A DNA stretch of 64,000 nucleotides, from NCBI RefSeq assembly GCF_024199795.1, contig NZ_JANADK010000001.1:5952001-6016000 (forward strand), given 5' to 3'. Under the pieces are notes generated by a model that made no database searches, was not told the origin of the DNA, and worked only from the letters and a program-made list of their open reading frames with translations. Positions 1-64,000 of the stretch are shown here, one piece after another. A program made the position numbers and the translations under genes. Each line of letters opens with the position of its first letter. Positions within the stretch are counted from its first letter, which is position 1. The DNA is from Bradyrhizobium sp. CCGB01 (lineage in GTDB: Bacteria; Pseudomonadota; Alphaproteobacteria; Rhizobiales; Xanthobacteraceae).

Positions 1-908
1 GTCGGCGGCACCGAAACGGTCATGCGCTGATCCGACACCGTGTGCTTGATCAGCTCGAGACTGGTCTGCTGGAAGAAGCGCTCGCGCAAAACCTGCCCAG
101 CCGCATCGGGATCGTTGCGGATCAACGCCGCCCCCCTGGTCATGCCGCGGACCAGCGCCGCAACCGTGTCGGGATTCTTGTCGAGGAAATCCGGCCTTCC
201 ACACAGTACGGTGTAGAGGAAATTCTCGATGCCCGGGACCTCGCCGTGGGAGGGGCGCGCGGCCCAGACGGCAAGGCCGTCCTCCACCGCCTGGTTGTTC
301 GCGGGCGCCGTCGTGTTGAAGCCGTCGATCTGGCCGGATCGCAGCGCCAGATACATCTTGTCGAGCTTGACCACGGTGAGGCTCACGTCCTTCTCCGGAT
401 CGAGCCCGCCCAGCGACAGCAGATAACGCCAGATCTTGTCGGTGCCGCTGCCGCGGCCGGAGATCGCCAGCGTCAGGCCCTTCATGCGGGCCATGCGCTC
501 CTTCAGCGGCATCTGCGGTGCAAGACCGATCTTCTCCGCCGTCTTCCGGCTGATCACGGCATCGCTCGCATATTGCGACATCAGCGGGGCGAAGGCGTTG
601 ATCTTCTGCCCCTTGGCGACCGCAAGGATCACGTCGCTCATCACGAGGCCGGCGACGTCGACGCTGTCGCCGAGGATGGCCGCCATGCTGTTGGTGCCGC
701 TGCCGGTATCGATCAGGGAGACGTCCAGCCCCTCATCCTTCATGAAACCAGCCGCCGTTGCGGCCAGCAGCGGCAGATAGGCGAATGTGTAGCCGCCGAT
801 CGCGATCGTGACCGGCCTGCCGCCCGCACCTTGCGACAGGCTTCGCGTGGCCGAACCGGCCAGCGCGCTTCCGGCGATACCGCCGAGCATCGTCCGACGC
901 GTGATCAT
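1..908 (-). CDS. ABC importer substrate-binding protein, NitT/TauT (NMT1-like) family, partial
   Basis: Periplasmic receptor of a TauT/SsuA-type importer; the C-terminus lies beyond the left window edge. The frame is open for about 302 codons from the ATG at 908, preceded by a clear GGGAGGACATC ribosome site. The N-terminus (MITRRTMLGG) has a twin-arginine-like, then hydrophobic, signal ending near LSQGAGG. The mature part starts TIAIGGYTFAYLPLL, followed by an EGLDVSLIDTGSG stretch typical of NMT1/THI5-like receptors that sample planar or anionic organic molecules. It is the last gene of an operon behind its permease (38 bases upstream) and ATPase. The substrate cannot be read from sequence; the CoA-ester enzymes upstream suggest an organic acid. 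Confidence 0.85.
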   Translation of the reverse strand, partial: MITRRTMLGGIAGSALAGSATRSLSQGAGGRPVTIAIGGYTFAYLPLLAATAAGFMKDEGLDVSLIDTGSGTNSMAAILGDSVDVAGLVMSDVILAVAKGQKINAFAPLMSQYASDAVISRKTAEKIGLAPQMPLKERMARMKGLTLAISGRGSGTDKIWRYLLSLGGLDPEKDVSLTVVKLDKMYLALRSGQIDGFNTTAPANNQAVEDGLAVWAARPSHGEVPGIENFLYTVLCGRPDFLDKNPDTVAALVRGMTRGAALIRNDPDAAGQVLRERFFQQTSLELIKHTVSDQRMTVSVPP

Positions 909-946
909 GATGTCCTCCCTCTTTTCTTCGTTGTGACGACGTCTCC

Positions 947-1738
947 TCAGCGCCAGCGGAAGATCCAGCTCTCCAGCCGTCCGAGCGCTTCGTTCAGGAG
1001 GGTGGTGACGACCATCAGCGCGAACAGCGCGGCGAACACGCCGGCGGTATCGAGCTGGCCCGCCGAATTCTGCGTGAGGTAGCCGATGCCGGCATTCGAG
1101 GCCATCATCTCGGCCGCGACCGCGCCGACAAATCCGTATGGCAGGCCGAGCTTCAATCCCGTGAACAGCCACGGCAGCGCGGCCGGGAAGATCACCATGC
1201 GCTGGATCGCGAATTTTCCCGCGCCCATGGTCCGCAGCGCATCGACCATTTTCAGGTCGACCTCGCGCACGCCGCGCAAGGTCGAGAAGAACACCAGGAA
1301 GAATACGCTGATCGCGGCGAGCACGATCTTCGGCGCGAGCCCGATGCCGAACCACATGATGAAGAGCGGCGCGAGCGCAACCTTGGGCACGCCATAGACC
1401 GCGGTGACGAAGGGATCGACGGTGCGATGCAGGATATCGCCCGCCCCGACCAGCAGCGCAAACAGGATGCCCGCCGTCGCACCCAGCACGAATCCGGCGA
1501 ACGTCTCCTTGAAGGTGATGAAGAGGTGATATTCGAGCAGGCCGCTCGCGGTCCACGCCACCAGCGTCTTGAACACGGCGCTCGGGCTGCTCACCCAGAA
1601 CGGATCCAGCAGCGTTCCCGATGCGGCTTCCCAGGCGGTCAGCACCGCGACCACGAAGAGTGTGCGGTAGAGCCACACGCGGCTGGATGGGCCAAGCGCC
1701 GGTTCGGCCCGCGTCTCGGATAATGCCTGTGTGCTCAC
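947..1738 (-). CDS. ABC importer permease, SsuC/TauC family
   Basis: Inner-membrane subunit of the TauT-type importer with its neighbours. 263 residues, the usual length, with about six hydrophobic segments. The cytoplasmic EAA loop that docks on the ATPase is visible around residues 165-190 (DALRTMGAGKFAIQRM). Its ATG overlaps the stop of the ATPase gene by four bases, so the two are translationally coupled. The binding-protein gene follows 38 bases later. Confidence 0.93.
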   Translation of the reverse strand: MSTQALSETRAEPALGPSSRVWLYRTLFVVAVLTAWEAASGTLLDPFWVSSPSAVFKTLVAWTASGLLEYHLFITFKETFAGFVLGATAGILFALLVGAGDILHRTVDPFVTAVYGVPKVALAPLFIMWFGIGLAPKIVLAAISVFFLVFFSTLRGVREVDLKMVDALRTMGAGKFAIQRMVIFPAALPWLFTGLKLGLPYGFVGAVAAEMMASNAGIGYLTQNSAGQLDTAGVFAALFALMVVTTLLNEALGRLESWIFRWR

Positions 1739-2562
1739 GATGGTCGCCTCGCAGGAGGTTCGAGCGCTGCCCAGAGGCGCCGATAGTGCTCTTCAAATGC
1801 GGGATGGAAGCGCACTTCGTGCACCTCGCGCGGCCGCGGAATAGCAATCGGCTCATCGAGCCTGATCTGGCAGGGGCGCGCAGAGAAGACCAGGACGCGA
1901 TCGGCCAGCGTGATCGCTTCGACGATGTCGTGGGTCACGAACACCACTGTCTTGCGCCTTGCCGACCACAGCTCCAAAAGCTCGCCCTGGAGTGCCAGCT
2001 TGAGTTGGGCGTCCAGCGGGCCGAACGGCTCGTCCATCAGGAGAACCGGCGGATCATAGATCAGCGTGCGGGCCAGCATCGCGCGCTTGCGCATGCCGCC
2101 GGAGAGCTGGCTCGGATGATGCCGCTCAAAGCCCTCGAGGCCGACCTGCACGATCACGTCGTGCACGCGCGCGGCGATCTCGGCGCGGTCGACGTTGCGA
2201 AGCTCCAGGGGGACTGCGATGTTTTGCTCCACGGTCCGCCACGGCAGCAGGCTGTCATGCTGGGTGAGGTAGCCGATCCCGGTGTTGACCGCCGCAACCG
2301 GCGCGCCCTGGCACAGGACCGTACCTGCGGTCGGCTGATCGAGGCCGGCGAGCAGGTTCAGCACCGTCGACTTGCCCGAGCCGCTCGGGCCGACGATGGC
2401 GAGGAATTCGCCGTTCTGAAGCGAGAAGTCCAATCCGCGGAGGACGTCGACCCGGCCATTGCGCGAGCTGAAGGTCTTGCTGACGCCGCGCAGCTCGACC
2501 GCGGGCACGCGTTGCGTATCGCAACCTTGCGCAGGGACAACAGACAGGTGCGCCGATCTCAT
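1735..2562 (-). CDS. ABC importer ATPase, SsuB/TauB family
   Basis: Nucleotide-binding subunit of the importer. Walker A GPSGSGKST is at about residues 58-66; the Q-loop (YLTQHDSLLPW), signature LSGGMRKR and Walker B VLLMDEP all follow. I chose the ATG at 2562 because GGGGAGGCAAGACG just before it is a strong ribosome site and the family begins near here; the open frame runs further upstream without homology. 275 residues. It follows the hot-dog hydratase gene by 53 bases on the same strand, tying the transporter to the CoA-ester enzymes. Confidence 0.93.
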   Translation of the reverse strand: MRSAHLSVVPAQGCDTQRVPAVELRGVSKTFSSRNGRVDVLRGLDFSLQNGEFLAIVGPSGSGKSTVLNLLAGLDQPTAGTVLCQGAPVAAVNTGIGYLTQHDSLLPWRTVEQNIAVPLELRNVDRAEIAARVHDVIVQVGLEGFERHHPSQLSGGMRKRAMLARTLIYDPPVLLMDEPFGPLDAQLKLALQGELLELWSARRKTVVFVTHDIVEAITLADRVLVFSARPCQIRLDEPIAIPRPREVHEVRFHPAFEEHYRRLWAALEPPARRPS

Positions 2563-2615
2563 CGTCTTGCCTCCCCTGCACGTCTCATGTTTCCGTTCCG
2601 CCCCGGATCGCGCCC

Positions 2616-3467
2616 TCAGACCTCTGCGGCTGCGCGCATCGCGAGCGCGCCGTTGGGGCCGCCGGCCCACAGGTCAAGCGCGCTCGCATCGCCCTTCCCT
2701 TCCAGCTTAAACGCCGAACTCACGAACAGCGGCGAGACGCCCCTGAACTCGAAGGACTTGAGCGGCTTGCCGGCGTGCCTTTCCGCAAAGCCTTGCAGCA
2801 GCGTCGCCGTCAGGGGTCCGTGCACAACGAGATCGGGATAGTTTTCTTCCGCCCGCGCGTAGGCCTGATCGTAGTGGATGCGATGCCCGTTCGACGTCAG
2901 CGACGAATAGCGGAACAGAAGCACGGTATCGGGCCGAAACTCTTCCGACCATGCTCCATCCTGCGGAGCGGGAGTGGCCGCCGGTGCTGGCGCCCCCGGT
3001 GCTGCCGCCTCACGATAGACGATGTCCTGCTGCTCGGTGATACACAGCGCGCCGTCGCAGCCAATGCTGTGGCTGACAGTCACGAAGACCAGCTTTCCCG
3101 CACGGCCGGACTTGGCCTCGACCTTCACGATGGTGCTCTCGCGCTCAGCTTCCCTGCCGATGATCAATGGCTTGTGGTAGGTGAGCCGGCCGCCGGCCCA
3201 CATACGGCGCGGCAGCGACACCGGCGGCAGGAATCCACCGCGCCTGGGATGCCCGTCCGTCCCCAGCTGCTGTCGCGGCACGACGCGGTTGAAGAAGATC
3301 CAGTGCCATCCCGGCGGCAATGGAGCGCCGGCCGCGCGGTTTCCTTCAAGACCGAGCGTGGCGCCAAGCGCTGCGGCGCGATCCGGCGCGATCAGCTCGT
3401 GGATCGTCTCCTTGCGGCCAACCCAGGCCTGCCAGTCTTCCTCGCCCGATACGGTGCTCTCGCTCAT
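2616..3467 (-). CDS. MaoC-like/FAS1-like hot-dog dehydratase (mesaconyl-CoA hydratase-like)
   Basis: Probable acyl-CoA or dicarboxyl-CoA hydratase. 283 residues in the FAS1-like dehydratase arrangement: an N-terminal hot-dog half containing WHWIFFNRV and LPRRMWAGG, and a C-terminal half with RIHYDQAYA and LVVHGPLTA. The same family includes mesaconyl-C4-CoA hydratase of the 3-hydroxypropionate bicycle and fungal HTD2. The ATG at 3467 has GGAG nine bases upstream; a GTG at 3482 in frame is the alternative. It lies 24 bases after the second CoA transferase, suggesting it acts on the CoA ester those enzymes make. The exact substrate is inference. Confidence 0.8.
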   Translation of the reverse strand: MSESTVSGEEDWQAWVGRKETIHELIAPDRAAALGATLGLEGNRAAGAPLPPGWHWIFFNRVVPRQQLGTDGHPRRGGFLPPVSLPRRMWAGGRLTYHKPLIIGREAERESTIVKVEAKSGRAGKLVFVTVSHSIGCDGALCITEQQDIVYREAAAPGAPAPAATPAPQDGAWSEEFRPDTVLLFRYSSLTSNGHRIHYDQAYARAEENYPDLVVHGPLTATLLQGFAERHAGKPLKSFEFRGVSPLFVSSAFKLEGKGDASALDLWAGGPNGALAMRAAAEV

Positions 3468-3491
3468 GACGGCAAACTCCACTTCAATCGG

Positions 3492-4682
3492 TCAGTAAAT
3501 CACCCGCTGGTCGATCAGGCTTTGGCGTTCCTCGCCGCTGAGGCCGAGCAGCTCGCCGAACACATAGTCCTCGTCTTCGCCGAGACGCGGCGTGCCGCGC
3601 GTCATGCCGACGTCGGATCTGGAAAAACGGATCGGCGCCTTCAGTGCGGCGCGGCTGCGGCCCGTCGTATCCTCGACATCGACGATGGTTCCGCGCTCGC
3701 GCAGATGCTCGTCGTGCGCGATGTCTTCCATGTCGCAGGACACGTGCGCCGCGATCCCGGCGGCCTGGAGCGATCGCTCGGCTTCGCCGGCCTCGCGCGT
3801 CATCGTCCAGTGCTCGATTTCGCCATGTAGCGGCCGCCGGTGCTTGTGCCGGCTCTCCGCGGTCTGGAAACGCGGATCGGTCAGCAGATGCGATGCATCG
3901 ATCAACTTCACCAGGCATCGCCATTCCGCCTCGGTGCGGACCGCGATGGTCAGCCAGCGATCCTCCTCACGGGTGCGGAACACGCCGTGCGGCGCCATGC
4001 GCAGATGATCATTGCCGATCCGTGTGGGAACGCCTCCGGCGGCGGCGAACAGCAGCGCCTCGCCAGCCAGCGAGCAGGCAACCTCGCGCGCGCTGACGTC
4101 GACATGTCCGCCACGCCCGGTGCGGCGAAGGCGATACACCGCAGCCACTGCGGCCATCGCCGCGTTCATGCCGACGCTGTGATCCATCACATGGCGCATC
4201 TCGACCGGCGGTCCGTCCTCATAGCCGGTGAGATAGCCGAGCGCACCCCAGGCACCGAACAGCGGCGCGTAGCCGGCGAAATGCGAATCCGGCCCGCTCT
4301 GGCCCGACGACGACACGGACACCATCACCACGGACGGCTTCAGCGCGGCCAACGCGGCATAGCCGAGGCCGAGCCGCTCCATCACGCCAGGCCGAAAGCT
4401 CTCGCAGACGAGATCGCTCACGCCAACGAGCTTCCTGGCCAGCGCGATGCCCTTGGCGTCCTTCAGATTGATGCGGATCGAGAGCTTGTTCGATGCGACC
4501 TGATCGAAGCTCGCGGGCCCCATCCGGCCATAGACCGGGTGCGGCTTGCGAAAGATGTCCGGGCGCGCCGCGCTCTCGACCTTGATGCACTCCGCGCCGA
4601 GCTGCGACAGGATGTGCGTGCAGAACGGCCCCGCGGCGTGGAGCGTGAAATCGGCGATGCGGAGTCCGGCGAGCGGCTTCAT
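3492..4682 (-). CDS. Class III CoA transferase (CaiB/BaiF), Asp-containing subunit
   Basis: Moves CoA between carboxylic acids through an aspartyl-CoA anhydride. 396 residues, normal length. The N-terminus has the family pattern LAGLRIADFT with GAECIKVES, and FRPGVMERLGLGY near residue 100. The probable catalytic Asp sits in RHVMDHSVGMNAA (about residue 170), as in formyl-CoA transferase. It overlaps the preceding CoA transferase gene by four bases. That neighbour lacks the Asp, so the two may form a heteromer in which this subunit does the chemistry; benzylsuccinate CoA transferase (BbsEF) is a precedent for a two-gene class III enzyme. Confidence 0.88.
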   Translation of the reverse strand: MKPLAGLRIADFTLHAAGPFCTHILSQLGAECIKVESAARPDIFRKPHPVYGRMGPASFDQVASNKLSIRINLKDAKGIALARKLVGVSDLVCESFRPGVMERLGLGYAALAALKPSVVMVSVSSSGQSGPDSHFAGYAPLFGAWGALGYLTGYEDGPPVEMRHVMDHSVGMNAAMAAVAAVYRLRRTGRGGHVDVSAREVACSLAGEALLFAAAGGVPTRIGNDHLRMAPHGVFRTREEDRWLTIAVRTEAEWRCLVKLIDASHLLTDPRFQTAESRHKHRRPLHGEIEHWTMTREAGEAERSLQAAGIAAHVSCDMEDIAHDEHLRERGTIVDVEDTTGRSRAALKAPIRFSRSDVGMTRGTPRLGEDEDYVFGELLGLSGEERQSLIDQRVIY

Positions 4683-5902
4683 GAGGCCTCCGCAGCGACG
4701 AGCGGCTGATTGCGGGTGCGGCTGGCTGTCAGCAGGTGCTGATGTTCGCCGAGCCGCGGCGGCCCGGCTTTCAGGCGTAGTGCCGCACCATCGACATGGA
4801 ACGGCGCCGACAACAGCGGCAAGGAGCCGCCGCCCGGGATCTCGACCGGCTGAAACAGCTCCCGCGCGCGCTCATGGGCATCGGACAGGACCTCCGCGGG
4901 ACTTGCATATTTCGCCATGGGGACACCGAGCGCCTGGGCTCGCGCGACGACGTCTGCCGTCTGCTGTTCGAGCGCCCAGGCGCGAATGGCGCGGTTGATC
5001 TCGGCGCCGCGGCGGCTGCGCTCCAGCGAGTCCGCGAGGACAGGGTCGAGCATCCATCCGGGGCGTCCCATCAGCTCGATCAGGCCCTGCCACTGCCGCT
5101 CCTCGAGCGTCAGCAGCTCGACATAGCCGTCGGCACATTGGAGCACGCCGCCATATTTGAACGACCGCGTGCGGCGATGCTCCAGCGAGCCGTCGCCGAA
5201 ACGCTGGAGCGCGAACGCGCCCACGGCGAGCGCGGCATCCTGCACCGAGACGTCGACGCTTTCGGCATCACCTTGCTGGCGTCCGATCAACGCAGACAGT
5301 GCGCCGAGCGCGGCCACCACGCCGCCCTGGTATTCGGCGAAATGGCCGTAGACCTTCAGCGGCGGACGATCGGGAAAGAGTTCGGCAGCAAGGCCGTTTG
5401 GCAAGAGGAAGCCTTCGCCCGATGCGTGGATCAGGTTGATCTCCTCGGCCTGCCAGCCGGCCTTCGGCCCAACCGCGCCGAACGGCAGCACCGAGACATC
5501 GATCAGCTTCGGGTAACGCGCCCTGACTGTCTGCTCGTCGACTTCCAGGCGCGCGCATTCGTCGGCCCGCAGATCATGGATGAAGACATCGGCCGCCGCT
5601 AGCAGGGTAGACAGCCCGGCTCGCCCGGCCGGGCTTTCGAAATCGCAAGTAACACTCTTCTTCCCCGCGGCCAGGAAGGCGAACAGAGCACTGGCTTCGG
5701 CCGCCGGCGGAAGAAACGGCGGCTCGCGGCGCAGCGGATTGCCATCCGGCGGCTCGAGAAGAACCGTCTCGGCGCCGAGGGTGGAGAGCAGCCGGCCGGC
5801 GTAGGCCGCCGCAACCCCGCGCGAGATCTCGACGACGGTCACTCCCGCCAACAGCGGCGCTACGGCCCCGTCCATCATGGCAACGCTTCCCCGTCTTGTC
5901 AT
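4679..5902 (-). CDS. Class III CoA transferase-like subunit without the catalytic Asp
   Basis: CaiB/BaiF-family protein of 407 residues. Family features include LLAGVTVVEISRG, TLGAETVLLEPPDG and the C-terminal LGVPMAKYASPAEV block. At the position of the catalytic Asp it reads VYGHFAEYQGGVVAA: aligned with RHVMDHSVGMNAA of the next gene, the Asp is replaced by Ala. It may be a non-catalytic partner in a heteromeric CoA transferase. Start uncertain: MTRRGSVAMMDG offers Met at residues 1, 9 and 10. A 69-base gap with a REP-like hairpin separates it from the hydratase gene upstream. Confidence 0.85.
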   Translation of the reverse strand: MTRRGSVAMMDGAVAPLLAGVTVVEISRGVAAAYAGRLLSTLGAETVLLEPPDGNPLRREPPFLPPAAEASALFAFLAAGKKSVTCDFESPAGRAGLSTLLAAADVFIHDLRADECARLEVDEQTVRARYPKLIDVSVLPFGAVGPKAGWQAEEINLIHASGEGFLLPNGLAAELFPDRPPLKVYGHFAEYQGGVVAALGALSALIGRQQGDAESVDVSVQDAALAVGAFALQRFGDGSLEHRRTRSFKYGGVLQCADGYVELLTLEERQWQGLIELMGRPGWMLDPVLADSLERSRRGAEINRAIRAWALEQQTADVVARAQALGVPMAKYASPAEVLSDAHERARELFQPVEIPGGGSLPLLSAPFHVDGAALRLKAGPPRLGEHQHLLTASRTRNQPLVAAEAS

Positions 5903-5915
5903 TGGCCGGCTCTTT

Positions 5916-5951
5916 CCGAAGGCATGACGCGAAGTCGCATCATGCTTTCGG
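5916..5951. repeat. REP-like imperfect palindrome between operon genes
   Basis: Arms CCGAAGGCATGA (5916-5927) and TCATGCTTTCGG (5940-5951) pair at 11 of 12 positions. The 12-base loop can pair further (GCG with CGC). It sits in the 69-base gap between a MaoC-like gene and a CoA transferase gene transcribed in the same direction. GCATGA...TCATGC palindromes resemble intergenic repeats of Bradyrhizobium relatives. It may protect the upstream mRNA or attenuate the downstream genes. Confidence 0.65.
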
Positions 5952-5971
5952 GGCCGTTGTTCGCGTCCGCT

Positions 5972-7177
5972 CTAGCGGATCGTCGGCAGTTCAAGGTCGA
6001 GCTGGCCGCCATCGAAGAACACGCGGTTCTCCACGTTGCGCGACGGCAGCATCACGGTGGCGAGGCCCGGCGTGGTCAATTCACCGCGCTGATTCTCGCC
6101 CCAGATCTCGAGATCGACCAGCGCAAAGCCGTCCTTGACGTATTTCCTGCTGACCTTGCCCTTGCACCAGGTGGAATCGCCCATGGTGTTGAAGCGCCGC
6201 ATCTCGGTGCGCACGCGCTTCAGAAACGCCGCGTCGCCCATCCAGTTCGTGACGAGGCTCGCGAGCCAGGAGGAGCGCTGCGGGCCGTAATCATAGGTAC
6301 CGGGAACGCCGACCTCCTTGGCGACCGACTCGCGATGGTGCCCGATGCCGGTATATTCGATGCCGCCGCCCGCTTCCGGATTGCGGAAGAAATGGCCGGG
6401 ATGCTTGACCGCGGACTTCAGCACGATGCCGTGGGTGTGACCGCGGCCGCAGCCGACCAGGAAACCCATCGTGTCCATCAGCGAGAGCGGGCCCCGCACG
6501 ATCGGCGGCAACTCGTCGCCCACATTGACGTCCTCGAAGTAGCGTACTGCGGTGCCGCGCATCCGCTCGTCCTCCTTCAGGATCGCCTCGTCGAGCGCGG
6601 CGAATTCGTCGGCGGTGTACTCATAGGGCTTGACGTCCTTGTACTTGCCGGCATCGCGCGCGGCCTTGCGCTCGTGACGCGTGCAGGTGCCGAGCGCGCG
6701 GGCAACGACGTCGCCGCGCTGATTGGAATAGGTCGCCTCGACATATTGCAGCACGAGGCGGCCGGAGAATTTGCTTTCCTTCTCCTCGATACCGACCACG
6801 CGCTCGATCGCGGTGATACGGTCGCCCGGACGGATGTGGCGGAACAATTCCCAATCGTTGCCGGCGTAGAAACCGTGCACGCCCGGAAGGCCCCAGCGCG
6901 TGCGGCCGATCCAGCCGAACGCCATCGGAAACATGGGATGAGCGACATTGGCGCCGTAGCGGCTCTGGCGGCCGTGCTCGGCATCGCGATAGAGCGGGTT
7001 GAGATCGCCGATGCCGTTGCAGAAATTTCGGATGGTGTCTTCGGTGGCGTCCTGGAGATACGGCCCTTCGGGACGAAGCTGGAGACCGATCATGCTGCGC
7101 GCCTGCGCGATCGCCTCGTCGGTGATCTTTCCTTCCGCCGGTGCGTGACCGACCTCTTTTTCCATCACGTCTGACAT
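5972..7177 (-). CDS. Double hot-dog MaoC family acyl-CoA hydratase/dehydratase
   Basis: 401 residues with two MaoC-like halves. The first half has IGDLNPLYRD and NVAHPMFPMAFGW (about residues 55-90), then HIRPGDRITAIERV. The second begins near residue 195 (RYFEDVNVGDELPPIVRGPLS) and contains IEYTGIGHHRE. Hydration or dehydration of an enoyl-CoA or unsaturated dicarboxyl-CoA is the family role. I chose ATG 7177 because GGAGACGA lies just upstream; ATG 7189 is the alternative. It is 33 bases downstream of the ligase alpha gene, so a CoA ester made by the ligase is a plausible substrate. Confidence 0.83.
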   Translation of the reverse strand: MSDVMEKEVGHAPAEGKITDEAIAQARSMIGLQLRPEGPYLQDATEDTIRNFCNGIGDLNPLYRDAEHGRQSRYGANVAHPMFPMAFGWIGRTRWGLPGVHGFYAGNDWELFRHIRPGDRITAIERVVGIEEKESKFSGRLVLQYVEATYSNQRGDVVARALGTCTRHERKAARDAGKYKDVKPYEYTADEFAALDEAILKEDERMRGTAVRYFEDVNVGDELPPIVRGPLSLMDTMGFLVGCGRGHTHGIVLKSAVKHPGHFFRNPEAGGGIEYTGIGHHRESVAKEVGVPGTYDYGPQRSSWLASLVTNWMGDAAFLKRVRTEMRRFNTMGDSTWCKGKVSRKYVKDGFALVDLEIWGENQRGELTTPGLATVMLPSRNVENRVFFDGGQLDLELPTIR

Positions 7178-7210
7178 TCTCGTCTCCATCCCTGTATGAG
7201 TTTACGTTTG

Positions 7211-8101
7211 CTAGGCTGCGGGTTTCATGGCGCGGGCCAGTGCCGCAGCGGCAGCTGCGGCGAGACCGTCGAGGTCTCGCGCGATCACGACGCCGGCACG
7301 ATCCAGCGCCTCGACCTTGGCGGCCCAGCTCTCGGCGTAGGAGCCGATCATCGCGGCGGCGTGCCCCATCTTTTTGCCGGCGGGCGCGGTGCGGCCGACC
7401 AGCAGGGCCGCCGACGGCTTGGCATCCGGACGCCCGGCGTATTCGGCAAGCGCATATTCCTCGGAGCCGCCGATTTCGCCGAGATAGACGATGGCGCGCG
7501 TGTCCGGGTCGCCGTGAAACAACGCGATCGCTTCGGCGGCATTGACGCCGCGCACGGGATCGCCGCCGATGCCGATCACGCTGGTCTGGCCGAGGCCGGC
7601 CGACGACAGGCGGAAGCAGGCTTCATAGGAGAGCGAGCCGCTGCGCGAGATGACGCCGATCGGTCCCGGCGCGTAGCAGAAGGAGGGCATGAAACCGAGC
7701 TTGGCCTTGCCGGGAGAGATCAGTCCGGGTGAGTTCGGGCCGACCAGATGCGCTCCATGCTCCAGCGCAGCAGCACGCATTTCCATCGCGTCCAGCACCG
7801 GCAGGCCGTCGCCGGGATAGGCGATCAGCGGACAGCCTGCCTCGATGGTCTCGAGCACCGCGTCGAGCGCGACCGCGGCCGGCACATAGATCAGCGCCGC
7901 ATTGGCGTGCGTTTCCTTCATGGCGGCCGCGACGCTGGAAAAGACCGGAACGCCCTCGATCGTCTGACCGCCGCGCCCCGGCGCCACGCCGGCCACGACC
8001 CTGGTCTGGCTCTGCGCGAGATCCTTGACTGAAAATGTCCCGAACTTGCCGGTGATGCCGACAATCAGCACGCGCGCATCCGCGTCGAGAAGGATGCTCA
8101 T
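7211..8101 (-). CDS. Succinyl-CoA ligase-like alpha subunit (acyl-CoA synthetase, NDP-forming)
   Basis: Alpha subunit of an ATP- or GTP-driven dicarboxylate-CoA ligase (SucD/MtkB family). 296 residues. The N-terminal CoA-binding Rossmann fold shows VLIVGITGKFGTF and ALIYVPAAVALDAVLE; GPNSPGLISPG and SRSGSLSYE follow. The phosphohistidine motif is present as KKMGHAAAMIG, so it should be active. It differs from house-keeping SucD in many positions and sits in a catabolic operon with CoA transferases and hydratases, so it probably activates a substrate dicarboxylate rather than serving the TCA cycle. The ATG overlaps the stop of the beta-subunit gene by four bases. Confidence 0.88.
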   Translation of the reverse strand: MSILLDADARVLIVGITGKFGTFSVKDLAQSQTRVVAGVAPGRGGQTIEGVPVFSSVAAAMKETHANAALIYVPAAVALDAVLETIEAGCPLIAYPGDGLPVLDAMEMRAAALEHGAHLVGPNSPGLISPGKAKLGFMPSFCYAPGPIGVISRSGSLSYEACFRLSSAGLGQTSVIGIGGDPVRGVNAAEAIALFHGDPDTRAIVYLGEIGGSEEYALAEYAGRPDAKPSAALLVGRTAPAGKKMGHAAAMIGSYAESWAAKVEALDRAGVVIARDLDGLAAAAAAALARAMKPAA

Positions 8102-9234
8102 GACCGCGCCTCCCCAACCTGCTTCACAATGTCGGTCACGGCCGCTTCCAACGTCGCATGGTTTCGATGGCCGGCGTCGCGCAGGATGGTCGTCGCGAGA
8201 TCGCTGCGGGTGCCATTCAGCCGCAAAGTCACCGGCTTCGAGGATGTTCGCCTCGCGAGAAGTTCGACGAGGGTTTTGGCCACACGGTCGGTGTGCAGCC
8301 CGCCGCCGAACATGCTGACCAGAATGCCCTTCACGTTCGGAGCGCGATCAAGCAGATCAAAGGCAAGCCCGAAGCCTGCGGGCGTCGGATTGCCGCTCAC
8401 ATCGAGGAAGCAGGCCGGCTGCGCGCCGGCGCCGTCGATCGCATCCATCGCAGCCATCGTCATGCCGGCCCCGCCCGAGATCAGGCCGATCTCGCCGTCG
8501 AGCCAGACCAGCATCAGGCTGGCCTCTTCGCACAACCGGATCTCACGCTCGGCCCTGTCGCGGGACGCCGCAATGGCCGACGCCGTGGCGGCCTTGCGGA
8601 AGGCCGCCGCCTCGTCCAGGACGACCTTGGCATCCGCTGCGATCAGTGCGCCGCCCCTGGCGACGACCAGCGGATTGATCTCGACCGTCGTGCATTCATT
8701 CGCCTGCGCGATATCGAGCAGGCGACGCGCAATGGAGATCACGCGCTCGCGCACCTTCGGGTCACTCTCGACCGGCGCGAGGAGCGCGCGAAAAGCGTGG
8801 GCGCGGAAATTGCGTGCGAGCCCGACCGGATAGCTCAGCGGCGGCGGCCCATCCTCGATGGTGACCCCGCCGCGCGGCGAATAGAGCACGTTGAAGCCGC
8901 CGACACGGCTATCGATCGCCACGGCGAGATAGAGCTCGCGCTCGATATCGAGCCAGCTCTCGACCAGAACGGACGACGGCGCCTCGCCGGCGAACCGCAT
9001 TCCCATGATCGCATCGAATGCATTTTCCAGCTCGGCGGGCGAATTCGCCTTGCGAATGCCCCCCGCCTTGCCGCGCCCACCGGCGGCGACTTGCGCCTTC
9101 ACGGCAACGGGCAGCTCGATGCGACAGGTCCGCGCTTCGTCGAGGGAGCGCAATTCCTGGCTGGACGGTGTGGCGATGGCGGCGGCGCGCAGCAGCGCCT
9201 TGCCCTGGGCTTCAGTGACCAACATAAAATGCAT
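8098..9234 (-). CDS. Succinyl-CoA ligase-like beta subunit, ATP-grasp
   Basis: Partner of the alpha subunit and first gene of the operon. About 378 residues. The ATP-grasp region contains VKAQVAAGGRGKAGG near residue 45 and the metal-binding EINPLVV near residue 200. The C-terminal CoA-ligase domain has SGGAGMTMAAMD, FLDVSGNPTP and SMFGGG, matching SucC-type subunits with some substitutions. The start is either ATG 9234 or ATG 9225; neither has a good ribosome site, and a 15-base palindrome covers the first start codon. The open frame upstream of 9234 has no family similarity. Confidence 0.85.
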   Translation of the reverse strand: MHFMLVTEAQGKALLRAAAIATPSSQELRSLDEARTCRIELPVAVKAQVAAGGRGKAGGIRKANSPAELENAFDAIMGMRFAGEAPSSVLVESWLDIERELYLAVAIDSRVGGFNVLYSPRGGVTIEDGPPPLSYPVGLARNFRAHAFRALLAPVESDPKVRERVISIARRLLDIAQANECTTVEINPLVVARGGALIAADAKVVLDEAAAFRKAATASAIAASRDRAEREIRLCEEASLMLVWLDGEIGLISGGAGMTMAAMDAIDGAGAQPACFLDVSGNPTPAGFGLAFDLLDRAPNVKGILVSMFGGGLHTDRVAKTLVELLARRTSSKPVTLRLNGTRSDLATTILRDAGHRNHATLEAAVTDIVKQVGEARS

Positions 9235-9242
9235 AATGCATT
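9228..9242. promoter_or_regulatory. Perfect palindrome over the start of the ligase operon (candidate operator)
   Basis: AATGCATAATGCATT is a perfect inverted repeat with one central base. It overlaps the putative first codon of the operon at 1-9234. Ten of its bases (ATAATGCATT) recur at 9364-9373, 131 bases upstream. Palindromic shape, AT-richness in a GC-rich setting and repetition fit a repressor site; the regulator is not identified. Confidence 0.5.
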
Positions 9243-9654
9243 CTATTCGGCGACGGTCAACACCTCGTTTGACAGAAATTCCTGCATCGATGCGGGAATT
9301 CGGTCGAACTATCAGCGAAATCAGCCTCAGAGGGCTCAATCAGAGGAAGGCGCTCGACTCAAGATAATGCATTTTTTTGACCGACTATGCGACGGCGTCG
9401 CCCGTCAAAGCGCTTGGCAGGCTTCGCCGAGCTCTCGATCTGCCGGTCAAATATCGCCCTCGCCGGCCGAGGCAGCCCGGCATTGTCGGGAAAAGGAGCT
9501 CCGCAGCCGCGCCGGCCACGGAGCTCGAGTCAGGGGAGGAAACGCCCCGAGGGCGATGGCGATCTCATCGACCGCCGTTGTTCTCCGGAGGCAGCGATTG
9601 TGCCTCCAGAGATTGCGAGGAGCGGCACGTTGGCACCGCTCTGTTCACGAGACC
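9235..9654. other. Intergenic region between two minus-strand operons
   Basis: About 420 bases without a convincing gene. It must hold the promoter of the ligase-CoA transferase operon (transcribed leftward) and the 3' end of the operon ending with the aldehyde dehydrogenase. A copy of ATAATGCATT is at 9364-9373, in a more AT-rich stretch (9225-9375) than the surroundings. Open frames across it are GC-driven extensions with no recognisable protein. Confidence 0.6.
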
Positions 9655-11133
9655 TCACATCTTCAGAGCAAACGGATCGCGCTCTTCGTTCGAAAAATCG
9701 ATCATGACGTTCTTGGTCTGCAAGAATTCATCCAGTGCCGCCACCCCACGCTCTTTGCCAAATCCCGACTCCTTGAAGCCACCGAACGGCGCCATCGCGC
9801 TGGACGCACGATAGGTATTCACCCAGACCGTCCCTGCATGAATGGCCCGCGAGACGCGCAATGCGCGCGACAGGTTCGTCGTCCAAATCCCGGAGGCCAG
9901 GCCATATCTGGTATCGTTGGCGATGCTGATCGCTTGCTCCTCCGTATCGAAGGGAATGATCGAGAGCACAGGCCCGAACACCTCCTCCTGGGCAATCGCC
10001 ATCTTGTTCTCCACGCCGGTGAAGATGGTCGGCTCGATAAACAGGCCTTTCCCCAGACCATCCCCTGTCGCTGGCTTTCCGCCGCAAGCGAGAACCGCGC
10101 CCTCCCCTTGCGCATCGCCGATGCATTTGAGGATCCGCTCGAACTGTGGCTCGTTCGCCACCGTCCCCATATCGGTCGCCTTTTCCAATGGATTGCCGAG
10201 CCTGATCTTCCGGGCGCGGGCGACGAGCCGCTTCACGATCTCATCGTGAACTGAGCGCTGAACGAGGAGCCGCGAGCCGGCAATACATGTTTGCCCCGTT
10301 GCGCCGAAAATGCCGGCGAGAGCCCCGACGGTCGCCTTGTCGAGGTCGGCGTCTTCGAAGATGACGTTGGGAGACTTGCCGCCCAGCTCCAGCGTGACCG
10401 GGACAAGGGAGCGGCCCGCCTCTGCCGCGATCTGACGGCCGACATTGGGGCTCCCCGTGAAACTGACACGATCGATCCGGCCACTCGTGAGCAGCGCCTG
10501 CCCCGCCCTGTAGTCGCCGGTCACGACATTGACGACGCCCGCCGGAAAGCCCGCCTCCCGGACCAGCTCGGCGAATTCCAGCGTCGTCACCGATGCATGC
10601 TCGGAAGGCTTGATGACGACGCAATTGCCTGCCGCAAGCGCCGGGGCAAGCTTGTTCGCAAGCAGGCCCATGGGCGAATTCCAGGCCGTGATGAGAACCG
10701 CAACGCCGATCGGCTCCCGGCGCGTGAAGTCGAAGACATCGCGCTGGTCCAGCGGAATGGTATCGCCGAAGATCTTGTCGGCGCAGCCCGCGAAGAACCG
10801 ATAGGCGCGCGCGGCAAAATGCATCTGACCGTGGGTCTCCCGGATGATCTTTCCGTTGTCGGTGCTCTCCATGATGGCCATGCGCTCGGCTTGGGCATCG
10901 AGCAGATCGGCCAGCCTGTTCAGCAACGTCGCGCGGGCGAGCCCGGTGGTCTTGCTCCAGACGGAGTCATAGGCGGTCCTGGCAGCGGCGATCGCATCGG
11001 CGACCTGCGAGGGCGTTGCCTGCGGCACCAATGCCCATTCCTCGCGGCTATAGGGGTTTATGGCGGCGAACCATTCCTGGTTCGGCGTGGTCACCGTCTC
11101 GTTGGCAATCGCAAGTCCATACTTCCTGGGCAT
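9655..11133 (-). CDS. NAD(P)-dependent aldehyde dehydrogenase
   Basis: Oxidises an aldehyde to a carboxylic acid. 492 residues, typical length. The catalytic machinery is complete: Asn in AWNSPMG (about 152), general base Glu249 in LELGGKSPN, nucleophile Cys283 in GQTCIAGSR, and the cofactor-binding FTGSPNVGRQIA near 226. It is the last gene of the long operon with the 3-hydroxyisobutyrate-dehydrogenase-like enzyme and the lactonase-like protein, so it may oxidise a semialdehyde formed by that dehydrogenase. The specific substrate is not predictable. Confidence 0.93.
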   Translation of the reverse strand: MPRKYGLAIANETVTTPNQEWFAAINPYSREEWALVPQATPSQVADAIAAARTAYDSVWSKTTGLARATLLNRLADLLDAQAERMAIMESTDNGKIIRETHGQMHFAARAYRFFAGCADKIFGDTIPLDQRDVFDFTRREPIGVAVLITAWNSPMGLLANKLAPALAAGNCVVIKPSEHASVTTLEFAELVREAGFPAGVVNVVTGDYRAGQALLTSGRIDRVSFTGSPNVGRQIAAEAGRSLVPVTLELGGKSPNVIFEDADLDKATVGALAGIFGATGQTCIAGSRLLVQRSVHDEIVKRLVARARKIRLGNPLEKATDMGTVANEPQFERILKCIGDAQGEGAVLACGGKPATGDGLGKGLFIEPTIFTGVENKMAIAQEEVFGPVLSIIPFDTEEQAISIANDTRYGLASGIWTTNLSRALRVSRAIHAGTVWVNTYRASSAMAPFGGFKESGFGKERGVAALDEFLQTKNVMIDFSNEERDPFALKM

Positions 11134-11219
11134 GATCCATCATCTCCGCAATTGGCGAATTGTTGTGCTTCTGATCCGGACAGCGCGCGCTGCGCCGGCC
11201 TTCGCTTTTGGCTTGGTGT

Positions 11220-12020
11220 TTAGGCAGGGCTTCCGCGAGGATCGGCATCCAGTCGCGCGATGCCGTCGAGCTCATCGCGCGCGGCAGGAAACAGCGACAG
11301 CACCTGCCGGTCATGCCCCGGGATGATATGGGACGGGCTATCGGCCAATTTCCGGATGACCGCGAAGCCGTTCAGCGTCTGCTTCGTATCGAACAACACA
11401 GGAAATGGCCGGCTCTGGAGAATGTTGGCGTAGTAGTGCGAAGCGTCCGAGGCGAGCACCACGTAACCTCGTCGCGTCCTGACCCTGACGATCTGAAGTC
11501 CCGCGGTGTGACCGCCGAGCCAGTGCAAGGATATTCCGTCGTCGAAATCGGAGTTTGGATCGTGAAGGGTCACGCTTCCTTCGAAGTTCCGTCTGACGAT
11601 ATGGCCGACGTCCTCCGCATTGTAGGCCTTGCTTTGCTGCGCGTCGCACATGCACCGGCCCGTGCAGAAATGCATCTCGCGCTCCTGCACGTGATACCGC
11701 GCCCGGGGAAACAAATCGTGGTTGCCGGCATGGTCCCAATGCATGTGGGTCAGGATGACGTCCTTGACGTTCTCAGGATCGATATCGATCTGCTTCAGCC
11801 CTTCGGCAACCGGCCGCGTGACGGCGTAGTTGCGCGCCCTTCCGGCCTTCTCGTCAAAGCCGGTATCGACGATCACCGTCCGGTTTCGGCTGACCAGCGC
11901 CCAGACGAAGAAGTCCATCGGCATCTGCGTATCGGGCGCATCGTGCGCGATGAAGTTCTCCGACGAGCGCCGGTCATCCTTCCTGGCGTAACGGATCGCA
12001 TAGATTTCATACTCGGACAT
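11220..12020 (-). CDS. Metallo-beta-lactamase-fold hydrolase, lactonase-like
   Basis: 266 residues from ATG 12020. The two-zinc motif is intact as THMHWDHAGN (His92, His94, Asp96, His97), with later ligand-bearing segments WLGGHTAG, LASDASHYYAN and HIIPGHD. Arrangement and length fit the AttM/AiiA-like lactonase group, although other small esters are possible. The open frame runs 77 codons further upstream, but the family N-terminus and the neighbouring TctC gene (stop at 12029) argue for 12020. Within a carboxylate operon, opening of a lactone substrate is more likely than quorum quenching; this is inference. Confidence 0.82.
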   Translation of the reverse strand: MSEYEIYAIRYARKDDRRSSENFIAHDAPDTQMPMDFFVWALVSRNRTVIVDTGFDEKAGRARNYAVTRPVAEGLKQIDIDPENVKDVILTHMHWDHAGNHDLFPRARYHVQEREMHFCTGRCMCDAQQSKAYNAEDVGHIVRRNFEGSVTLHDPNSDFDDGISLHWLGGHTAGLQIVRVRTRRGYVVLASDASHYYANILQSRPFPVLFDTKQTLNGFAVIRKLADSPSHIIPGHDRQVLSLFPAARDELDGIARLDADPRGSPA

Positions 12021-12028
12021 GTCGTCGT

Positions 12029-12985
12029 TCACTGGCGCTCGATGCCAGCTTCCCTCGTTGTCGTCGCCCACAATTCCATGTCGCTCTTGACGTGCTCGCC
12101 GAACTCCGCCGGCCCGACCCATTGCGCCTCGAAGCCGATATCGGCGAGCCGGCTGCGGGTCTCGGGCTCGGCCAACACCTCGCGCACGCCCTCGGCGAGC
12201 TTTGCAACGATCTCCGGCGGCGTGCCCTTGGGCGCGAAGAGCCCGCTCCATGCGGAGATGTTGATGAACTCGAGGCCCCCTTCCTTCATCGTCGGGATCT
12301 CGGGGAAACGCGAGGCCCGGCCGAGGTTTGTGGTGGCGAGCGCGCGTGCCGTGCCGGCCTCGACCTGGGACACCGCGGGAGCCATATCCGTGAACGTCAT
12401 GGACACGCGTTGCGCGATGATGTCGGTGACGACCTGCGGGCTGTTCCGATAGGGCACGGCAGCAATATCGATGCCCGCCCGCCGCTTGAATGCCTCGCCG
12501 GACAGCTGGCCAAGCGCGTTGGCATAACCGAACGTGAGCGAGCCCGGCTTGGTCTTGGCCAGCGCCACGAGATCGGCCACGTTCTTGACGGGCAGGCCCG
12601 GATCAATGATCAGAAAATAGGGAAACAGGCCAAACTGCGAAATGGGCGCGAAGTCGGCGACGGGATCGTACTGGATCGATTTCAGCATGCTGGGGTTGGC
12701 TGCGTGCGTGGACGTTCCGCCGACCAGCAACGTATATCCATCAGGTACTGAACGAGCAGCCGCCGTTGCGCCCAGCGCTCCATTGGCGCCGACGCGATTG
12801 TCGATGACGATCGTCGTCTTCAGCAGCTCCGACAGCCGCTGAAACACGATGCGCGCAACGCCATCGGTCCCGCTGCCGGGCGCGAACGGCGCGATCACCG
12901 TAATCCGCTGCGAGGGATAGTTTTGCGCCCCTGCCCCGCTCAACTGCGAAAGCAGCAGGACAATCGTCAACAACAGCACCCGCAC
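12029..12985 (-). CDS. Tripartite tricarboxylate transporter receptor, Bug/TctC family
   Basis: Periplasmic solute receptor of 318 residues. A signal peptide (hydrophobic residues 2-19) precedes QNYPSQRITVIAPFAPGSGTD, the classical TctC start; GANGALGATAAARS and GGTSTHAANPS are binding-site loops of the family. These receptors bind carboxylates. No TctA or TctB membrane subunit is encoded in the window, so it is an orphan; such Bug receptors are abundant in soil proteobacteria and may use a distant TctAB or serve as sensors. The operon suggests the same carboxylate as the enzymes. Confidence 0.9.
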   Translation of the reverse strand: MRVLLLTIVLLLSQLSGAGAQNYPSQRITVIAPFAPGSGTDGVARIVFQRLSELLKTTIVIDNRVGANGALGATAAARSVPDGYTLLVGGTSTHAANPSMLKSIQYDPVADFAPISQFGLFPYFLIIDPGLPVKNVADLVALAKTKPGSLTFGYANALGQLSGEAFKRRAGIDIAAVPYRNSPQVVTDIIAQRVSMTFTDMAPAVSQVEAGTARALATTNLGRASRFPEIPTMKEGGLEFINISAWSGLFAPKGTPPEIVAKLAEGVREVLAEPETRSRLADIGFEAQWVGPAEFGEHVKSDMELWATTTREAGIERQ

Positions 12986-13035
12986 CAGACCCTCCCGTTG
13001 TCTTTCTTGCTAGAGCCCGAATGGCTCGATCACGA

Positions 13036-13923
13036 CTATTTCGAGGAACGCGCGATGATCTTCAGGATCACCGGCCAGTAATTCGCCCCAAAGCCGTTCT
13101 GCGAGGCTTCGGCCAGAAGACCGGCGCCGAGGGCCGCTTCCCTCGCCTCGATCCCGGCATCCCTGGCCATGTCGAGCGCGTAGGACATGTCCTTGTGCAT
13201 GTAGTCGGTCGAGAACACCCGTTCGGGAAATTCCTGCGCCGCGACCGCCTTGTAGCCATGATTGCGCAGCGCAAAGCTGTCGGCGGAGCCCTTGGAGAAG
13301 GCGTCGAACAAGGTCTCTGTCGATACGCCCGCCGAGTTCGCGATTGCGACGGCTTCGCACAGCGCGGTCACGGTCCCGACCACGACCATGTTGTTGAGGA
13401 TTTTCACGACCTGACCCGATCCGACATCGCCACAATGGGTGACCTCGCTGGCAAAGCAGCGGAGCAGCGGCTCGATGCGGGCAAACACGTCCGCCGTCGC
13501 CCCGACCGAAATCGCAAGCGTCCCCGCCTCCGCCGCCGCCCGCGTCCGGGCCACGGGTGCGTCGGCATAGTCGGCGCCCTTTGCCTTGAAGACGCCGGCC
13601 AGTTCGCGCGTCAGTTTCAACGGACTGGTGGAGAGATCGACGATGGTCTGGCCGGCGCGTGCGAACTCGAGCAGCCCTCCGCGCATCTCGCATATCTTCT
13701 TGAGGTGCTCGCCGCTCGGCATGGAAATGAAGATCACATCCGCCCCTGCGAGCCCCGAGATCGAGCCAACATCGACCGCACCAGCTTGAACGAGACGCGC
13801 CACTGGCTCGGCATTGATGTCGTGAATCAGTACTTTCTGCTTCGTCTTCTGCACGAGGTGCCGGCACATGGGTTCGCCCATGACGCCCAAACCGATGAAG
13901 CCGAAGGTCGAAGATCCAGTCAT
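13036..13923 (-). CDS. 3-hydroxyisobutyrate dehydrogenase-family NAD(P)-dependent beta-hydroxyacid dehydrogenase
   Basis: Oxidises a beta-hydroxy acid to a semialdehyde or beta-keto acid, or the reverse. 295 residues. The Rossmann motif FGFIGLGVMGEPM is at residues 7-19, DLSTS near 97-101, the substrate loop reads DAPVARTRAAAEAGT (usually DAPVSGG), and catalytic Lys174 is in GSGQVVKILNN. The altered loop suggests a substrate other than 3-hydroxyisobutyrate. Start at ATG 13923 has GGAG seven bases upstream. The family includes tartronate-semialdehyde reductase and 2-(hydroxymethyl)glutarate dehydrogenase. Confidence 0.88.
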   Translation of the reverse strand: MTGSSTFGFIGLGVMGEPMCRHLVQKTKQKVLIHDINAEPVARLVQAGAVDVGSISGLAGADVIFISMPSGEHLKKICEMRGGLLEFARAGQTIVDLSTSPLKLTRELAGVFKAKGADYADAPVARTRAAAEAGTLAISVGATADVFARIEPLLRCFASEVTHCGDVGSGQVVKILNNMVVVGTVTALCEAVAIANSAGVSTETLFDAFSKGSADSFALRNHGYKAVAAQEFPERVFSTDYMHKDMSYALDMARDAGIEAREAALGAGLLAEASQNGFGANYWPVILKIIARSSK

Positions 13924-13957
13924 GTTACAACTCCGGAATTTCCAGACAGACACTTAT

Positions 13958-14665
13958 TTAGATGCCGAGATAGGCGCGCCGCACGTAGTCGCTGGCCAGC
14001 AGGTCCTTGCCCTTCCCGCTCAGCGCGACCGCGCCGGTTTCGAGCACGAAGGCTTCGTTGCAGAGATTGAGCGCCAGCTTTGCATTCTGCTCGACCAGGA
14101 TGATCGACATGCCGATATCGCGGTTGATCTCGACGATGATACGCGCGATCTCGTCGACGATGATCGGAGCGAGCCCGAGCGAGGGCTCGTCCAGGAGCAA
14201 CAGGCGCGGCCTCGCCATGAGCGCGCGGCCAATGGCGACCATCTGCTGTTCGCCGCCCGACAGCGAACCGGCCATTTGGCTCCTTCGCTCCACAAGACGG
14301 GGAAAATATCCGTAGATCTGGTCCAGCGTCTTCTTCTGGTGAGCCCTGTCTCGCTGCGAATAACCACCCACCAGGAGATTGTCGAGCACGCTCATCTGCG
14401 GGAAGACACGTCGTCCTTCGGGCGACAGCGCGATACCGCGCCCGACGCGCTGGGGCGCAGAGGCACCGTCGATCCGCTCGCCGTCAAAATAGATCTCTCC
14501 GCCGCTCACGGGTTTAAGGCCGATGATGGCCTTCATCGTGGTGGTCTTGCCCGCACCGTTTGAACCGATGAGAGAGACAATGGCGCCGTCGGCAACGGAC
14601 AGGCTCAGATTGCGGACCGCCGTGAGAGGGCCGTAGGCAACGCTGATCCCGCGAACGTCAAGCAT
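13958..14665 (-). CDS. livF: Branched-chain amino acid-type ABC importer ATPase LivF
   Basis: Second nucleotide-binding subunit of a Liv/HAAT importer. 235 residues, exactly the LivF size. It has Walker [10 protein letters not shown] near residue 38, signature LSGGEQQM and Walker [15 protein letters not shown]. The start overlaps the end of livG by eight bases. With livG, livM, livH and the receptor gene the system is complete. In this operon the cargo is probably an organic acid or amide rather than leucine, as is common in this lineage; that is inferred from context. Confidence 0.93.
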
Positions 14666-15419
14666 GGACAGCCTCCTTGCCGAGATACGCCTCGATCACG
14701 ACCGGGTTTGATACGACCTCCGCAGGCGTTCCCTGTGCGATCAGCGTGCCGTGGTCCAGCACCACGACGCGATTGCACAGGCCCATGACGGTGCGCATGT
14801 GATGCTCGACCATCACCATGGTGACACCGCGCTCCGCCTGCACACGGCGGAGAACTGACGCGAGCTCAGCCGCTTCCTCTGGATTGAGCCCTGCGACCGG
14901 TTCATCGAGCATCAGGAGCCTGGGTTCGCTGGCGAGCGCGATGGCGACGCCGAGGCGCCGCTGCTCGCCATAGGACAGCTCGCGAGCCTTTAAGCCTGCG
15001 CGACGGGTTAGCCCGAACAGATCGAGCACATCAAACGCTTTCTCTTCCGCTGCCACCCGCCATCTATCCGAAAGCAACCCACCCCACAGGCCGGACAAGC
15101 CCGAAGCCAGCGTGCCACGCGCGGCGTTTTCGATGACCGTCGCCTCCGGGTAGATGGTTGCAGCCTGGAAGGTCCGCGACAGCCCCTGGCGAACCGTCTG
15201 ATTGGCCGGCTGCCCGGAGATATCGCGGCCCAGAAACCGGACCGTCCCCGCCGACGGCCTCAGAACGCCCGAGATCACGTTGAACAACGTGGTCTTGCCT
15301 GCGCCGTTCGGACCGATCAGGCCGAGAAAGTCTCCCTCTTTGACATCAAACGACACGTCCCGAACGGCAACAAGCCCGCCGAAGGAACGCTTCAGGCTAT
15401 CGACTTCGAGCATGCTCAT
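14658..15419 (-). CDS. livG: Branched-chain amino acid-type ABC importer ATPase LivG
   Basis: First nucleotide-binding subunit, 253 residues. Walker [10 protein letters not shown] lies at about residues 36-44, the signature region is [10 protein letters not shown], Walker B is [15 protein letters not shown], and the C-terminus carries the LivG-specific tail ending in IEAYLGKE. It overlaps livM by four bases and livF by eight bases, so the cassette is translated in step. Confidence 0.93.
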
Positions 15420-16408
15420 GGCACTTCCTCGGCCACGCGCGCTGCGCTAATTTCTGCAACCCGTTGGCGCGAACGCCAGGCCTGGACAACGCTCGCCAGA
15501 CCGTTCGGAACGAACATCAGGCAAAGCACGAGCACGCCCCCGTAGATGATATGCTGCAATCCCTCAGTGGATCGCAGCAGCTCCGGCAAGGGCGTCAGGA
15601 CCAGCACGCCGACGACCGGCCCCAGCACCCCGTCACGCCCGCCGACGACCAGCATGGTCAGGTAGGAGACTGACTCCCAGAACGTATATGAATCCGGCGA
15701 AATGAACCGGAGATAGTGCGTCGACAACGCGCCCGCAAAACCCGCGATGCCGGATCCGATCGTAAAGGCGATCACCTGCACTCGATGCGTGTCGATGCCG
15801 CTCGATTCGGTAAGGCGCTGGTTCTCGGCGGTCGCCGCCATCATCGTGCCGAGCGGCGACCGGTAGAGCAGCCAGGTCAGGAGCAGCGTCGCCAGCGCGC
15901 AACCGAGCGCGAAGGGATAGAATTGCGGCTTGGTGCGAAGGACGTAGCCGAAGATCGAGATCGGGGGCACACCGACGAGCCCGTTTGCGCCGCCCGTGAC
16001 CGAGCTCATGTCCAGCGCCAGCAACACCGCGATCTGGCTGAACGCAAAGGCCACCAGCACGAAATAGACGCCGCGCAAGCGCAGGATGATCCAGCCAAGA
16101 GCGGCGGCGATGACGGCCGCAACCAGCCCCGCGACGAACAGGGTCACCAGAGGCGGCCAGCCCCTCATCGACAACAGCGCCGAAACATATCCGCCGACCA
16201 GCGCAAAGCCACCATGGCCCATGGATAGCTGCCCCGCCCGGGCAATGATGGCGAGGCCCAGCACGAGCATGAGATTGATGCAGCCGACTGTCGCGAGGTG
16301 AACATAGAACTGGTTCGGTGCGAACCAGGGCAGTAGCGCGGCGAGACCGACGGCGGCTGCGACGCCGACATAGGACATCGGCTTGAACTGGGCTGTGTGA
16401 GCAATCAC
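15416..16408 (-). CDS. livM: Branched-chain amino acid-type ABC importer permease LivM
   Basis: Inner-membrane subunit, 330 residues with eight or more hydrophobic segments. LivM hallmarks include NLMLVLGLAIIARAGQLSMG near residues 40-60 and the late segment containing GGRDGVLGPVVG. It starts four bases inside the end of livH. It forms the channel with LivH. Confidence 0.93.
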   Translation of the reverse strand: MIAHTAQFKPMSYVGVAAAVGLAALLPWFAPNQFYVHLATVGCINLMLVLGLAIIARAGQLSMGHGGFALVGGYVSALLSMRGWPPLVTLFVAGLVAAVIAAALGWIILRLRGVYFVLVAFAFSQIAVLLALDMSSVTGGANGLVGVPPISIFGYVLRTKPQFYPFALGCALATLLLTWLLYRSPLGTMMAATAENQRLTESSGIDTHRVQVIAFTIGSGIAGFAGALSTHYLRFISPDSYTFWESVSYLTMLVVGGRDGVLGPVVGVLVLTPLPELLRSTEGLQHIIYGGVLVLCLMFVPNGLASVVQAWRSRQRVAEISAARVAEEVP

Positions 16409-17280
16409 GCCTCACGCTCCTTTCGGCCCAGCAGGCCCTGCGGACGCAGCAGTACGACAGCGATGACGACGAGAAACTGGAGGATCTCCGATAGCGAGGC
16501 GCTCACGAACGTTCCCGCAAAGCTCTCGATCAGGCCGATGAGCAATCCGCCCGCCACGGCGCCGGGAACGCTACCAAGCCCGCCGATGACGACGATCACG
16601 AAGGCCTTCAGCGTCGGCGCGAGGCCAATGAAGGGCGAGACCGACAGCACAGGAGCCATGAGGACGCCGGCGAAGGCCGCAAGGCTCACGCCCAGCACGA
16701 ACGCGACCGGAAATATCACGTCGACGCGAATACCTTGCACCTGCGCGATCTCGGCGTCCTGGGCGACGGCACGCATGGCCCGACCAATTCGCGTATGACC
16801 GATCAGCAGGTTGAGCGACACGACGGCGACGATCGCCCCGATGATGACGACCAGCCGCGACCAGGGGAACACCACGCCACCGACGGACAGGACCCCGGAT
16901 ATGACAGGCGGCACGGTGCGTGCCGACGCCCCCCACATCAGCAGCGCGCTGTTCTGCAGAATGAGAGCGACGCCGACGGAAGCGATCATCCCGTTCAGCT
17001 CGTTGCCGCGAAACTTGCGGAAGACGATCCGCTCCATCAGCAGGCCCAGCAACGCCGTGGCGCCTACGGCCAGCAGAACGCTGATGGAGAACGGCACATC
17101 GTTGCTGCCATAGAGGATCGCGAACAGGAACGCGCCGGCCATGTAGAACTCACCATGCGCGAAGTTCACGATGCGCATGATGCCGAACACCATGGTGAAG
17201 CCGATGGCCATCAACACGTAGATCATGCCGACCATGAGGCCGTTCACGATGGTCTGGGCTAGAATGATTTCCATGCTCAC
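16405..17280 (-). CDS. livH: Branched-chain amino acid-type ABC importer permease LivH
   Basis: Inner-membrane subunit, 291 residues. It has the family start with QTIVNGLMVGMIYVLMAIG and the conserved VNFAHGEFYM near residue 38, and ends with RPQGLLGRKEREA. It follows the receptor gene after 63 bases that contain a strong hairpin, and overlaps livM by four bases. Confidence 0.93.
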   Translation of the reverse strand: MSMEIILAQTIVNGLMVGMIYVLMAIGFTMVFGIMRIVNFAHGEFYMAGAFLFAILYGSNDVPFSISVLLAVGATALLGLLMERIVFRKFRGNELNGMIASVGVALILQNSALLMWGASARTVPPVISGVLSVGGVVFPWSRLVVIIGAIVAVVSLNLLIGHTRIGRAMRAVAQDAEIAQVQGIRVDVIFPVAFVLGVSLAAFAGVLMAPVLSVSPFIGLAPTLKAFVIVVIGGLGSVPGAVAGGLLIGLIESFAGTFVSASLSEILQFLVVIAVVLLRPQGLLGRKEREA

Positions 17281-17304
17281 GGGACGACAACTCCAATCGC
17301 TTCA

Positions 17305-17327
17305 GCGAGGCGCGCCAAGCGCCTCGC
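17305..17327. repeat. Strong hairpin between receptor and permease genes of the Liv operon
   Basis: Perfect 9-base arms GCGAGGCGC (17305-17313) and GCGCCTCGC (17319-17327) with a 5-base loop. It lies just after the receptor stop codon and before livH on the minus strand. No T-run follows. Such stems between a binding-protein gene and its permease genes commonly raise receptor mRNA over permease mRNA by blocking 3' exonucleases or by partial termination. Confidence 0.7.
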
Positions 17328-17343
17328 GTGTTCCGGCAGTCGC

Positions 17344-18501
17344 TTATTTGCAGGCGTTGACGTCGCAGGTGGCTACCTTGGTGACGACGCCGTCCTTCAT
17401 CTGCCCCACATAGAACGGAAGATCGATCTGGTGCTTGATCCCGTACTTCTGCTCGCCGGTCCAGCCCGCCTTGCCCATCGCGGTGGGAACGTCGGACAAT
17501 CCATCCAGCGTCGTTGCGATCTTCGTCGTGTCGTCGACGGTCCCGGCCTTCTTCATGGCCGTGAACAACATCTGCAGGCCGGCATAGAAGAACGGGCTGA
17601 ACCCGTTCATGTTCGGGCCGTATTTGGCCTTGAAGCGGGCAACATAGGCCGCCGTGTCCGGCAGGCCGGTATCGATGGGCAGGTGGACATAGGTGCCTTC
17701 AGCCGCATCCTTGCCCGCCACCTTGAGCATCTCGGCGGCGACATCGCCGCCCGTGACGAACACCGGACCGCGATAGCCCAGTTCGCGGGCCTGCTTGAGG
17801 ATGAGCCCGGCGGTGGTCGGAGAGTTGCCGCCAAGCTCGAGACCGTCGGCCTTCATCAGGATGCGGGTCAGAATGGGCACGAAGTCGACGCGCTCACGTT
17901 CGAAATATTCGACCTGCAGCTTCGCGCCGGCCTTGGCGTATGAGTTGAAGTTCGCAACGCCGATCTGCTGCCCGGTCTCGTCATTGGGAAGCAGCGACAC
18001 GACCTGCTTGGCAGAGGTGTTCTTCATCAGCCAGGCCACCTGCGGGTCGGAGAATTCGCCGGTGGTGATCACCGGCCGATACGCATACGGCGCATCCGCG
18101 CCGAGCGCCCGCGGCGTGAACGCCAGCGTCATCGTGATGACTTTTCCAGAGGTGGTCTGATCCTTCGTTGCCACCGCCGCTGCCGATCCCATCGGACCCA
18201 CCACGAAGCGGATTCCGTCCTGGATCATGAGGCGATCCATGGCCGTGACCGCGTCCTGGGCGCGATAGCGGTCGTCATATTGCTTGAGCAGGACTTTGTA
18301 GCGTTTGCCGGCGACCTCGAGGCCGCCGTCTTTATTGACGTCTTCGGCGGCAAAATCGGTGGCGGCGAGCATGCCCTCGGCAAACGCAGCGCCGGCACCG
18401 GAAAAACTGGCGTGCACGCCGATCGTGACACTGTCTTCGGCCTGCGCCGCGGAACACACGACCGATGCGGCGAGTACGGCAACCAACTCAAAACGCTTCA
18501 T
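17344..18501 (-). CDS. Liv-type periplasmic substrate-binding receptor
   Basis: Receptor of the LivHMGF importer, 385 residues. A signal peptide ends around CSAAQAEDSVTIG, followed by GVHASFSGAGAAFAEGM, the typical type I periplasmic fold entry. Central elements include GPMGSAAAVATKD and LLPNDETGQQIG. Two Cys near the end (ATCDVNACK) may form a disulfide. It follows the PrpD-like gene after 104 bases. The ligand is unknown; the operon points to a carboxylate or derivative. Confidence 0.9.
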   Translation of the reverse strand: MKRFELVAVLAASVVCSAAQAEDSVTIGVHASFSGAGAAFAEGMLAATDFAAEDVNKDGGLEVAGKRYKVLLKQYDDRYRAQDAVTAMDRLMIQDGIRFVVGPMGSAAAVATKDQTTSGKVITMTLAFTPRALGADAPYAYRPVITTGEFSDPQVAWLMKNTSAKQVVSLLPNDETGQQIGVANFNSYAKAGAKLQVEYFERERVDFVPILTRILMKADGLELGGNSPTTAGLILKQARELGYRGPVFVTGGDVAAEMLKVAGKDAAEGTYVHLPIDTGLPDTAAYVARFKAKYGPNMNGFSPFFYAGLQMLFTAMKKAGTVDDTTKIATTLDGLSDVPTAMGKAGWTGEQKYGIKHQIDLPFYVGQMKDGVVTKVATCDVNACK

Positions 18502-18605
18502 TCCAATCTCTCCCCAGATGTGACTCTTGTCTGCCTTGTTCTTTTGTTTTCAGGTAAGGCTTGTCGTTGCGATCGCGGCTTGGCCGCCTCGCATTCACTC
18601 GCGGG

Positions 18606-19604
18606 TTACGGAACCCAGTTCGTCTCCTCCGGCTCGTGCGTTCCCCGCGGGGCGAAGACGACCTTCTTTGGAGCCGCTTGGGCACCGCGTCCCTGCAACA
18701 GGCGCGATACCGTCGCGAGGTCTGTCACCTTGTCGATGGTCTCGAGCCGCTCGAACAGCGGACCGATCTGATCGCGCGGCAGGACAGTGCTCGCCTGCCG
18801 CTCGAATTGATCCCAGAGATCAGCTGACGGCGGCAATTGAACTGCAAGAAGATCGAAGGCCGCATCGCTCGGCGCGCTGTCGTTCGCCGCCAGAGTTGCG
18901 ATCTCGCCCCCTTCGCTCCTGATCATCTCGGCGCAGGACGCTTCGTCCATGGCTTCGGCAAGCAAGGCAGCCAGCAATCCGCTTCGAAAGCTCAGACCGA
19001 CCATGAGCGACGCCGGTCCGACCCGTCCGGCCGGAGGACTGTCAACGTTTGCCATTCCTGCCAGGAGCAGCGCGGCTGCAATTTTCGGGCGACTCAATTC
19101 GAGCACGCGTGCAGCCGCCGCGACGCCACCGAACAAGGCTGGTCCGAACTGGCCGCCTGCCGGCGACAGCATCGGCGCAAGACAAGGAGCGATCTCCGCG
19201 CCTGACATCAACGCGTCGAGGAAGTCTTGCCCGGTTTTTCCGCGCTCCTCGCAGAGCCCAAACAGCGCCACGATACAGGCCGAATTCACGGCTTCACGTG
19301 ATGCTTCGGATCCCGCCATCGCAGCCGTGGCGTTGATCAACGCAGCATCGACCGCGCTCGTGCGCCGTTCGGTGCCGAAGATCAGCGACGGGCCGCCGGT
19401 CGTTGCGACACCGGACGTCCCCAGCAGCGCTTTCGTGATGGTGGCCGGCGCACCGGACAGCGTCCGACCGAACGCGGTGATGACCGCCGCCCTGGCCCTT
19501 GCTGCCGCTTTGGTATCTCGCGACCGCGGATCGCGGGCGGAGATCTTGTCCGCCAGGCTTTCGGCCCAGGCATCAGGACCCGACCTCATGGCGCCGGCGC
19601 TCAT
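18606..19604 (-). CDS. Short MmgE/PrpD-like protein (N-terminal helical domain only)
   Basis: 332 residues, against roughly 450-500 for complete MmgE/PrpD enzymes (2-methylcitrate dehydratase, cis-aconitate decarboxylase). Family-like elements are LADKISARD, the NATAAMAGSEASRE region near 95, DFLDALMSGAEIAP near 135, and the GGQFGPALFGGVAAAARVL helix. The usual central Asp/His-rich lid and the whole alpha/beta C-terminal domain are missing or diverged. Start ATG 19604 overlaps the flavoprotein stop by four bases, so it is a maintained operon member rather than debris. It could be a reduced hydratase, a decarboxylase or a partner subunit; moderate certainty on family, low on function. Confidence 0.6.
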   Translation of the reverse strand: MSAGAMRSGPDAWAESLADKISARDPRSRDTKAAARARAAVITAFGRTLSGAPATITKALLGTSGVATTGGPSLIFGTERRTSAVDAALINATAAMAGSEASREAVNSACIVALFGLCEERGKTGQDFLDALMSGAEIAPCLAPMLSPAGGQFGPALFGGVAAAARVLELSRPKIAAALLLAGMANVDSPPAGRVGPASLMVGLSFRSGLLAALLAEAMDEASCAEMIRSEGGEIATLAANDSAPSDAAFDLLAVQLPPSADLWDQFERQASTVLPRDQIGPLFERLETIDKVTDLATVSRLLQGRGAQAAPKKVVFAPRGTHEPEETNWVP

Positions 19605-21121
19605 CGCGATGCCACCGCCGCGGCCGGCGCGACGCTTTGCTGGCTCGCGGCATTGCGGCCCGCGATCCTGCCGAAGGTCGCGCCCGAGACGAGACCGGTG
19701 CCCGCGGGATAATTGTCGTAGAACAGGCCGCCGACGAGTTCGCCGCAGCAGTACAATCCCTTGATCGGACGCCAATCCGTGCCGATCACTTCGGCGTTCT
19801 CGTTGATCTTCAGGCCGCCGAACGTGAAGGTGATGCCGCCCGTCGCGCTGTAGGCATAGTAAGGAGGCTTGTCGAGCCGCAGCGCCCAGTTGGTCTTTTC
19901 GAGATCGAGCCCCTTGGTGGACAGGCCGTCCTTCTTCGTGGGATCGAAGCCTTCGTCCGCCGAGCGCGCGTGGTCGTTGTAGTTGAGGACCGTCTTGAGC
20001 GCCTGCGCCTTGTCGTCGATATCGAGTTGCGCGATCAGCTCCTCGAGCGAATTGGCCTTGATCGGATCGCTGGTCGAATAGCGCGGCTCGAGCAGATGGA
20101 TCACCTTGCTGTCGAACAGCTGGTAGGCCTTGGCGCCCGGCTCGGCCAGAATGGCGCGGCCGAATTTGGCGTAGGTGAAGAGCGCGCCGTCCTCGCCTTC
20201 GTCGACGAAGCGCTTGCCCTTGCGATTGATCATCACCGAATAGACGTAGGACAGACGATTGCTCCGGTCGGTCATTTCGCGCGGCGCGAAGTCACCCCAA
20301 TCCGCGCTGATCGGCGTGGCATGGCAGCCGCTCCATTGCCCCCATGGCATGGCGCCGATCGCCAGAGCCATCCGCAAGCCGTCGCCCTGGTTGTGAGGCG
20401 TCCCGCGGACCTTCGCAGCGCCGACCAGCGGACCGATGTGTTGCGTGCGCATCTGGACATTCGCTTCAAAACCGCCGCAGCCGAGCACGACGGCCTTCGC
20501 GCCGAGCGAGCGAACGCCCTCCTCGTCCTTGGTCTTGACGCCGACGACGCGCCCCTGGTCATCGACAAGCAGCTCCGAGACGGCATTGCCGTAGCGCACC
20601 TCGATGCCCATGCGCTCGCAGGTCGAAAACCAGCTGCGCGAGAGACCGACGCCCTCGTGCGCCGCGCGCACGACGAGGCCGCGCGCCCAGACCATGACGT
20701 TGTCTTTCTTGACCGCGGAAAGGCTGATCGCCGGCTCCATCTTGATGCCGCCGGTGTCCTTCATCCAGCGAACGGTCGCCTGCGAGTTCGACACGAGAAG
20801 ACGAGACAACGTCGGATCCGTCCGCCCGTTGGTGACGCGCACGAGATCGCCGTGGAAGTCTTCCTGCGTGTAGGGAGATATGCCGTCGTAGAAATTGTCG
20901 AACTCGTCTTCGATGCCCGGCAGCAGAGCCCCGATCTCGCGCGGCTCGTCATAAGCGAAGCGCAGAACGCCGCCGCTCCAGTGCGTGTTTCCGCCTCGCA
21001 TTTCGCGAGGAGCTTTCTCGAGAACGACGACACGATCGGCGCCGTTTTCTTTCGCCGAGACTGCCGCAGCCAGAGCGGCGTTTCCCGCGCCAACGACGAT
21101 CACATCGAACTCTTCGTGCAT
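19601..21121 (-). CDS. FAD-dependent dehydrogenase, tricarballylate dehydrogenase (TcuA)-like
   Basis: 506-residue flavoprotein of the fumarate reductase/succinate dehydrogenase flavoprotein family. The FAD motif is DVIVVGAGNAALAAA (residues 6-20), with EKAPREMRGGNTHWSGG next, GCGGFEAN near 220 and a C-terminal FGGLKINENAEV...LYCCGELVGG region. This layout matches TcuA, which oxidises tricarballylate to cis-aconitate; related enzymes act on other saturated carboxylates or steroids. First gene of the 11-gene operon. A 16-base palindromic operator lies 55 bases before the ATG, and AAGGA precedes the start. Confidence 0.85.
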   Translation of the reverse strand: MHEEFDVIVVGAGNAALAAAVSAKENGADRVVVLEKAPREMRGGNTHWSGGVLRFAYDEPREIGALLPGIEDEFDNFYDGISPYTQEDFHGDLVRVTNGRTDPTLSRLLVSNSQATVRWMKDTGGIKMEPAISLSAVKKDNVMVWARGLVVRAAHEGVGLSRSWFSTCERMGIEVRYGNAVSELLVDDQGRVVGVKTKDEEGVRSLGAKAVVLGCGGFEANVQMRTQHIGPLVGAAKVRGTPHNQGDGLRMALAIGAMPWGQWSGCHATPISADWGDFAPREMTDRSNRLSYVYSVMINRKGKRFVDEGEDGALFTYAKFGRAILAEPGAKAYQLFDSKVIHLLEPRYSTSDPIKANSLEELIAQLDIDDKAQALKTVLNYNDHARSADEGFDPTKKDGLSTKGLDLEKTNWALRLDKPPYYAYSATGGITFTFGGLKINENAEVIGTDWRPIKGLYCCGELVGGLFYDNYPAGTGLVSGATFGRIAGRNAASQQSVAPAAAVASR

Positions 21122-21175
21122 TTCCGTTCCTTCCCGCCAAGCCTTCGTCGCTGCGTTTCTGTATTCTTGTGAATA

Positions 21176-21191
21176 CCAATGTATACATTGG
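21176..21191. promoter_or_regulatory. GntR operator candidate, perfect 16-base palindrome, before the flavoprotein operon
   Basis: CCAATGTATACATTGG is a perfect palindrome lying in the 207 bases between the GntR gene and the flavoprotein gene. Sites matching it at 13 of 16 positions lie before the PrpF-like gene (22229-22244 and 22248-22263). FCD-type GntR regulators bind such short palindromes, so this is the likely control site of the adjacent regulator. Confidence 0.75.
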
Positions 21192-21328
21192 AATGCAAGA
21201 CAGAATGAGACGATTCCGGATTTTACGGAAAATTGAGCCAGAACAGTATTTTACGGGGGATATGTCGGCTGACTGAGGATCAGAAACAGCTCTGCGAGCA
21301 ACGAAGACGGTTCAGCTCGCACGTTGAT

Positions 21329-22033
21329 TCAGGAGCCGTCCTGTTCGCGGCGCGCTTCCAGATCACGCTCTTTCGCCAGGATCGCCCGACGGGTCTCGAG
21401 CGCGCTCAGGACATGCGCCCGCGCAAGCCGCTCGGCCTTCTCCCCTTCTCGCTGCGAAATGGCCTGCACGATCGCCGCATGCTCGGCTTGCGCGACGGCA
21501 AAGCGGCCCTTCTCGGCCAAGGTCGTCGGCCCCAGCAGCGCGATCGCATCCTGAAGAGCCGACAAGCTCTTTTCGAGATAGCGGTTGTGGGCGGCGACCT
21601 GGATTGCGTCATGCAGCTCCCTGTTGTGGCGATAGAGCTTGAACGGCTCGCGCTCGAGCTTTTCACCTTCGGCGACAAGTCTTGCCAGTGCGGCAAGATC
21701 TTTCGGGCTTGCATGCTTCGAGGCCAATGCGGCCGCAGTCCCTTCGAGCGCCGCACGCATCTCGTAGAGTTCTTCGACCGCATCCAGATCGAGAACGGAG
21801 ACGACAAGCCCGGTTCGCGGCCGAAGATCGAGCAGGCCCTCGAGTTCGAGCCGCGTCAACGCCTGACGCGTCGGCGTTCGGCTGATGCCGAGATGTTCCG
21901 CCAATTCGACTTCGCGCATGCGCCGCCCCGGAGCAAAGCGCCCTTCGACGATCTCACGCCGCAGCGCCGCGTAAGCGTAGTCGGCAGCAGATGCGAACTT
22001 CGTGCGGTCCGGCAACACCATCTCGTCGTTCAT
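21329..22033 (-). CDS. GntR family transcription regulator, FadR/FCD subfamily
   Basis: 234 residues. The winged helix-turn-helix covers roughly residues 17-80 (YAALRREIVEGRFAPGRRM, HLGISRTPTRQAL, LEGLLDLRPRTGLVV). The FCD ligand domain follows, with potential metal-binding residues in RHNRELHDAI, AEHAAIVQAI and ARAHV. FCD domains usually bind small carboxylates, agreeing with the enzymes on both sides. GGAAAG precedes the ATG at 22033. It sits between the two halves of the proposed regulon and very likely controls both through the GTATAC palindromes, perhaps itself too. Confidence 0.92.
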   Translation of the reverse strand: MNDEMVLPDRTKFASAADYAYAALRREIVEGRFAPGRRMREVELAEHLGISRTPTRQALTRLELEGLLDLRPRTGLVVSVLDLDAVEELYEMRAALEGTAAALASKHASPKDLAALARLVAEGEKLEREPFKLYRHNRELHDAIQVAAHNRYLEKSLSALQDAIALLGPTTLAEKGRFAVAQAEHAAIVQAISQREGEKAERLARAHVLSALETRRAILAKERDLEARREQDGS

Positions 22034-22228
22034 GAAGTCTTTCCGATCTCATTCGGCAGGAGCTGCTCGTACGAGCGTGACGCGCCAAGCCGTCCATCAA
22101 TGATCTGCGTCCGATTCTTCTGACCGTACAAGGCAAGCGAACGACACAAAATATTCGGCGCCGCGCCGCCTGTCTGGAACGAGGCAATCAGCGTCCACCG
22201 AATAGAATAAGGGTAGCAGCCCGCCGGA

Positions 22229-22263
22229 TGAATGTATACAGTGGTATCCAGCGTATACATCGG
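22229..22263. promoter_or_regulatory. Pair of GntR operator candidates before the PrpF-like gene
   Basis: TGAATGTATACAGTGG (22229-22244) and CCAGCGTATACATCGG (22248-22263) each match the perfect palindrome at 21176-21191 in 13 of 16 bases. Their centres are 19 bases apart. They occupy the promoter-proximal part of the divergent region and end 19 bases before the preferred start codon at 22283, a position suited to repression. Confidence 0.72.
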
Positions 22264-22282
22264 TATGCAAAAGACGGACTTA

Positions 22283-23461
22283 ATGCCCCAGAACAAGCTC
22301 AGAGCCACTTTCATGCGCGGCGGCACGTCGAAAGCCGTTGTGTTCAACAGACGCGACCTGCCGGCAGATCCTGCACAATGGGATCCGATCTTCCTGTCCG
22401 TGATGGGTTCGCCCGATCCCAATGGCCGCCAGCTGGACGGCATGGGCGGCGGGCTGTCATCCCTTTCGAAGGTTTGCGTCGTCGGCGCGCCGACGCGGCC
22501 GGACGCCGACATCGACTATACGTTCGCCCAGATCTCGGTGAAGAGCGCCGCGGTCGATTACAGCGCAAATTGCGGCAACATGTCTTCGGCGATGGGCCCG
22601 TTCGCCGTCAGCCAAGGCCTGGTGAAGGCGCCCGCGAACGGTGAAGCTGTCGTGCGCATTCACAACACCAATACCGGCAAGATCATCGTCGCGCGCTTCC
22701 CTGTGAACGACGGTGAGATCGAGACCGACGGCGAGATGGCGATCGATGGCGTGAGCGGACACGGTGCCCCTGTCCGGCTGGAATTCATCGATCCCGGCGG
22801 CACCAGGACCGGACGCCTGCTCCCGACCGGGCATCCGTGCGATCATTTCGATATTCCCGGCCTCGGCTCGATCGAAGCATCTCTCGTCGATGCCGCCAAC
22901 CCTTGCGTCTTTGTTGCGGCCGCCTCGGTCGGCAAGGACGGCGGCGAGATGCCCGAAGCACTCGAGAGCGATCCAGTTTTTCTCGAACGGATGGAAGCGA
23001 TTCGCTGCGCAGCCTCCGTGGCGATGGGCCTCGCGCCGAGCGTGGCCGAAGCAGCCAGGATCCCCAGCGTGCCCAAGGTCGCGATGATTGTCTCGCCGCG
23101 CCCGATGACGACCTTGTCGGGGCAGCGGCTGGAGCCCTCGGACATGTCGCTGGGCATCCGGATGATCTCGATCGGCCAGCCGCACCGGGCGGTCCCGATC
23201 ACCGGCGCCACCTGCCTCGCGATCGCGGTGCGCATCAACGGCACGCTTGCGAACCGGATGGCGCGCGCCGGCGATGGCCCGATCACCATTGCACACCCCT
23301 CCGGCACGACCGTGGTCGATGCGGCCGTCGAACACGCTGACGATCCCGCAAAAGCGCGGGCGATTCACGGCGCGGTCTACCGCACCACGAGACGGCTGTT
23401 CGAGGGAAACGTCTTTTACAGGAATGACCGAACGACTGCGCTTGCGAAGCGCAGCGCGTAA
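22283..23461 (+). CDS. PrpF-family isomerase (2-methylaconitate / aconitate / methylitaconate isomerase-like)
   Basis: 392 residues of the PrpF/DapF-fold family, which moves a double bond or inverts geometry in unsaturated polycarboxylates. The N-terminus KLRATFMRGGTSKAV is diagnostic and Cys97 in YSANCGNM is the expected catalytic base. GGGLSSLSKVCVVG and the C-terminal HPSGTTVVDA region also fit. The start at ATG 22283 gives the family N-terminus; ATG 22265 and an ATG at 22232 inside the operator are in frame but less likely. Family members include methylaconitate isomerase, 3-methylitaconate isomerase, aconitate isomerase and 4-oxalomesaconate tautomerase, so the substrate is open. Confidence 0.87.
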   Translation: MPQNKLRATFMRGGTSKAVVFNRRDLPADPAQWDPIFLSVMGSPDPNGRQLDGMGGGLSSLSKVCVVGAPTRPDADIDYTFAQISVKSAAVDYSANCGNMSSAMGPFAVSQGLVKAPANGEAVVRIHNTNTGKIIVARFPVNDGEIETDGEMAIDGVSGHGAPVRLEFIDPGGTRTGRLLPTGHPCDHFDIPGLGSIEASLVDAANPCVFVAAASVGKDGGEMPEALESDPVFLERMEAIRCAASVAMGLAPSVAEAARIPSVPKVAMIVSPRPMTTLSGQRLEPSDMSLGIRMISIGQPHRAVPITGATCLAIAVRINGTLANRMARAGDGPITIAHPSGTTVVDAAVEHADDPAKARAIHGAVYRTTRRLFEGNVFYRNDRTTALAKRSA

Positions 23462-23481
23462 CAATACGGGAGCCCTCGCCA

Positions 23482-24411
23482 ATGACCTATCTGACTTCAG
23501 CCGACACCAACACGCGCGCCCCCGGCCTTCGGTTTCGCGATCTTCTTGCGCGTCCCGGCATTCTGGCAATGCCCGGCGCCCACAATGGCATGGCGGCACT
23601 CCAGGCCAAGCAGGCCGGTTTCGGCGCTCTCTATCTGTCGGGCGCCGCGATGACCGCGTCCATGGGCATTCCGGATCTTGGCATCATCACCGTGGATGAG
23701 GTCGCGTTCTTCATACGTCAGCTCAAGCGCGCGGCCGACCTTCCCATCCTGGCGGATGGCGACACCGGCTATGGCGAAGTGCTCAACGTCATGCATATGG
23801 TGCGCGTGTTCGAAGACGCGGGCGCGGCTGCGGTGCAGCTGGAAGATCAGCTCTTGCCAAAGAAGTGCGGGCATCTCAACGACAAGAAGCTCGCGGATCC
23901 CCGCGATTTCGCCACGAAGATCGCCGCGGCCGCAAAGGCCCGCCACCATCTCTATATCGTGGCACGCACGGACGCCGCAGCGGAAGAAGGGATTGAAGGG
24001 GCTGTTGCGCGCGCCCGGCTCTATATCGAGGCAGGAGCCGACGCCATTTTCCCGGAAGCGCTGACCACCTCCGAGATGTTCAGGGAATTTTCGCGCCGCA
24101 TGCCTGACGTCCCGTTGCTGGCCAACATGACGGAGTTCGGTCGAACTCCCTTCTTTACGGCGCCGGAATTCGAGGCGATGGGCTACAAGATGGTGATCTG
24201 GCCGGTTTCGTCATTGCGCGTTGCCGCGCGCGCGCAGGAAAACCTTTACGCTGCCTTGAAGCGCGACCATGGCACGCACGGAATGCTCGATTCGATGCAG
24301 ACCCGCGCCGAGCTCTATCGCACCATCGGATATTCGGACTACGAAGCGCTTGATCAGAGTATCGTCCGCACCATCGTCCCCGAAGGGACGCCCCAAAACT
24401 CGCCAACCTGA
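23482..24411 (+). CDS. PrpB-like lyase of the isocitrate lyase/PEP mutase superfamily
   Basis: 309 residues. The superfamily signature PKKCGH (Cys129 catalytic) and metal-site ILADGDTGYGE (about 89-99) are intact; LAMPGAHNGMAAL and YLSGAAMTASMGIPD match 2-methylisocitrate lyases and 2,3-dimethylmalate lyases. It should cleave a 2-hydroxy-polycarboxylate to pyruvate or glyoxylate plus a dicarboxylate or propionate-type acid. It starts 20 bases after the PrpF-like gene, so the isomerase and the lyase are coexpressed and probably consecutive or nearly so in one pathway. Confidence 0.88.
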   Translation: MTYLTSADTNTRAPGLRFRDLLARPGILAMPGAHNGMAALQAKQAGFGALYLSGAAMTASMGIPDLGIITVDEVAFFIRQLKRAADLPILADGDTGYGEVLNVMHMVRVFEDAGAAAVQLEDQLLPKKCGHLNDKKLADPRDFATKIAAAAKARHHLYIVARTDAAAEEGIEGAVARARLYIEAGADAIFPEALTTSEMFREFSRRMPDVPLLANMTEFGRTPFFTAPEFEAMGYKMVIWPVSSLRVAARAQENLYAALKRDHGTHGMLDSMQTRAELYRTIGYSDYEALDQSIVRTIVPEGTPQNSPT

Positions 24412-24485
24412 CTTTCGCGATCGCGGGCCGTAGCGAGTTCAAGATCTCCGCTTCGCTGCGATGTCTGGCGATCACGCGAGAGCGG

Positions 24486-24715
24486 AAAGAACATCTCGTC
24501 GCTTACGTGCCTCTGATGGGATTGATTCGTCGCGTGCTCGACGAGCGTCCCTCGCATACCGCCCGTTCGGCGCGGTTCCGCAACAAGCTCGAGGACTACA
24601 TGTCCGAGAACTATGCGGAGGAGACGCTGAGGACGGTGGTGTCTGGGGGCGCTATGCCCAGCTGTTCGCCTATGACGAGCAGTCGGACAGGTTCAGCCTG
24701 GAAAACCCCAACTGA
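24486..24715 (+). pseudogene. Decayed C-terminus of a NitT/TauT-type ABC ATPase (AAA-associated domain)
   Basis: Two reading frames join into one family tail. Frame one gives HLVAYVPLMGLIRRVLDERP and LEDYMSENYAEETLRTVV; after a missing base at about 24642-24644, frame two continues WGRYAQLFAYDEQ...FSLENPN and stops at 24713-24715. This matches the C-terminal AAA-associated domain of nitrate/sulfonate/taurine ABC ATPases. No Walker A, signature or Walker B is found upstream, where the PrpB-like gene ends 75 bases earlier. So it is a truncated, frameshifted remnant, probably left by a deletion or rearrangement. Confidence 0.7.
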
Positions 24716-24911
24716 TACGATCTCGTTGCGCGCACGATAGATGCGCCTATGCCGTCTGGATCTAGCACGGTGGGCTCCAGCTCCGCCGGCGTCACTCCTC
24801 ACCGCCGTCATTCGCCGGCTCCTCGACCGAACCTCCCCCCGATTGACTTGTTATAACATTTAGGCAAAAGTCCCTACTAACCGGAAAAATCCGGATTTTC
24901 GGGAGGACAGC
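24716..24911. other. Leader region of the sulfatase/ABC operon
   Basis: Non-coding. It holds the palindrome TGTTATAACA (24849-24858), whose centre doubles as a -10-like TATAAC, and a small inverted repeat CCGGAAAAATCCGG just before the ribosome site CGGGAGGACAGC of the binding-protein gene. The 24716-24840 stretch shows no gene. Confidence 0.5.
24849..24858. promoter_or_regulatory. Palindrome before the sulfatase operon (candidate GntR/UTRA operator)
   Basis: TGTTATAACA is a perfect 10-base palindrome 54 bases before the ATG of the first operon gene. It is AT-rich and contains TATAAC, which could serve as the -10 element, so binding would block the promoter. The operon encodes its own GntR/UTRA regulator (29135-29908), the natural candidate binder. 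Confidence 0.45.
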
Positions 24912-26306
24912 ATGACGTCATTCAAGCCGACGCGACGAACACTACTCAAAACCGGAACCGCGGCTGCGGCTCTGGCAACGTTTGGGCCTGGCATCCTACG
25001 GCACGCATCCGCACAGGACGCCGACCTCGCGCCCTACAAATCCGCGCAGATCGACTGGCAACAGGTTTCCGGCGAGACCATTACTGTTGCGGTGATCCCG
25101 GCGAGCTATTTCGAAAACCTGATCACGCTGGCGCCGCAGTTCAAGGCGCTGACCGGCATCGACGTCCGCTTCGAAAAGATTCCGCCGGCGCAGATCCGGC
25201 AGAAGAGCGTCATCGACCTGACCTCGAAGACCGGCACCTACGCGACCCACGCCGCAGACCCCATGTATTATGCGCTCTACGCCGCGAACAAATGGGTCGA
25301 GCCGCTCGACACTTATCTGAACGACAAGGCGCTGACCGATCAGGCCTGGTTCAAGCTCGACGACATCATTCCGGCCTGGCGCAGCGCCAACGGCATCGAC
25401 GGCAAGCTTTACGGCATGCCCTATGACGGCGAGGTCACAATCCAGGTCTATCGCAAGGATCTCTACGATGCGAAGGGCCTGAAGCCGGCCGATACGCTTG
25501 AAGCCTATATGTCTAATGCCGCAGCGTTGAACACGCCGAACGATCGCGTCTGGGGCGCGGCGCTGCGCGGCGTCGCCGGCGCGGGCCAGAACATGTACAT
25601 TTATCCGTCGATCTTCCGCGAATTCGGCGGCGACTGGATGAAGGGCGGCAAGCTCACCGTCAACGGCCCCGAGGCCGAGGCGGCGCTCGCCTGGTACGTC
25701 GATATTATGAAGAAATACGCGCCGACCGCGGCGGCGAACTGGAACTGGCCGGATATCGCGGATGCCTTCTCGCAAGGCACCGTTGCCAGCTACATCGATG
25801 CGCACTCGTCGGCCTCGGTGATCAACAATCCCGAGAAGTCGAAAGTGATCGGCAAGGTCGCCTATGCCCGTTGGCCGAAGGGGCCCTCGGGCAAGCGCAC
25901 CACTTCGATCTGGAACTGGGGTTTTCCAATCAATTCCGCGCTGCCGGAGAAGAAGCGGAAGGCCACCTGGCTGTTCATCCAGTGGGCCGCGAGCGCCGAG
26001 ACCCAGGCGCGCACCTCGTATCGTTTCGCTGGTCCCACCAAGCGTTCCGGCGTCAACCGCACCTCGGTTTGGAAGGATGCTGACTACATCAAGCTGATGA
26101 ACGGCTTTGGCGAGAACTTCGTCGAGGCCACGATGGGCGCCTTGCAGGACGACACCGATGTCGATTGGCGTCCGCGCGTGCCGCAATGGCCGGCGATCGG
26201 CGACACCATGGCGACCGCGATCCAGTCGGCCCTCTCCGGCCAGGCCACGATCAAGGCCGCCCTGGACGATGCGCAGCGCCGCATCGAGCCAATGATGCGC
26301 GGCTGA
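24912..26306 (+). CDS. CUT1-type ABC importer substrate-binding protein, Tat-exported
   Basis: Periplasmic receptor of family 1 (carbohydrate type), 464 residues. The twin-arginine motif TRRTLLK at residues 7-13 precedes a hydrophobic stretch and a cleavage region near HASAQD, so it is probably exported folded. Family features: GIDVRFEKIPPAQIRQK, DPMYYALYAANKWVEPLDTY, GMPYDGEVTIQVYRKDLYD. CUT1 receptors bind oligosaccharides, polyols or glycerol-phosphate-like ligands. First gene of the operon; the downstream cytosolic sulfatase suggests a sulfated ligand. CGGGAGGACAGC precedes the ATG. Confidence 0.9.
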   Translation: MTSFKPTRRTLLKTGTAAAALATFGPGILRHASAQDADLAPYKSAQIDWQQVSGETITVAVIPASYFENLITLAPQFKALTGIDVRFEKIPPAQIRQKSVIDLTSKTGTYATHAADPMYYALYAANKWVEPLDTYLNDKALTDQAWFKLDDIIPAWRSANGIDGKLYGMPYDGEVTIQVYRKDLYDAKGLKPADTLEAYMSNAAALNTPNDRVWGAALRGVAGAGQNMYIYPSIFREFGGDWMKGGKLTVNGPEAEAALAWYVDIMKKYAPTAAANWNWPDIADAFSQGTVASYIDAHSSASVINNPEKSKVIGKVAYARWPKGPSGKRTTSIWNWGFPINSALPEKKRKATWLFIQWAASAETQARTSYRFAGPTKRSGVNRTSVWKDADYIKLMNGFGENFVEATMGALQDDTDVDWRPRVPQWPAIGDTMATAIQSALSGQATIKAALDDAQRRIEPMMRG

Positions 26307-26309
26307 GCC

Positions 26310-27245
26310 ATGGCGACGACAGCGGTGACATCGGTCGACATTGCGAGTGAGGCGCCTCGCAGCGATTTCGGCCGCGTATTGGCGCAGCGCGAGCGCCGGT
26401 TTGCAGCAGCTTTGCTTGCACCGGCGTTTCTCGCCCTGCTCGCCACGACGACGTTTCCGCTGCTCTTCCTGGTCTATACCAGCGCGTTCCGGATGGATCT
26501 GGCGATGCCGTTCACCAACGGCTTCGTCGGGTTCGAGAACTACCAGGTGCTGCTTGCCGACGAGCGCTTCTGGACCTCGCTGCTGGTGAGCCTCGTCTAT
26601 ACCGGCTCGACCGTCGCGCTCCAGGTCATCATCGGGCTGGCGCTCGCCTTGCTGGTCATGGACATGAAGCGCGGCCAGGGCTGGTTCAGGGTTATCGCCA
26701 TCCTGCCCGTGGTGCTGTCGCCGGCCGTGGTCGGCATGATCTGGCGCACCTTCATGCTGGCCCCCGAATTCGGCATCGTTGATTTCCTAGCGATCAATGC
26801 GGGGCTCGGCAGCAAGAACTGGCTCGGCGATCCCACGCTCGCGATGGTCTCGGTGATCGCGATCCATACCTGGCAGTGGACGCCGTTCGCGTTCATGGTG
26901 CTGCTGGCTTCGCTGGCCTCTCTGCCCGAGGACATCTACGAGGCCGCGCGGCTCGACCGTGCCTCCGCCTGGCAGCGTTTCCGTCGCATCACCCTGCCCT
27001 TGCTGCGCCCCGCAATCGTGATGGTTATCATCATGCGGACGATGGTGGCGCTGACCGCGTTCGCCGCGATCTTCACCGTCACCGCGGGCGGCCCCGGCAC
27101 GGCGACCGAGATCCTCAATCTCTATGCCTATCGGAAATCCTTCACCGAGCTGTCGATCGGCTACGGCTCGGCGCTCGCGGTGGCGCTCTTGATCGTGACC
27201 ATCATCATCTCCGGCATCCTGTTTGCGATGCGGAGGGCGAAATGA
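26310..27245 (+). CDS. CUT1 ABC importer permease (MalF/UgpA-like)
   Basis: 311 residues with six main hydrophobic segments. The cytoplasmic EAA loop is near residues 208-235 (IYEAARLDRASAWQRFRRI). It starts three bases after the receptor stop and overlaps the second permease by four bases. Inner-membrane channel half of the importer. Confidence 0.92.
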   Translation: MATTAVTSVDIASEAPRSDFGRVLAQRERRFAAALLAPAFLALLATTTFPLLFLVYTSAFRMDLAMPFTNGFVGFENYQVLLADERFWTSLLVSLVYTGSTVALQVIIGLALALLVMDMKRGQGWFRVIAILPVVLSPAVVGMIWRTFMLAPEFGIVDFLAINAGLGSKNWLGDPTLAMVSVIAIHTWQWTPFAFMVLLASLASLPEDIYEAARLDRASAWQRFRRITLPLLRPAIVMVIIMRTMVALTAFAAIFTVTAGGPGTATEILNLYAYRKSFTELSIGYGSALAVALLIVTIIISGILFAMRRAK

Positions 27246-28081
27246 CTGCAAAGCGCTTTCGCGTTATCGCCTTGCTCGCGATCTCCATGGTCTTCCTGCT
27301 GGCCTGGGCATTCCCGATCATCTGGAGCGTGCTGAACTCGCTCAAGACCGATTCCGACGTGCTGGCCTATCCGCCCAAGCTGGTGTTCGCACCGACACTC
27401 GAAGCCTATCGCGACGTGCTGTTCGGCTCGGGATCGATCCTGCCGAACCTCCTCTCCAGCGTCATCATCTCGGTCGGCACCACCATCGTCACCATGCTGA
27501 TGGCGGTGCCAGCGGCCTATGCGCTGGCGCGCTTGCGCTTTCGCGGCAAGAAGTTCGCGGGCTTTTACGTGTTGGCAACGCAGATGCTGCCGCCGGTCGG
27601 CATCATCATCCCCTACTTCCTGGTGCTGCGGAACATTGGCTGGATCGACACCTATCAGGGCATCATCCTGATCTACCTGTCGTTCTCCCTGCCTTTCGCG
27701 ATCTGGCTGCTTGTCTCCTATTTCGAGGACATTCCCTTCGAGATGGAGGAAGCCGCCTATCTCGACGGTGCTAGCCGACTGAAGACATTGTGGCGCATCA
27801 TCATTCCGCAGGTCCGCGGCGGCATCGCTGTGACCGTCGTGTTCGTGTTCCTCAATGCGTGGAACGAGTTCCTGTTCGCCGTCGTGCTCAGCGGCAACAC
27901 GGTGCGTCCGGTCACGGTCGCCATGTTCAATTTCGTCTCCGTCGAGCAGACGCTGTGGGCCAAGCTCGCAGCGGTCTCGGTCCTTGCCATGCTGCCTGTC
28001 GTCGTGCTCGGCGTGGTCGCACAGAAGCATATCGTGAAGGGCCTGACGGTCGGTGCAGTCAAGGGCGGAGGGCGACGATGA
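27242..28081 (+). CDS. CUT1 ABC importer permease (MalG/UgpE-like)
   Basis: 279 residues. I set the start at ATG 27242, which overlaps the upstream stop as ATGA and gives the family N-terminus with the first membrane segment; the frame stays open further upstream only by chance. The EAA loop FEMEEAAYLDGASRLKTLWRI is near 165-185. It overlaps the ATPase gene by four bases. Confidence 0.92.
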   Translation: MTAKRFRVIALLAISMVFLLAWAFPIIWSVLNSLKTDSDVLAYPPKLVFAPTLEAYRDVLFGSGSILPNLLSSVIISVGTTIVTMLMAVPAAYALARLRFRGKKFAGFYVLATQMLPPVGIIIPYFLVLRNIGWIDTYQGIILIYLSFSLPFAIWLLVSYFEDIPFEMEEAAYLDGASRLKTLWRIIIPQVRGGIAVTVVFVFLNAWNEFLFAVVLSGNTVRPVTVAMFNFVSVEQTLWAKLAAVSVLAMLPVVVLGVVAQKHIVKGLTVGAVKGGGRR

Positions 28082-29130
28082 GCGGCCAGGGCCAGGTCAG
28101 TTTTCGCAACATCGTCAAGATGCACGGCGAGTTCGCCGCGCTCAAGGGCGTCAATTTCGACATCAAGCCGGGCGAGTTCTTCGCTCTGCTCGGTCCCTCC
28201 GGCTCGGGCAAGAGCACCACGTTGCGCATCCTCGCGGGCCTGGATGCGCCGACCGCCGGCCGCGTGCTGATCGACGACAAGGATGTCACCTCGACCGATG
28301 CGCGCGACCGCGACATCGCGATGGTGTTCCAGAGCTACGCGCTCTACCCGCACATGACGGTAGCCGAGAACATCGCCTTCCCGCTGGAGATGGCCAAGCT
28401 GCCGAAGGCCGAGATCGCGCCCGCCGTGAAGGATGCGGCACGCAAGGTGAAGATCGATCACCTGCTCGACCGCAAGCCCGGCCAGCTCTCGGGCGGCCAG
28501 CAGCAGCGCTGCGCGCTGGCCCGCGCCATCGTGCGCAAGGCGCGCCTGTTCCTGCTCGACGAGCCGCTGTCGAACCTCGACGCCAAGCTGCGGCTTGAGA
28601 CCCGCGCCGAGTTGAAGAAGCTGCAGCGCTCGCTGGGCGTCACCGCAGTCTACGTCACCCACGACCAGGAAGAGGCCATGACGCTCGCCGACCGCATGGC
28701 GGTGTTCATGTCCGGCGAGATCCAGCAGGTCGGGACGCCCGCGGAAGTGTTCGCGCGCCCGAACTCGATCGACATCGCCGGCTTCATCGGCAATCCCCCA
28801 ATGAACCTCGTCCCCGCCCGTTACGTGAATGGCGACGTCATTGTCGCCGGCCATCGTCTCAAGACGACGACCACGACCGCGGGTGAGCGCGACGTGGTGG
28901 TCGGGCTTCGCCCCGGCGCCCTGCGCATGACGGAGGGCGGTCTCGGCGCGCGCGTCGACCTGATCGAGGACCTCGGAGATACCGCCGTGCTCGATCTCGA
29001 CTGCGCCGGCACCATGATCCGCATGCGCGTCGCCGACGGCAACATTCCCGGCGAAGGCGACACGATCTCGATCACGGCCCGACCGCAAGACATTCACCTG
29101 TTCGATCCAGCGACACGCATGCGGCTCTGA
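28078..29130 (+). CDS. CUT1 ABC importer ATPase (UgpC/MalK/MsmK-like)
   Basis: 350 residues. Walker A GPSGSGKST at 39-47, Q-loop MVFQSYALYPHMTV, signature LSGGQQQRCA, Walker B LFLLDEPLSNLDAKL and a C-terminal TOBE region (about 240-350) typical of carbohydrate importers. Start ATG 28078 overlaps the permease stop; the ORF upstream of it is out of family. It energises uptake by the two permeases. Confidence 0.93.
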   Translation: MSGQGQVSFRNIVKMHGEFAALKGVNFDIKPGEFFALLGPSGSGKSTTLRILAGLDAPTAGRVLIDDKDVTSTDARDRDIAMVFQSYALYPHMTVAENIAFPLEMAKLPKAEIAPAVKDAARKVKIDHLLDRKPGQLSGGQQQRCALARAIVRKARLFLLDEPLSNLDAKLRLETRAELKKLQRSLGVTAVYVTHDQEEAMTLADRMAVFMSGEIQQVGTPAEVFARPNSIDIAGFIGNPPMNLVPARYVNGDVIVAGHRLKTTTTTAGERDVVVGLRPGALRMTEGGLGARVDLIEDLGDTAVLDLDCAGTMIRMRVADGNIPGEGDTISITARPQDIHLFDPATRMRL

Positions 29131-29134
29131 CACC

Positions 29135-29908
29135 ATGGCTGTTCCAACGCGCAAGAAGAAACCTGCACCGCTCGGCAGCGACGTCGTCGCGGAGGGCTCG
29201 ACGCCCCTGCATATCCAGATCCGAGAATCCATTCGCAGCCAGGTACGCGACGGCAAGCTGATCGACGAGACCGGCCGCCTGATGACCGAAGCCGAGCTCG
29301 GCCGTCATTTCGGCGTCAGCCGCATCACCATCCGCAACGCCATCGCGCCGCTGGTGAACGAAGGCATGTTCGACCGCTCTCGCGGCCGCGGCACCTTCCT
29401 GCGCTCGAACCAGCCCGAGAACTGGGTCGGTCACCTCATGGGGTTTTCGGAAACCATCCGCGACGCTGGCTACCAGGCCGGTGCAAGGATCCTGCAGCAG
29501 GGCATGACCAACCGGCACGACGCCGCCGTTCGCGAGCAGCTTCGCGAACGGGCCGTCTGGCAGCTTCGACGCCTCCGGCTCGCGGACGACACGCCGATCG
29601 CGATCGAGCATGCCTTCTATCCGCCGGACATCGGTCTCGAGCTCGAGAAGCGCGATCTGATCTCGATCATCATGTACCGCGTCTTCGAGGACGAGCTCGG
29701 CCTCGCCATCAAGGATGCGCAGCAGACCATCAGCGCTGATCTCGCCGACGCAAGCAGCGCCAAGCTGCTCGGCGTGAAAGTCGGCTCGCCGCTGCTCGCC
29801 ATCGAGCGCGTCACCTTCGGCAAGGACGGACGGGCGCTGGAGCTGCTGCGCGCCGTCTATCTGCCGAAATATTTCCGCCTCAGCATCAGCCTGACGCGCC
29901 GCCACTAA
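29135..29908 (+). CDS. GntR family regulator, HutC/UTRA subfamily
   Basis: 257 residues. A basic N-terminal extension (PTRKKKPAPLG) precedes the winged helix (about 25-95: LHIQIRESIRSQVRDGKL, HFGVSRITIRNAI, RGRGTFL) and a UTRA effector domain (about 110-250). UTRA regulators of sugar and amine uptake usually repress until they bind the substrate or its product. It is embedded in the operon, four bases after the ATPase, so it likely autoregulates; TGTTATAACA at 24849 is a candidate site. Confidence 0.9.
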   Translation: MAVPTRKKKPAPLGSDVVAEGSTPLHIQIRESIRSQVRDGKLIDETGRLMTEAELGRHFGVSRITIRNAIAPLVNEGMFDRSRGRGTFLRSNQPENWVGHLMGFSETIRDAGYQAGARILQQGMTNRHDAAVREQLRERAVWQLRRLRLADDTPIAIEHAFYPPDIGLELEKRDLISIIMYRVFEDELGLAIKDAQQTISADLADASSAKLLGVKVGSPLLAIERVTFGKDGRALELLRAVYLPKYFRLSISLTRRH

Positions 29909-29940
29909 CTACGCCACACGTCAATCACGAGGACACAAAC

Positions 29941-31584
29941 ATGCCGAATGGCGCAAAGACCCCTGAGAGCCCTAACATCCTGCTCATCCTCAACGACGAC
30001 ATGGGCTTTTCGGACATCGGCTGTTACGGCGGCGAGATCCAGACGCCGAACCTCGATCGCCTCGCGGCCAACGGGCTGCGCTATTCGCAGTTCTACAACA
30101 CCGCCCGCTGCAGCCCCTCGCGCGCCTCGCTCCTGACCGGCCTGCACCCGCACCAGACCGGTATCGGCATCCTCACCTACAGCAACGGACCCGAGGGCTA
30201 TGCCGGCAACCTCAACAAGAGCTGCGTGACAATCGCCGAGGCGCTGAAGAGCCGGAACTACACGTCCTATCTCAGCGGCAAATGGCACATCGCCAGCAGC
30301 CTCACCGAACCAACCGACGCCTGGCCGATGCAGCGCGGCTTCGACCATTTCTACGGCACCATCATCGGCGCCGGCAGCTTCTATCATCCAAACACGCTGA
30401 CGCGCGGCAACGACAATATCGAGCACGAGGCTGAAAAAGATCCATCGTTTTTCTATACGGACGCGATCAGCGACCAGGCCGCCGCCTTCATCCGCCAGCA
30501 CAAGGCGGAGAAGCCTAACGCGCCGTTCTTCCAGTATGTCGCCTACACGGCGCCGCACTGGCCGCTCCATGCCCATGACGAGGATATCGCCAAATACAAA
30601 GGTCGTTTCGATGCGGGCTGGGACAAGCTGCGGGAAGAACGCCTCAAGCGCCTCGTCGATGACGGCATCATCCATCCGAACTGGCGCCTGACCGATCGCG
30701 ACCCGACCCAGCCGCCGTGGACCGACGCCGAGCAGCGCGAATGGACGCTACGTTGCATGGAGGTCTATGCGGCCCAGATCGACCGCATGGACCAGGGTAT
30801 CGGCCGCATCCTGAAGGCGCTGGAAGAGACCGGCCAGATGGACAACACGCTGATCATTTTCCTGTCCGACAACGGCGCCTGCGCCGAGGACATTCCGGAA
30901 GGCGTCACCGCAAAGGAGCTGGTGGACCAGCTGATGATCGCCAAGGCCAAAACGCGCGACGGCAAGCCAGTGCGCTTCGGCAATGATCCAACCCTGATGC
31001 CCGGCGCCGAAGACACCTATCAGAGCTACGGCACGGCGTGGGCCAATCTCTCCAACACGCCATTTCGGCTCTACAAGCACTGGATCCACGAAGGCGGCAT
31101 CGCAACGCCGTTCATCGTGCACTGGCCGCGCGGCATCTCCGAAAAGGGCGGCCTGCGGCACAATCCGAGCCAGCTCACCGACGTGATGGCGACCATCCTC
31201 GACGTCACCGGCGCCACCTACCCCAAGGAGTACAACGGCAACGCCATCCTGCCCTGCGAGGGTGAGAGCCTTGTGCCGTCATTCGCGGCGGCCTATGGCA
31301 ACCGTGGCCCGCTATTCTGGGAGCACGAGGGCAATGCGGCCGTACGCGTCGGCAAGTGGAAGCTAGTGCGGAAATATCCAGGACCGTGGGAGCTCTACGA
31401 CATGGAAACGGACCGGACCGAGATGAACGATCTGGCCGCGCAGCATCCGGATCGCGTCCGCGAGATGACCGCGCAGTATCAGCAATGGGCCAGCCGTTGC
31501 GGCGTGATCCCGCGCGAAAAGATTCTCGAGCTGATGAAGGCGGAAGGCGGGACAGCCTTTTGGGAGGAAGAGAAGCAGAAATAG
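29941..31584 (+). CDS. Cytosolic sulfatase, arylsulfatase type
   Basis: Hydrolyses an organic sulfate ester. 547 residues. The formylglycine motif is CSPSRAS with Cys57; metal ligands are in LILNDDMGFSD (about 16-25) and FLSDNGAC; SGKWHIAS supplies the conserved Lys/His. The C-terminal WELYDMETDRTEMNDLA block is typical of the AtsA group. The start gives no signal peptide (MPNGAKTPESPNILL), so it should stay in the cytosol and act on imported substrate. The modifying enzyme is encoded three bases downstream. Substrate class (aryl, sugar or other sulfate) cannot be told from sequence alone. Confidence 0.93.
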   Translation: MPNGAKTPESPNILLILNDDMGFSDIGCYGGEIQTPNLDRLAANGLRYSQFYNTARCSPSRASLLTGLHPHQTGIGILTYSNGPEGYAGNLNKSCVTIAEALKSRNYTSYLSGKWHIASSLTEPTDAWPMQRGFDHFYGTIIGAGSFYHPNTLTRGNDNIEHEAEKDPSFFYTDAISDQAAAFIRQHKAEKPNAPFFQYVAYTAPHWPLHAHDEDIAKYKGRFDAGWDKLREERLKRLVDDGIIHPNWRLTDRDPTQPPWTDAEQREWTLRCMEVYAAQIDRMDQGIGRILKALEETGQMDNTLIIFLSDNGACAEDIPEGVTAKELVDQLMIAKAKTRDGKPVRFGNDPTLMPGAEDTYQSYGTAWANLSNTPFRLYKHWIHEGGIATPFIVHWPRGISEKGGLRHNPSQLTDVMATILDVTGATYPKEYNGNAILPCEGESLVPSFAAAYGNRGPLFWEHEGNAAVRVGKWKLVRKYPGPWELYDMETDRTEMNDLAAQHPDRVREMTAQYQQWASRCGVIPREKILELMKAEGGTAFWEEEKQK

Positions 31585-31587
31585 GAC

Positions 31588-32562
31588 ATGACGAGGGATC
31601 GGTCGCACTGCTGCACTCAAGGCGCCGCCGACAAGGCACCGGCGGCGATCGATGATGCGCAAGCAGCGATCCTTCCCAGTCCGACCGCAATCCCGCGCCG
31701 CTGGAGCAAACTGATCGGTGGAACCTTCCACATGGGATCGGCTGACAAGGTCTTTGTCGAAGACGGCGAAGGCCCGGCGCGATCAGTCACGTTGTCGTCC
31801 TTTGCGATTTCTTGCCACGCCGTGAGCAATCTGCAATTCGGCGACTTCGTCCGTACAACGGGTTACATCACAGAAGCTGAGCGCTACGGCTGGAGCTTTG
31901 TCTTCGACGGACTTTTGCCGGAGGAGACGCGAGCGGCGCACACGACCCGCGTCCAGGAAACACCGTGGTGGATCCAGGTACTGCATGCCTATTGGGCGCA
32001 GCCGGAGGGGCCGTCGAGTAGCGTCCTCGAACGGCTCGATCACCCGGTGGTCCATGTCTCCTGGAATGATGCGCAGGCCTATTGCGCATGGTCGGGCACG
32101 CGCCTGCCGACCGAAGCGGAATGGGAGATGGCCGCGCGCGGCGGATTGGATCAGGCGACCTACCCTTGGGGCAATGAGCTGCAGCCCGGCGGCGAGCATC
32201 GATGCAACATCTGGCAGGGCGATTTTCCTGATCGTAACAGCATGGACGACGGCTATTTCGGCACGGCGCCCGTTCACGTCTTCACGCCGAACGGCTATGG
32301 CCTGCACAATGTCGCCGGAAATGTCTGGGAATGGTGCGAGGACTATTTTTCGCCGAGCTATCACCGCCTCACGCCATCACGAGACCCCTTGAACCACGAG
32401 CCAGCTCCCAACCGATCGATGCGCGGCGGGTCCTTCCTCTGCCACGAGTCCTACTGCAACCGCTACCGCGTTGCGGCGCGAAGCTCCAACACGCCCGACT
32501 CCTCGTCGAGCAATATCGGCTTCCGTGTCGTGCGCGCTGAACCGCTGCGGGATCCGGCATAG
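31588..32562 (+). CDS. Formylglycine-generating enzyme (sulfatase-modifying factor)
   Basis: 324 residues. Converts the Cys of the sulfatase motif to formylglycine using oxygen. The core begins with [10 protein letters not shown] near residue 44; [29 protein letters not shown] is present around 150-180, [13 protein letters not shown] near 250, and the two active-site cysteines, Cys285 and Cys290, are in [11 protein letters not shown]. These mark the oxygen-dependent copper FGE rather than an anaerobic SAM enzyme. Directly after the sulfatase (three bases), so it clearly serves it. Confidence 0.95.
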
Positions 32563-32563
32563 G

Positions 32564-34348
32564 ATGGCGCCGCATGCCTCGAAGCCGACCCAAGCTCCCG
32601 GGATCCGTCTGCTGCCGCTCTTTCTGCGCAATTTCGTGCGCAATCGCGAGACCGGCCTCGTCCTGGTCGCCATCGTCGTCGGATGCCTCAGCGGCGTCCT
32701 GGTCGCTGCGATTTCCAGTCTTAGCCAGGTTTCGCACGCACTGCTGTTCGACATTCCCTTCGACGCGCATCTCAGCGCCACCGGCGTGATTTCCTGGCAG
32801 CGCACGCTGCTGATCCCGATGCTTGGCGGCCTGGTACTCGCGTTGATAGGACTGTATTTCGCGCGAAGGGTGAAGGGCCAGCAACTCGCCGACGCCATCG
32901 AGGCCAACGCTCTCTACGGCGGCCGGGTGTCTTTTCGGGGCAGCCTTCTGATCTCGATCCAGACCCTGCTGTCCAACGGGTTCGGTGGGTCGGTCGGACT
33001 GGAAGCCGGCTACACCCAGATCTGCTCGATGTTCGGCTCGCACGTCGGCCAACGCCTGGCCGCGCGGCGCAACGACATGCGGCTGTTGGTGGCTTGTGGC
33101 GCTGCGGGCGCTATCAGCGCGGCGTTCTCGGCGCCGCTGGCCGGCGCCTTCTACGCCTTCGAGGTCGTGCTGGGTGCCTACACTTCCGCCGCCCTCGTGC
33201 CCGTCATCGCAAGCGCCGTCACCGCGTGGCTGGTCGCGCGGCAATTGACACACCAGTCCTTTCTGATGGTACCCGGCTTCCCCTCGCCCGTGTCGGTCGA
33301 GATGATCGGGCAAACCGTACTGATTGGCATCATCTGCGCGTTCGTCAGCATCCTTGTCATGCTCGCGGTCGCGTTCTCGGAACGCTGCTTCCAGCGCGTC
33401 ACGCTGTTCAAGGGATTGATGCGGCCAATCCTCGGAGGCTTTCTCCTCGGCGGCTTTGCTCTGCTGACCCCGACCGTGCTGGGCGCCGGCCACGGCGCAA
33501 TGCAGATCCTGCTGGTCAGCAACCCGACCGGGCTCCTGCTCACGACGACCATCGTGCTCAAGATCCTGGCCTCCGCCATCTCGCTGGGCTCCGGCTTTCG
33601 TGGCGGCCTGTTCTTCGCTTCGCTGCTGCTCGGCGCGCTGATCGGGCAGCTCTACAGCGTCGCGCTGAGCGGCCCGCTCCCCACGCTCGCCCTCCAGCCC
33701 GGCACGGCCGCCATCGCGGCGCTCGCCGCGCTCGGGACCCGCGTGCTGGGGGCACCATTCAGCATGGTCTGTCTCGCGCTCGAGATCACCGGCGATTTCT
33801 CGGTGACCGTCGGGGCCGTTGTTGCGTCAACGGTCTGCGCGCTGATCGTCCGGGAGCTGTTCGGCTACAGCTTCGCGACATGGCGCTTCCATCTGCGCGG
33901 CGAGGCGATCCGCGGCCCGCAGGACATCGGCTGGGTCCGGCAGATGAGCGCAGCCTCGCTGATGCGCACCGACTTCGAGAACGCGCTGACGACAATGCCG
34001 ATCGGCGAGGCGCAAAAGCTGTTTTCCCCGGCGCAGGTCCGCCAAGTCGTGCTGCGCGATGCCAACGGCATCTATGCCGGCATCGTCGCAGCCGCGACGC
34101 TGCATTCCGTCGCCAACCAGGACGACGAACCGTTGGGATCGCTGGCGCAGCAGCAGGACGAATGCCTGCTGCCGACCACCTCGGTCCGCGAGATCTTGAA
34201 GGCTTTCGAACGGAGCGAGGCCGACGTTCTCGCCGTCGTGCACCGAGCCGACCATCGCGCCGCGATCGGCACCTTGAGCGAGTCGCATGTGCTACGGACT
34301 TACGGAGAGGAGCTCGAGCGCCGGAACCAGGAGCTGTTTTCCCGGTAA
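32564..34348 (+). CDS. ClC-family anion channel/transporter with C-terminal CBS-like region
   Basis: 594 residues with about ten hydrophobic segments, then a soluble tail (about 450-594) that looks like a CBS pair. ClC features: SVGLEAGYTQ retains the gating Glu but lacks the usual GREGP Pro, and SGFRGGLFFASLLLGALIG matches the GxFxP helix region. The N-terminal GSGIP selectivity motif is not recognisable (KGQQLADAIE instead). Start ATG 32564 is one base after the FGE stop. Cotranscription with a sulfatase suggests a role in anion balance, perhaps removing released sulfate or compensating charge; this is inference. Confidence 0.82.
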   Translation: MAPHASKPTQAPGIRLLPLFLRNFVRNRETGLVLVAIVVGCLSGVLVAAISSLSQVSHALLFDIPFDAHLSATGVISWQRTLLIPMLGGLVLALIGLYFARRVKGQQLADAIEANALYGGRVSFRGSLLISIQTLLSNGFGGSVGLEAGYTQICSMFGSHVGQRLAARRNDMRLLVACGAAGAISAAFSAPLAGAFYAFEVVLGAYTSAALVPVIASAVTAWLVARQLTHQSFLMVPGFPSPVSVEMIGQTVLIGIICAFVSILVMLAVAFSERCFQRVTLFKGLMRPILGGFLLGGFALLTPTVLGAGHGAMQILLVSNPTGLLLTTTIVLKILASAISLGSGFRGGLFFASLLLGALIGQLYSVALSGPLPTLALQPGTAAIAALAALGTRVLGAPFSMVCLALEITGDFSVTVGAVVASTVCALIVRELFGYSFATWRFHLRGEAIRGPQDIGWVRQMSAASLMRTDFENALTTMPIGEAQKLFSPAQVRQVVLRDANGIYAGIVAAATLHSVANQDDEPLGSLAQQQDECLLPTTSVREILKAFERSEADVLAVVHRADHRAAIGTLSESHVLRTYGEELERRNQELFSR

Positions 34349-34353
34349 ACCCG

Positions 34354-35076
34354 TTACGGCCGCAGGTCCATGTCGATCCGCACGAAATCACCTCGATAGG
34401 TCACTTCGCCGAGATAGATCACGGTACGGTCCCTGGCTGTGAAGACACGGCGGACTTCGGCAACCGGCGAGTTCAGGGGCACGCGCAGCAGCCGCGCCGC
34501 TTCGATATCCGCGGTGCCGATCGTCAGGGTCTGACGGGCGCTGGCGATGGCGGGATCCCTGAGATCATTGAGAATTGGAATCACGGTCTCGTTGCGAAAG
34601 CGTTTTGGTGACCTGCGAAAAATCTTCTCGTCGAGATAAATAGAAATGACGCAGTAAGGCTGCTTTTCGCGCGAATGCAGGCGGCGCATGAATACGTACT
34701 TCTCGGCCGGCTTGCCGTCTTCGGGAAGCAGTGGCGCATCGCTGCGGCTTTCCGAGATGTTGATGATCTCCGGCGAGGTGTCGCGATACATGTCCGCGAG
34801 GTCGGATAAAGTAGTCTCGACCTTGAGCCAGCGATCCTGCCGCACGGTCCCGGTGACGAAGGTGCCGCGGCCCTGCTGCGCCTCGATGACGCCGTCCCGG
34901 GCGAGCAGCTCGACGGCCTGCCTTATCGTGACTCGCGACACGCCGAACTCGGTCGCCAGCTCCTCGTTGGCCGGCAGGCGAAAGCCCTGGGTCCAGATGC
35001 CGCGCGCGATCCGCTGGCGGAAGATATCCGCAATCTGCGCGTATTTGGGGACGTGACTATCGGAACTCAATTCCAT
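34354..35076 (-). CDS. GntR family regulator, HutC/UTRA subfamily
   Basis: 240 residues: winged helix at about 12-75 (YAQIADIFRQRIARGIWTQG, EFGVSRVTIRQAV, QQGRGTFV) and a UTRA domain from about 95 to the end. It follows the GMC oxidoreductase gene by 28 bases on the same strand, so it is the third gene of the enolase-GMC operon and probably controls this operon and the divergent importer. It converges with the ClC gene, five bases away. Confidence 0.9.
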   Translation of the reverse strand: MELSSDSHVPKYAQIADIFRQRIARGIWTQGFRLPANEELATEFGVSRVTIRQAVELLARDGVIEAQQGRGTFVTGTVRQDRWLKVETTLSDLADMYRDTSPEIINISESRSDAPLLPEDGKPAEKYVFMRRLHSREKQPYCVISIYLDEKIFRRSPKRFRNETVIPILNDLRDPAIASARQTLTIGTADIEAARLLRVPLNSPVAEVRRVFTARDRTVIYLGEVTYRGDFVRIDMDLRP

Positions 35077-35104
35077 CTCGTCCTCCAGTAATCAGGCGGC
35101 CCAA

Positions 35105-36703
35105 TTAGGCCATGACAAGGGCTGCACCGCGTTCGCCGATCATCAGGCTGGTCGCATTGGTGTTGGCCGAGGTGATCTGCGGCATCACCGAGGCATCGAT
35201 CACCCGGAGCCGTTCAACGCCGCGCACGCGCAGTTGCGGATCGAGCACGGCTGCCTCGTCTCGGCCCATGCGACAGGTCCCGACGCAGTGAAACACGGTG
35301 CCGCCGGTGGTCCGCGCAAAATCCCACAGCCCGGCGTCGTTGCTTGCGGATTCGCCCGGCACCATTTCGACGTCCCAGAGCGGGCGAAACGCCTTTTGCT
35401 GATATATCTCGCGCAAGATCTTTAGGCCCGCGACCACGGTTTTGCGATCGATCTCCTCGGCAAAATAGTTCGGCGCGATCCGCGGCTGCTCGAACGGATC
35501 GGCCGAGCTGATCGCAAGCTGCCCGCGCGATTGTCCGTGGCACTGCCAGACCGAGGCTGTGAAACCGGAATAGCTGTGCAGTGGCTCGCCGGGCTTGTCG
35601 ACCGAGAGCGGCATCACGTTGAACTGCACGTCTGGACGGCCATCAAGCGCGAATTCGGTGCAGGCCGCGCCACCCACCTGTCCCGCTCCTACGGTCAAAG
35701 GCCCCCTGCCCGCCAGCATCCATTGCAACCCCATCTTCGCAAGCTCGACGGGATTGCGGACTTGGTCATTGAGCGAGATCCGCTCTTTCAGGCGCACGAT
35801 CAGCCGGGCCTGATAATGGTCCTGCAGATTGGCGCCGACTTCGGGCGAGTCGGCAATGACGGGAATATCGTGCTTGCGGAGCAGATCGGCCGGGCCGACG
35901 CCGGAGAGCTGGAGTATCTGCGGCGACTGCAACGCGCCACCGGACAGGATGACCTCGCGATCGGCCGCAGCGTTGTGCACCTGCCCATTGCTGATCCACT
36001 CGACGCCGGTCGCGACGCGGCCGGCGAAGGTAACCTTGCTCACCTGTGCGTGCGTGATGATGGAAAGATTGGGCCGGTCGGCGATCGGCCGAAGAAACGC
36101 GGATGCCGAGCTGGTCCGCCAATGCCGCCCGATGCCGAGCTGATAGGTGCCCACGCCGAGCGTCGTCGCGCCGTTGAAGTCGGGATTGCGCGGCAGGCCG
36201 AACTGCACGCCCGCCTCGACCCAGGCTTGTGATGCCGGATTGTCGTTGCGGAGATCAGAGACCTCGAACTCGCCGAGGCCGCCGTGAAACTGGCTCTCGC
36301 CGCCACGATAGCGCTCGTAGCGCCGGAAGTAGGGCAGCACTTCGCGATAGCTCCAGCCATCGGCGCCGAGGCGCTCCCAATCATCAAAATCCTCGTGCTG
36401 GCCGCGGATGAAGATCAGCCCGTTAATCGACGAGGATCCACCGAGCACGCGCCCGCGCGGCCAGACGATGGAGCGCCCGCCGCTTCCTTCCGACGGATCG
36501 GTCCTGAACAGGCGCGAGAAGCGTTCATTGTAGATGGTCCGGTAGTACCCGACCGGAAGTTTCAGCCAAAAGTTCCGATCCGATCCGCCCGCCTCCAGGA
36601 GCAACACGCGACAGGTCGGATCGGCCGACAACCGGTTTGCAACCACGCAGCCGGCCGATCCCGCGCCGACGATGATGTAGTCGTAGCTTTGCCTGGACAT
36701 CAC
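35105..36703 (-). CDS. GMC family FAD-dependent alcohol/choline dehydrogenase-like oxidoreductase
   Basis: 532 residues. The FAD motif DYIIVGAGSAGCVVANRL is at residues 7-24 and GGSSSINGLIFIRG is the GMC signature near 90. The catalytic His region HCVGTCRMG and the final ASVMPQITSANTNA block are intact. It oxidises a primary or secondary alcohol group in the family, with electrons going to a quinone or oxygen. It overlaps the enolase-superfamily gene by four bases; the pair suggests oxidation of a hydroxylated substrate or product such as a sugar acid. Confidence 0.92.
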   Translation of the reverse strand: MMSRQSYDYIIVGAGSAGCVVANRLSADPTCRVLLLEAGGSDRNFWLKLPVGYYRTIYNERFSRLFRTDPSEGSGGRSIVWPRGRVLGGSSSINGLIFIRGQHEDFDDWERLGADGWSYREVLPYFRRYERYRGGESQFHGGLGEFEVSDLRNDNPASQAWVEAGVQFGLPRNPDFNGATTLGVGTYQLGIGRHWRTSSASAFLRPIADRPNLSIITHAQVSKVTFAGRVATGVEWISNGQVHNAAADREVILSGGALQSPQILQLSGVGPADLLRKHDIPVIADSPEVGANLQDHYQARLIVRLKERISLNDQVRNPVELAKMGLQWMLAGRGPLTVGAGQVGGAACTEFALDGRPDVQFNVMPLSVDKPGEPLHSYSGFTASVWQCHGQSRGQLAISSADPFEQPRIAPNYFAEEIDRKTVVAGLKILREIYQQKAFRPLWDVEMVPGESASNDAGLWDFARTTGGTVFHCVGTCRMGRDEAAVLDPQLRVRGVERLRVIDASVMPQITSANTNATSLMIGERGAALVMA

Positions 36704-37827
36704 AGCGTCCGGTACTGTTCGATCGACGCAAGATCGGGCGTAATGCCAAGACCAGCCTCGTCGCCAAGCTCGATCATTCCGTCCCGGACATCAAGCACCG
36801 GCCCGCAGAAGAGATCGCGCAGCGGATTCTCGTTGCTATCGACCTCCAGCAGGCCGTCGCCGCCGACGCCGGCCAGAAGATGCGCCGATGCCAAGAGGCC
36901 AATGCCGGCACCGAGATAGTGAGGGCAGAACATTTTGCCCGACTTCAGAATGTCGCGGGCAATGCCCACGCAAGCCGACAGCCCGCCCCACTTGGCGATA
37001 TCGGGCTGAACGACACCGAGAACCGGCTCGCCCAGCACCTCGGCAAAGCCCGCGTGACTTGCGATGTTCTCGCCGGCCGCGAGTGGAAAGCGGATGGCTT
37101 CGTACAGCTGCTGCCATTCCTGCCGCGGGCGGTCGGCGACAAGCGGCTCCTCGAGCCAGGCAAGTCCGAAATGCGCGAGCTGCGGCGCAAGCTCGAGCGC
37201 CTGCGCGATAGTCCAACCCTGATTGACGTCGGCTGCGAGCATCCCATCGCCGACAAGCCGGCGCAGCGCCGTGAGATTGGCGCGGTCGGCCGCCGGGTCG
37301 AAGCCGATCTTCAGCTTCAAGGCGCGGTAGCCACGGCCGAGCGCGGCTTCAGCGGCTTGCTCCGACCCGATTGGATTGATGCCACTGGCGTAGACCTTGA
37401 TCTGGTTCCGCGATCCGCCGAGCAGCTTCCATAACGCAACGTTCTGGCGACGCGCGTGGAGATCCCAGACCGCGAGATCGATACCGGCGATCGACTGCGC
37501 GAACGGCCCCGCCTCGCCGGATTGCAACGCGAGCACCGCGGTTCCCTGCGTCAGGCGTGCGAACGTATCCGAAGGCTGCTTCGCCTTGAATCCGACAAGG
37601 GCCGGCGCCAACACCTCGTTGACGAGGCGAACACGATGCTCGGCGCCCGGCGCTGGAAAGTTGCACCATACCTCGCCCCAGCCCACGTAACCGTCGGTAT
37701 CCTCGACCCGGACGAAAACGGCCGGCCGGTCCGCCATCCGCCCAAACGAGGTGATGACCTGCGTCTTCAGCGGGTATCGGAAGCCGAAGGCTTCGACGCT
37801 GCGGATGGTGAAGGGAGGCGATGTCAT
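36700..37827 (-). CDS. Enolase superfamily enzyme (mandelate racemase/muconate lactonising type)
   Basis: 375 residues. Metal and catalytic residues are visible: LKLKIG supplies the KxK acid-base pair, AADVNQGW the Asp, WLEEPL and AAGENI the two Glu ligands, and CPHYLGAGIG a conserved His. The N-terminal capping domain (about 1-130) sets specificity. Dehydration of an acid sugar or racemisation of a 2-hydroxy acid are possible roles. Start ATG 37827 gives the family N-terminus; ATG 37878 upstream is in frame but inside the operator-like repeat. It diverges from the importer operon. Confidence 0.87.
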   Translation of the reverse strand: MTSPPFTIRSVEAFGFRYPLKTQVITSFGRMADRPAVFVRVEDTDGYVGWGEVWCNFPAPGAEHRVRLVNEVLAPALVGFKAKQPSDTFARLTQGTAVLALQSGEAGPFAQSIAGIDLAVWDLHARRQNVALWKLLGGSRNQIKVYASGINPIGSEQAAEAALGRGYRALKLKIGFDPAADRANLTALRRLVGDGMLAADVNQGWTIAQALELAPQLAHFGLAWLEEPLVADRPRQEWQQLYEAIRFPLAAGENIASHAGFAEVLGEPVLGVVQPDIAKWGGLSACVGIARDILKSGKMFCPHYLGAGIGLLASAHLLAGVGGDGLLEVDSNENPLRDLFCGPVLDVRDGMIELGDEAGLGITPDLASIEQYRTL

Positions 37828-37872
37828 GCGCGAAAAGCCTGCGGCACCTACGACCAAAGGCGCCTCTTGTAT

Positions 37873-37896
37873 GGTCATCCTATTTATAATATGACC
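37873..37896. promoter_or_regulatory. Inverted repeat in the divergent control region (candidate operator)
   Basis: GGTCAT (37873-37878) and ATGACC (37891-37896) form a perfect inverted repeat around a 12-base AT-only-like spacer. It is the most AT-rich stretch of the 107 bases separating the enolase-superfamily gene from the divergent permease gene, so it can control both. The UTRA regulator encoded at 34354-35076 is the likely binder. Confidence 0.5.
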
Positions 37897-37934
37897 TCTG
37901 AAAACATCAATCGCTATCTGGGTGGACGCGTCGA

Positions 37935-38705
37935 ATGGACGGAGCTGGCGTGAGACGCTTTGTTCTCGGATTGACACCGTGGATCGGTGCGATCCTGCTC
38001 TGGTACGCCGTACGCTGGAGCGGCTTTGTCAACGTCACGCTGATCCCCGCACCGCATCAGGTTGCGGCAAAGTTTGTTGAGCTCCTCACCAAGGAAGGCC
38101 TGCTGATCGACGTCTTCGCCTCGACCCGTCGCGTCCTCTTCGGCGTCTCGCTGGGCATCCTCGTCGCCGTCCCGGTCGGCTTCCTGCTCGGCTGGTATCG
38201 CCCGGCGCGCACCTTCGCGGATCCCATGATCAACTTCTTCCGCGCGCTGCCGCCGATCGCGCTGATCCCGCTGGTGATCGTCTATTTCGGCGTCGACGAG
38301 GTCGCAAAGCTCGTCATCCTGTTCTACGCCTCGTTCTTCTCCGGCGTGATCGTGATGTATGAGGGCGTCTCGCAGATCACGCCGCTCTACATCCGCGTGG
38401 CGCAGACGCTCGGCGCCAATCAGGCGGAGATTTTCCGCAAGGTGATCATTCCCCTCACCGTCCCGCATATACTCACCGCACTGCGCGTCGCGTTGGGCGT
38501 AGCCTGGGCAACGCTGGTCGCATCCGAGCTGATCGCGGCCCAGCGTGGACTCGGCGCCATGATTCAGAACGCTTCGACCTACTTCCTGCTCGACGTTATC
38601 TACGTCGGCATCATCTGCATCGGCCTGATCGCGCTGATCATGGACGTGATCTTGCGCAAGATCACGGCGCGGCTATTGGTCTGGCAGGATCGGGCCGTCG
38701 CATGA
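37935..38705 (+). CDS. ABC importer permease, SsuC/TauC family
   Basis: 256 residues, about six hydrophobic segments, EAA loop around 150-175 (RVAQTLGANQAEIFRKVIIPL). ATG 37935 lacks a ribosome site; an in-frame GTG at 37950 has GGAG five bases upstream and may be the true start. First gene of the plus-strand importer operon, overlapping the ATPase by four bases. Confidence 0.9.
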   Translation: MDGAGVRRFVLGLTPWIGAILLWYAVRWSGFVNVTLIPAPHQVAAKFVELLTKEGLLIDVFASTRRVLFGVSLGILVAVPVGFLLGWYRPARTFADPMINFFRALPPIALIPLVIVYFGVDEVAKLVILFYASFFSGVIVMYEGVSQITPLYIRVAQTLGANQAEIFRKVIIPLTVPHILTALRVALGVAWATLVASELIAAQRGLGAMIQNASTYFLLDVIYVGIICIGLIALIMDVILRKITARLLVWQDRAVA

Positions 38706-39511
38706 TTAAGCGTGCACAGTTCGAAAACGTTTCGTTGTCCTTTGATACGGCGAAGGGGCGCCTCAACGTCGTCGAGAACGTCAGCTACGACATCAACGAC
38801 GGCGATTTCATCGCCGTGATCGGCCCGTCCGGCTGCGGCAAGACGACGATGATGAGCATGCTCGCCGGCTTCCAGAAGCCGACGACCGGTAACGTGTTGT
38901 TCGAAGGGCGTCCCGTCGTCGGCCCCGGTCCCGAGCGCGGCGTCATCTTCCAGGAATATGGAGTGTTCCCGTGGCTGACGGTGAAGAAGAACATTGCCTT
39001 CGGCTTGACGCTCAACGCCAACCATGTCCCGACGGTCGAGCGCGACGCGATCTGCGACCATTATCTCGGCCTGATGGGGCTATCGGACTTCGCCAACTCC
39101 TATCCGAAGCATCTGTCCGGCGGCATGCGCCAGCGGCTCGCGATCGCGCGCGCCTATGCCGTCAAGCCGCAGTTCCTGCTGATGGACGAGCCGTTCGGCG
39201 CGCTCGATGCGCAGACCCGCTCCAATATGCAGAACCTGCTGCTCAACGTGCTCGCTACCGAGGGCAAGACGGTGATGCTGATCACCCACTCCGTCGAAGA
39301 GGCGATCTACCTCGCCTCCCGCATCGTGGTGGTGACCGCGCGACCGGCGCGCATCCGGGAAATCATCGACGTGCCGTTCGCCTATCCGCGAGACGAATCG
39401 ATCCAGGAGCGGCCCGAATTCAGTGAACTGCGCAGCTACATCAAGCAGCTCGTGATGGACGAGTACCGCGCCCAGCAGGCGCAGATGCGTCCAGTCTCAT
39501 TCTCGGAATAA
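38702..39511 (+). CDS. ABC importer ATPase, SsuB/TauB family
   Basis: 269 residues. Walker A GPSGCGKTT near 41-49, Q-loop IFQEYGVFPWLTV, signature LSGGMRQR, Walker B FLLMDEPFGALD. It has a normal short C-terminus, unlike the decayed ATPase tail at 24486-24715, so that remnant is not a piece of this gene type with its extra domain. It couples translationally with the permease. Confidence 0.93.
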   Translation: MIKRAQFENVSLSFDTAKGRLNVVENVSYDINDGDFIAVIGPSGCGKTTMMSMLAGFQKPTTGNVLFEGRPVVGPGPERGVIFQEYGVFPWLTVKKNIAFGLTLNANHVPTVERDAICDHYLGLMGLSDFANSYPKHLSGGMRQRLAIARAYAVKPQFLLMDEPFGALDAQTRSNMQNLLLNVLATEGKTVMLITHSVEEAIYLASRIVVVTARPARIREIIDVPFAYPRDESIQERPEFSELRSYIKQLVMDEYRAQQAQMRPVSFSE

Positions 39512-39533
39512 CAAACGAAACGGAGGACACATC

Positions 39534-40529
39534 ATGGATCGGCGGCAATTTCTGACCACGACGGCAGGCCTTGCACTCGGCACGTTCACCGCCGCAGCGC
39601 CCGCGATCGCGCAGGCCAAGACAAAAGTTCGCGTCGGCTACCTCCACACCGTCGCCGTCGACGGCCAGATCTGGACCGGCATGGACCGCGGCTCCTTCGA
39701 AAAGCAGGGCCTCGATCTCGAGCTGCGACAATTCAACACCGGCCTCGAAATCTTCCAAGCGCTGATCGGCGGCAGCCTCGACGTGCTGGCGACGGGCGCC
39801 GTGCTCTCGAACTTCCCTGCCCGCGGCCAAGGCAAGGTTTTTTTGATCAACGACATCGAGGTCGCAACCGCTCAGCTGTGGGTTCGCGGCGACCAGGGCA
39901 TCAAGACGTTCGCGGATTTGAAGGGCAAGCGCATCGCGACCGCGACCGGCACCACTGCGCATGTGTTCTTGGATACCGCGCTTCGCGCCAACAAGGTCGA
40001 TCCCAAGGAGGTCGAGCTCGTCAACCAGACCATGCCAGCCGCCGTAACCGCCTTCATTTCCGGCGCAGTGCCTGCCGTCGCGCTCTGGGTGCCCTTCAAC
40101 GTGACGGTGCGCGACAAAGTACCGGGCGCGGTCAAGCTCGCCGATGCGTCAGCCTATTATCCGAAGGCAGCGATCATCGGCGGCTGGGCGGCAGCCAACG
40201 ACTATTACGAGCCAAACAAGGAAACACTTGCGAAGTTGATCCGTGGGTGGGCAGACGCCAACGACTACATTGTCGCCAACAGTACCGAAGCAATGGAGAG
40301 GCTGCAGAAGGGCCATTACAGCCAAACCCCGATGGCCGATATCAACGAGTCGTTCAAGGCCCAGAAGATGTTCACTTCGAAGGACTGGAAGCGCATGTAT
40401 TCAGACGGCACGGTCACCAATTGGCTGCAGCAATCGACGGATTTCTTCATGGCTAATGCCGGTATCAAGGACTTCACGCCGGCTTCGAAATATTTTGATC
40501 CGGGTCTCTATCTGAAAACCATCGTTTAG
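39534..40529 (+). CDS. ABC importer substrate-binding protein, NitT/TauT family
   Basis: 331 residues. Twin-arginine-like start MDRRQFLTTTAG and signal ending at APAIAQAK; mature fold with VRVGYLHTVAVDGQIW, FNTGLEIFQALIGGSLDVLATG and KGKRIATATGTTAHVFLD, typical of periplasmic receptors for sulfonates, aromatic acids and related anions. GGAGGACACATC precedes the ATG. The ligand should be the substrate of the divergent enolase-superfamily/GMC pair. Confidence 0.9.
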   Translation: MDRRQFLTTTAGLALGTFTAAAPAIAQAKTKVRVGYLHTVAVDGQIWTGMDRGSFEKQGLDLELRQFNTGLEIFQALIGGSLDVLATGAVLSNFPARGQGKVFLINDIEVATAQLWVRGDQGIKTFADLKGKRIATATGTTAHVFLDTALRANKVDPKEVELVNQTMPAAVTAFISGAVPAVALWVPFNVTVRDKVPGAVKLADASAYYPKAAIIGGWAAANDYYEPNKETLAKLIRGWADANDYIVANSTEAMERLQKGHYSQTPMADINESFKAQKMFTSKDWKRMYSDGTVTNWLQQSTDFFMANAGIKDFTPASKYFDPGLYLKTIV

Positions 40530-40567
40530 CACTCAAAATTGCGGGCTCTTCTCGCAATCGAAGAGTG
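40530..40567. terminator. Nested hairpin between convergent genes, possible bidirectional terminator
   Basis: CACTC (40530-40534) pairs with GAGTG (40563-40567), and inside it ATTGCG (40538-40543) pairs with CGCAAT (40553-40558). It begins at the stop of the plus-strand receptor gene and faces the end of the minus-strand PPOX gene. No T-run is present, so termination is only suggested by position and symmetry. Confidence 0.35.
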
Positions 40568-40606
40568 TGCCGGCTCGTTGCCGCCAAGACGTCAGATCTG
40601 CTACTC

Positions 40607-41242
40607 TCAGTAGAGCCTCGTGCGGTAGCCTTCTTCCATCGTCTTCTCGGCCTCTTCGATCGCGATGGCCGCGGTTTGCTCGGCAATGATCCGGCCGAGC
40701 GTCGGAAAGCTGTTGCGCTCGACCTGCGCGGCCGGGTTCCACAGCTTCGAGCGCATCAGTGCCTTGCCGCAGTGGAAATAGGTTTCCTCGACATGAACCT
40801 TCAACCCGATGACAGGGACGACGTTCTGCACCGCGAGGGGCGTCAGCAGCTCGGCATCCTGCGATATCTCGGCGCGGCCGTTGACGCGCAGCGTCTCGTT
40901 GATCCCCGGCACCAGGAAGATCAGGCCGATGCCGGGCGAGGCGATGATGTTGCCGAAGGTATCGACGCGGTTGTTGCCGCGCCGGTCGGGGATCAGCAGC
41001 GTCTTGTCGTCAAGCACGGCGACGAAGCCCGGCGCGTCGCCGCGGGGGCTGGCATCGGCGTGGCCATTGCCGTCGCTGGTGGCGAGGACCAGGAACGGCG
41101 ACAGCGCGATGAAGTCGCGGCAGAACTTGTCGAGATGGTGGAGAACCTTCTTCTCGGCTAGCGGGCTGAGTTGCCCGAAATGCGCTCGCAGATCCTCTTG
41201 CGTCTTGACCGGCGGCTTGGCGCCTGCACCCTGGCTGTCCAT
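40607..41242 (-). CDS. Pyridoxamine 5'-phosphate oxidase-like FMN-binding protein (MSMEG_1061-like)
   Basis: 211 residues. A split-barrel flavoprotein: CRDFIALSPFLVLATSDGNG, ASPRGDAPGF, LLIPDRRGNNRVDTFGNI and LRVNGRAEIS are the FMN-contact blocks of this subfamily. Function is not defined for most members; reduction or detoxification with FMN or F420 is possible, and the RGNNR motif favours FMN. It ends the peptide-importer operon, 36 bases after the M20 gene, and may act on the same compound or be coincidental. Confidence 0.85.
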   Translation of the reverse strand: MDSQGAGAKPPVKTQEDLRAHFGQLSPLAEKKVLHHLDKFCRDFIALSPFLVLATSDGNGHADASPRGDAPGFVAVLDDKTLLIPDRRGNNRVDTFGNIIASPGIGLIFLVPGINETLRVNGRAEISQDAELLTPLAVQNVVPVIGLKVHVEETYFHCGKALMRSKLWNPAAQVERNSFPTLGRIIAEQTAAIAIEEAEKTMEEGYRTRLY

Positions 41243-41278
41243 TCGCGAACCTCCCTTTGTGGTGAGTTTCCTTCTCGA

Positions 41279-42574
41279 CTACTTGGCTTCGATCCCGCAC
41301 CAGCTCGCGGTGAACAACGCAAGCGCCTTGGTCACCCGCTTCACCGAGGCGAGATCGACGCGCTCGTTGAAGCCGTGCGCTCCCTCCATCGTGGCGCCGA
41401 AGCAGAACGCCGGAACGCCGAAATCGAGACCATAGAAGCGCGCATCGGTCAGCGCGGTTGACGAGAAGCTGGTCAGCTTGCGGCCGAACACGTGCTCGTA
41501 GACCGGAGCCAGAACCGCTTCGCTCTCCTGAATCTCGGTGGCCTCGTAGCCCGGCGACAGGAAGCCGGACCAGACGATCTCCGGCGGGTTGTTGGCGAGG
41601 AACGGATGTGAGCGCGCCGCCTTGGCGACGAAATCCACGATCTCGGCCTGGGCGTCGGCGATCTTCCAGCCGGGCAGCACGCCGATGCGGCAATCGACAT
41701 CGCACCAGGCGGGCACGCTGGAGGCCCAGTCGCCGCCCTTGATGATACCCGGATTGAAATTGAGCGGATGATCCACCGACTTGAAGGAGGGATGCGTCTT
41801 GGCGCGCTCGTTCCACTCGGCCTCGAGACCTTCGAGCTTCTGGATCAGGTGGATGGCAGCCTTGATCGCGTTCGAGCCGGTGCCGGCGCGCGCGACATGA
41901 ACCGGTATCCCGCGCACCTTGAGGCGGAACCAGATCACGCCGACCTGGGCACGCATCAGTTTCTCGTCGGTCGGCTCGGGCAGGATGCAAGCGTCCGCGC
42001 GGTAGCCGCGCTGGAGCGTCGAGAGCGCGCCGAGACCTGTGCTCTCCTCCTCGATTACCGACTGCAGATGAATGCGGCCCTTGGGCTTGTAGCCCGCGGT
42101 CTTGATCGCATCGAGCGCGTAGAGCGCCGAGATGGTGCCGGACTTCATGTCACCGGCGCCGCGGCCATAGAGCCAGCCATCCTCGACCACGGGCTGGAAC
42201 GGCGGCCGCTCCCACATGTCGAGCGGCCCGGCGGGCACGACGTCGCAATGGCCCTGGAGGATCAACGAGCGGCCCTCCTCTTTCGCCGGCCGATAGGTGC
42301 CGACGACGGAACGCGCGCGGGAAAAATCGGTCTCAACCGGCCCGTAACCGGGGAGCGTCTTCAGATCATCCTGGTTGATGACCCAATCGTCGACCTCATA
42401 ACCGCGCTCGCGCAGCAGCTTTGCGAACATGTCCTGACAAGGGGCTTCCGCCGCGCGCGTGCTCGGGATGGCCGTAAACGCGATCGTAGTGTCGATCTGC
42501 TTGTCGAAGGCGGCATCCACGGCGGCTTCGATGCGCTCACGGGCACCGGCTGGAAGCGGGAGGTTGTCGGTCAT
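41279..42574 (-). CDS. M20 family metallo-amidohydrolase (ArgE/DapE-like deacylase)
   Basis: 431 residues. Zinc ligands are in LILQGHCDVVPAG (His109, Asp111), GRGAGDMKSG and EEESTGLGA; a dimerisation domain lies at about 205-315 (WFRLKVRGIPVHVARAGTG). It hydrolyses an amide, N-acyl or N-carbamoyl bond. It overlaps the transporter ATPase gene by four bases, so it most likely processes the imported amide or peptide. The family does not fix the substrate. Confidence 0.92.
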   Translation of the reverse strand: MTDNLPLPAGARERIEAAVDAAFDKQIDTTIAFTAIPSTRAAEAPCQDMFAKLLRERGYEVDDWVINQDDLKTLPGYGPVETDFSRARSVVGTYRPAKEEGRSLILQGHCDVVPAGPLDMWERPPFQPVVEDGWLYGRGAGDMKSGTISALYALDAIKTAGYKPKGRIHLQSVIEEESTGLGALSTLQRGYRADACILPEPTDEKLMRAQVGVIWFRLKVRGIPVHVARAGTGSNAIKAAIHLIQKLEGLEAEWNERAKTHPSFKSVDHPLNFNPGIIKGGDWASSVPAWCDVDCRIGVLPGWKIADAQAEIVDFVAKAARSHPFLANNPPEIVWSGFLSPGYEATEIQESEAVLAPVYEHVFGRKLTSFSSTALTDARFYGLDFGVPAFCFGATMEGAHGFNERVDLASVKRVTKALALFTASWCGIEAK

Positions 42575-44259
42575 GAACTGATCCTTGCTTTCGGAGTTGC
42601 ACCGGCCGCGCTGGCAAAGCCCGGCTGGTCGAAGAAGTCGCGGCCCGGGATCGCGTCGAGCAGATCGCGGGTGTAGGCCGCTTGCGGCGCGCTGAAGACG
42701 TCCGCGGTCGCCCCCTCCTCCACGATACGGCCCTTCTGGAGCACGATGACGCGGTCGGCGATCTCAGCGGCGATGCGCAAATCGTGGGTGATGAAGACCA
42801 TCGCGAGCTTCATCTCCTGACGCAGCTCGGCGAGCAGTGCCAGCACCTGGGCTTGTACAGAGACGTCAAGCGCTGACACCGCCTCGTCAGCGATCAGCAC
42901 CCGAGGCTTGAGCGCGAGCGCCCGCGCGATGCAGATGCGCTGGCGCTGGCCGCCGGAAAATTGGTGAGGATAGCGATCTGCGGCATTGGCGTTGAGGCCA
43001 ACTCGCACCAACAGCTTCTTCGCCTGCTCCATCGCGTCCGCGCGCGACGTGCCATAGGCCATCGGCCCGCGTGCAACGGCATCGCCGACCTTCTGGCGGG
43101 GATCGAGGCTCGCAAAAGGATCCTGGAACACGATCTGGAGCTGCTTTCGCGCCTGACGCAGCGCCTCGCCGCGGAGTTGGCGGAGATCCTGATTGTTGAA
43201 GCGGATCGCACCGCCGTCGGGTTCGGTCAGACGCATGATCATGCGCCCGAGCGTAGATTTTCCGGAACCGGATTCGCCGACGACAGCGAGCGTCTCGCCC
43301 TCGTGCAGGGTCAGCGAGATGCCGTCGGCGGCGACGACTTCGCGCGGCGGCTGCAGGAAGCCACGCTTGACCCGGAACGTCTTCTCTAGGCCGATCACTT
43401 GGAGCAGCGGTGCGGGGTCGACCGCGGCGCGGCGAATCTCGTCGAGCCGCGCCTTAGGCACGGCGTCGATCAGCTCGCGGGTATAGTCTGCTTTGGGATG
43501 ACGCAGGACTTCTTGGACGGTGCCCTGCTCAACCACCTTGCCATGGCGCAGAACCACGACGCGATCGGCGACATCGGCGACGACACCGAAATCGTGGGTG
43601 ATCAGCAGCACGCCCATGCCGCGGTCACGGCGCAGATCGTCGATCAGGCGCAGGATCTGACGTTGGGTGGTGACGTCGAGCGCCGTGGTCGGCTCATCCG
43701 CAATCAGGAGCGCAGGCCGGTTGGCCATCGCCATCGCGATCATGACGCGCTGGCGCTGGCCGCCGGAGAGCTCGAACGGATAGCTCCTTTCGAGCAGCTT
43801 TGGATTGGGCAGACCAACTTGTGTAAGGAGTTGCTGCACGCGCTCATGCACTTCGTTCGTTGACGGCGTCGGCCGCTGATGGGTGAGGATCATCTCCTCG
43901 ACCTGCTTGCCGACGCGCTTGAGAGGGTTCAGCGAGGACAGCGGCTCCTGAAAAATCATCGCCGCTTCGCCGCCGCGCAGGCGGCGCAGCGTACGCCAGT
44001 CCAGCTTTGCCGGGTTCTGTCCCGCGACCGTCACTGCACCAGAAGCGACCTCAACGCCCTTCGGCAGGAGCGACAGCACCGCGTGCGCGATCATCGACTT
44101 GCCCGAGCCGGACTCGCCGACAAGGCAGACGACCTCATTCGGCCTGACCTCGAAAGAGACGTTCTCGACCGCGAACGGTCGATCGCCACCTTCGGGCAGC
44201 CCAATCGAGAGGCCTTGGACCGACAGCACGGGGGCATTGGCATGCACGGCGTCACTCAT
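42571..44259 (-). CDS. Fused double-domain peptide ABC importer ATPase (DppD-DppF-like)
   Basis: 562 residues with two complete nucleotide-binding domains, as in YejF or GsiA. Domain 1 has Walker [10 protein letters not shown] (48-56), signature LSGGQRQRV and Walker [13 protein letters not shown]; domain 2 (from about 285) has [18 protein letters not shown] and [12 protein letters not shown], an Ala replacing the usual Pro there. I set the start at ATG 44259, overlapping the permease stop; the 105 codons upstream are shadow of the permease gene. It powers uptake by the DppBC pair. Confidence 0.93.
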
Positions 44260-45092
44260 GACCGGCGCCTCGACACACGCGGATTGAGGACGTCGGAAAG
44301 GCCCTCGCCGAACAGATTGATCGCCAGCACGGTGATGAGGATGGCAAGCCCGGGGAATACGCTCATCCACCAGGCGTTGCGCATGACGGTGCGGCCCGCA
44401 CCGATCATGAAACCCCAGGACATCAGATTGGGATCGCCGAGACCCATGAAGGACAGCGCGCTTTCGAGCAGGATGGCGGTTGCGACCGTCAGCGAGGTCA
44501 CGACCAGGATTGGCGAGATCGCGTTGGGCAGGATGTGGCCGAGCACGATGCGCAACGTGCCCTCCCCCTGACACAGCGCTGCCTCGACGAATTCCCGGTT
44601 GCGCAGCCGCAGGAACTCGGCACGAGTGAGGCGTGCCAACGGCGGCCAGCTCACCGCACCGATGGTCAGGATGATCGTGAGCAGCGACGGAGCGAAGGTC
44701 GCGACCAGCAGGATCGCGAGCACGAAGGCCGGGATCGTCTGGAACAGCTCGGTCATCCGCATCAGGACCATATCGACCTTGCCGCCAAAATAGCCGGAGA
44801 TCGCGCCGATCGTGACGCCTATCACCATCGCGGCCATGGCCGAGGCTATGCCGATCACCAGCGACACACGGGCGCCGTAGGCAACGCCGGCGGCAACGTC
44901 GCGACCGAGCGTGTCGCCGCCGAGCAGCAGTCCGTCCTCACCGGGCGGCGTGAAAGGGGCGCCGACCATTTCCCAGGGGGAGACTGGAAAGACGATGGGC
45001 GCGATGATCGCAACGATCACCACGGCAAGCAACACGACGAGACCCACCATGCCGGAGGGATGACGCAGGAAGGCGCGGATTGCATCCATCAT
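44256..45092 (-). CDS. Dipeptide/oligopeptide ABC importer permease DppC-like
   Basis: 278 residues, six hydrophobic segments. Family elements: FTPPGEDGLLLGGDTLGRDV near 45-65 and the EAA loop FVEAALCQGEGTLRIVLGHI. It overlaps the upstream DppB-like gene and the downstream ATPase gene by four bases each. Confidence 0.93.
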   Translation of the reverse strand: MMDAIRAFLRHPSGMVGLVVLLAVVIVAIIAPIVFPVSPWEMVGAPFTPPGEDGLLLGGDTLGRDVAAGVAYGARVSLVIGIASAMAAMVIGVTIGAISGYFGGKVDMVLMRMTELFQTIPAFVLAILLVATFAPSLLTIILTIGAVSWPPLARLTRAEFLRLRNREFVEAALCQGEGTLRIVLGHILPNAISPILVVTSLTVATAILLESALSFMGLGDPNLMSWGFMIGAGRTVMRNAWWMSVFPGLAILITVLAINLFGEGLSDVLNPRVSRRRS

Positions 45093-46090
45093 GCGGCCCC
45101 CGTCGTCATTCGGGGATCGATCAATCTGTAAATCAGGTCGGTCAGCAGATTGAGCACGATGACCACGACCGACAGGATGAGAAAGATGCCAAGCAGCACG
45201 GGATAATCGCGTTGCAGCAAGGCATCGAAAGTGAGCCGCCCCAGTCCCGGCCAGGCGAACACGGTCTCGATCACCACGGCACCACCGACAAGCGCGCCGG
45301 CCTGCATGCCGGCGACCGTGACAACGGGCACCAGCGCGTTCCGCAGCATGTGGCCGACCACGATGCTGGGGCCGGAGAGGCCCTTGGCACGTGCGGTCTT
45401 GATGAAGTCCTGCTGGGCGACCTCGATGATCGAGGAGCGCATCAGCCGGGCATAGATCGCGAGATAAATCGCCGCGAGCGAGGTCACCGGCATGATCATG
45501 TGTTTGGCGATATCGAGCACGTGCTCGAACGGCGAGATTTTTACGTTGATGGTCTCGTAGCCGAACGGCGGCAGCCAGCCGAGCGTCACCGAAAAGACAA
45601 GGACGAGCATCAGCCCGAGCCAGAATACCGGCGTCGCATAGAGCACTAGCGAAAGCACGGTGAAGACCGTGTCGAGCACGCTTCCCGCCGCGAGCCCCGC
45701 GAGCGCCCCAAGTATCGTACCGATGAGCAGCGCAAGACAGAAGGCCGTCACCGTCAGCAACAGCGTCGCCGGGAGACGTTCGAGGATGAGATCGACCACG
45801 GCACGACGCTGGCGATAGGAATAGCCGAGATCGAGCCTGACGACACGCCCGAGATAGCTGGCGAGCTGCACGGCGTACGGCTTGTCAAGCCCGTACTCCT
45901 TGCGCAGATCCTCGAGCAGCTTTGGATCAGCCGCGCCGGATTGCCCGGCCATGACCTGGGCAGGGTCGCCGGGGGCGGCCCGCACCAGCACGAAGTTGAA
46001 AGTGGCGATGACGAGGATGACGGCGACGAGCTGGGCGATCCGGCTCAGCGCCATCAGCCCGATCGTCACCGCGCTGCCGAGACGGATCAC
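45089..46090 (-). CDS. Dipeptide/oligopeptide ABC importer permease DppB-like
   Basis: 333 residues. It has the N-terminal membrane segment, APGDPAQVMAGQSGAADPK near 38-56 (the periplasmic loop of DppB-type permeases), and the EAA loop FIKTARAKGLSGPSIVVGHM. It overlaps the receptor gene by four bases. Confidence 0.93.
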   Translation of the reverse strand: MIRLGSAVTIGLMALSRIAQLVAVILVIATFNFVLVRAAPGDPAQVMAGQSGAADPKLLEDLRKEYGLDKPYAVQLASYLGRVVRLDLGYSYRQRRAVVDLILERLPATLLLTVTAFCLALLIGTILGALAGLAAGSVLDTVFTVLSLVLYATPVFWLGLMLVLVFSVTLGWLPPFGYETINVKISPFEHVLDIAKHMIMPVTSLAAIYLAIYARLMRSSIIEVAQQDFIKTARAKGLSGPSIVVGHMLRNALVPVVTVAGMQAGALVGGAVVIETVFAWPGLGRLTFDALLQRDYPVLLGIFLILSVVVIVLNLLTDLIYRLIDPRMTTGAA

Positions 46091-47664
46091 GATTTGTAGA
46101 CCGACCCGAAGGTTTCGTGCGAGCCGATGCCAGTCGACACGATGTTCTTGAACGCCTTGTCGTAGATGATGGGATATTCGAGTTCCAGCGTCCAGGCGAC
46201 CGGCACGTCTTCGACCAGGATGGCTTGCACCTTGGAATAGAGCTCCTGACGCTTGGCCTCGTCGAGCGTCACAGCGGCCTCGTCGAACAGCTTGTCCACT
46301 TCGGGGTTGGAATAGCCTTGCGTGTTCGAGAACAGGATGCCCTTCTTGATGTTCGAGGAGACGTAGGTGCGGGAGACGCCGAGCGCGGGATCACCGAGTT
46401 GGTAAAGCAGGTTCTGGGTCATTTCGTAGTCCCAGTTGCCGACCTTTTCGGCCCAGCCTGCCATGTCGGTGCCGACCAAAACGAGATCGATACCGACGCG
46501 GGCAAAGCTCTGGCGGAAGAATTCGCCGGCACGCTGGTAGGATTCGTCCACGGGCGGTACGACGTACTTGATTTCGACACGCTTGCCGTTGGCGTCAGGC
46601 TTCAGTCCTATCTCGTCGAGCAGTGCCTTGGCCTTCTCGATCGAATATTCGTAGCGCTTGACCTTGCCGTCATAGAATTTCGTCTTCGACGAGATCGGGC
46701 CGGTCGCGGGCTTGGCCATCCCGAAATAGACCCGCTTGCTCAACGCGTCGCGGTCGATCAGGTGCATGATGGCCTGACGAAAGCGCTTGTCGTTCATCGG
46801 CGCGATACGATTGTTCATCTCGAGCCACGAATGCGGCGCGAAATATTCGTACCCCTTGGTGGTCACTTCGAGATTCTTCCGTGACTTGAAGCGCTGCACG
46901 TCGAAGAACTGGAGATCGGACCACTGAGTGAGCTGCACCGTTCCGTTCTCCAGCGCCAGGGCGCGCGAGGCCGAATCCGGAATGATGCGATAGACGATCT
47001 CGTCGAGATAGGGCTGGTCCTTCAGGTAGTAGCCCTCATGCCGTACCAGATGCACATGCGAGCCGCGCACCCACTCCTTCAGCTTGAACGGCCCGGTGCC
47101 GATCGCCTTGTCGTTCATCGGATTCTTGCGAAAATCGGTGCCCTCGTAGATGTGCTTGGGCACGATCGGCGCCGAGGTGCAGTCGAAGCAACCGAGAAAC
47201 GGTGAGAAAGGCTGCTTGAGCTTGAACACTACGGTGAGCGGATCGAGCGCTTCGGCGGAAGCGACGCGGGCAAAATTCTGCCGTGCGCGCGGATGCGTCT
47301 CGGTCAGCACCTTCATGCAGCTGAAGACGACATCTTCCGACGTCATCGGCTTGCCGTCGTGGAAGGTGATGTTGGGAAACAGCTTGAACGTATAGGTGAG
47401 ACCGTCGGGCGATATCTCCCAGGACTGCGCCATGCCCGGCATCGGCTTCAAGTCTTCGCCGTATTTCAGCAGGCTCTCGTAGATCTTGCCGCCGAGCGTC
47501 AGCGTTGGCTGCTGCTGGTTGATCGCGGTCACCAGCACCGGCGGTTCGGGCTGGATGATGGCATTGAGCGTGCCACCACGTGTCTGGCCCACCGCCCGTG
47601 TGATGCCAAGGGGAATAGCTGCACCCGCCGCCAGCATGGCCTGGGTGAATTCGCGTCTGTTCAT
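46087..47664 (-). CDS. Family 5 peptide/nickel-type ABC importer substrate-binding protein
   Basis: 525 residues. Twin-arginine-like start MNRREFTQAML with signal ending near RAVGQT, then the family 5 pattern: GGKIYESLLKYGEDLKPMPG, YTFKLFPNITFHDGKPMTSEDVVFS and KDQPYLDEIVYRIIPD. First gene of the operon, divergent from an AraC regulator. Ligands in this family include peptides, opines, glutathione and nickel chelates; the M20 enzyme in the operon favours an amide-containing compound. Confidence 0.92.
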   Translation of the reverse strand: MNRREFTQAMLAAGAAIPLGITRAVGQTRGGTLNAIIQPEPPVLVTAINQQQPTLTLGGKIYESLLKYGEDLKPMPGMAQSWEISPDGLTYTFKLFPNITFHDGKPMTSEDVVFSCMKVLTETHPRARQNFARVASAEALDPLTVVFKLKQPFSPFLGCFDCTSAPIVPKHIYEGTDFRKNPMNDKAIGTGPFKLKEWVRGSHVHLVRHEGYYLKDQPYLDEIVYRIIPDSASRALALENGTVQLTQWSDLQFFDVQRFKSRKNLEVTTKGYEYFAPHSWLEMNNRIAPMNDKRFRQAIMHLIDRDALSKRVYFGMAKPATGPISSKTKFYDGKVKRYEYSIEKAKALLDEIGLKPDANGKRVEIKYVVPPVDESYQRAGEFFRQSFARVGIDLVLVGTDMAGWAEKVGNWDYEMTQNLLYQLGDPALGVSRTYVSSNIKKGILFSNTQGYSNPEVDKLFDEAAVTLDEAKRQELYSKVQAILVEDVPVAWTLELEYPIIYDKAFKNIVSTGIGSHETFGSVYKS

Positions 47665-47865
47665 CGAGCTCTCCGTGGTCGCATATCGACTTGGTCAAGC
47701 CTCGCATTCGGGGTTCGGCGAATGTCGCGGGCGGGTGCATTGTTGCCAAACGTCCTGTCCCGCGCTACCTGATCGGGGACAATAACCATCGCGATCGGGC
47801 CATAACTGGCCTGGAAGATGCATAAGAGCCTTGCGAAAAGGACTTAAATCGGGAGTTCACGACAC
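47665..47865. promoter_or_regulatory. Divergent promoter region, peptide importer operon / AraC regulator
   Basis: 201 bases between the outward-facing receptor gene (minus) and AraC gene (plus). It should contain both promoters. I found no clear palindrome or direct repeat of operator size in it. Confidence 0.4.
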
Positions 47866-48726
47866 GTGAGAATCGTAGCGCGGCGAAATGACACCGGCGA
47901 ATTGCGCTCCAGCCACAAGCCGGTGGGCCCCGCAGAAGTGGCACGCTATGCCGGCCAGCTTCAGAAGGTCGAACGACCGGTGGCCGCGATGACGGCAATC
48001 TACCCGAACGAGACCACCAGCACGCGGCACGCGCATCGGCGCGATCAATTCGTCCTCCAAATCGCGGGCGTCACCGCCATGATGACGGAGCGCGGCCATT
48101 TCGTGATCCCGCCCGGCCACGGATTGTGGATTCCGGCCGGCGTTGTGCATCAGTCGCGCGCCTGGGGCGAGGTCGAGGCGCAGTCGATCTACGTCACGCC
48201 CGACCGCGAACGCGAGGCGTCGGATATGTGCCGCCTGGTCCGTGCCTCGTCGCTGGTGGAAGCGCTGATGGACGAAGCGGTGCGCATGCCAGAGACCTAC
48301 GATCAGAGCGGACGCGACGGCAAGCTCGTCGAGTTCCTGCTGACCGAAATCGCGCGCATGCCGGAGGTGACGCTGCACGTGCAGGTGCCGCCGGACCCAA
48401 GGCTTGCGGCTATCTGCAAGGCGGTCCTCGGCGATCCGGCCTCAGACCTCACGCTCGATGACTGGGCGGACAAATGCAGCCTGAGCCGGCGAACGTTGAC
48501 CCGATTATTCCGTCGCGAGACCGGCCAGAGCTTTTCGGTGTGGCGGCAGCGCGTGCGGCTTTTGGAAGCCCTGGCACGCCTGGGTGCGGGCGAACCCGTG
48601 ACATGCGTCGCGCTGGATGTCGGCTACGATAGCCCAAGCGCTTTCGCCGCCATGTTCAAACGTGAGCTTGGTGCGGCACCGCGGCATTACCTCCGCTGGA
48701 CCGATCAAGAAGTCGTGCTGCGCTAA
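47866..48726 (+). CDS. AraC family regulator with N-terminal cupin
   Basis: 286 residues. The cupin half (about 25-130) shows TRHAHRRDQFVLQIAG and HFVIPPGHGLWIPAGVVHQ, a sensor common in this subgroup. The two helix-turn-helices occupy the last 100 residues: LTLDDWADKCSLSRRTLTRLF and VTCVALDVGYDSPSAFAAMF with FKRELGAAPRHYLR. Divergent from the peptide importer operon, which it most likely controls. Confidence 0.9.
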   Translation: MRIVARRNDTGELRSSHKPVGPAEVARYAGQLQKVERPVAAMTAIYPNETTSTRHAHRRDQFVLQIAGVTAMMTERGHFVIPPGHGLWIPAGVVHQSRAWGEVEAQSIYVTPDREREASDMCRLVRASSLVEALMDEAVRMPETYDQSGRDGKLVEFLLTEIARMPEVTLHVQVPPDPRLAAICKAVLGDPASDLTLDDWADKCSLSRRTLTRLFRRETGQSFSVWRQRVRLLEALARLGAGEPVTCVALDVGYDSPSAFAAMFKRELGAAPRHYLRWTDQEVVLR

Positions 48727-48844
48727 TCGCCGCGACTGCACGGGAGCGCGCGTGCCCGTCTCTCGATACGCGTACGCTCCCTCATTTGCGCTCGCCGTCT
48801 GCCGCCATGAGCCCGGCTTTGACAACCACGGTCAGACGGTCACG

Positions 48845-50083
48845 TTATCCCGGTTTCTTGATCAAGGGACAGCGCGACTGCGCCAAGGGCTGGAAAGCCT
48901 GATCGGCCGGGATCGTGGCGAGAAGCTTATAGTAGTCCCAAGGTGCTTTGGACTCTTCCGGCTTCTTCACCTCGAACAGATACATGTCATGGACCATGCG
49001 GCCATCCTCGCGGATCTTGCCGTTCTTGTAGAAGACGTCGTTGACCGGCAGCTCGCGCATCTTCTGCATGACGTCTTCGGTTTTGTCGGTGCCCGCGGCC
49101 TGCACGGCCTTCAGATAGTGCAGGACCGACGAATAGGTGCCGGTCTGCAGCATGTTCGGCATCGCGTTCATGGTCGCATAGAAGCGCTTCGACCACTTCC
49201 GCGTATCGTCGTTCATGTCCCAATAGGACGCTTCGGTGATCGTCAGGCCCTTGGCTTCCTTCAGTCCGAGACCATGGACGTCGTTGATGAAGCCGGCGAG
49301 CGCAGCGAGTTTCTGGCCACCTGAGGTCAGGCCGAACTCGGCAGCCTGCTTGATCGAATTGATGGTGTCGCCGCCGGCGTTGGCCAGCGCGACAACCTTC
49401 GCCTTGGAACCCTGTGCGGTCAGCAAAACGGAGGCGAAATCGGCCGTCCCGACCGGGTGCTTCGTGCTTCCCAGAACCTTGCCGCCGAGCGCCGTGACGA
49501 CTTCGCCGGTGTCCTTTTCGAGGCCCTGGCCGAACGCGTAATCCGCCGTCACGAAGTACCAGCTGTCAAAGCCCTGGCCGACCAGCGCCTTGCCGGTGCT
49601 GTTGGCAATCGCAAAGGTGTCGTAGGCCCAGTGGACGACATAGGGTCCGCAGACCTCGTTGGTGATGCGCGTCGAGCCCGGTGAGCTCAGCGTGATGATC
49701 TTTTTCTTCTCCTTGGCGATCTCGAGCACGGCCAGGGCGGGCGAAGACGACGCGACGTCGAGGATGGCGTCGACCTTCTCGGTGTCGAACCATTTGCGCG
49801 CGGCGTTGGCGGCGATATCAGGCTTGTTCTGGTGATCGGCCGAGACGATCTCTATCGGCATGCCCAGCACCTTGCCGCCGAACTCCTCCACCGCCATCTG
49901 CGCGGCGGTGACCGCGCCCTTGCCGGTGATGTCGGCATAGACGCCCGACATGTCCTCGATCAGCCCGATGCGGACGACGCCGTCGGACACCTTCTCGTTC
50001 TGCGCCGCCGCGGGCGCCGCAAACAGCAACAGGCCGGCGGCCCCGCCCGCCAGATAACACATCCTGAATTCCGATCGCCTCAT
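48845..50083 (-). CDS. Orphan Liv-type periplasmic substrate-binding receptor
   Basis: 412 residues from ATG 50083, which gives a signal peptide (MRRSEFRMCYLAGGAAG, cleavage near AAAQNEK) and follows the G-rich AGGGGTAGGGCT-like leader. Mature start VVRIGLIEDMSGVYADITG is the type I periplasmic fold. Downstream elements include SPGSTRITNEVCGPYVVH and YFVTADYAFGQGLEKD. No permease or ATPase genes are nearby, so it depends on membrane subunits elsewhere. It shares an operon with an enoyl-CoA hydratase and a CoA transferase, next to HMG-CoA reductase; a mevalonate- or acyl-related ligand is possible. Confidence 0.88.
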   Translation of the reverse strand: MRRSEFRMCYLAGGAAGLLLFAAPAAAQNEKVSDGVVRIGLIEDMSGVYADITGKGAVTAAQMAVEEFGGKVLGMPIEIVSADHQNKPDIAANAARKWFDTEKVDAILDVASSSPALAVLEIAKEKKKIITLSSPGSTRITNEVCGPYVVHWAYDTFAIANSTGKALVGQGFDSWYFVTADYAFGQGLEKDTGEVVTALGGKVLGSTKHPVGTADFASVLLTAQGSKAKVVALANAGGDTINSIKQAAEFGLTSGGQKLAALAGFINDVHGLGLKEAKGLTITEASYWDMNDDTRKWSKRFYATMNAMPNMLQTGTYSSVLHYLKAVQAAGTDKTEDVMQKMRELPVNDVFYKNGKIREDGRMVHDMYLFEVKKPEESKAPWDYYKLLATIPADQAFQPLAQSRCPLIKKPG

Positions 50084-50141
50084 AGCCCTACCCCTTTCCA
50101 ATGAAGTCTTCTTGTTTGCGGCCACCGAAGCGGCCGTGACG

Positions 50142-50903
50142 TCATTTGTCGCCGGCCCTGCCCGCGAATGCGGCAAGGCCCCGCTTGGCATCCGCGCTGG
50201 TGAACGTGCGCTGGCCGAGCTTGGCCTCGATGCGAAACGCTTCGGTGAGCGGCAGGTCCTGCAGCGTGAGCGCGGCTTCCTTGATGGTCTGGATCGCGAC
50301 CGGGCTGAGCGCGGCGATCTTTTCGGCAAACTCGTGCGCGAGCGGCTCGACCTTGTCGGCGTCGACGACGTGGTTGACGACGCCCTTGGCCTGCATGTCG
50401 TCCGCGGAGAAGCGCTGCGCCGTCAGCATGATCTCCATCGCATGCGCGTAGCCGATCTGCCGTACCAGCCGCACCAGCGTGCCACCGGCCGGCACGAAAC
50501 CGTGCTTCGGCTCGGGCAGCTGGAACACCGCATTCCGCGCGGCAATGCGGATGTCCGTCGCCAGCATGATCTCGAAGCCGCCGCCCATGCACATGCCTTT
50601 GACGGCGCTGACGACCGGCTTGAAGAAGCCGGGAAACTTGATGTGCGCCGGATCCCACTCGGAGATATCGAAGCGATCGGAGGCGAGCGCCGGAATGGAT
50701 TCGGTGAGATCGGCGCCGACGCAGAAGGCCCGCTCGCCCGCCCCGGTCAGCACGACGGCGCGGATCTTGTCATCGTCCCTGATCTCGAAGAAGGCGCGGC
50801 CGAGATCGTCATACATGGCGAGCGTCAGCGCATTCAGCTTGTCCGGCCGGTTGATCCTGACCGTCGCGATATGGCCGTCCCTGGTGAATTCGATCGACAT
50901 CAA
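50142..50903 (-). CDS. Enoyl-CoA hydratase/isomerase (crotonase family)
   Basis: 253 residues. Family features: VRINRPDKLNALTLAMYDDL near 15-35, the oxyanion-hole segment GERAFCVGADL (about 57-67), CMGGGFEIMLATDIRIA near 100-117, and PEPKHGFVPAGGTLVRLVR. One expected catalytic Glu position reads within PEPKHGF. It could hydrate an enoyl-CoA or act as an isomerase or hydrolase. The operon with a CoA transferase, and HMG-CoA reductase just upstream, allows 3-methylglutaconyl-CoA as a candidate substrate, but this is inference. Confidence 0.9.
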   Translation of the reverse strand: MMSIEFTRDGHIATVRINRPDKLNALTLAMYDDLGRAFFEIRDDDKIRAVVLTGAGERAFCVGADLTESIPALASDRFDISEWDPAHIKFPGFFKPVVSAVKGMCMGGGFEIMLATDIRIAARNAVFQLPEPKHGFVPAGGTLVRLVRQIGYAHAMEIMLTAQRFSADDMQAKGVVNHVVDADKVEPLAHEFAEKIAALSPVAIQTIKEAALTLQDLPLTEAFRIEAKLGQRTFTSADAKRGLAAFAGRAGDK

Positions 50904-52132
50904 ATCGCTCCCGACGCCTTGAGACGCGCCAGCTCTTCGGGAGAGACCTCCGCGAGCCGCGCGAGCACGTCCGCATTGTGCTCGCCGGGCAGCGGCGCCT
51001 TCTCGAAGGATATCTGCTCGGCACCGGACAGCTTGATCGGCTGGCCGAACATGCCGATCAGCTTGCCGGCAACGGGCACGTTGACGATCATGTTGCGCGC
51101 GGCGATGTGGGGGTCCTCGACCACCTCGGCGATGGTCTTGATCGCGCTGAGCGGGATCTTGTCACCCGCCATCTCCTCGAGCTCGGCCTTGGTGTAGCGG
51201 CTGAACCAGCGCTCCAGCAGCGGCTTCACTTTCGTCTCGGCGACGACGCGGTCGAACCGCTTCTCCATCGTGTCGATATCAGGGTCCCTGGCGCGCTCGG
51301 GCTCGCCGAACAGGGCGCAGGTGATCGCCCAGAACTTGTCGGTGTAGCCGCCGAAGAAGACGTAGCCGTCCTTGCAGGGAAACTGGCCATAGGGCCGCAC
51401 GAACGGATGATCATTGCCGAGCGGCGATGCGACGTCCTTCTCGGCGGTGTAGCGGACCACCGCATTCTCGGTCAGCGTCAGGACCGAATCCTGCTGCGAG
51501 ACGTCGACGACCTGGCCGACGCCTGATGTCTCGGCCTCGCGCAGCGCCGCGAGCGTTCCGATCGCCGCATAAAGCGAGGCCGCGAGATCGCCGATGATGG
51601 TGCCGACGCGGACCGGCGGCATCTCGGCGTAGCCGTTCATCGACCACAATCCGCCCGCCGCCTGCCCGGTATTGTCATAGGCGGGTTTCGACGAGTTGGG
51701 CCCGGTGCGGCCAAAGCCGCTGATCGCGGTGTAGATGAGTTTTGGATTCTCGGCGCGCAGCACTTCGTAGGCGAGGCCGAGCTTGTCCATCGTGCCGGGG
51801 CGGAAATTCTCGATGAGGATGTCGGCCTTGCGGACGAGCTTCTTCAGCAGTGCCTTGCCGTCATCCGATTTGAGATTGATCGTGATGCCCTGCTTGTTGC
51901 GGTTGAACTGCGTGAAGAAGGCGCTGAGCTGCTCGTCGCCGACGAAGGGCGGAAACGTCCTGGCATAATCGGGATCACCGGGATGTTCGATCTTGATCAC
52001 AGTGGCGCCGAGATCGGCTAGCAGCATCGAACAGAACGGTCCTGCGACGACACGCGTGATGTCGAGAACCACGACGTTTTTGAGAGGGCCGCTGCGCGCG
52101 GCCAACCCGCCCATGTTTTCTTCTTTTTTCAC
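50900..52132 (-). CDS. Class III CoA transferase (CaiB/BaiF)
   Basis: 410 residues if translation starts at GTG 52132, which is preceded by GGAGG with a five-base spacer; ATG 52114 is the alternative. The family pattern is complete: VVVLDITRVVAGPFCSMLLA, DLGATVIKIEHPGDPD, NFRPGTMDKLGLAYE, and the catalytic Asp in IGDLAASLYAAIG. It overlaps the enoyl-CoA hydratase by four bases. It probably charges an acid with CoA (from succinyl-CoA or acetyl-CoA) for the hydratase. A hairpin 100 bases upstream separates it from HMG-CoA reductase. Confidence 0.92.
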   Translation of the reverse strand: MKKEENMGGLAARSGPLKNVVVLDITRVVAGPFCSMLLADLGATVIKIEHPGDPDYARTFPPFVGDEQLSAFFTQFNRNKQGITINLKSDDGKALLKKLVRKADILIENFRPGTMDKLGLAYEVLRAENPKLIYTAISGFGRTGPNSSKPAYDNTGQAAGGLWSMNGYAEMPPVRVGTIIGDLAASLYAAIGTLAALREAETSGVGQVVDVSQQDSVLTLTENAVVRYTAEKDVASPLGNDHPFVRPYGQFPCKDGYVFFGGYTDKFWAITCALFGEPERARDPDIDTMEKRFDRVVAETKVKPLLERWFSRYTKAELEEMAGDKIPLSAIKTIAEVVEDPHIAARNMIVNVPVAGKLIGMFGQPIKLSGAEQISFEKAPLPGEHNADVLARLAEVSPEELARLKASGAI

Positions 52133-52237
52133 ATCATCCTCCCTCCCCCGTTGAACGCCCGCCGGCATGGCGCGCAATCTCGCTTAGGGGGTGAGCGCCG
52201 AACATACATTTTCGAGCTCGCGCGTCGAGGCGACGAA

Positions 52238-52260
52238 ATGCCTGCACGTCATGCAGGCAT
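52238..52260 (-). terminator. Hairpin downstream of HMG-CoA reductase, candidate terminator
   Basis: Perfect 9-base arms ATGCCTGCA (52238-52246) and TGCAGGCAT (52252-52260) with a 5-base loop, starting 8 bases beyond the HMG-CoA reductase stop. On the minus strand the stem is followed by ATTTCG, a weak T-run. It may end or attenuate the reductase transcript before the CoA transferase genes. Confidence 0.45.
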
Positions 52261-52267
52261 CGGCACC

Positions 52268-53578
<1,311 letters not shown>

Positions 53579-53661
53579 TGCCGCGTCTCCCACCACGAAT
53601 TTTTCGGTTGGGGCGACGTTAGGCAGCATCGCACTGCGGCCAAAAGGGACAATTTGAAAAT

Positions 53662-53842
53662 ACTGTCCACAACTGTACCCACGCATGAGCGGGAAGATCG
53701 GACGGCTTTCTCGGGCGGAACTCCCGTTTTTGCGGTTCGAGGCCACGCGACAAGTCGGCCGCCGCCCCATTGAACCGTCCGACAGCATCTGATTACTGTC
53801 AATTCAGGATACACTTCCGAACCACTGTCCTACACCGTACCC
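53662..53842. promoter_or_regulatory. Direct repeats in the MocR / HMG-CoA reductase control region
   Basis: ACTGTCCACAACTGTACCC (53662-53680) and ACTGTCCTACACCGTACCC (53824-53842) agree at 15 of 19 bases, in the same orientation, 162 bases apart. A partial third copy, ATTACTGTC, lies near 53792. The second copy ends just before the ribosome site of the MocR gene. MocR regulators typically bind direct repeats, so these are candidate sites for control of mvaA and autoregulation. Confidence 0.6.
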
Positions 53843-53857
53843 GACAGGAGGGGCTGC

Positions 53858-55255
53858 TTGGCGCGAGCGCCCGACAATCGCGATCATGGGGCAACGCTAG
53901 CGGGCGGGCTGGCCAATCGACTGCGTGCGCAAATCCTGTCTGGCGCGATGCCCGAAGGCAGCCGCCTGCCCTCGATCAGAAAAGCCGCTGCAGAATTCGG
54001 GGTGTCCAAGAACACCGTGGTCGAAGCCTACGACCGGCTGGTGCTCGACCAGCTCATCACCGCCAAGGCAGGCTCCGGCTTCGTGATCATCTATCGTGGC
54101 GACGATGGGGGCCGACCGAGACACGTCTCGGAAGCCGTCGACATCGCATCGCTGTTGAGCGCCCAGCTCTCGCAGAATTTCGAGATCCGCGTCGGCGATG
54201 GTCGGCCGCCCGCGTCTTGGACCGAGCATTCGGAAATCAAGCGTTACCTGAGCAGCAACGGACGGATTCTGCCGGCCGATGCCGACGCCTATGGGTCCGC
54301 GCTGGGCTTCCTTCCACTCAGGCAGCAAATCGCGTTACGCTTGCAAGCGCAGCAGGTTGCAGTGAAGGAGAACAGCCTGCTGCTCACGTTCGGCGCGAAC
54401 CACGCCCTCGACCTGGTGATCCGGGCGATGCTGTCGCCGGGAGATACCGTCCTCGTGGACGAACCCGGCTACTATCCGCTGTTCGCGAAGCTTACGCTGG
54501 CGCAGGTCCGGATTGTCGGCGTTCGCCGCACGCCCGATGGCCCCGATGTCGACGACCTCATGGCCAAGATCGATGCTGAACGCCCAAAGTTGTTCTTCAC
54601 GCAGTCGCTTGGCCATAATCCGACTGGCGGCTCGATCACCCTCCCCGTGGCGCATGCCGTGCTCAAGGCGGCAACACGATCCAACCTCGTGATAGTCGAA
54701 GACGATCCGTTCGCCGATCTTCCCATGAGTACGGCCAACAGACTGGCGACGCTCGACCAGCTCAACAACGTCATATCGATAGGAACCTTCTCGAAGACGC
54801 TATCGGCGAGCCTACGGTCCGGCTTCATTGCGGCCCACATCGACCGCATCGCGACGCTCGCGGAGCTTAAGATGCTCACCACGGTGAACAGCTCCGGACA
54901 TGTCGAGCGCCTGCTGCATCGCCTGCTCGTCGATGGCCACTACGACAGGCACCTCAAGAGGCTCGGGCAGCGGACCGAAGCCGCGGCAAGCCGCGTTCAG
55001 GCCAATCTGTTACGGGCGGGTCATCAGATCTATTCTACCGCCAAGGCAGGCTATTACGTCTACCTGCTGCTTCCGGAAGGCGTGGACGACATGAAGCTCG
55101 CACGCGACGGCGCGAAGGAGAGCATCTTCATCGCGCCCGGAAGCCTGTTCTGCCTGAACAAGCGGAGCCCGCTCGCCAGAGCTATCCGCATCAACGTCTC
55201 ACGGGCCGACAACCCGAAATTCTTCGAGTTTCTGCTACATAAATTGTCGGCTTAG
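53858..55255 (+). CDS. MocR-type regulator (GntR winged helix fused to a PLP aminotransferase-like domain)
   Basis: 465 residues. The start is a TTG at 53858 with AGGAGG seven bases upstream. The winged helix is at about 15-75 (LRAQILSGAMPEGSRLPSIR, EFGVSKNTVVEAYDRL), followed by a fold-type I aminotransferase domain with YGSALGFLPLRQQIA, LTFGANHALDLV, PGYYPLF, NPTGGSIT and the PLP-binding Lys in GTFSKTLSAS. Such proteins usually sense an amine, amino acid or PLP. It diverges from mvaA and probably regulates it; the link between an amine sensor and mevalonate catabolism is unexplained. Confidence 0.92.
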   Translation: MARAPDNRDHGATLAGGLANRLRAQILSGAMPEGSRLPSIRKAAAEFGVSKNTVVEAYDRLVLDQLITAKAGSGFVIIYRGDDGGRPRHVSEAVDIASLLSAQLSQNFEIRVGDGRPPASWTEHSEIKRYLSSNGRILPADADAYGSALGFLPLRQQIALRLQAQQVAVKENSLLLTFGANHALDLVIRAMLSPGDTVLVDEPGYYPLFAKLTLAQVRIVGVRRTPDGPDVDDLMAKIDAERPKLFFTQSLGHNPTGGSITLPVAHAVLKAATRSNLVIVEDDPFADLPMSTANRLATLDQLNNVISIGTFSKTLSASLRSGFIAAHIDRIATLAELKMLTTVNSSGHVERLLHRLLVDGHYDRHLKRLGQRTEAAASRVQANLLRAGHQIYSTAKAGYYVYLLLPEGVDDMKLARDGAKESIFIAPGSLFCLNKRSPLARAIRINVSRADNPKFFEFLLHKLSA

Positions 55256-55293
55256 CGGTTCAGCAGGGTACCTGACCGGTTGAGCTGCCGCGC

Positions 55294-56064
55294 TCAGCCG
55301 ACTTGAATATGTAGTCCGCCTCCGGCCGTATGCTCCACGACCGCATCGATCCCGTAGACCTTTCCCAGCATCGACGATGTGATCACCTCTCCCGGGCCGC
55401 CGTGAGCGAACAGCCTGCCGTCGCTCAACACGATGACCGAATCTGCCCATGACGCCGCAGCCTGAAGATCGTGAAGCACCATGATCACGATCGTGCCCGC
55501 GCTTGCTGTCTCGCGAACATTGGCAATCACTTTCTGTTGGTAGCGCAGGTCGAGCGCGCTGGTCGGCTCGTCCAGCAGCAGGAGCCGTGGACGACGCACC
55601 AGGGCCTGGGCAAGGCTGGCCAGTTGCCGCTGACCGCCAGAGAGCGTGTCGAACGGTTGGAGCGCGAGGTCGAGGATCTTGAGCCGGTCCAGCGCTTCGA
55701 GCGCGCGCTGCCGTGCGTCGTGTCCATCAGCCGGCGCATCGACGGGAGAGGCACGGAGCGCCGCAATGATTGCTTCCACCACCGTGAGCGATAGCCGCTG
55801 CGGCGCAAACTGCGGCATGAACGCAATCCGACGCGCCCGCTCGGCGGCAGAAATACCCAGCAGGTTCACTCCATCCAGTCGGATCGTGCCGCTGGCCGGA
55901 AGCAGGCTCGCGAGCGCACGCAGAAGCGTAGTCTTGCCCGCACCGTTGGGGCCAACCAACGCGGTGATGCGTCCCTGCCCGATCGGCGGCAGCGTCAGTC
56001 CCGTCAGCACCTCACGCCCGCGATAGCCCGCCCGTACATTGTCGATCTCGAGACCCGTCATCAC
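55294..56064 (-). CDS. Ferric siderophore ABC importer ATPase (FecE/FhuC-like)
   Basis: 256 residues. Walker [10 protein letters not shown] near 39-47, FMPQFAPQRLSLTV Q-loop, signature LSGGQRQL and Walker B LLLLDEPTSALDLRYQ, which marks the iron-siderophore group. It begins directly after the permease stop and ends the siderophore operon; it converges with the MocR gene. Powers transfer of the ferric siderophore through the permease. Confidence 0.93.
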   Translation of the reverse strand: MMTGLEIDNVRAGYRGREVLTGLTLPPIGQGRITALVGPNGAGKTTLLRALASLLPASGTIRLDGVNLLGISAAERARRIAFMPQFAPQRLSLTVVEAIIAALRASPVDAPADGHDARQRALEALDRLKILDLALQPFDTLSGGQRQLASLAQALVRRPRLLLLDEPTSALDLRYQQKVIANVRETASAGTIVIMVLHDLQAAASWADSVIVLSDGRLFAHGGPGEVITSSMLGKVYGIDAVVEHTAGGGLHIQVG

Positions 56065-57159
56065 TCAGACCGTCCCGCGCCTGTTGAAAATCAGCGAGAA
56101 GAACACAGGCAGCCCTACCATGGCGGTCACGATCCCGATCGGGATCAACACGCCGGGAATAATCGTCTTGGAAGCGACCGAGGCCAGCGACATGATGGCG
56201 GCGCCGGTCAGGGCGCTCGCGGGCAGCAGGAAGCGGTGATCCTCCCCCAGCAAGAGACGCGCGATATGCGGGCCGGCAAGCCCGACAAATCCGATCGTTC
56301 CGACGAAAGCGATGGCAGTCGACGTCATCAGGCTGACGCGCAACAGCGCCATCAGCCGCAGCCGTGCGATGTTGATGCCGAGGCTGCGGGCGCGATCCTC
56401 GCCGAGCCGCAGCGCCATCATCGGCCATGCTGCGCGCTGGGCGAACGGCAAGGTAACGAGAAGCACGAGCGCGAGCACGCGGACCTTGTCCCAGCTCGCC
56501 CGCGACAGGCTGCCCATGGTCCAGAACACCAATTGCTGGAGCGCCTGCTGGCTCGCCAGGAACTGCGTCAGCGCGACCAGCGCGTTGAAGGTGAAGAACA
56601 GGGCGATGCCGCAAAGCACGAGGATGTCCGTCCCCGAACCGCGCCAGCGCACCACGGCCTGCAACACCAGCACGACGATGGTCGCGAACACGAAGGCATT
56701 GGCAGAAATCAGCCAGGTCTGCGGCACGCCGGGGATGCCGATGCCGAGCACGATCGCCAGCGCCGCGCCGAACGAAGCGGAGGACGACACGCCCAGCGTG
56801 AAGGGGCTTGCGAGCGGATTGTCCAGGATCGTCTGCATCTCGGCGCCCGCTGTGGCGAGCGCGAGGCCAACCAGCACGGCGAGCACGGCCTGAGGCAGAC
56901 GGACCTCCCAGAGGATCGCGGCCTCGGCCCCCGAGAGCGAGTCCGGTCGCAGGATGCCGCCGAGCGCGCCGCCAAGCCCGAGCCGCGAAGGCCCGGTGCC
57001 GAGATCGGCGATAAACGCGGCGAGTGCGACCAGCGCCACCAGCACGAGCCAGATCATCCTGCGCCACATCAATGCACGATACGCGGCTTCCGTGCGCGCC
57101 AGCAGATCGGGTGACGCATCCCCCTGCCCCCGGCCGGCCTGCGGCGACACGGCGCTCAT
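56065..57159 (-). CDS. Ferric siderophore ABC importer permease, FecCD family
   Basis: 364 residues. I start at ATG 57159, which overlaps the binding-protein stop by four bases; the long open frame upstream is a shadow. After a polar N-terminus (about 1-35) there are nine or ten hydrophobic segments. FecCD features include VRLPQAVLAVLVGLALATAG, NPLASPFTLGVSSSASFGAA, GTIGFVGLAGPHIARLLLG and the final PGVLIPIGIVTAMVGLPVFF. A single permease gene implies a homodimer. Confidence 0.93.
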   Translation of the reverse strand: MSAVSPQAGRGQGDASPDLLARTEAAYRALMWRRMIWLVLVALVALAAFIADLGTGPSRLGLGGALGGILRPDSLSGAEAAILWEVRLPQAVLAVLVGLALATAGAEMQTILDNPLASPFTLGVSSSASFGAALAIVLGIGIPGVPQTWLISANAFVFATIVVLVLQAVVRWRGSGTDILVLCGIALFFTFNALVALTQFLASQQALQQLVFWTMGSLSRASWDKVRVLALVLLVTLPFAQRAAWPMMALRLGEDRARSLGINIARLRLMALLRVSLMTSTAIAFVGTIGFVGLAGPHIARLLLGEDHRFLLPASALTGAAIMSLASVASKTIIPGVLIPIGIVTAMVGLPVFFSLIFNRRGTV

Positions 57160-58274
57160 TTCAGGTCGATCCAGTAGACACCCTGCAACGGCACGGCGAG
57201 GAAGCGGGCGTTGAGCTCGGAGATGGTCGCATCGGGATCGATCTCGCGCGCGGCTTCCGGGTGGATCCAGCGCGCCAGCGCCTCGGCCGCGACCAGATTG
57301 AGCGGGGTCGAGATGATGTTGTGGAACAGCCCGTGGACGCGGCCGTTGCGGACGGCGCTGAGGCCGGAGAAGCCCGGCCGCGCCACCACCGCGGCGAGCC
57401 GCTCGCGAATGGCCGCAGGGTCGAAGCCGGGCCCGATGACGAGACCGCCTGACGCTTTCAGATGAGCCCCGCCTGTGGCGATATAGATGTCGGGATTGGC
57501 CGCGATGACATATTCGAGGCTGAGCTGCGCGGTCGGCCCAGGCGCGACGGAGGCCGAGATGCTGTCGCCGCCGGCGAATGCGATGAAGCGGCCGATGTTG
57601 CCGGCGCCCGGCGCGTGGCAACAGTCACCGACGCTCGCGTGCGTCTCCAGCAGTACGCGCGGACGCGGCCCATTGGCACGCGCGACGAGGTCGGCAATGC
57701 GCTTCATGCGCGGTTCGTAGAATTCGGCGAACTCATCCGCCCGCGCATCGCGCCCGATCACCCGGCCGAGGATACGCACGCTCGCCACCGTGTGCTCGAA
57801 CGGCGCGACGAAGAAGTCGGTGAACACGACCGGGATGCCGGCGGCTTCGAGCTGCCGCGCCACGTCATTGGCTCTGCCGCCAGGTGCGAAGGAGATCCCG
57901 AGCACGGCAACGTCGGGCTTGATTTCGATGGCCCGTTCGACCGGAAAGGTGCCGTCGCTGCCGATGCCGAGCACCGGGACCTGATCGATCTCAGGGAATT
58001 TCCGGCGGTATTGCGCGTAGCTCTCGCTGTCATTGCGGCGGAAGTCGCCGAGCCAGGCCGCGATGAAATCGACCGGCTTTGGATCGAGCAGCGACAGCGC
58101 GATGATCTGCCTACCCTCCGCGAGCAACACGCGCTTTGCGGGGCGCGGCAAGGTGACGGTGCGGCCCGTGATATCGGTCACGACGACGCCTTCGTCCGCC
58201 GCGGCCGGCAGAGCGGCAAGCGTGACATACGCGGACGCGATCACAGCGAGGAGAATGATCACAAGGCGGCGCAT
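57156..58274 (-). CDS. Periplasmic ferric siderophore-binding protein (FecB/BtuF-like)
   Basis: 372 residues from ATG 58274, with a signal peptide ending around LPAAADEG. Mature part begins with DITGRTVTLPRPAKRVLLAEG, the class III receptor start, and has KPDVAVLGISFAPGGRAND and AANPDIYIATGG helix-end loops. A Cys pair (GDCCHAPGAG) is an unusual internal feature. It lies between the esterase (four bases away) and the permease (overlap), so it delivers the ferric siderophore to the FecCD permease. Confidence 0.9.
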   Translation of the reverse strand: MRRLVIILLAVIASAYVTLAALPAAADEGVVVTDITGRTVTLPRPAKRVLLAEGRQIIALSLLDPKPVDFIAAWLGDFRRNDSESYAQYRRKFPEIDQVPVLGIGSDGTFPVERAIEIKPDVAVLGISFAPGGRANDVARQLEAAGIPVVFTDFFVAPFEHTVASVRILGRVIGRDARADEFAEFYEPRMKRIADLVARANGPRPRVLLETHASVGDCCHAPGAGNIGRFIAFAGGDSISASVAPGPTAQLSLEYVIAANPDIYIATGGAHLKASGGLVIGPGFDPAAIRERLAAVVARPGFSGLSAVRNGRVHGLFHNIISTPLNLVAAEALARWIHPEAAREIDPDATISELNARFLAVPLQGVYWIDLK

Positions 58275-58278
58275 GGGG

Positions 58279-59121
58279 TCACTTCGGCGACAGCGCGAAA
58301 CGAAGCGCGAGACTGATGGCTGATGGCACCACGGACGCATGATTCTCGTCCTCGAACATCCGAAAGGACACATCGAGCGAGGCGTCGCCTGCGCGCCCAA
58401 GTTCGGCCGAGAATTCGCGGGCGTTGTCCACCATCCGGTTGCGCCGTATCCATGATCCGTAATCGTCGGCATCATTGTCGCCGGACATGCCGCCCTGCTC
58501 GAGGCTGCCGACGGTAACGAGCACGCGCCGCCGCGCCATCGGCGGCGCCGCAAAGTTTGCCAACCGCTCCCTGAGGTCATCGGGTGCGAACCAGATCGAC
58601 GGGCTGGCCGCGATGGTGCTACGGACCAGCGCCGGCCGGGTCAAGAGCGCGTAGAGCGCAAAGAGGCCGCCGAAGGAATGACCGAACAGCGCGGTGCGGT
58701 CGGGATCGATGGGGAATTCGTTCGAGATCGCCGGCGCCAACTCGTGCTGGATGAAGTCGAGGAAGTGGTCGGCGCCGCCGGTCTCGCCCCATTCGCGATT
58801 GCCCGGCCGCTGCGCGAGGCGACCTCCGGCGACCGGCGGCGTATAATCGCAGGTCCGCCGCCTGGCATCGATCCAGTGCGCGGCCGGATAGCCTATGCCG
58901 ACGATGATCGACGGCGCCACGCCGGTACGCTCGGCGCGGCGCGACTGCAGCGCCAGCGCGGCCGCCGCGATCGGAAACATCCCGTTGCCGTCCAGCAGAT
59001 AGAGCACGGGCAGCGGCCCGCGCGGCCGCGGTTCCGGCTGCCAGACGAATATCCGATAGTCGTGCCCGGCGTTCGAGCGCATGTCGCGCACCGACGCACC
59101 GGGCAGCACGGCATCGATCAT
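58279..59121 (-). CDS. Alpha/beta hydrolase, siderophore esterase-like (Fes/IroE family)
   Basis: 280 residues. Nucleophile elbow GHSFGGLFALYAL (Ser near 149) and a C-terminal His in EDENHASVVP; N-terminal blocks YRIFVWQPEP and LPVLYLLDGNGMF are the esterase D/IroE style. In this operon it likely cleaves the trilactone of a catecholate siderophore to release iron. No signal peptide is apparent, suggesting a cytosolic Fes-like role. Start ATG 59121 is chosen; GTG 59145 in frame would overlap the receptor gene end. Confidence 0.83.
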   Translation of the reverse strand: MIDAVLPGASVRDMRSNAGHDYRIFVWQPEPRPRGPLPVLYLLDGNGMFPIAAAALALQSRRAERTGVAPSIIVGIGYPAAHWIDARRRTCDYTPPVAGGRLAQRPGNREWGETGGADHFLDFIQHELAPAISNEFPIDPDRTALFGHSFGGLFALYALLTRPALVRSTIAASPSIWFAPDDLRERLANFAAPPMARRRVLVTVGSLEQGGMSGDNDADDYGSWIRRNRMVDNAREFSAELGRAGDASLDVSFRMFEDENHASVVPSAISLALRFALSPK

Positions 59122-59138
59122 CGGAGACTTATCGTTCG

Positions 59139-61514
59139 CTACCACTGGTATCGGATCGTCCCCATGGTCGAGCGGCCGTTGCCATAGAAGCACTGGGTCG
59201 CGGAGGCGCAGGCCGACACATAGGTCTTGTCGAACAGGTTGGTGACGTTCAGCGCCAGCTTCCAGCCCTTCAATTGCGGCGACAGGCCGTAGAGGTCGTA
59301 GTGCAGCATGGCGTCGGCGAGGATGTAGGCCGGCACGATCATCGCCATGGAGTTGATGTTGTCGCCGAAGGATTCGCCGACATAGCGAACGCCGCCGCCG
59401 AAGCCGAAGCCCGCCATCCGGCCGCTCTGGATGGTGTAGTCGGCCCACAGCGAAGCCGTGTTGGCGGGCGCGCCGACCGGCGCCTTGCCCTGGATCGAGA
59501 TGCCGCTGACCACTTGCGTGCTCTTGGTGATCTCGATGTCATTGTGGGCAGCGGCCGCGATGATGTCGAGACCGGGGATCGGCGTCAGCTTGGCGCTGAA
59601 CTCGATGCCCTTGGAGTTCACCTGGCCCTGCTGGATCTGGCAGTTGACGCCGGACTGGGTACACGCCGGATAGGTCGCATAGAGATGCGTCGTGTCCGTG
59701 GTCAGCACGTTGTTCTGCGTGATGTCGTAGAGCGACAGCATGAAAAAGCCGTTGAAGCCGTTGGGCTGGTACTTCACGCCGACTTCGTATTGCTGGCCGG
59801 TGGTCGGCACGAAGGCCGCGCCGGTGTAGTCCGTGCCGATGGTCGGCTCGAACGAGGTCGCATAGCTGACATAGGGCGCCAAACCGCTGTCGAACAGATA
59901 GGTCAGGCCGGTGCGCCATGTCGTTGCGGAGTCGGAAGGGTGGCTGCGGTTGTTGTAGACACCGGTTGCGATCGTGCGCGTGTCCGAAGTGGCATTGGCC
60001 CAGTCGTTGCGCACGCCGATCACCGCGGCGAGCTTGCCGAGGCGGATCTGGTCCTGGAGATAGACGCCGGTCTGCTCGCGATCCTGGAGCGTCTGTGTCG
60101 TGATGGCCGGCGCGGCGATCGTGCCGTAATTGGGATTGAGGTAGTTGACATAGGTGGTGGTGCCGTTGCCGAAGGTGGCGTCCGCCGTGGTCTTCTGGAA
60201 ATCGACGCCCATTAGCACGGTGTGCTGGAGCCAGCCGGTCGCAAACTTCGCCTCCGCCTGATTGTCGATCGCGCCGGCCTTGAGCGTCTCGATGTAATGC
60301 GTGCTGGTGCGGCCGATGCAGAGGTTGGTCGTGGCGCCCGCGCCGCAGGTCGCGCCCGCACCGAAGCCTGTCACCGAGAGTGCCTTGAAGTCGCTGGACA
60401 CCGTCATGTAGCGGAGATTTTGCCGGACCGTCCACGTCTCGTCGAAATGATGCTCGAACTCGTAGGCGATGGAATTCTGCGTACGGTCGTAGCTGTTGTA
60501 GTTCGGATTGCCCGCGAAGAAGTTGCGCGGGATCTGTCCGTTCGCGTTGACCTGGAGCGTGCCGAGCGCCGGCAGCCAGTTCGGCTGGTAGCTCGAGGGA
60601 TCGCGATCGTGCACGGCGCGCACGGTGAAGGTGGTGTCGATCGTCGGCCGCCACGTGATCATCGGCGCGATGAACTCGCGCTCGGTGGTGGTGTAGTTGA
60701 CGTCGGTGTCGGCCTTGCGGCCGAGTCCGATCAACCGGTAGAGCAGCTGCCCGTCCTGGGTGATGGGACCGCTGACGTCGAAGCCGCCCTCGATGCGATT
60801 GTGGTCGCCGAAGCGGGTGAACACCTCGCCCTGCGGCGTTGCCGACGGGCTCTTGCTGATCAGATTGACCATGCCGCCGAGATTGTTCTGGCCGTAGAGC
60901 ACGGAGGCCGGGCCGCGCAGGATCTCGACGCGCTCCAGCAGATACGGGTCGATCGACGGCATCGCATAGGACACGCCGCGTGGCACCCGCAGGCCGTCCC
61001 AGAAATGAAGATAGTTGGCGTTCGCACCGAAGCCTCCGAAGCCCCGGATGAAGACGTTGTCGAAACGGTCGCCGACACGGCTCTCCGCGACGACGCCCGG
61101 CTCGTAGCGCAGGGCCTCGGCGACCGAGCGGGCGCCTTGCGTCGTCATCTGCTCGCGGGTGACGATCGTGATCGACTGCGGCGTCTCCAGGATCGAACTG
61201 TCGGTCTTCGATCCCGTTCCGGTGCGATGGGCGACGATGCCGCGCACGGGTCCGCGCGCCGTCTCCTTCGCAGTGCTTGATCCTGCGGCCAGCGTCGGCG
61301 TCGGCTGGGTTGCCGCGGCGGCGCGCGGAGCGGCAGCCGTCGCGCGCGCCGGACGGCGCACTGTCCTCGGCGTCGACCGCTCGACCACCACCGGCGGCAG
61401 GTTCGTCCCATTGGCCGATTGCGCATGGGCGACCTGGACGGCATCCGGCCACTGGCCCGCAACAACCAACGCCGAAGCGTAGAGCATCCATCTACCGCGA
61501 GAAATCTTCATCAT
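59139..61514 (-). CDS. TonB-dependent ferric siderophore receptor
   Basis: 791 residues, outer-membrane beta-barrel. A signal peptide ends near VQVAHAQSA; a Pro/Ala-rich spacer (about 35-85) precedes the plug, whose SILETPQSITIVTREQM and RYEPGVVAESRVGDRFDNVFIRG-type segments are typical of siderophore receptors of the FhuA/FoxA/CirA class (kept short here). The barrel ends with TIRYQW, the aromatic C-terminus needed for outer-membrane insertion. First gene of the operon. The direct repeats at 61599-61628 lie upstream. Confidence 0.93.
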   Translation of the reverse strand: MMKISRGRWMLYASALVVAGQWPDAVQVAHAQSANGTNLPPVVVERSTPRTVRRPARATAAAPRAAAATQPTPTLAAGSSTAKETARGPVRGIVAHRTGTGSKTDSSILETPQSITIVTREQMTTQGARSVAEALRYEPGVVAESRVGDRFDNVFIRGFGGFGANANYLHFWDGLRVPRGVSYAMPSIDPYLLERVEILRGPASVLYGQNNLGGMVNLISKSPSATPQGEVFTRFGDHNRIEGGFDVSGPITQDGQLLYRLIGLGRKADTDVNYTTTEREFIAPMITWRPTIDTTFTVRAVHDRDPSSYQPNWLPALGTLQVNANGQIPRNFFAGNPNYNSYDRTQNSIAYEFEHHFDETWTVRQNLRYMTVSSDFKALSVTGFGAGATCGAGATTNLCIGRTSTHYIETLKAGAIDNQAEAKFATGWLQHTVLMGVDFQKTTADATFGNGTTTYVNYLNPNYGTIAAPAITTQTLQDREQTGVYLQDQIRLGKLAAVIGVRNDWANATSDTRTIATGVYNNRSHPSDSATTWRTGLTYLFDSGLAPYVSYATSFEPTIGTDYTGAAFVPTTGQQYEVGVKYQPNGFNGFFMLSLYDITQNNVLTTDTTHLYATYPACTQSGVNCQIQQGQVNSKGIEFSAKLTPIPGLDIIAAAAHNDIEITKSTQVVSGISIQGKAPVGAPANTASLWADYTIQSGRMAGFGFGGGVRYVGESFGDNINSMAMIVPAYILADAMLHYDLYGLSPQLKGWKLALNVTNLFDKTYVSACASATQCFYGNGRSTMGTIRYQW

Positions 61515-61598
61515 CCCCAAAGTCCGACATTTGCCGCGGCACCCCGCGCCGCGCAGCAATCGGTGTTGCACGATGGGGGAACAGGACCTAGGGGCCGA

Positions 61599-61628
61599 CT
61601 TTCGTTCGCCAGACTCTCGCTTTCGTTC
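61599..61628. promoter_or_regulatory. Direct repeats before the siderophore receptor (candidate AraC sites)
   Basis: CTTTCGTTC occurs twice, at 61599-61607 and 61620-61628, spaced 21 bases, two helical turns. They are 85-115 bases before the receptor start codon. AraC activators of siderophore genes (PchR-like) bind tandem direct repeats on one helix face. A palindrome TTAGGAGACCTAA lies beside it at 61633-61645. Confidence 0.55.
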
Positions 61629-61688
61629 AAAGTTAGGAGACCTAAAAACTGGGCCAGGATGCCGCGAATGGTGTCGCGTTTCCTGCCA

Positions 61689-62567
61689 TCAACGCAGGCT
61701 GCTCGGCGAGACGCCGAAGCGCTTGCGGAAGATGGTGGCGAAATGAGCGGCACCGTAGCCGACATGGAAGGCCGCTTCCGACACGCTCATCTCGCCGGTC
61801 GAGATCAGCTTGTACGCCTGCTCCAGCCGGTATTCCTGGAGGAAGCCGAACACGCTGGCGCCATAGACCTGGCGGAAGCCCGCGGAGAGTTTTCGCACGT
61901 TGAGGCCGACCTGCTGCGCCAGCGCATCGAGGCTTGGGGGCTCGCGCACGGATGCCACAAGCAGATCACGCGCCTTGCGAATGCGTTCGACGTCGCGCGC
62001 CGCGAGCCGGTTGTCGGCATCGCCCGCCTTGGTGGTGCAGGACGAGATCGCGAGTGCGACAAGCTGCATCGCCTTGCCGCAGAGATAGAGCTCGCGCTCA
62101 GGCCCCTGGATCGGACAGTTGTTGATCTGGAACACCAGCGCCTGCAGATCCCGGCCGGCGGGACAGGAGGCCAGCTGCGCGCCGCTGGCGCCCTTGCTGT
62201 CGATCGCTTCGAAGGAGCGGTCGAGCGCGTTCGTCATCGCGGCGCCGAGCACGCTTTCGTTCATCTGCACGATCAGATAGCGGATCGGCACGTTGGCGGC
62301 GAAGACCTGGTCGCGCTCGGTCTCCGCCGAGCTGCGGATCAACAGAACGGCCGGCCCGCAGACCTCGCGCTCGCGCCCGCCGCCGACGCTGATCTGAAGA
62401 CGGCCGCTGAGCAACACCACCGTCTTGATGCCCGCGGTGAGCGCCGTATTGACCCGCTTGGGCTGCTCGAAGCGGTTGATACCGGCGGACAGGATCATCG
62501 CGCCGGCAAGCATCTGGAGCCGCTCGTTCCCGCGGCCCGCCTCCCCCGCCATCGTTCGTGTGGTCAC
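61689..62567 (-). CDS. AraC family regulator, PchR-like
   Basis: 292 residues from a GTG at 62567; ATG 62552 is the alternative start. The N-terminal part (about 30-180) is an effector domain; the AraC DNA-binding domain is at the C-terminus: LDALAQQVGLNVRKLSAGF, MSVSEAAFHVGYGAAHFATIFRK-type second helix, RFGVSPSSLR. Siderophore-responsive activators with this end are usual next to receptor genes. It is upstream of and codirectional with the receptor, 174 bases away, and probably activates it with the siderophore as effector. Confidence 0.9.
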   Translation of the reverse strand: MTTRTMAGEAGRGNERLQMLAGAMILSAGINRFEQPKRVNTALTAGIKTVVLLSGRLQISVGGGREREVCGPAVLLIRSSAETERDQVFAANVPIRYLIVQMNESVLGAAMTNALDRSFEAIDSKGASGAQLASCPAGRDLQALVFQINNCPIQGPERELYLCGKAMQLVALAISSCTTKAGDADNRLAARDVERIRKARDLLVASVREPPSLDALAQQVGLNVRKLSAGFRQVYGASVFGFLQEYRLEQAYKLISTGEMSVSEAAFHVGYGAAHFATIFRKRFGVSPSSLR

Positions 62568-63178
62568 CCGTTATTCGTCCGTCAAAAATCCTTCGGTCCC
62601 TTCTACGGAGACCAGGCGGCGCACGAAAGTGGCGCAAATCAGAATCGCTCAAAACTGAATCGATCAAGAGAGCAGACCCCGACTCTGCACTGAAGTGCAT
62701 ACTCCAAGAGCGCGGCAAACTTGGTCCCAGAAAACTGCGAAGCGACTTCAACCTTTAAGCCCCGGCCAACGCGGTGTTCATGAGACAGGCATCAGATGAT
62801 TTGCGAGTACGCGTTGCAGGACGGCCGACGACTGGGAACGCGCCGGGTCACAAGCATCGACACCCCTTTTGTGGATCAGCTCTTCGATAAGCTCCTCTTC
62901 AAAGAGGTGTTACGAGCGGTCTTCATAGCGCGATTGGCTGCCGTACGTCGCCATGGCGGCACGACCGAAGCAAGCACATCAGGGCTCACGGAAAATGGTC
63001 GTGAACAGCGGCCATGGCGCACGATCTGCGCGATGATGACGAAGCCAAGCAAGATGCGCAAATGACGCGCATCAAGGGCCGAGCAAGACAAGCGAAAGGA
63101 AAGTGAACGCTTGTCAGAATGAAAACGCTCGACTTGTCAGAATGAAAAGAACTTGACGCACTAAGCTATTGAAATCAT
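62568..63178. other. Intergenic region with tandem repeats; no confident gene
   Basis: 611 bases. A possible 89-codon frame at 62796-63065 (plus) and a 71-codon frame opposite it have no recognisable family, and neither has a good ribosome site. CTTGTCAGAATGAAAA is repeated at 63110-63125 and 63133-63148. The stretch 63060-63175 is A-rich for this genome. It may hold a remnant of a mobile element, but no transposase motif is visible. Confidence 0.5.
63110..63148. repeat. Two tandem 16-base direct repeats
   Basis: CTTGTCAGAATGAAAA at 63110-63125 and again, identical, at 63133-63148, separated by 7 bases. They lie 31 bases from the 3' end of the tRNA gene. TGTCAG-beginning repeated ends resemble the multiple terminal repeats of IS21-type elements, but operator function is equally possible. 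Confidence 0.6.
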
Positions 63179-63252
63179 TGGAGCGGGTGAAGGGAATCGA
63201 ACCCTCGTATTCAGCTTGGAAGGCTGCTGCTCTACCATTGAGCTACACCCGC
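63179..63252 (-). tRNA. tRNA-Gly, anticodon UCC, CCA encoded
   Basis: The minus strand folds as a complete cloverleaf: acceptor GCGGGTG pairs with CACCCGC, the anticodon loop is CTTCCAA with UCC at the centre, and the T-arm is GAGGGTTCGATTCCCTT. The discriminator is T, and CCA is encoded at 63181-63179. It decodes GGA and GGG codons. No integrase gene is next to it. Confidence 0.97.
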
Positions 63253-63352
63253 GTCGGGCGATCACCTAACACGCCCGGGCGGCAGTCTCAACTGCTCAGG
63301 ACCGGTCTTTCCCGCCTCGCGGACAGGCCTGTTCCCGCCTCCGGCGCCCCCC

Positions 63353-63381
63353 TTAACGGCGGCAGGGTTTGCCCCTATATT
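63353..63381 (+). promoter_or_regulatory. Promoter of the small RNA candidate
   Basis: TTAACG (63353-63358) and TATATT (63376-63381) are separated by exactly 17 bases, a good housekeeping sigma-factor promoter for an alphaproteobacterium. Transcription would start around 63388. The downstream transcript ends at a strong intrinsic terminator (63522-63554). Confidence 0.6.
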
Positions 63382-63416
63382 GAGGTTTCCCGAAACCAAC
63401 GAAAGGAGGTGATCCA

Positions 63417-63461
63417 GTGTCTTTTACCAAGCGCTGTCACCTCGCTGGGATCGCCCGCTGA
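63417..63461 (+). CDS. Possible 14-residue peptide behind an extended ribosome site
   Basis: GTG start two bases after the very strong AAAGGAGGTGATCC; the peptide would read MSFTKRCHLAGIAR and stop at TGA. The spacing from GGAGG to GTG is about nine bases. The peptide is basic with one Cys. The codons also take part in the RNA stem at 63441-63448. The size is far below usual gene calls, so coding is uncertain. Confidence 0.35.
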   Translation: MSFTKRCHLAGIAR

Positions 63462-63521
63462 GCTTTAAGTAGGGCTTGGCATCGGGGCGCTCTCAGCCCT
63501 GGACCAGCGAGCAAGAAATCG

Positions 63522-63554
63522 GGCGCGACGGGGCCTTCCCCGCCGCGCCTTTTT
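63522..63554 (+). terminator. Intrinsic terminator of the small RNA candidate
   Basis: GGCGCG (63522-63527) pairs with CGCGCC (63544-63549) and CGGGG (63529-63533) with CCCCG (63538-63542), one internal A/C mismatch, loop CCTT, followed by five T. It is a strong intrinsic terminator on the plus strand and lies between the RNA and the converging receiver-domain gene. Confidence 0.85.
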
Positions 63555-63570
63555 CATGAAGTCCGCGCCG

Positions 63571-64000
63571 TCAGGCCGGTGGCTCGCCCGCAAGCACCTC
63601 GCGAATTTTCTGCGACAGCTCCGACTTCCGGTAGGGCTTCCCGAGCAGAGCCACGCCGGGATCGAGATGCCCTTCATGGACGATGGTGTCGTCGGTGTAG
63701 CCGGAGGTGTAGAGCACCCTCACCCCGGGGCGGCGAATCCGGACCGCGTCGGCCAATTCGCGCCCGTTCATGCCGCCGGGCATGATGATGTCCGTGAACA
63801 GCAGATCGAATTTGGCGCCCTGGTCGACCAGCGCAAGCGCGGCTGCGCCGTCGCCGGCGGCGAGCGTGCGATAGCCGAGGGTGCCGAGCTGGGCGATGAC
63901 ATAGCCCTGCACCAGCGGATCGTCCTCGACCACGAGGATCGTCTCGTGCCCGCGCGCCGCCGCGAGCGCCTGAACCGGTGCCGTCCTGTCCGGCGCCTCG
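63571..64000 (-). CDS. Receiver-domain protein, C-terminal part (probably hybrid histidine kinase), partial
   Basis: The frame is open across the right edge, so only the C-terminal 143 codons are here. A complete receiver domain is visible: ETILVVEDDPLVQGY with the acidic pair, phosphoacceptor Asp in LLFTDIIMPGG, YTSGYTDD with the conserved Thr/Ser, and Lys in LGKPYRKSEL. The preceding Ala/Pro-rich linker (APDRTAPVQALAAARGHE) is what follows a kinase ATPase domain in hybrid kinases of this lineage. A stand-alone response regulator is less likely because no start codon with ribosome site fits before the linker. Confidence 0.85.
   Translation of the reverse strand, partial: EAPDRTAPVQALAAARGHETILVVEDDPLVQGYVIAQLGTLGYRTLAAGDGAAALALVDQGAKFDLLFTDIIMPGGMNGRELADAVRIRRPGVRVLYTSGYTDDTIVHEGHLDPGVALLGKPYRKSELSQKIREVLAGEPPA

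Follow-up and report, generated by a model that had tools for sequence, protein, structure and literature searches.

A Bradyrhizobium gene cluster for a putative polycarboxylate route, in which a short PrpD-like protein without its active site may be kept for a C-terminal tail that serves a TcuA-like flavoprotein

The window, a 64,000-nucleotide stretch of the Bradyrhizobium sp. CCGB01 genome, encodes a cluster of 14 proteins at positions 9655–24411. On the minus strand lie genes for an aldehyde dehydrogenase (ALDH; 9655–11133; PF00171, 569 bits), a lactonase-like hydrolase of metallo-beta-lactamase fold (11220–12032; PF00753, 68 bits), a TctC/Bug-type carboxylate receptor (12029–12985; PF03401, 186 bits), a 3-hydroxyisobutyrate-dehydrogenase-like enzyme (13036–13923; PF03446/PF14833, 121/91 bits), LivF-like and LivG-like ATPases (13958–14665 and 14658–15419) and LivM-like and LivH-like permeases (15416–16408 and 16405–17280), these four by profile matches, a Peripla_BP_6 receptor (17344–18501; PF13458, 155 bits), a short PrpD-like protein of 332 aa that we describe below as a putative pseudoenzyme partner of TcuA (18606–19604; PF03972), a TcuA-like FAD dehydrogenase of a tail-associated subfamily (19601–21121; FAD_binding_2 and NF006130) and a GntR-FCD regulator (21329–22033; PF00392 and PF07729). 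The plus strand encodes a PrpF-family double-bond isomerase (22283–23461; PF04303, 398 bits) and a PrpB-family C–C lyase (23482–24411; PF13714, 151 bits).

Every family that a sequence-only reading had named here, the complete Liv importer and the TctC receptor included, was matched by a domain profile, and its remark that no B12 mutase is present was borne out, with a B12-type domain in none of the 14 proteins. Domain scans of the cluster proteins also found no ring-opening enzyme, and no hydratase is encoded within the cluster. Probable starts lie at 13923 for the 3-hydroxyisobutyrate-dehydrogenase-like gene, at 12032 for the hydrolase (a GTG overlapping the tctC stop), at 19604 for the short prpD (an ATG overlapping the tcuA stop) and at 22283 for prpF, whose first in-frame ATG, at 22232, falls at an operator. 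The 9.3-Mb genome holds a single PF04303 gene and a single PrpB above cut-off. An Rfam scan matched no family, and scans for sigma-70 promoters and terminators gave no more matches than shuffled sequence.

The same palindromic operator precedes tcuA (21170–21197; 14-nt arms, 86% complementary) and prpF (22232–22268; two GTATACANNGGTATNC units, found by sequence matches), with four matches at up to two mismatches against 0.06 expected; when up to three mismatches are allowed in its 17-mer, four of the six genome-wide matches fall here. The operator core is present in both gaps in all eight relatives. The gene order from ALDH to PrpB is constant among relatives and the flanks are variable: four further genomes of the genus keep the order, as do 8 of 60 loci in a TcuA-locus survey, all eight from Bradyrhizobium, the two sets overlapping (the contigs of G068 and L073 are equally long, as are those of G092 and L071). 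This neighbourhood comparison, which had been proposed as a check on the earlier reading, thus found the order conserved more than expected by chance. Together with the operator common to the plus and minus halves, it supports that reading's single regulon, in which 9655–24411 would be one jointly controlled unit and the GntR protein the putative binder of the operator.

The limits of the cluster were set by the same relatives. The CoA-ligase/MaoC/CaiB genes at 2616–9234 were dropped because they are absent beside the cluster in three of four close relatives (they flank it only in G068), and the genes from 24912 onward because none of the four has them behind prpB. Among the 52 loci outside the eight whole-block Bradyrhizobium loci, close relatives of PrpB, the 3-hydroxyisobutyrate-dehydrogenase-like enzyme and ALDH lie beside TcuA in at least 4, at least 3 and at least 6, respectively (for ALDH, matches of 60% identity or more), these being lower bounds from flanks of 10 kb at most. 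The full set is therefore not a fixed module.

The short PrpD-like protein exceeds the PF03972 cut-off (51.2 versus 32.1 bits) and has no match to the lid domain PF19305, whose region is deleted in the alignment. For IDS epimerase, H85, D88, H99, H150, K198 and K266 are given as substrate-binding and catalytic residues (PMC12290011); as read off alignments, all six columns are deleted or replaced in the short protein, and none of 67 short homologues keeps any of three catalytic motif patterns. The sequence-only reading had assigned this protein a hydration or decarboxylation step. That assignment is not supported: because the six residues and the lid are missing by alignment, it is very unlikely to be a hydratase or decarboxylase of the pathway. 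Full-length partners of TcuA do keep such motifs, with 31 of 41 matching HALD[FY]DD and 40 of 41 retaining GWHPT (DYDD was allowed after a strict DFDD motif undercounted them), and a full-length relative of the short protein reaches 233 bits against IDS epimerase. Six other PrpD-family genes lie elsewhere in the genome.

The short prpD is under purifying selection, with a dN/dS of 0.25 (0.19–0.32 across all pairs). It encodes the fastest-changing protein compared (dN of 0.166 versus 0.021–0.102 for ten others), and its least changed part is its tail (pN of 0.059 versus 0.08–0.22 for the rest). Its codon signature is weak, and a simple GC3 filter missed its frame. Linked prpD genes closely follow tcuA: in 44 of 49 loci no more than 50 nt separate the tcuA stop from their nearest in-frame ATG or GTG. 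The main reason why the short protein is retained appears to be a service that its final six residues provide to the adjacent flavoprotein.

The tail, ETNWVP followed by a stop, was located by a codon-pattern search at 18606–18626 on the minus strand, and 66 of the 67 short homologues (database clusters) end in the general form ET.W[VI]P. This tail occurs in 56 of the 57 loci of a TcuA scan, on a PrpD-like partner in 49 and fused to TcuA in 7. It is carried by 49 of 50 TcuA-linked PrpD proteins versus none of 43 unlinked paralogues, the one linked PrpD without it coming from a distant locus (L126, TcuA 37%). Where a PrpD is linked, TcuA itself never bears the tail (0 of 50); where readable DNA follows tcuA and no PrpD is found there, the tail is fused to TcuA in all six cases, and the seventh fusion (L103) lies on a contig with 138 bases left behind tcuA. 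A fused TcuA is encoded, for example, at L105:9992–11590. When a fused form was compared with its 7985 TcuA homologues, the best 120 included 21 with a C-terminal extension of at least 30 aa, 20 of them bearing the tail, and 98 without one, none of which bears it, with one protein unclassed. Newly surveyed plasmid loci show the tail in both members of the subfamily and in none of six outgroup TcuA loci, and a second short lineage, from Paraburkholderia, has the tail in 7 of 7 and the catalytic motifs in none.

A general targeting signal was rejected as an explanation, the tail codons forming a true C-terminus exactly once in each of the ten subfamily-bearing genomes searched. G084, a genome without the TcuA subfamily, has no such C-terminus; across all 11 genomes no other protein was seen to bear the tail, and the remaining ten matches to the pattern run antisense to a single repeated open frame. 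In the present genome the only other match to the tail codons is likewise antisense to another open frame.

The flavoprotein itself passes NF006130 (533.8 versus a cut-off of 369) and fails TIGR02485 (245.3 versus 372.55). A canonical tcuAB pair lies elsewhere: the only TIGR02484 (TcuB) match in the genome, at 2.197 Mb, adjoins another tcuA, and none lies beside the cluster gene. Given this canonical pair, whose TcuA is only 35% identical to the protein of the cluster, the TcuA label is not supported as a function; and because tcuAB is separate, plain tricarballylate is an unlikely substrate of the cluster. At 45 positions the tail-associated subfamily differs from 13 other TcuA proteins; residues confined to the subfamily include W145, R147, W164, W260, W275 and W450. 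Compared with the Salmonella TcuAB system for tricarballylate oxidation, the cluster shares an FAD dehydrogenase of the same HMM family but has, in place of an adjoining TcuB, a tail-bearing PrpD-like partner. That partner in turn retains a PF03972 remnant in common with MmgE/PrpD enzymes (IDS epimerase, methylsuccinate isomerase, cis-aconitate decarboxylase and 2-methylcitrate dehydratase), from which it differs in lacking the six catalytic residues and the lid and in its additional C-terminal tail. The names TcuA and PrpD, frequent in databases and based on family, can thus mislead for both proteins: the former belongs to a second subfamily beside canonical TcuAB, and the latter, by alignment, has no active site.

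Of the remaining enzymes, PrpB exceeds the TIGR02317 (methylisocitrate lyase) cut-off (409.3 versus 354.4), with 4iqd as best solved relative (319 bits). PrpF falls under the cut-offs of both TIGR02334 (2-methylaconitate isomerase; 317.5 versus 440.55) and NF033377 (GalD 4-oxalomesaconate tautomerase; 325.7 versus 440). The 3-hydroxyisobutyrate-dehydrogenase-like enzyme reaches no NCBIfam cut-off; its best solved relative is the 2-hydroxymethylglutarate dehydrogenase 3cky (148 bits). The hydrolase contains HMHWDH and stays below every lactonase cut-off, its best scores being 56.9 versus 475 (AhlS) and 56.7 versus 390 (AttM). The genome has three aconitase-superfamily genes outside the cluster, all of them failing the AcnD model.

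Several known systems resemble parts of this set. The 2-methylcitrate cycle (PrpF, AcnD, PrpB) shares the PrpF and PrpB families, with PrpB over its cut-off, but the cluster has no catalytic PrpD, no AcnD over cut-off in the genome and a PrpF below its model. Anaerobic nicotinate fermentation uses a dehydrogenase, an isomerase and a lyase of the same families as the 3-hydroxyisobutyrate-dehydrogenase-like enzyme, PrpF and PrpB, a likeness that had been pointed out earlier. The nearest solved relative of the dehydrogenase agrees with it, but with the NCBIfam results and the PrpF scores just given the likeness is loose, and no domain of a B12-dependent 2-methyleneglutarate mutase occurs in the 14 cluster proteins. 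Neither the flavoprotein nor the importer is known to be part of that fermentation.

Further parallels come from plasmids of Rhodococcus opacus, Shinella HZN7 and Hydrogenophaga BPS33, each with a PrpF of 49–55%, an aconitase-type hydratase and an adjoining PrpB-like protein or TcuA (PrpB-like, AcnA, PrpF and tricarboxylate transporters in Rhodococcus; TcuA, LeuCD and PrpF in Hydrogenophaga). They differ in having other transporters, no annotated PrpD in the genes shown and no tail-ending open reading frame in the three plasmid stretches. The order of reactions proposed from sequence is paralleled there in its desaturation, PrpF, hydration and PrpB steps, and is not supported at the PrpD-like step; its polycarboxylate theme is supported. 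In the open-licence literature searched, outside which most subscription journals lie, no paper was found that brings the cluster's gene names together, and none was found that describes a trans-acting flavoenzyme tail, possibly replacing TcuB.

We propose that the cluster is one GntR-controlled polycarboxylate unit in which an inactive short PrpD is kept for a tail that TcuA needs, a combined reading that we regard as evenly poised. The substrate would be a polycarboxylate with succinate as its backbone, similar to tricarballylate or methyltricarballylate, and might derive from a lactone or hydroxymethyl precursor. It would be taken up through the Liv system and the TctC receptor, and preparatory steps may fall to the hydrolase, the dehydrogenase and ALDH. 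The TcuA-like flavoprotein would then put in a double bond, PrpF would shift it, a housekeeping aconitase would hydrate the product and PrpB would cleave it to a 2-oxoacid or glyoxylate plus succinate. No reaction would be catalysed by the short PrpD-like protein. Its ancestor would be a TcuA partner of full MmgE/PrpD length, probably of epimerase type and serving the same dehydrogenase, and the short form would persist because TcuA needs the ET.W[VI]P peptide and the stretch preceding it, most simply through docking on TcuA. More generally, and with the balance of probability tipping neither way, the TcuA-like subfamily may depend on ET.W[VI]P, which an MmgE/PrpD-fold partner would supply in trans or a fusion in cis. 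In at least two lineages the partner would have lost its active site and lived on as a carrier of the peptide, and elsewhere the peptide alone would be left, on the dehydrogenase. If the flavoprotein does need the tail, these loci plainly document how an enzyme can shrink to a small peptide for docking or regulation, each stage (full enzyme, dead enzyme and fused tail) being alive in related bacteria. The cluster would also mark a polycarboxylate route with two receptors in soil and plant-associated bacteria.

Other readings of the tail fit part of these data. Its role could be to dock a third protein, such as an electron acceptor replacing TcuB, with TcuA not bound at all. The missing TcuB and the occurrence of the tail on either TcuA or its partner would suit such a shared binder, but no further gene family is common to all 53 loci within the flanks seen and no other protein bears the tail in the 11 genomes; we consider this possible but doubtful. 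Its rapid change might instead mark the short PrpD as a decaying pseudogene whose tail has lasted through chance or translational coupling, which is improbable given the low dN/dS in all pairs, the intact tail in nearly all database clusters and in all seven Paraburkholderia clusters, and the six loci that retain the tail on TcuA with no PrpD behind.

Two further alternatives concern the chemistry. An ordinary tricarballylate or 2-methylcitrate pathway in an unusual gene order would agree with the scores of TcuA for NF006130 and of PrpB for TIGR02317, but is unlikely in view of the canonical tcuAB, the failed TIGR02485 model, the absence of a catalytic PrpD and of an AcnD above cut-off, the low PrpF score and a Sagittula PrpB of 69% identity that sits with PrpF and an FAA hydrolase. 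A lactone substrate derived from ring cleavage or from a terpene, with PrpF–PrpB serving such compounds as a general terminal module, deserves somewhat more weight, although we hold it only tentatively. Two other genomes of the genus have PrpF (45–54%) and PrpB (66–72%) in one locus, adjacent in G053 and 6 kb apart in G031, together with FAD ring hydroxylases and FAA-hydrolase-family proteins (and a P450 in G031), and the cluster has a Liv-type importer and a lactonase-like hydrolase; it holds no ring-opening enzyme, however, and its hydrolase reaches no lactonase cut-off.

The short PrpD forms may have arisen twice. The PrpD tree speaks against this, joining both short lineages with an SH-aLRT of 99 and a long-branch warning, whereas the TcuA tree agrees with two origins, which we read, as in that tree, from identities over the C-terminal 72 residues. 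In this segment the Paraburkholderia short form is 46–54% identical to four Paraburkholderia full-length partners and 28–33% identical to Bradyrhizobium short forms, and the short PrpD of the window is 55–62% identical to its eight nearest full-length forms.

On the minus strand, from 22033 downward, the cluster encodes a GntR-FCD regulator, a TcuA-like flavoprotein, a short PrpD-like protein, a Peripla_BP_6 receptor, LivH, LivM, LivG, LivF, a 3-hydroxyisobutyrate-dehydrogenase-like enzyme, a TctC receptor, a metallo-beta-lactamase-fold hydrolase and an aldehyde dehydrogenase (ALDH); PrpF and PrpB lie on the plus strand. A palindrome, TGAATACCAATGTA/TACATTGGAATGCA, is found upstream of tcuA; upstream of prpF the motif occurs as two units. 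Allowing up to 2 mismatches, GTATACANNGGTATNC matches the 64-kb window four times, in every case at the tcuA or prpF promoter (0.06 expected), and a 17-base version of the motif, at up to 3 mismatches, has six matches in the whole 9.3-Mb genome, four of them inside the cluster. The GTATAC core recurs in a similar setting in both gaps in all eight close Bradyrhizobium relatives (L067–L074), with a single operator unit instead of two upstream of prpF in L068. The shared motif, its conserved core and a block order kept between variable flanks uphold the proposal of the sequence-only reading that both halves form one regulon, which we consider highly probable, with the GntR-FCD regulator presumably binding these putative operators.

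Among 146 genus genomes searched, PrpF at 88% or above over its length occurs in 5, the genome under study included, and in all five the block from ALDH to PrpB is intact in order. Of the four relatives, one shares the left flank (CoA ligase, MaoC, CaiB); none has the right flank. Only pieces of the cluster were found in two other genomes: PrpF pieces (76–88%) with whole or part of PrpB, at G027:C1:6570916–6571281 and on G071:C185, without the remaining cluster, possibly as its remnants. Beside the cluster, 2616–9234 (minus strand) holds a SucCD-like CoA ligase, MaoC-type dehydratases and two CaiB-type CoA transferases next to an ABC importer; this set, which adjoins the cluster in genome G068 as well, looks like a separate acid-CoA catabolic operon. 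On the other side, 24912–31584 (plus strand), with sugar-type ABC importer parts, a UgpC-like ATPase, a GntR-UTRA regulator and a sulfatase, is seemingly an unrelated uptake unit. The window PrpB (23482–24411) is 73–76% identical to those of seven of the eight close relatives and 94% to that of L074, against 86–92% for PrpF and 91–95% for GntR in the same eight; prpB has perhaps been exchanged between strains.

Five further genus genomes carry PrpF at 62–65%. Four share a second arrangement: TcuA (82–83%), a full-length PrpD of 502–504 aa, hydrolase, PrpF, PrpB and Liv importer, to which G137 adds an SDR, an OYE-type reductase and a second TcuA. These extras map to L043:14449–18238 and L044:348–2303, the OYE/BaiCD-like reductase being 651 aa long. 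In the fifth, G084, this TcuA and this PrpD are absent from the stretch covered, and a 41% TcuA lies near the hydrolase.

The window TcuA is not the canonical one: the genome encodes a second, canonical TcuA (726 bits), followed by a 368-aa TcuB open reading frame at 2.196 Mb (G000:C1:2195984–2198474), and a stop flagged there is where that frame ends. The window TcuA is 35% identical to this second TcuA. Its subfamily is set apart by 45 positions, which are fixed (at least 98%) in 57 members and do not occur in 13 outgroup TcuA proteins. The subfamily is rare: of 398 genomes sampled from the phylum, 3 contain it at E 1e-150, our own included, all of this genus.

The full-length relative of the short PrpD scores 233 bits against IDS epimerase, 185 against Bacillus IRG1 and 27 against 2-methylcitrate dehydratase. 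Residues proposed for MmgE/PrpD catalysis are, in IDS epimerase, H85, D88, H99, H150, K198 and K266, and a 1,4-dicarboxylate backbone is common to the substrates known for the family (PMC12290011). In our alignments all six are present in the full-length relative; the short PrpD has deletions or substitutions at these columns and no lid. Searching 5.8 billion proteins gave 75 matches, 67 short (275–359 aa) and 8 of the full-length, 448–504-aa type (458–504 aa), the organism names displayed for the short forms being Bradyrhizobium throughout. All 67 lack each of the three catalytic motifs sought, and in 66 the C-terminus is ET.W[VI]P (hereafter the tail); the exception, database cluster P0065, resembles a frame error. 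The PrpD-like hydration or decarboxylation step proposed earlier is not supported, and activity as an enzyme appears, from these alignments, very unlikely. Across nine Bradyrhizobium sequences the short prpD has a median dN/dS of 0.25 (range 0.19–0.32), against medians of 0.045–0.11 for ten other cluster genes, and its last 29 residues change least. The protein is thus retained, though hardly as an enzyme; very probably it is non-catalytic but functional.

Scanning species genomes with a TcuA alignment yielded 60 loci, of which 57 were counted; L081, L117 and L125, where the sequence stops at tcuA or shortly after it with neither end visible, were left out. A PrpD-like gene comes next after tcuA in 50 of the 57, and its product ends in the tail or a near form in 49, the exception being the distant Chloroflexi locus L126. 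The other PrpD paralogues of the same loci never carry it (0/43), nor does any TcuA with a linked PrpD (0/50). Many TcuA–PrpD loci hold further tail-less paralogues outside the linked clade (for example L098, L100, L113 and L124, at about 14.5–18.3 kb). In the remaining seven loci TcuA is itself extended, to 536–544 aa, and tail-ending, with W[VI]P in all seven and ET in six (EPEWVP in L107). Six of these have no PrpD after tcuA within the stretch; in the seventh, L103, the contig ends 138 bases behind tcuA, where a partner is possible. Comparing 40 full-length partners, 73 short forms and 26 fused TcuA proteins shows no variation at W and P and almost none at E and T. Among the best 120 of 7985 fused-TcuA homologues, 20 of the 21 with a C-terminal extension of at least 30 aa bear the tail and none of the 98 without one does (1 unclassed). 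On plasmids, two new subfamily loci (Paraburkholderia, Paracoccus) have it on the linked PrpD, and no tail-ending open reading frame was found in six outgroup TcuA loci, from fourteen below 60% identity. The simplest reading is that the tail docks on TcuA, the dehydrogenase itself needing it; we hold direct action on TcuA to be an even bet, the main rival being that a third partner, rather than TcuA, binds the tail.

The TcuA tree implies two changes for the short form and three for the fused tail, and in each case well-supported branches force two; L107 is a long row of uncertain placement. A second short form occurs in Paraburkholderia (7 database clusters, tail in 7/7, motifs in 0/7). The PrpD tree speaks against two short-form origins, the C-terminal comparison for them. 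In 44 of 49 loci, no more than 50 nt separate the tcuA stop from the closest in-frame ATG or GTG of the linked PrpD, and in 17 the two overlap.

In the chemistry that we tentatively favour, TcuA would create a double bond next to a carboxylate group, PrpF would shift it, an aconitase would hydrate the product and PrpB would cleave it; a substrate of the tricarballylate type is possible, with slightly lower confidence. Parallels are the sets in Rhodococcus opacus (a 42% PrpB-like protein, AcnA, a citrate symporter, PrpF and TctB/TctA-type genes together), Shinella HZN7 (tcuAB, AcnA, PrpF), Hydrogenophaga (TcuA, LeuCD, PrpF) and Shinella WSC3-e (TcuA, a 30% dehydrogenase, a 49% ALDH and two aldolase-type lyases). 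No hydratase is encoded in the cluster itself; the genome has three aconitase-superfamily genes at other places, none reaching the AcnD cut-off. By analogy with methylsuccinate isomerase, full-length PrpD partners may be epimerases feeding the dehydrogenase. The cluster's dehydrogenase (13036–13923) reads DAPVART where a Shinella relative has DAPVSGG, which we take as a possible mark of a different substrate.
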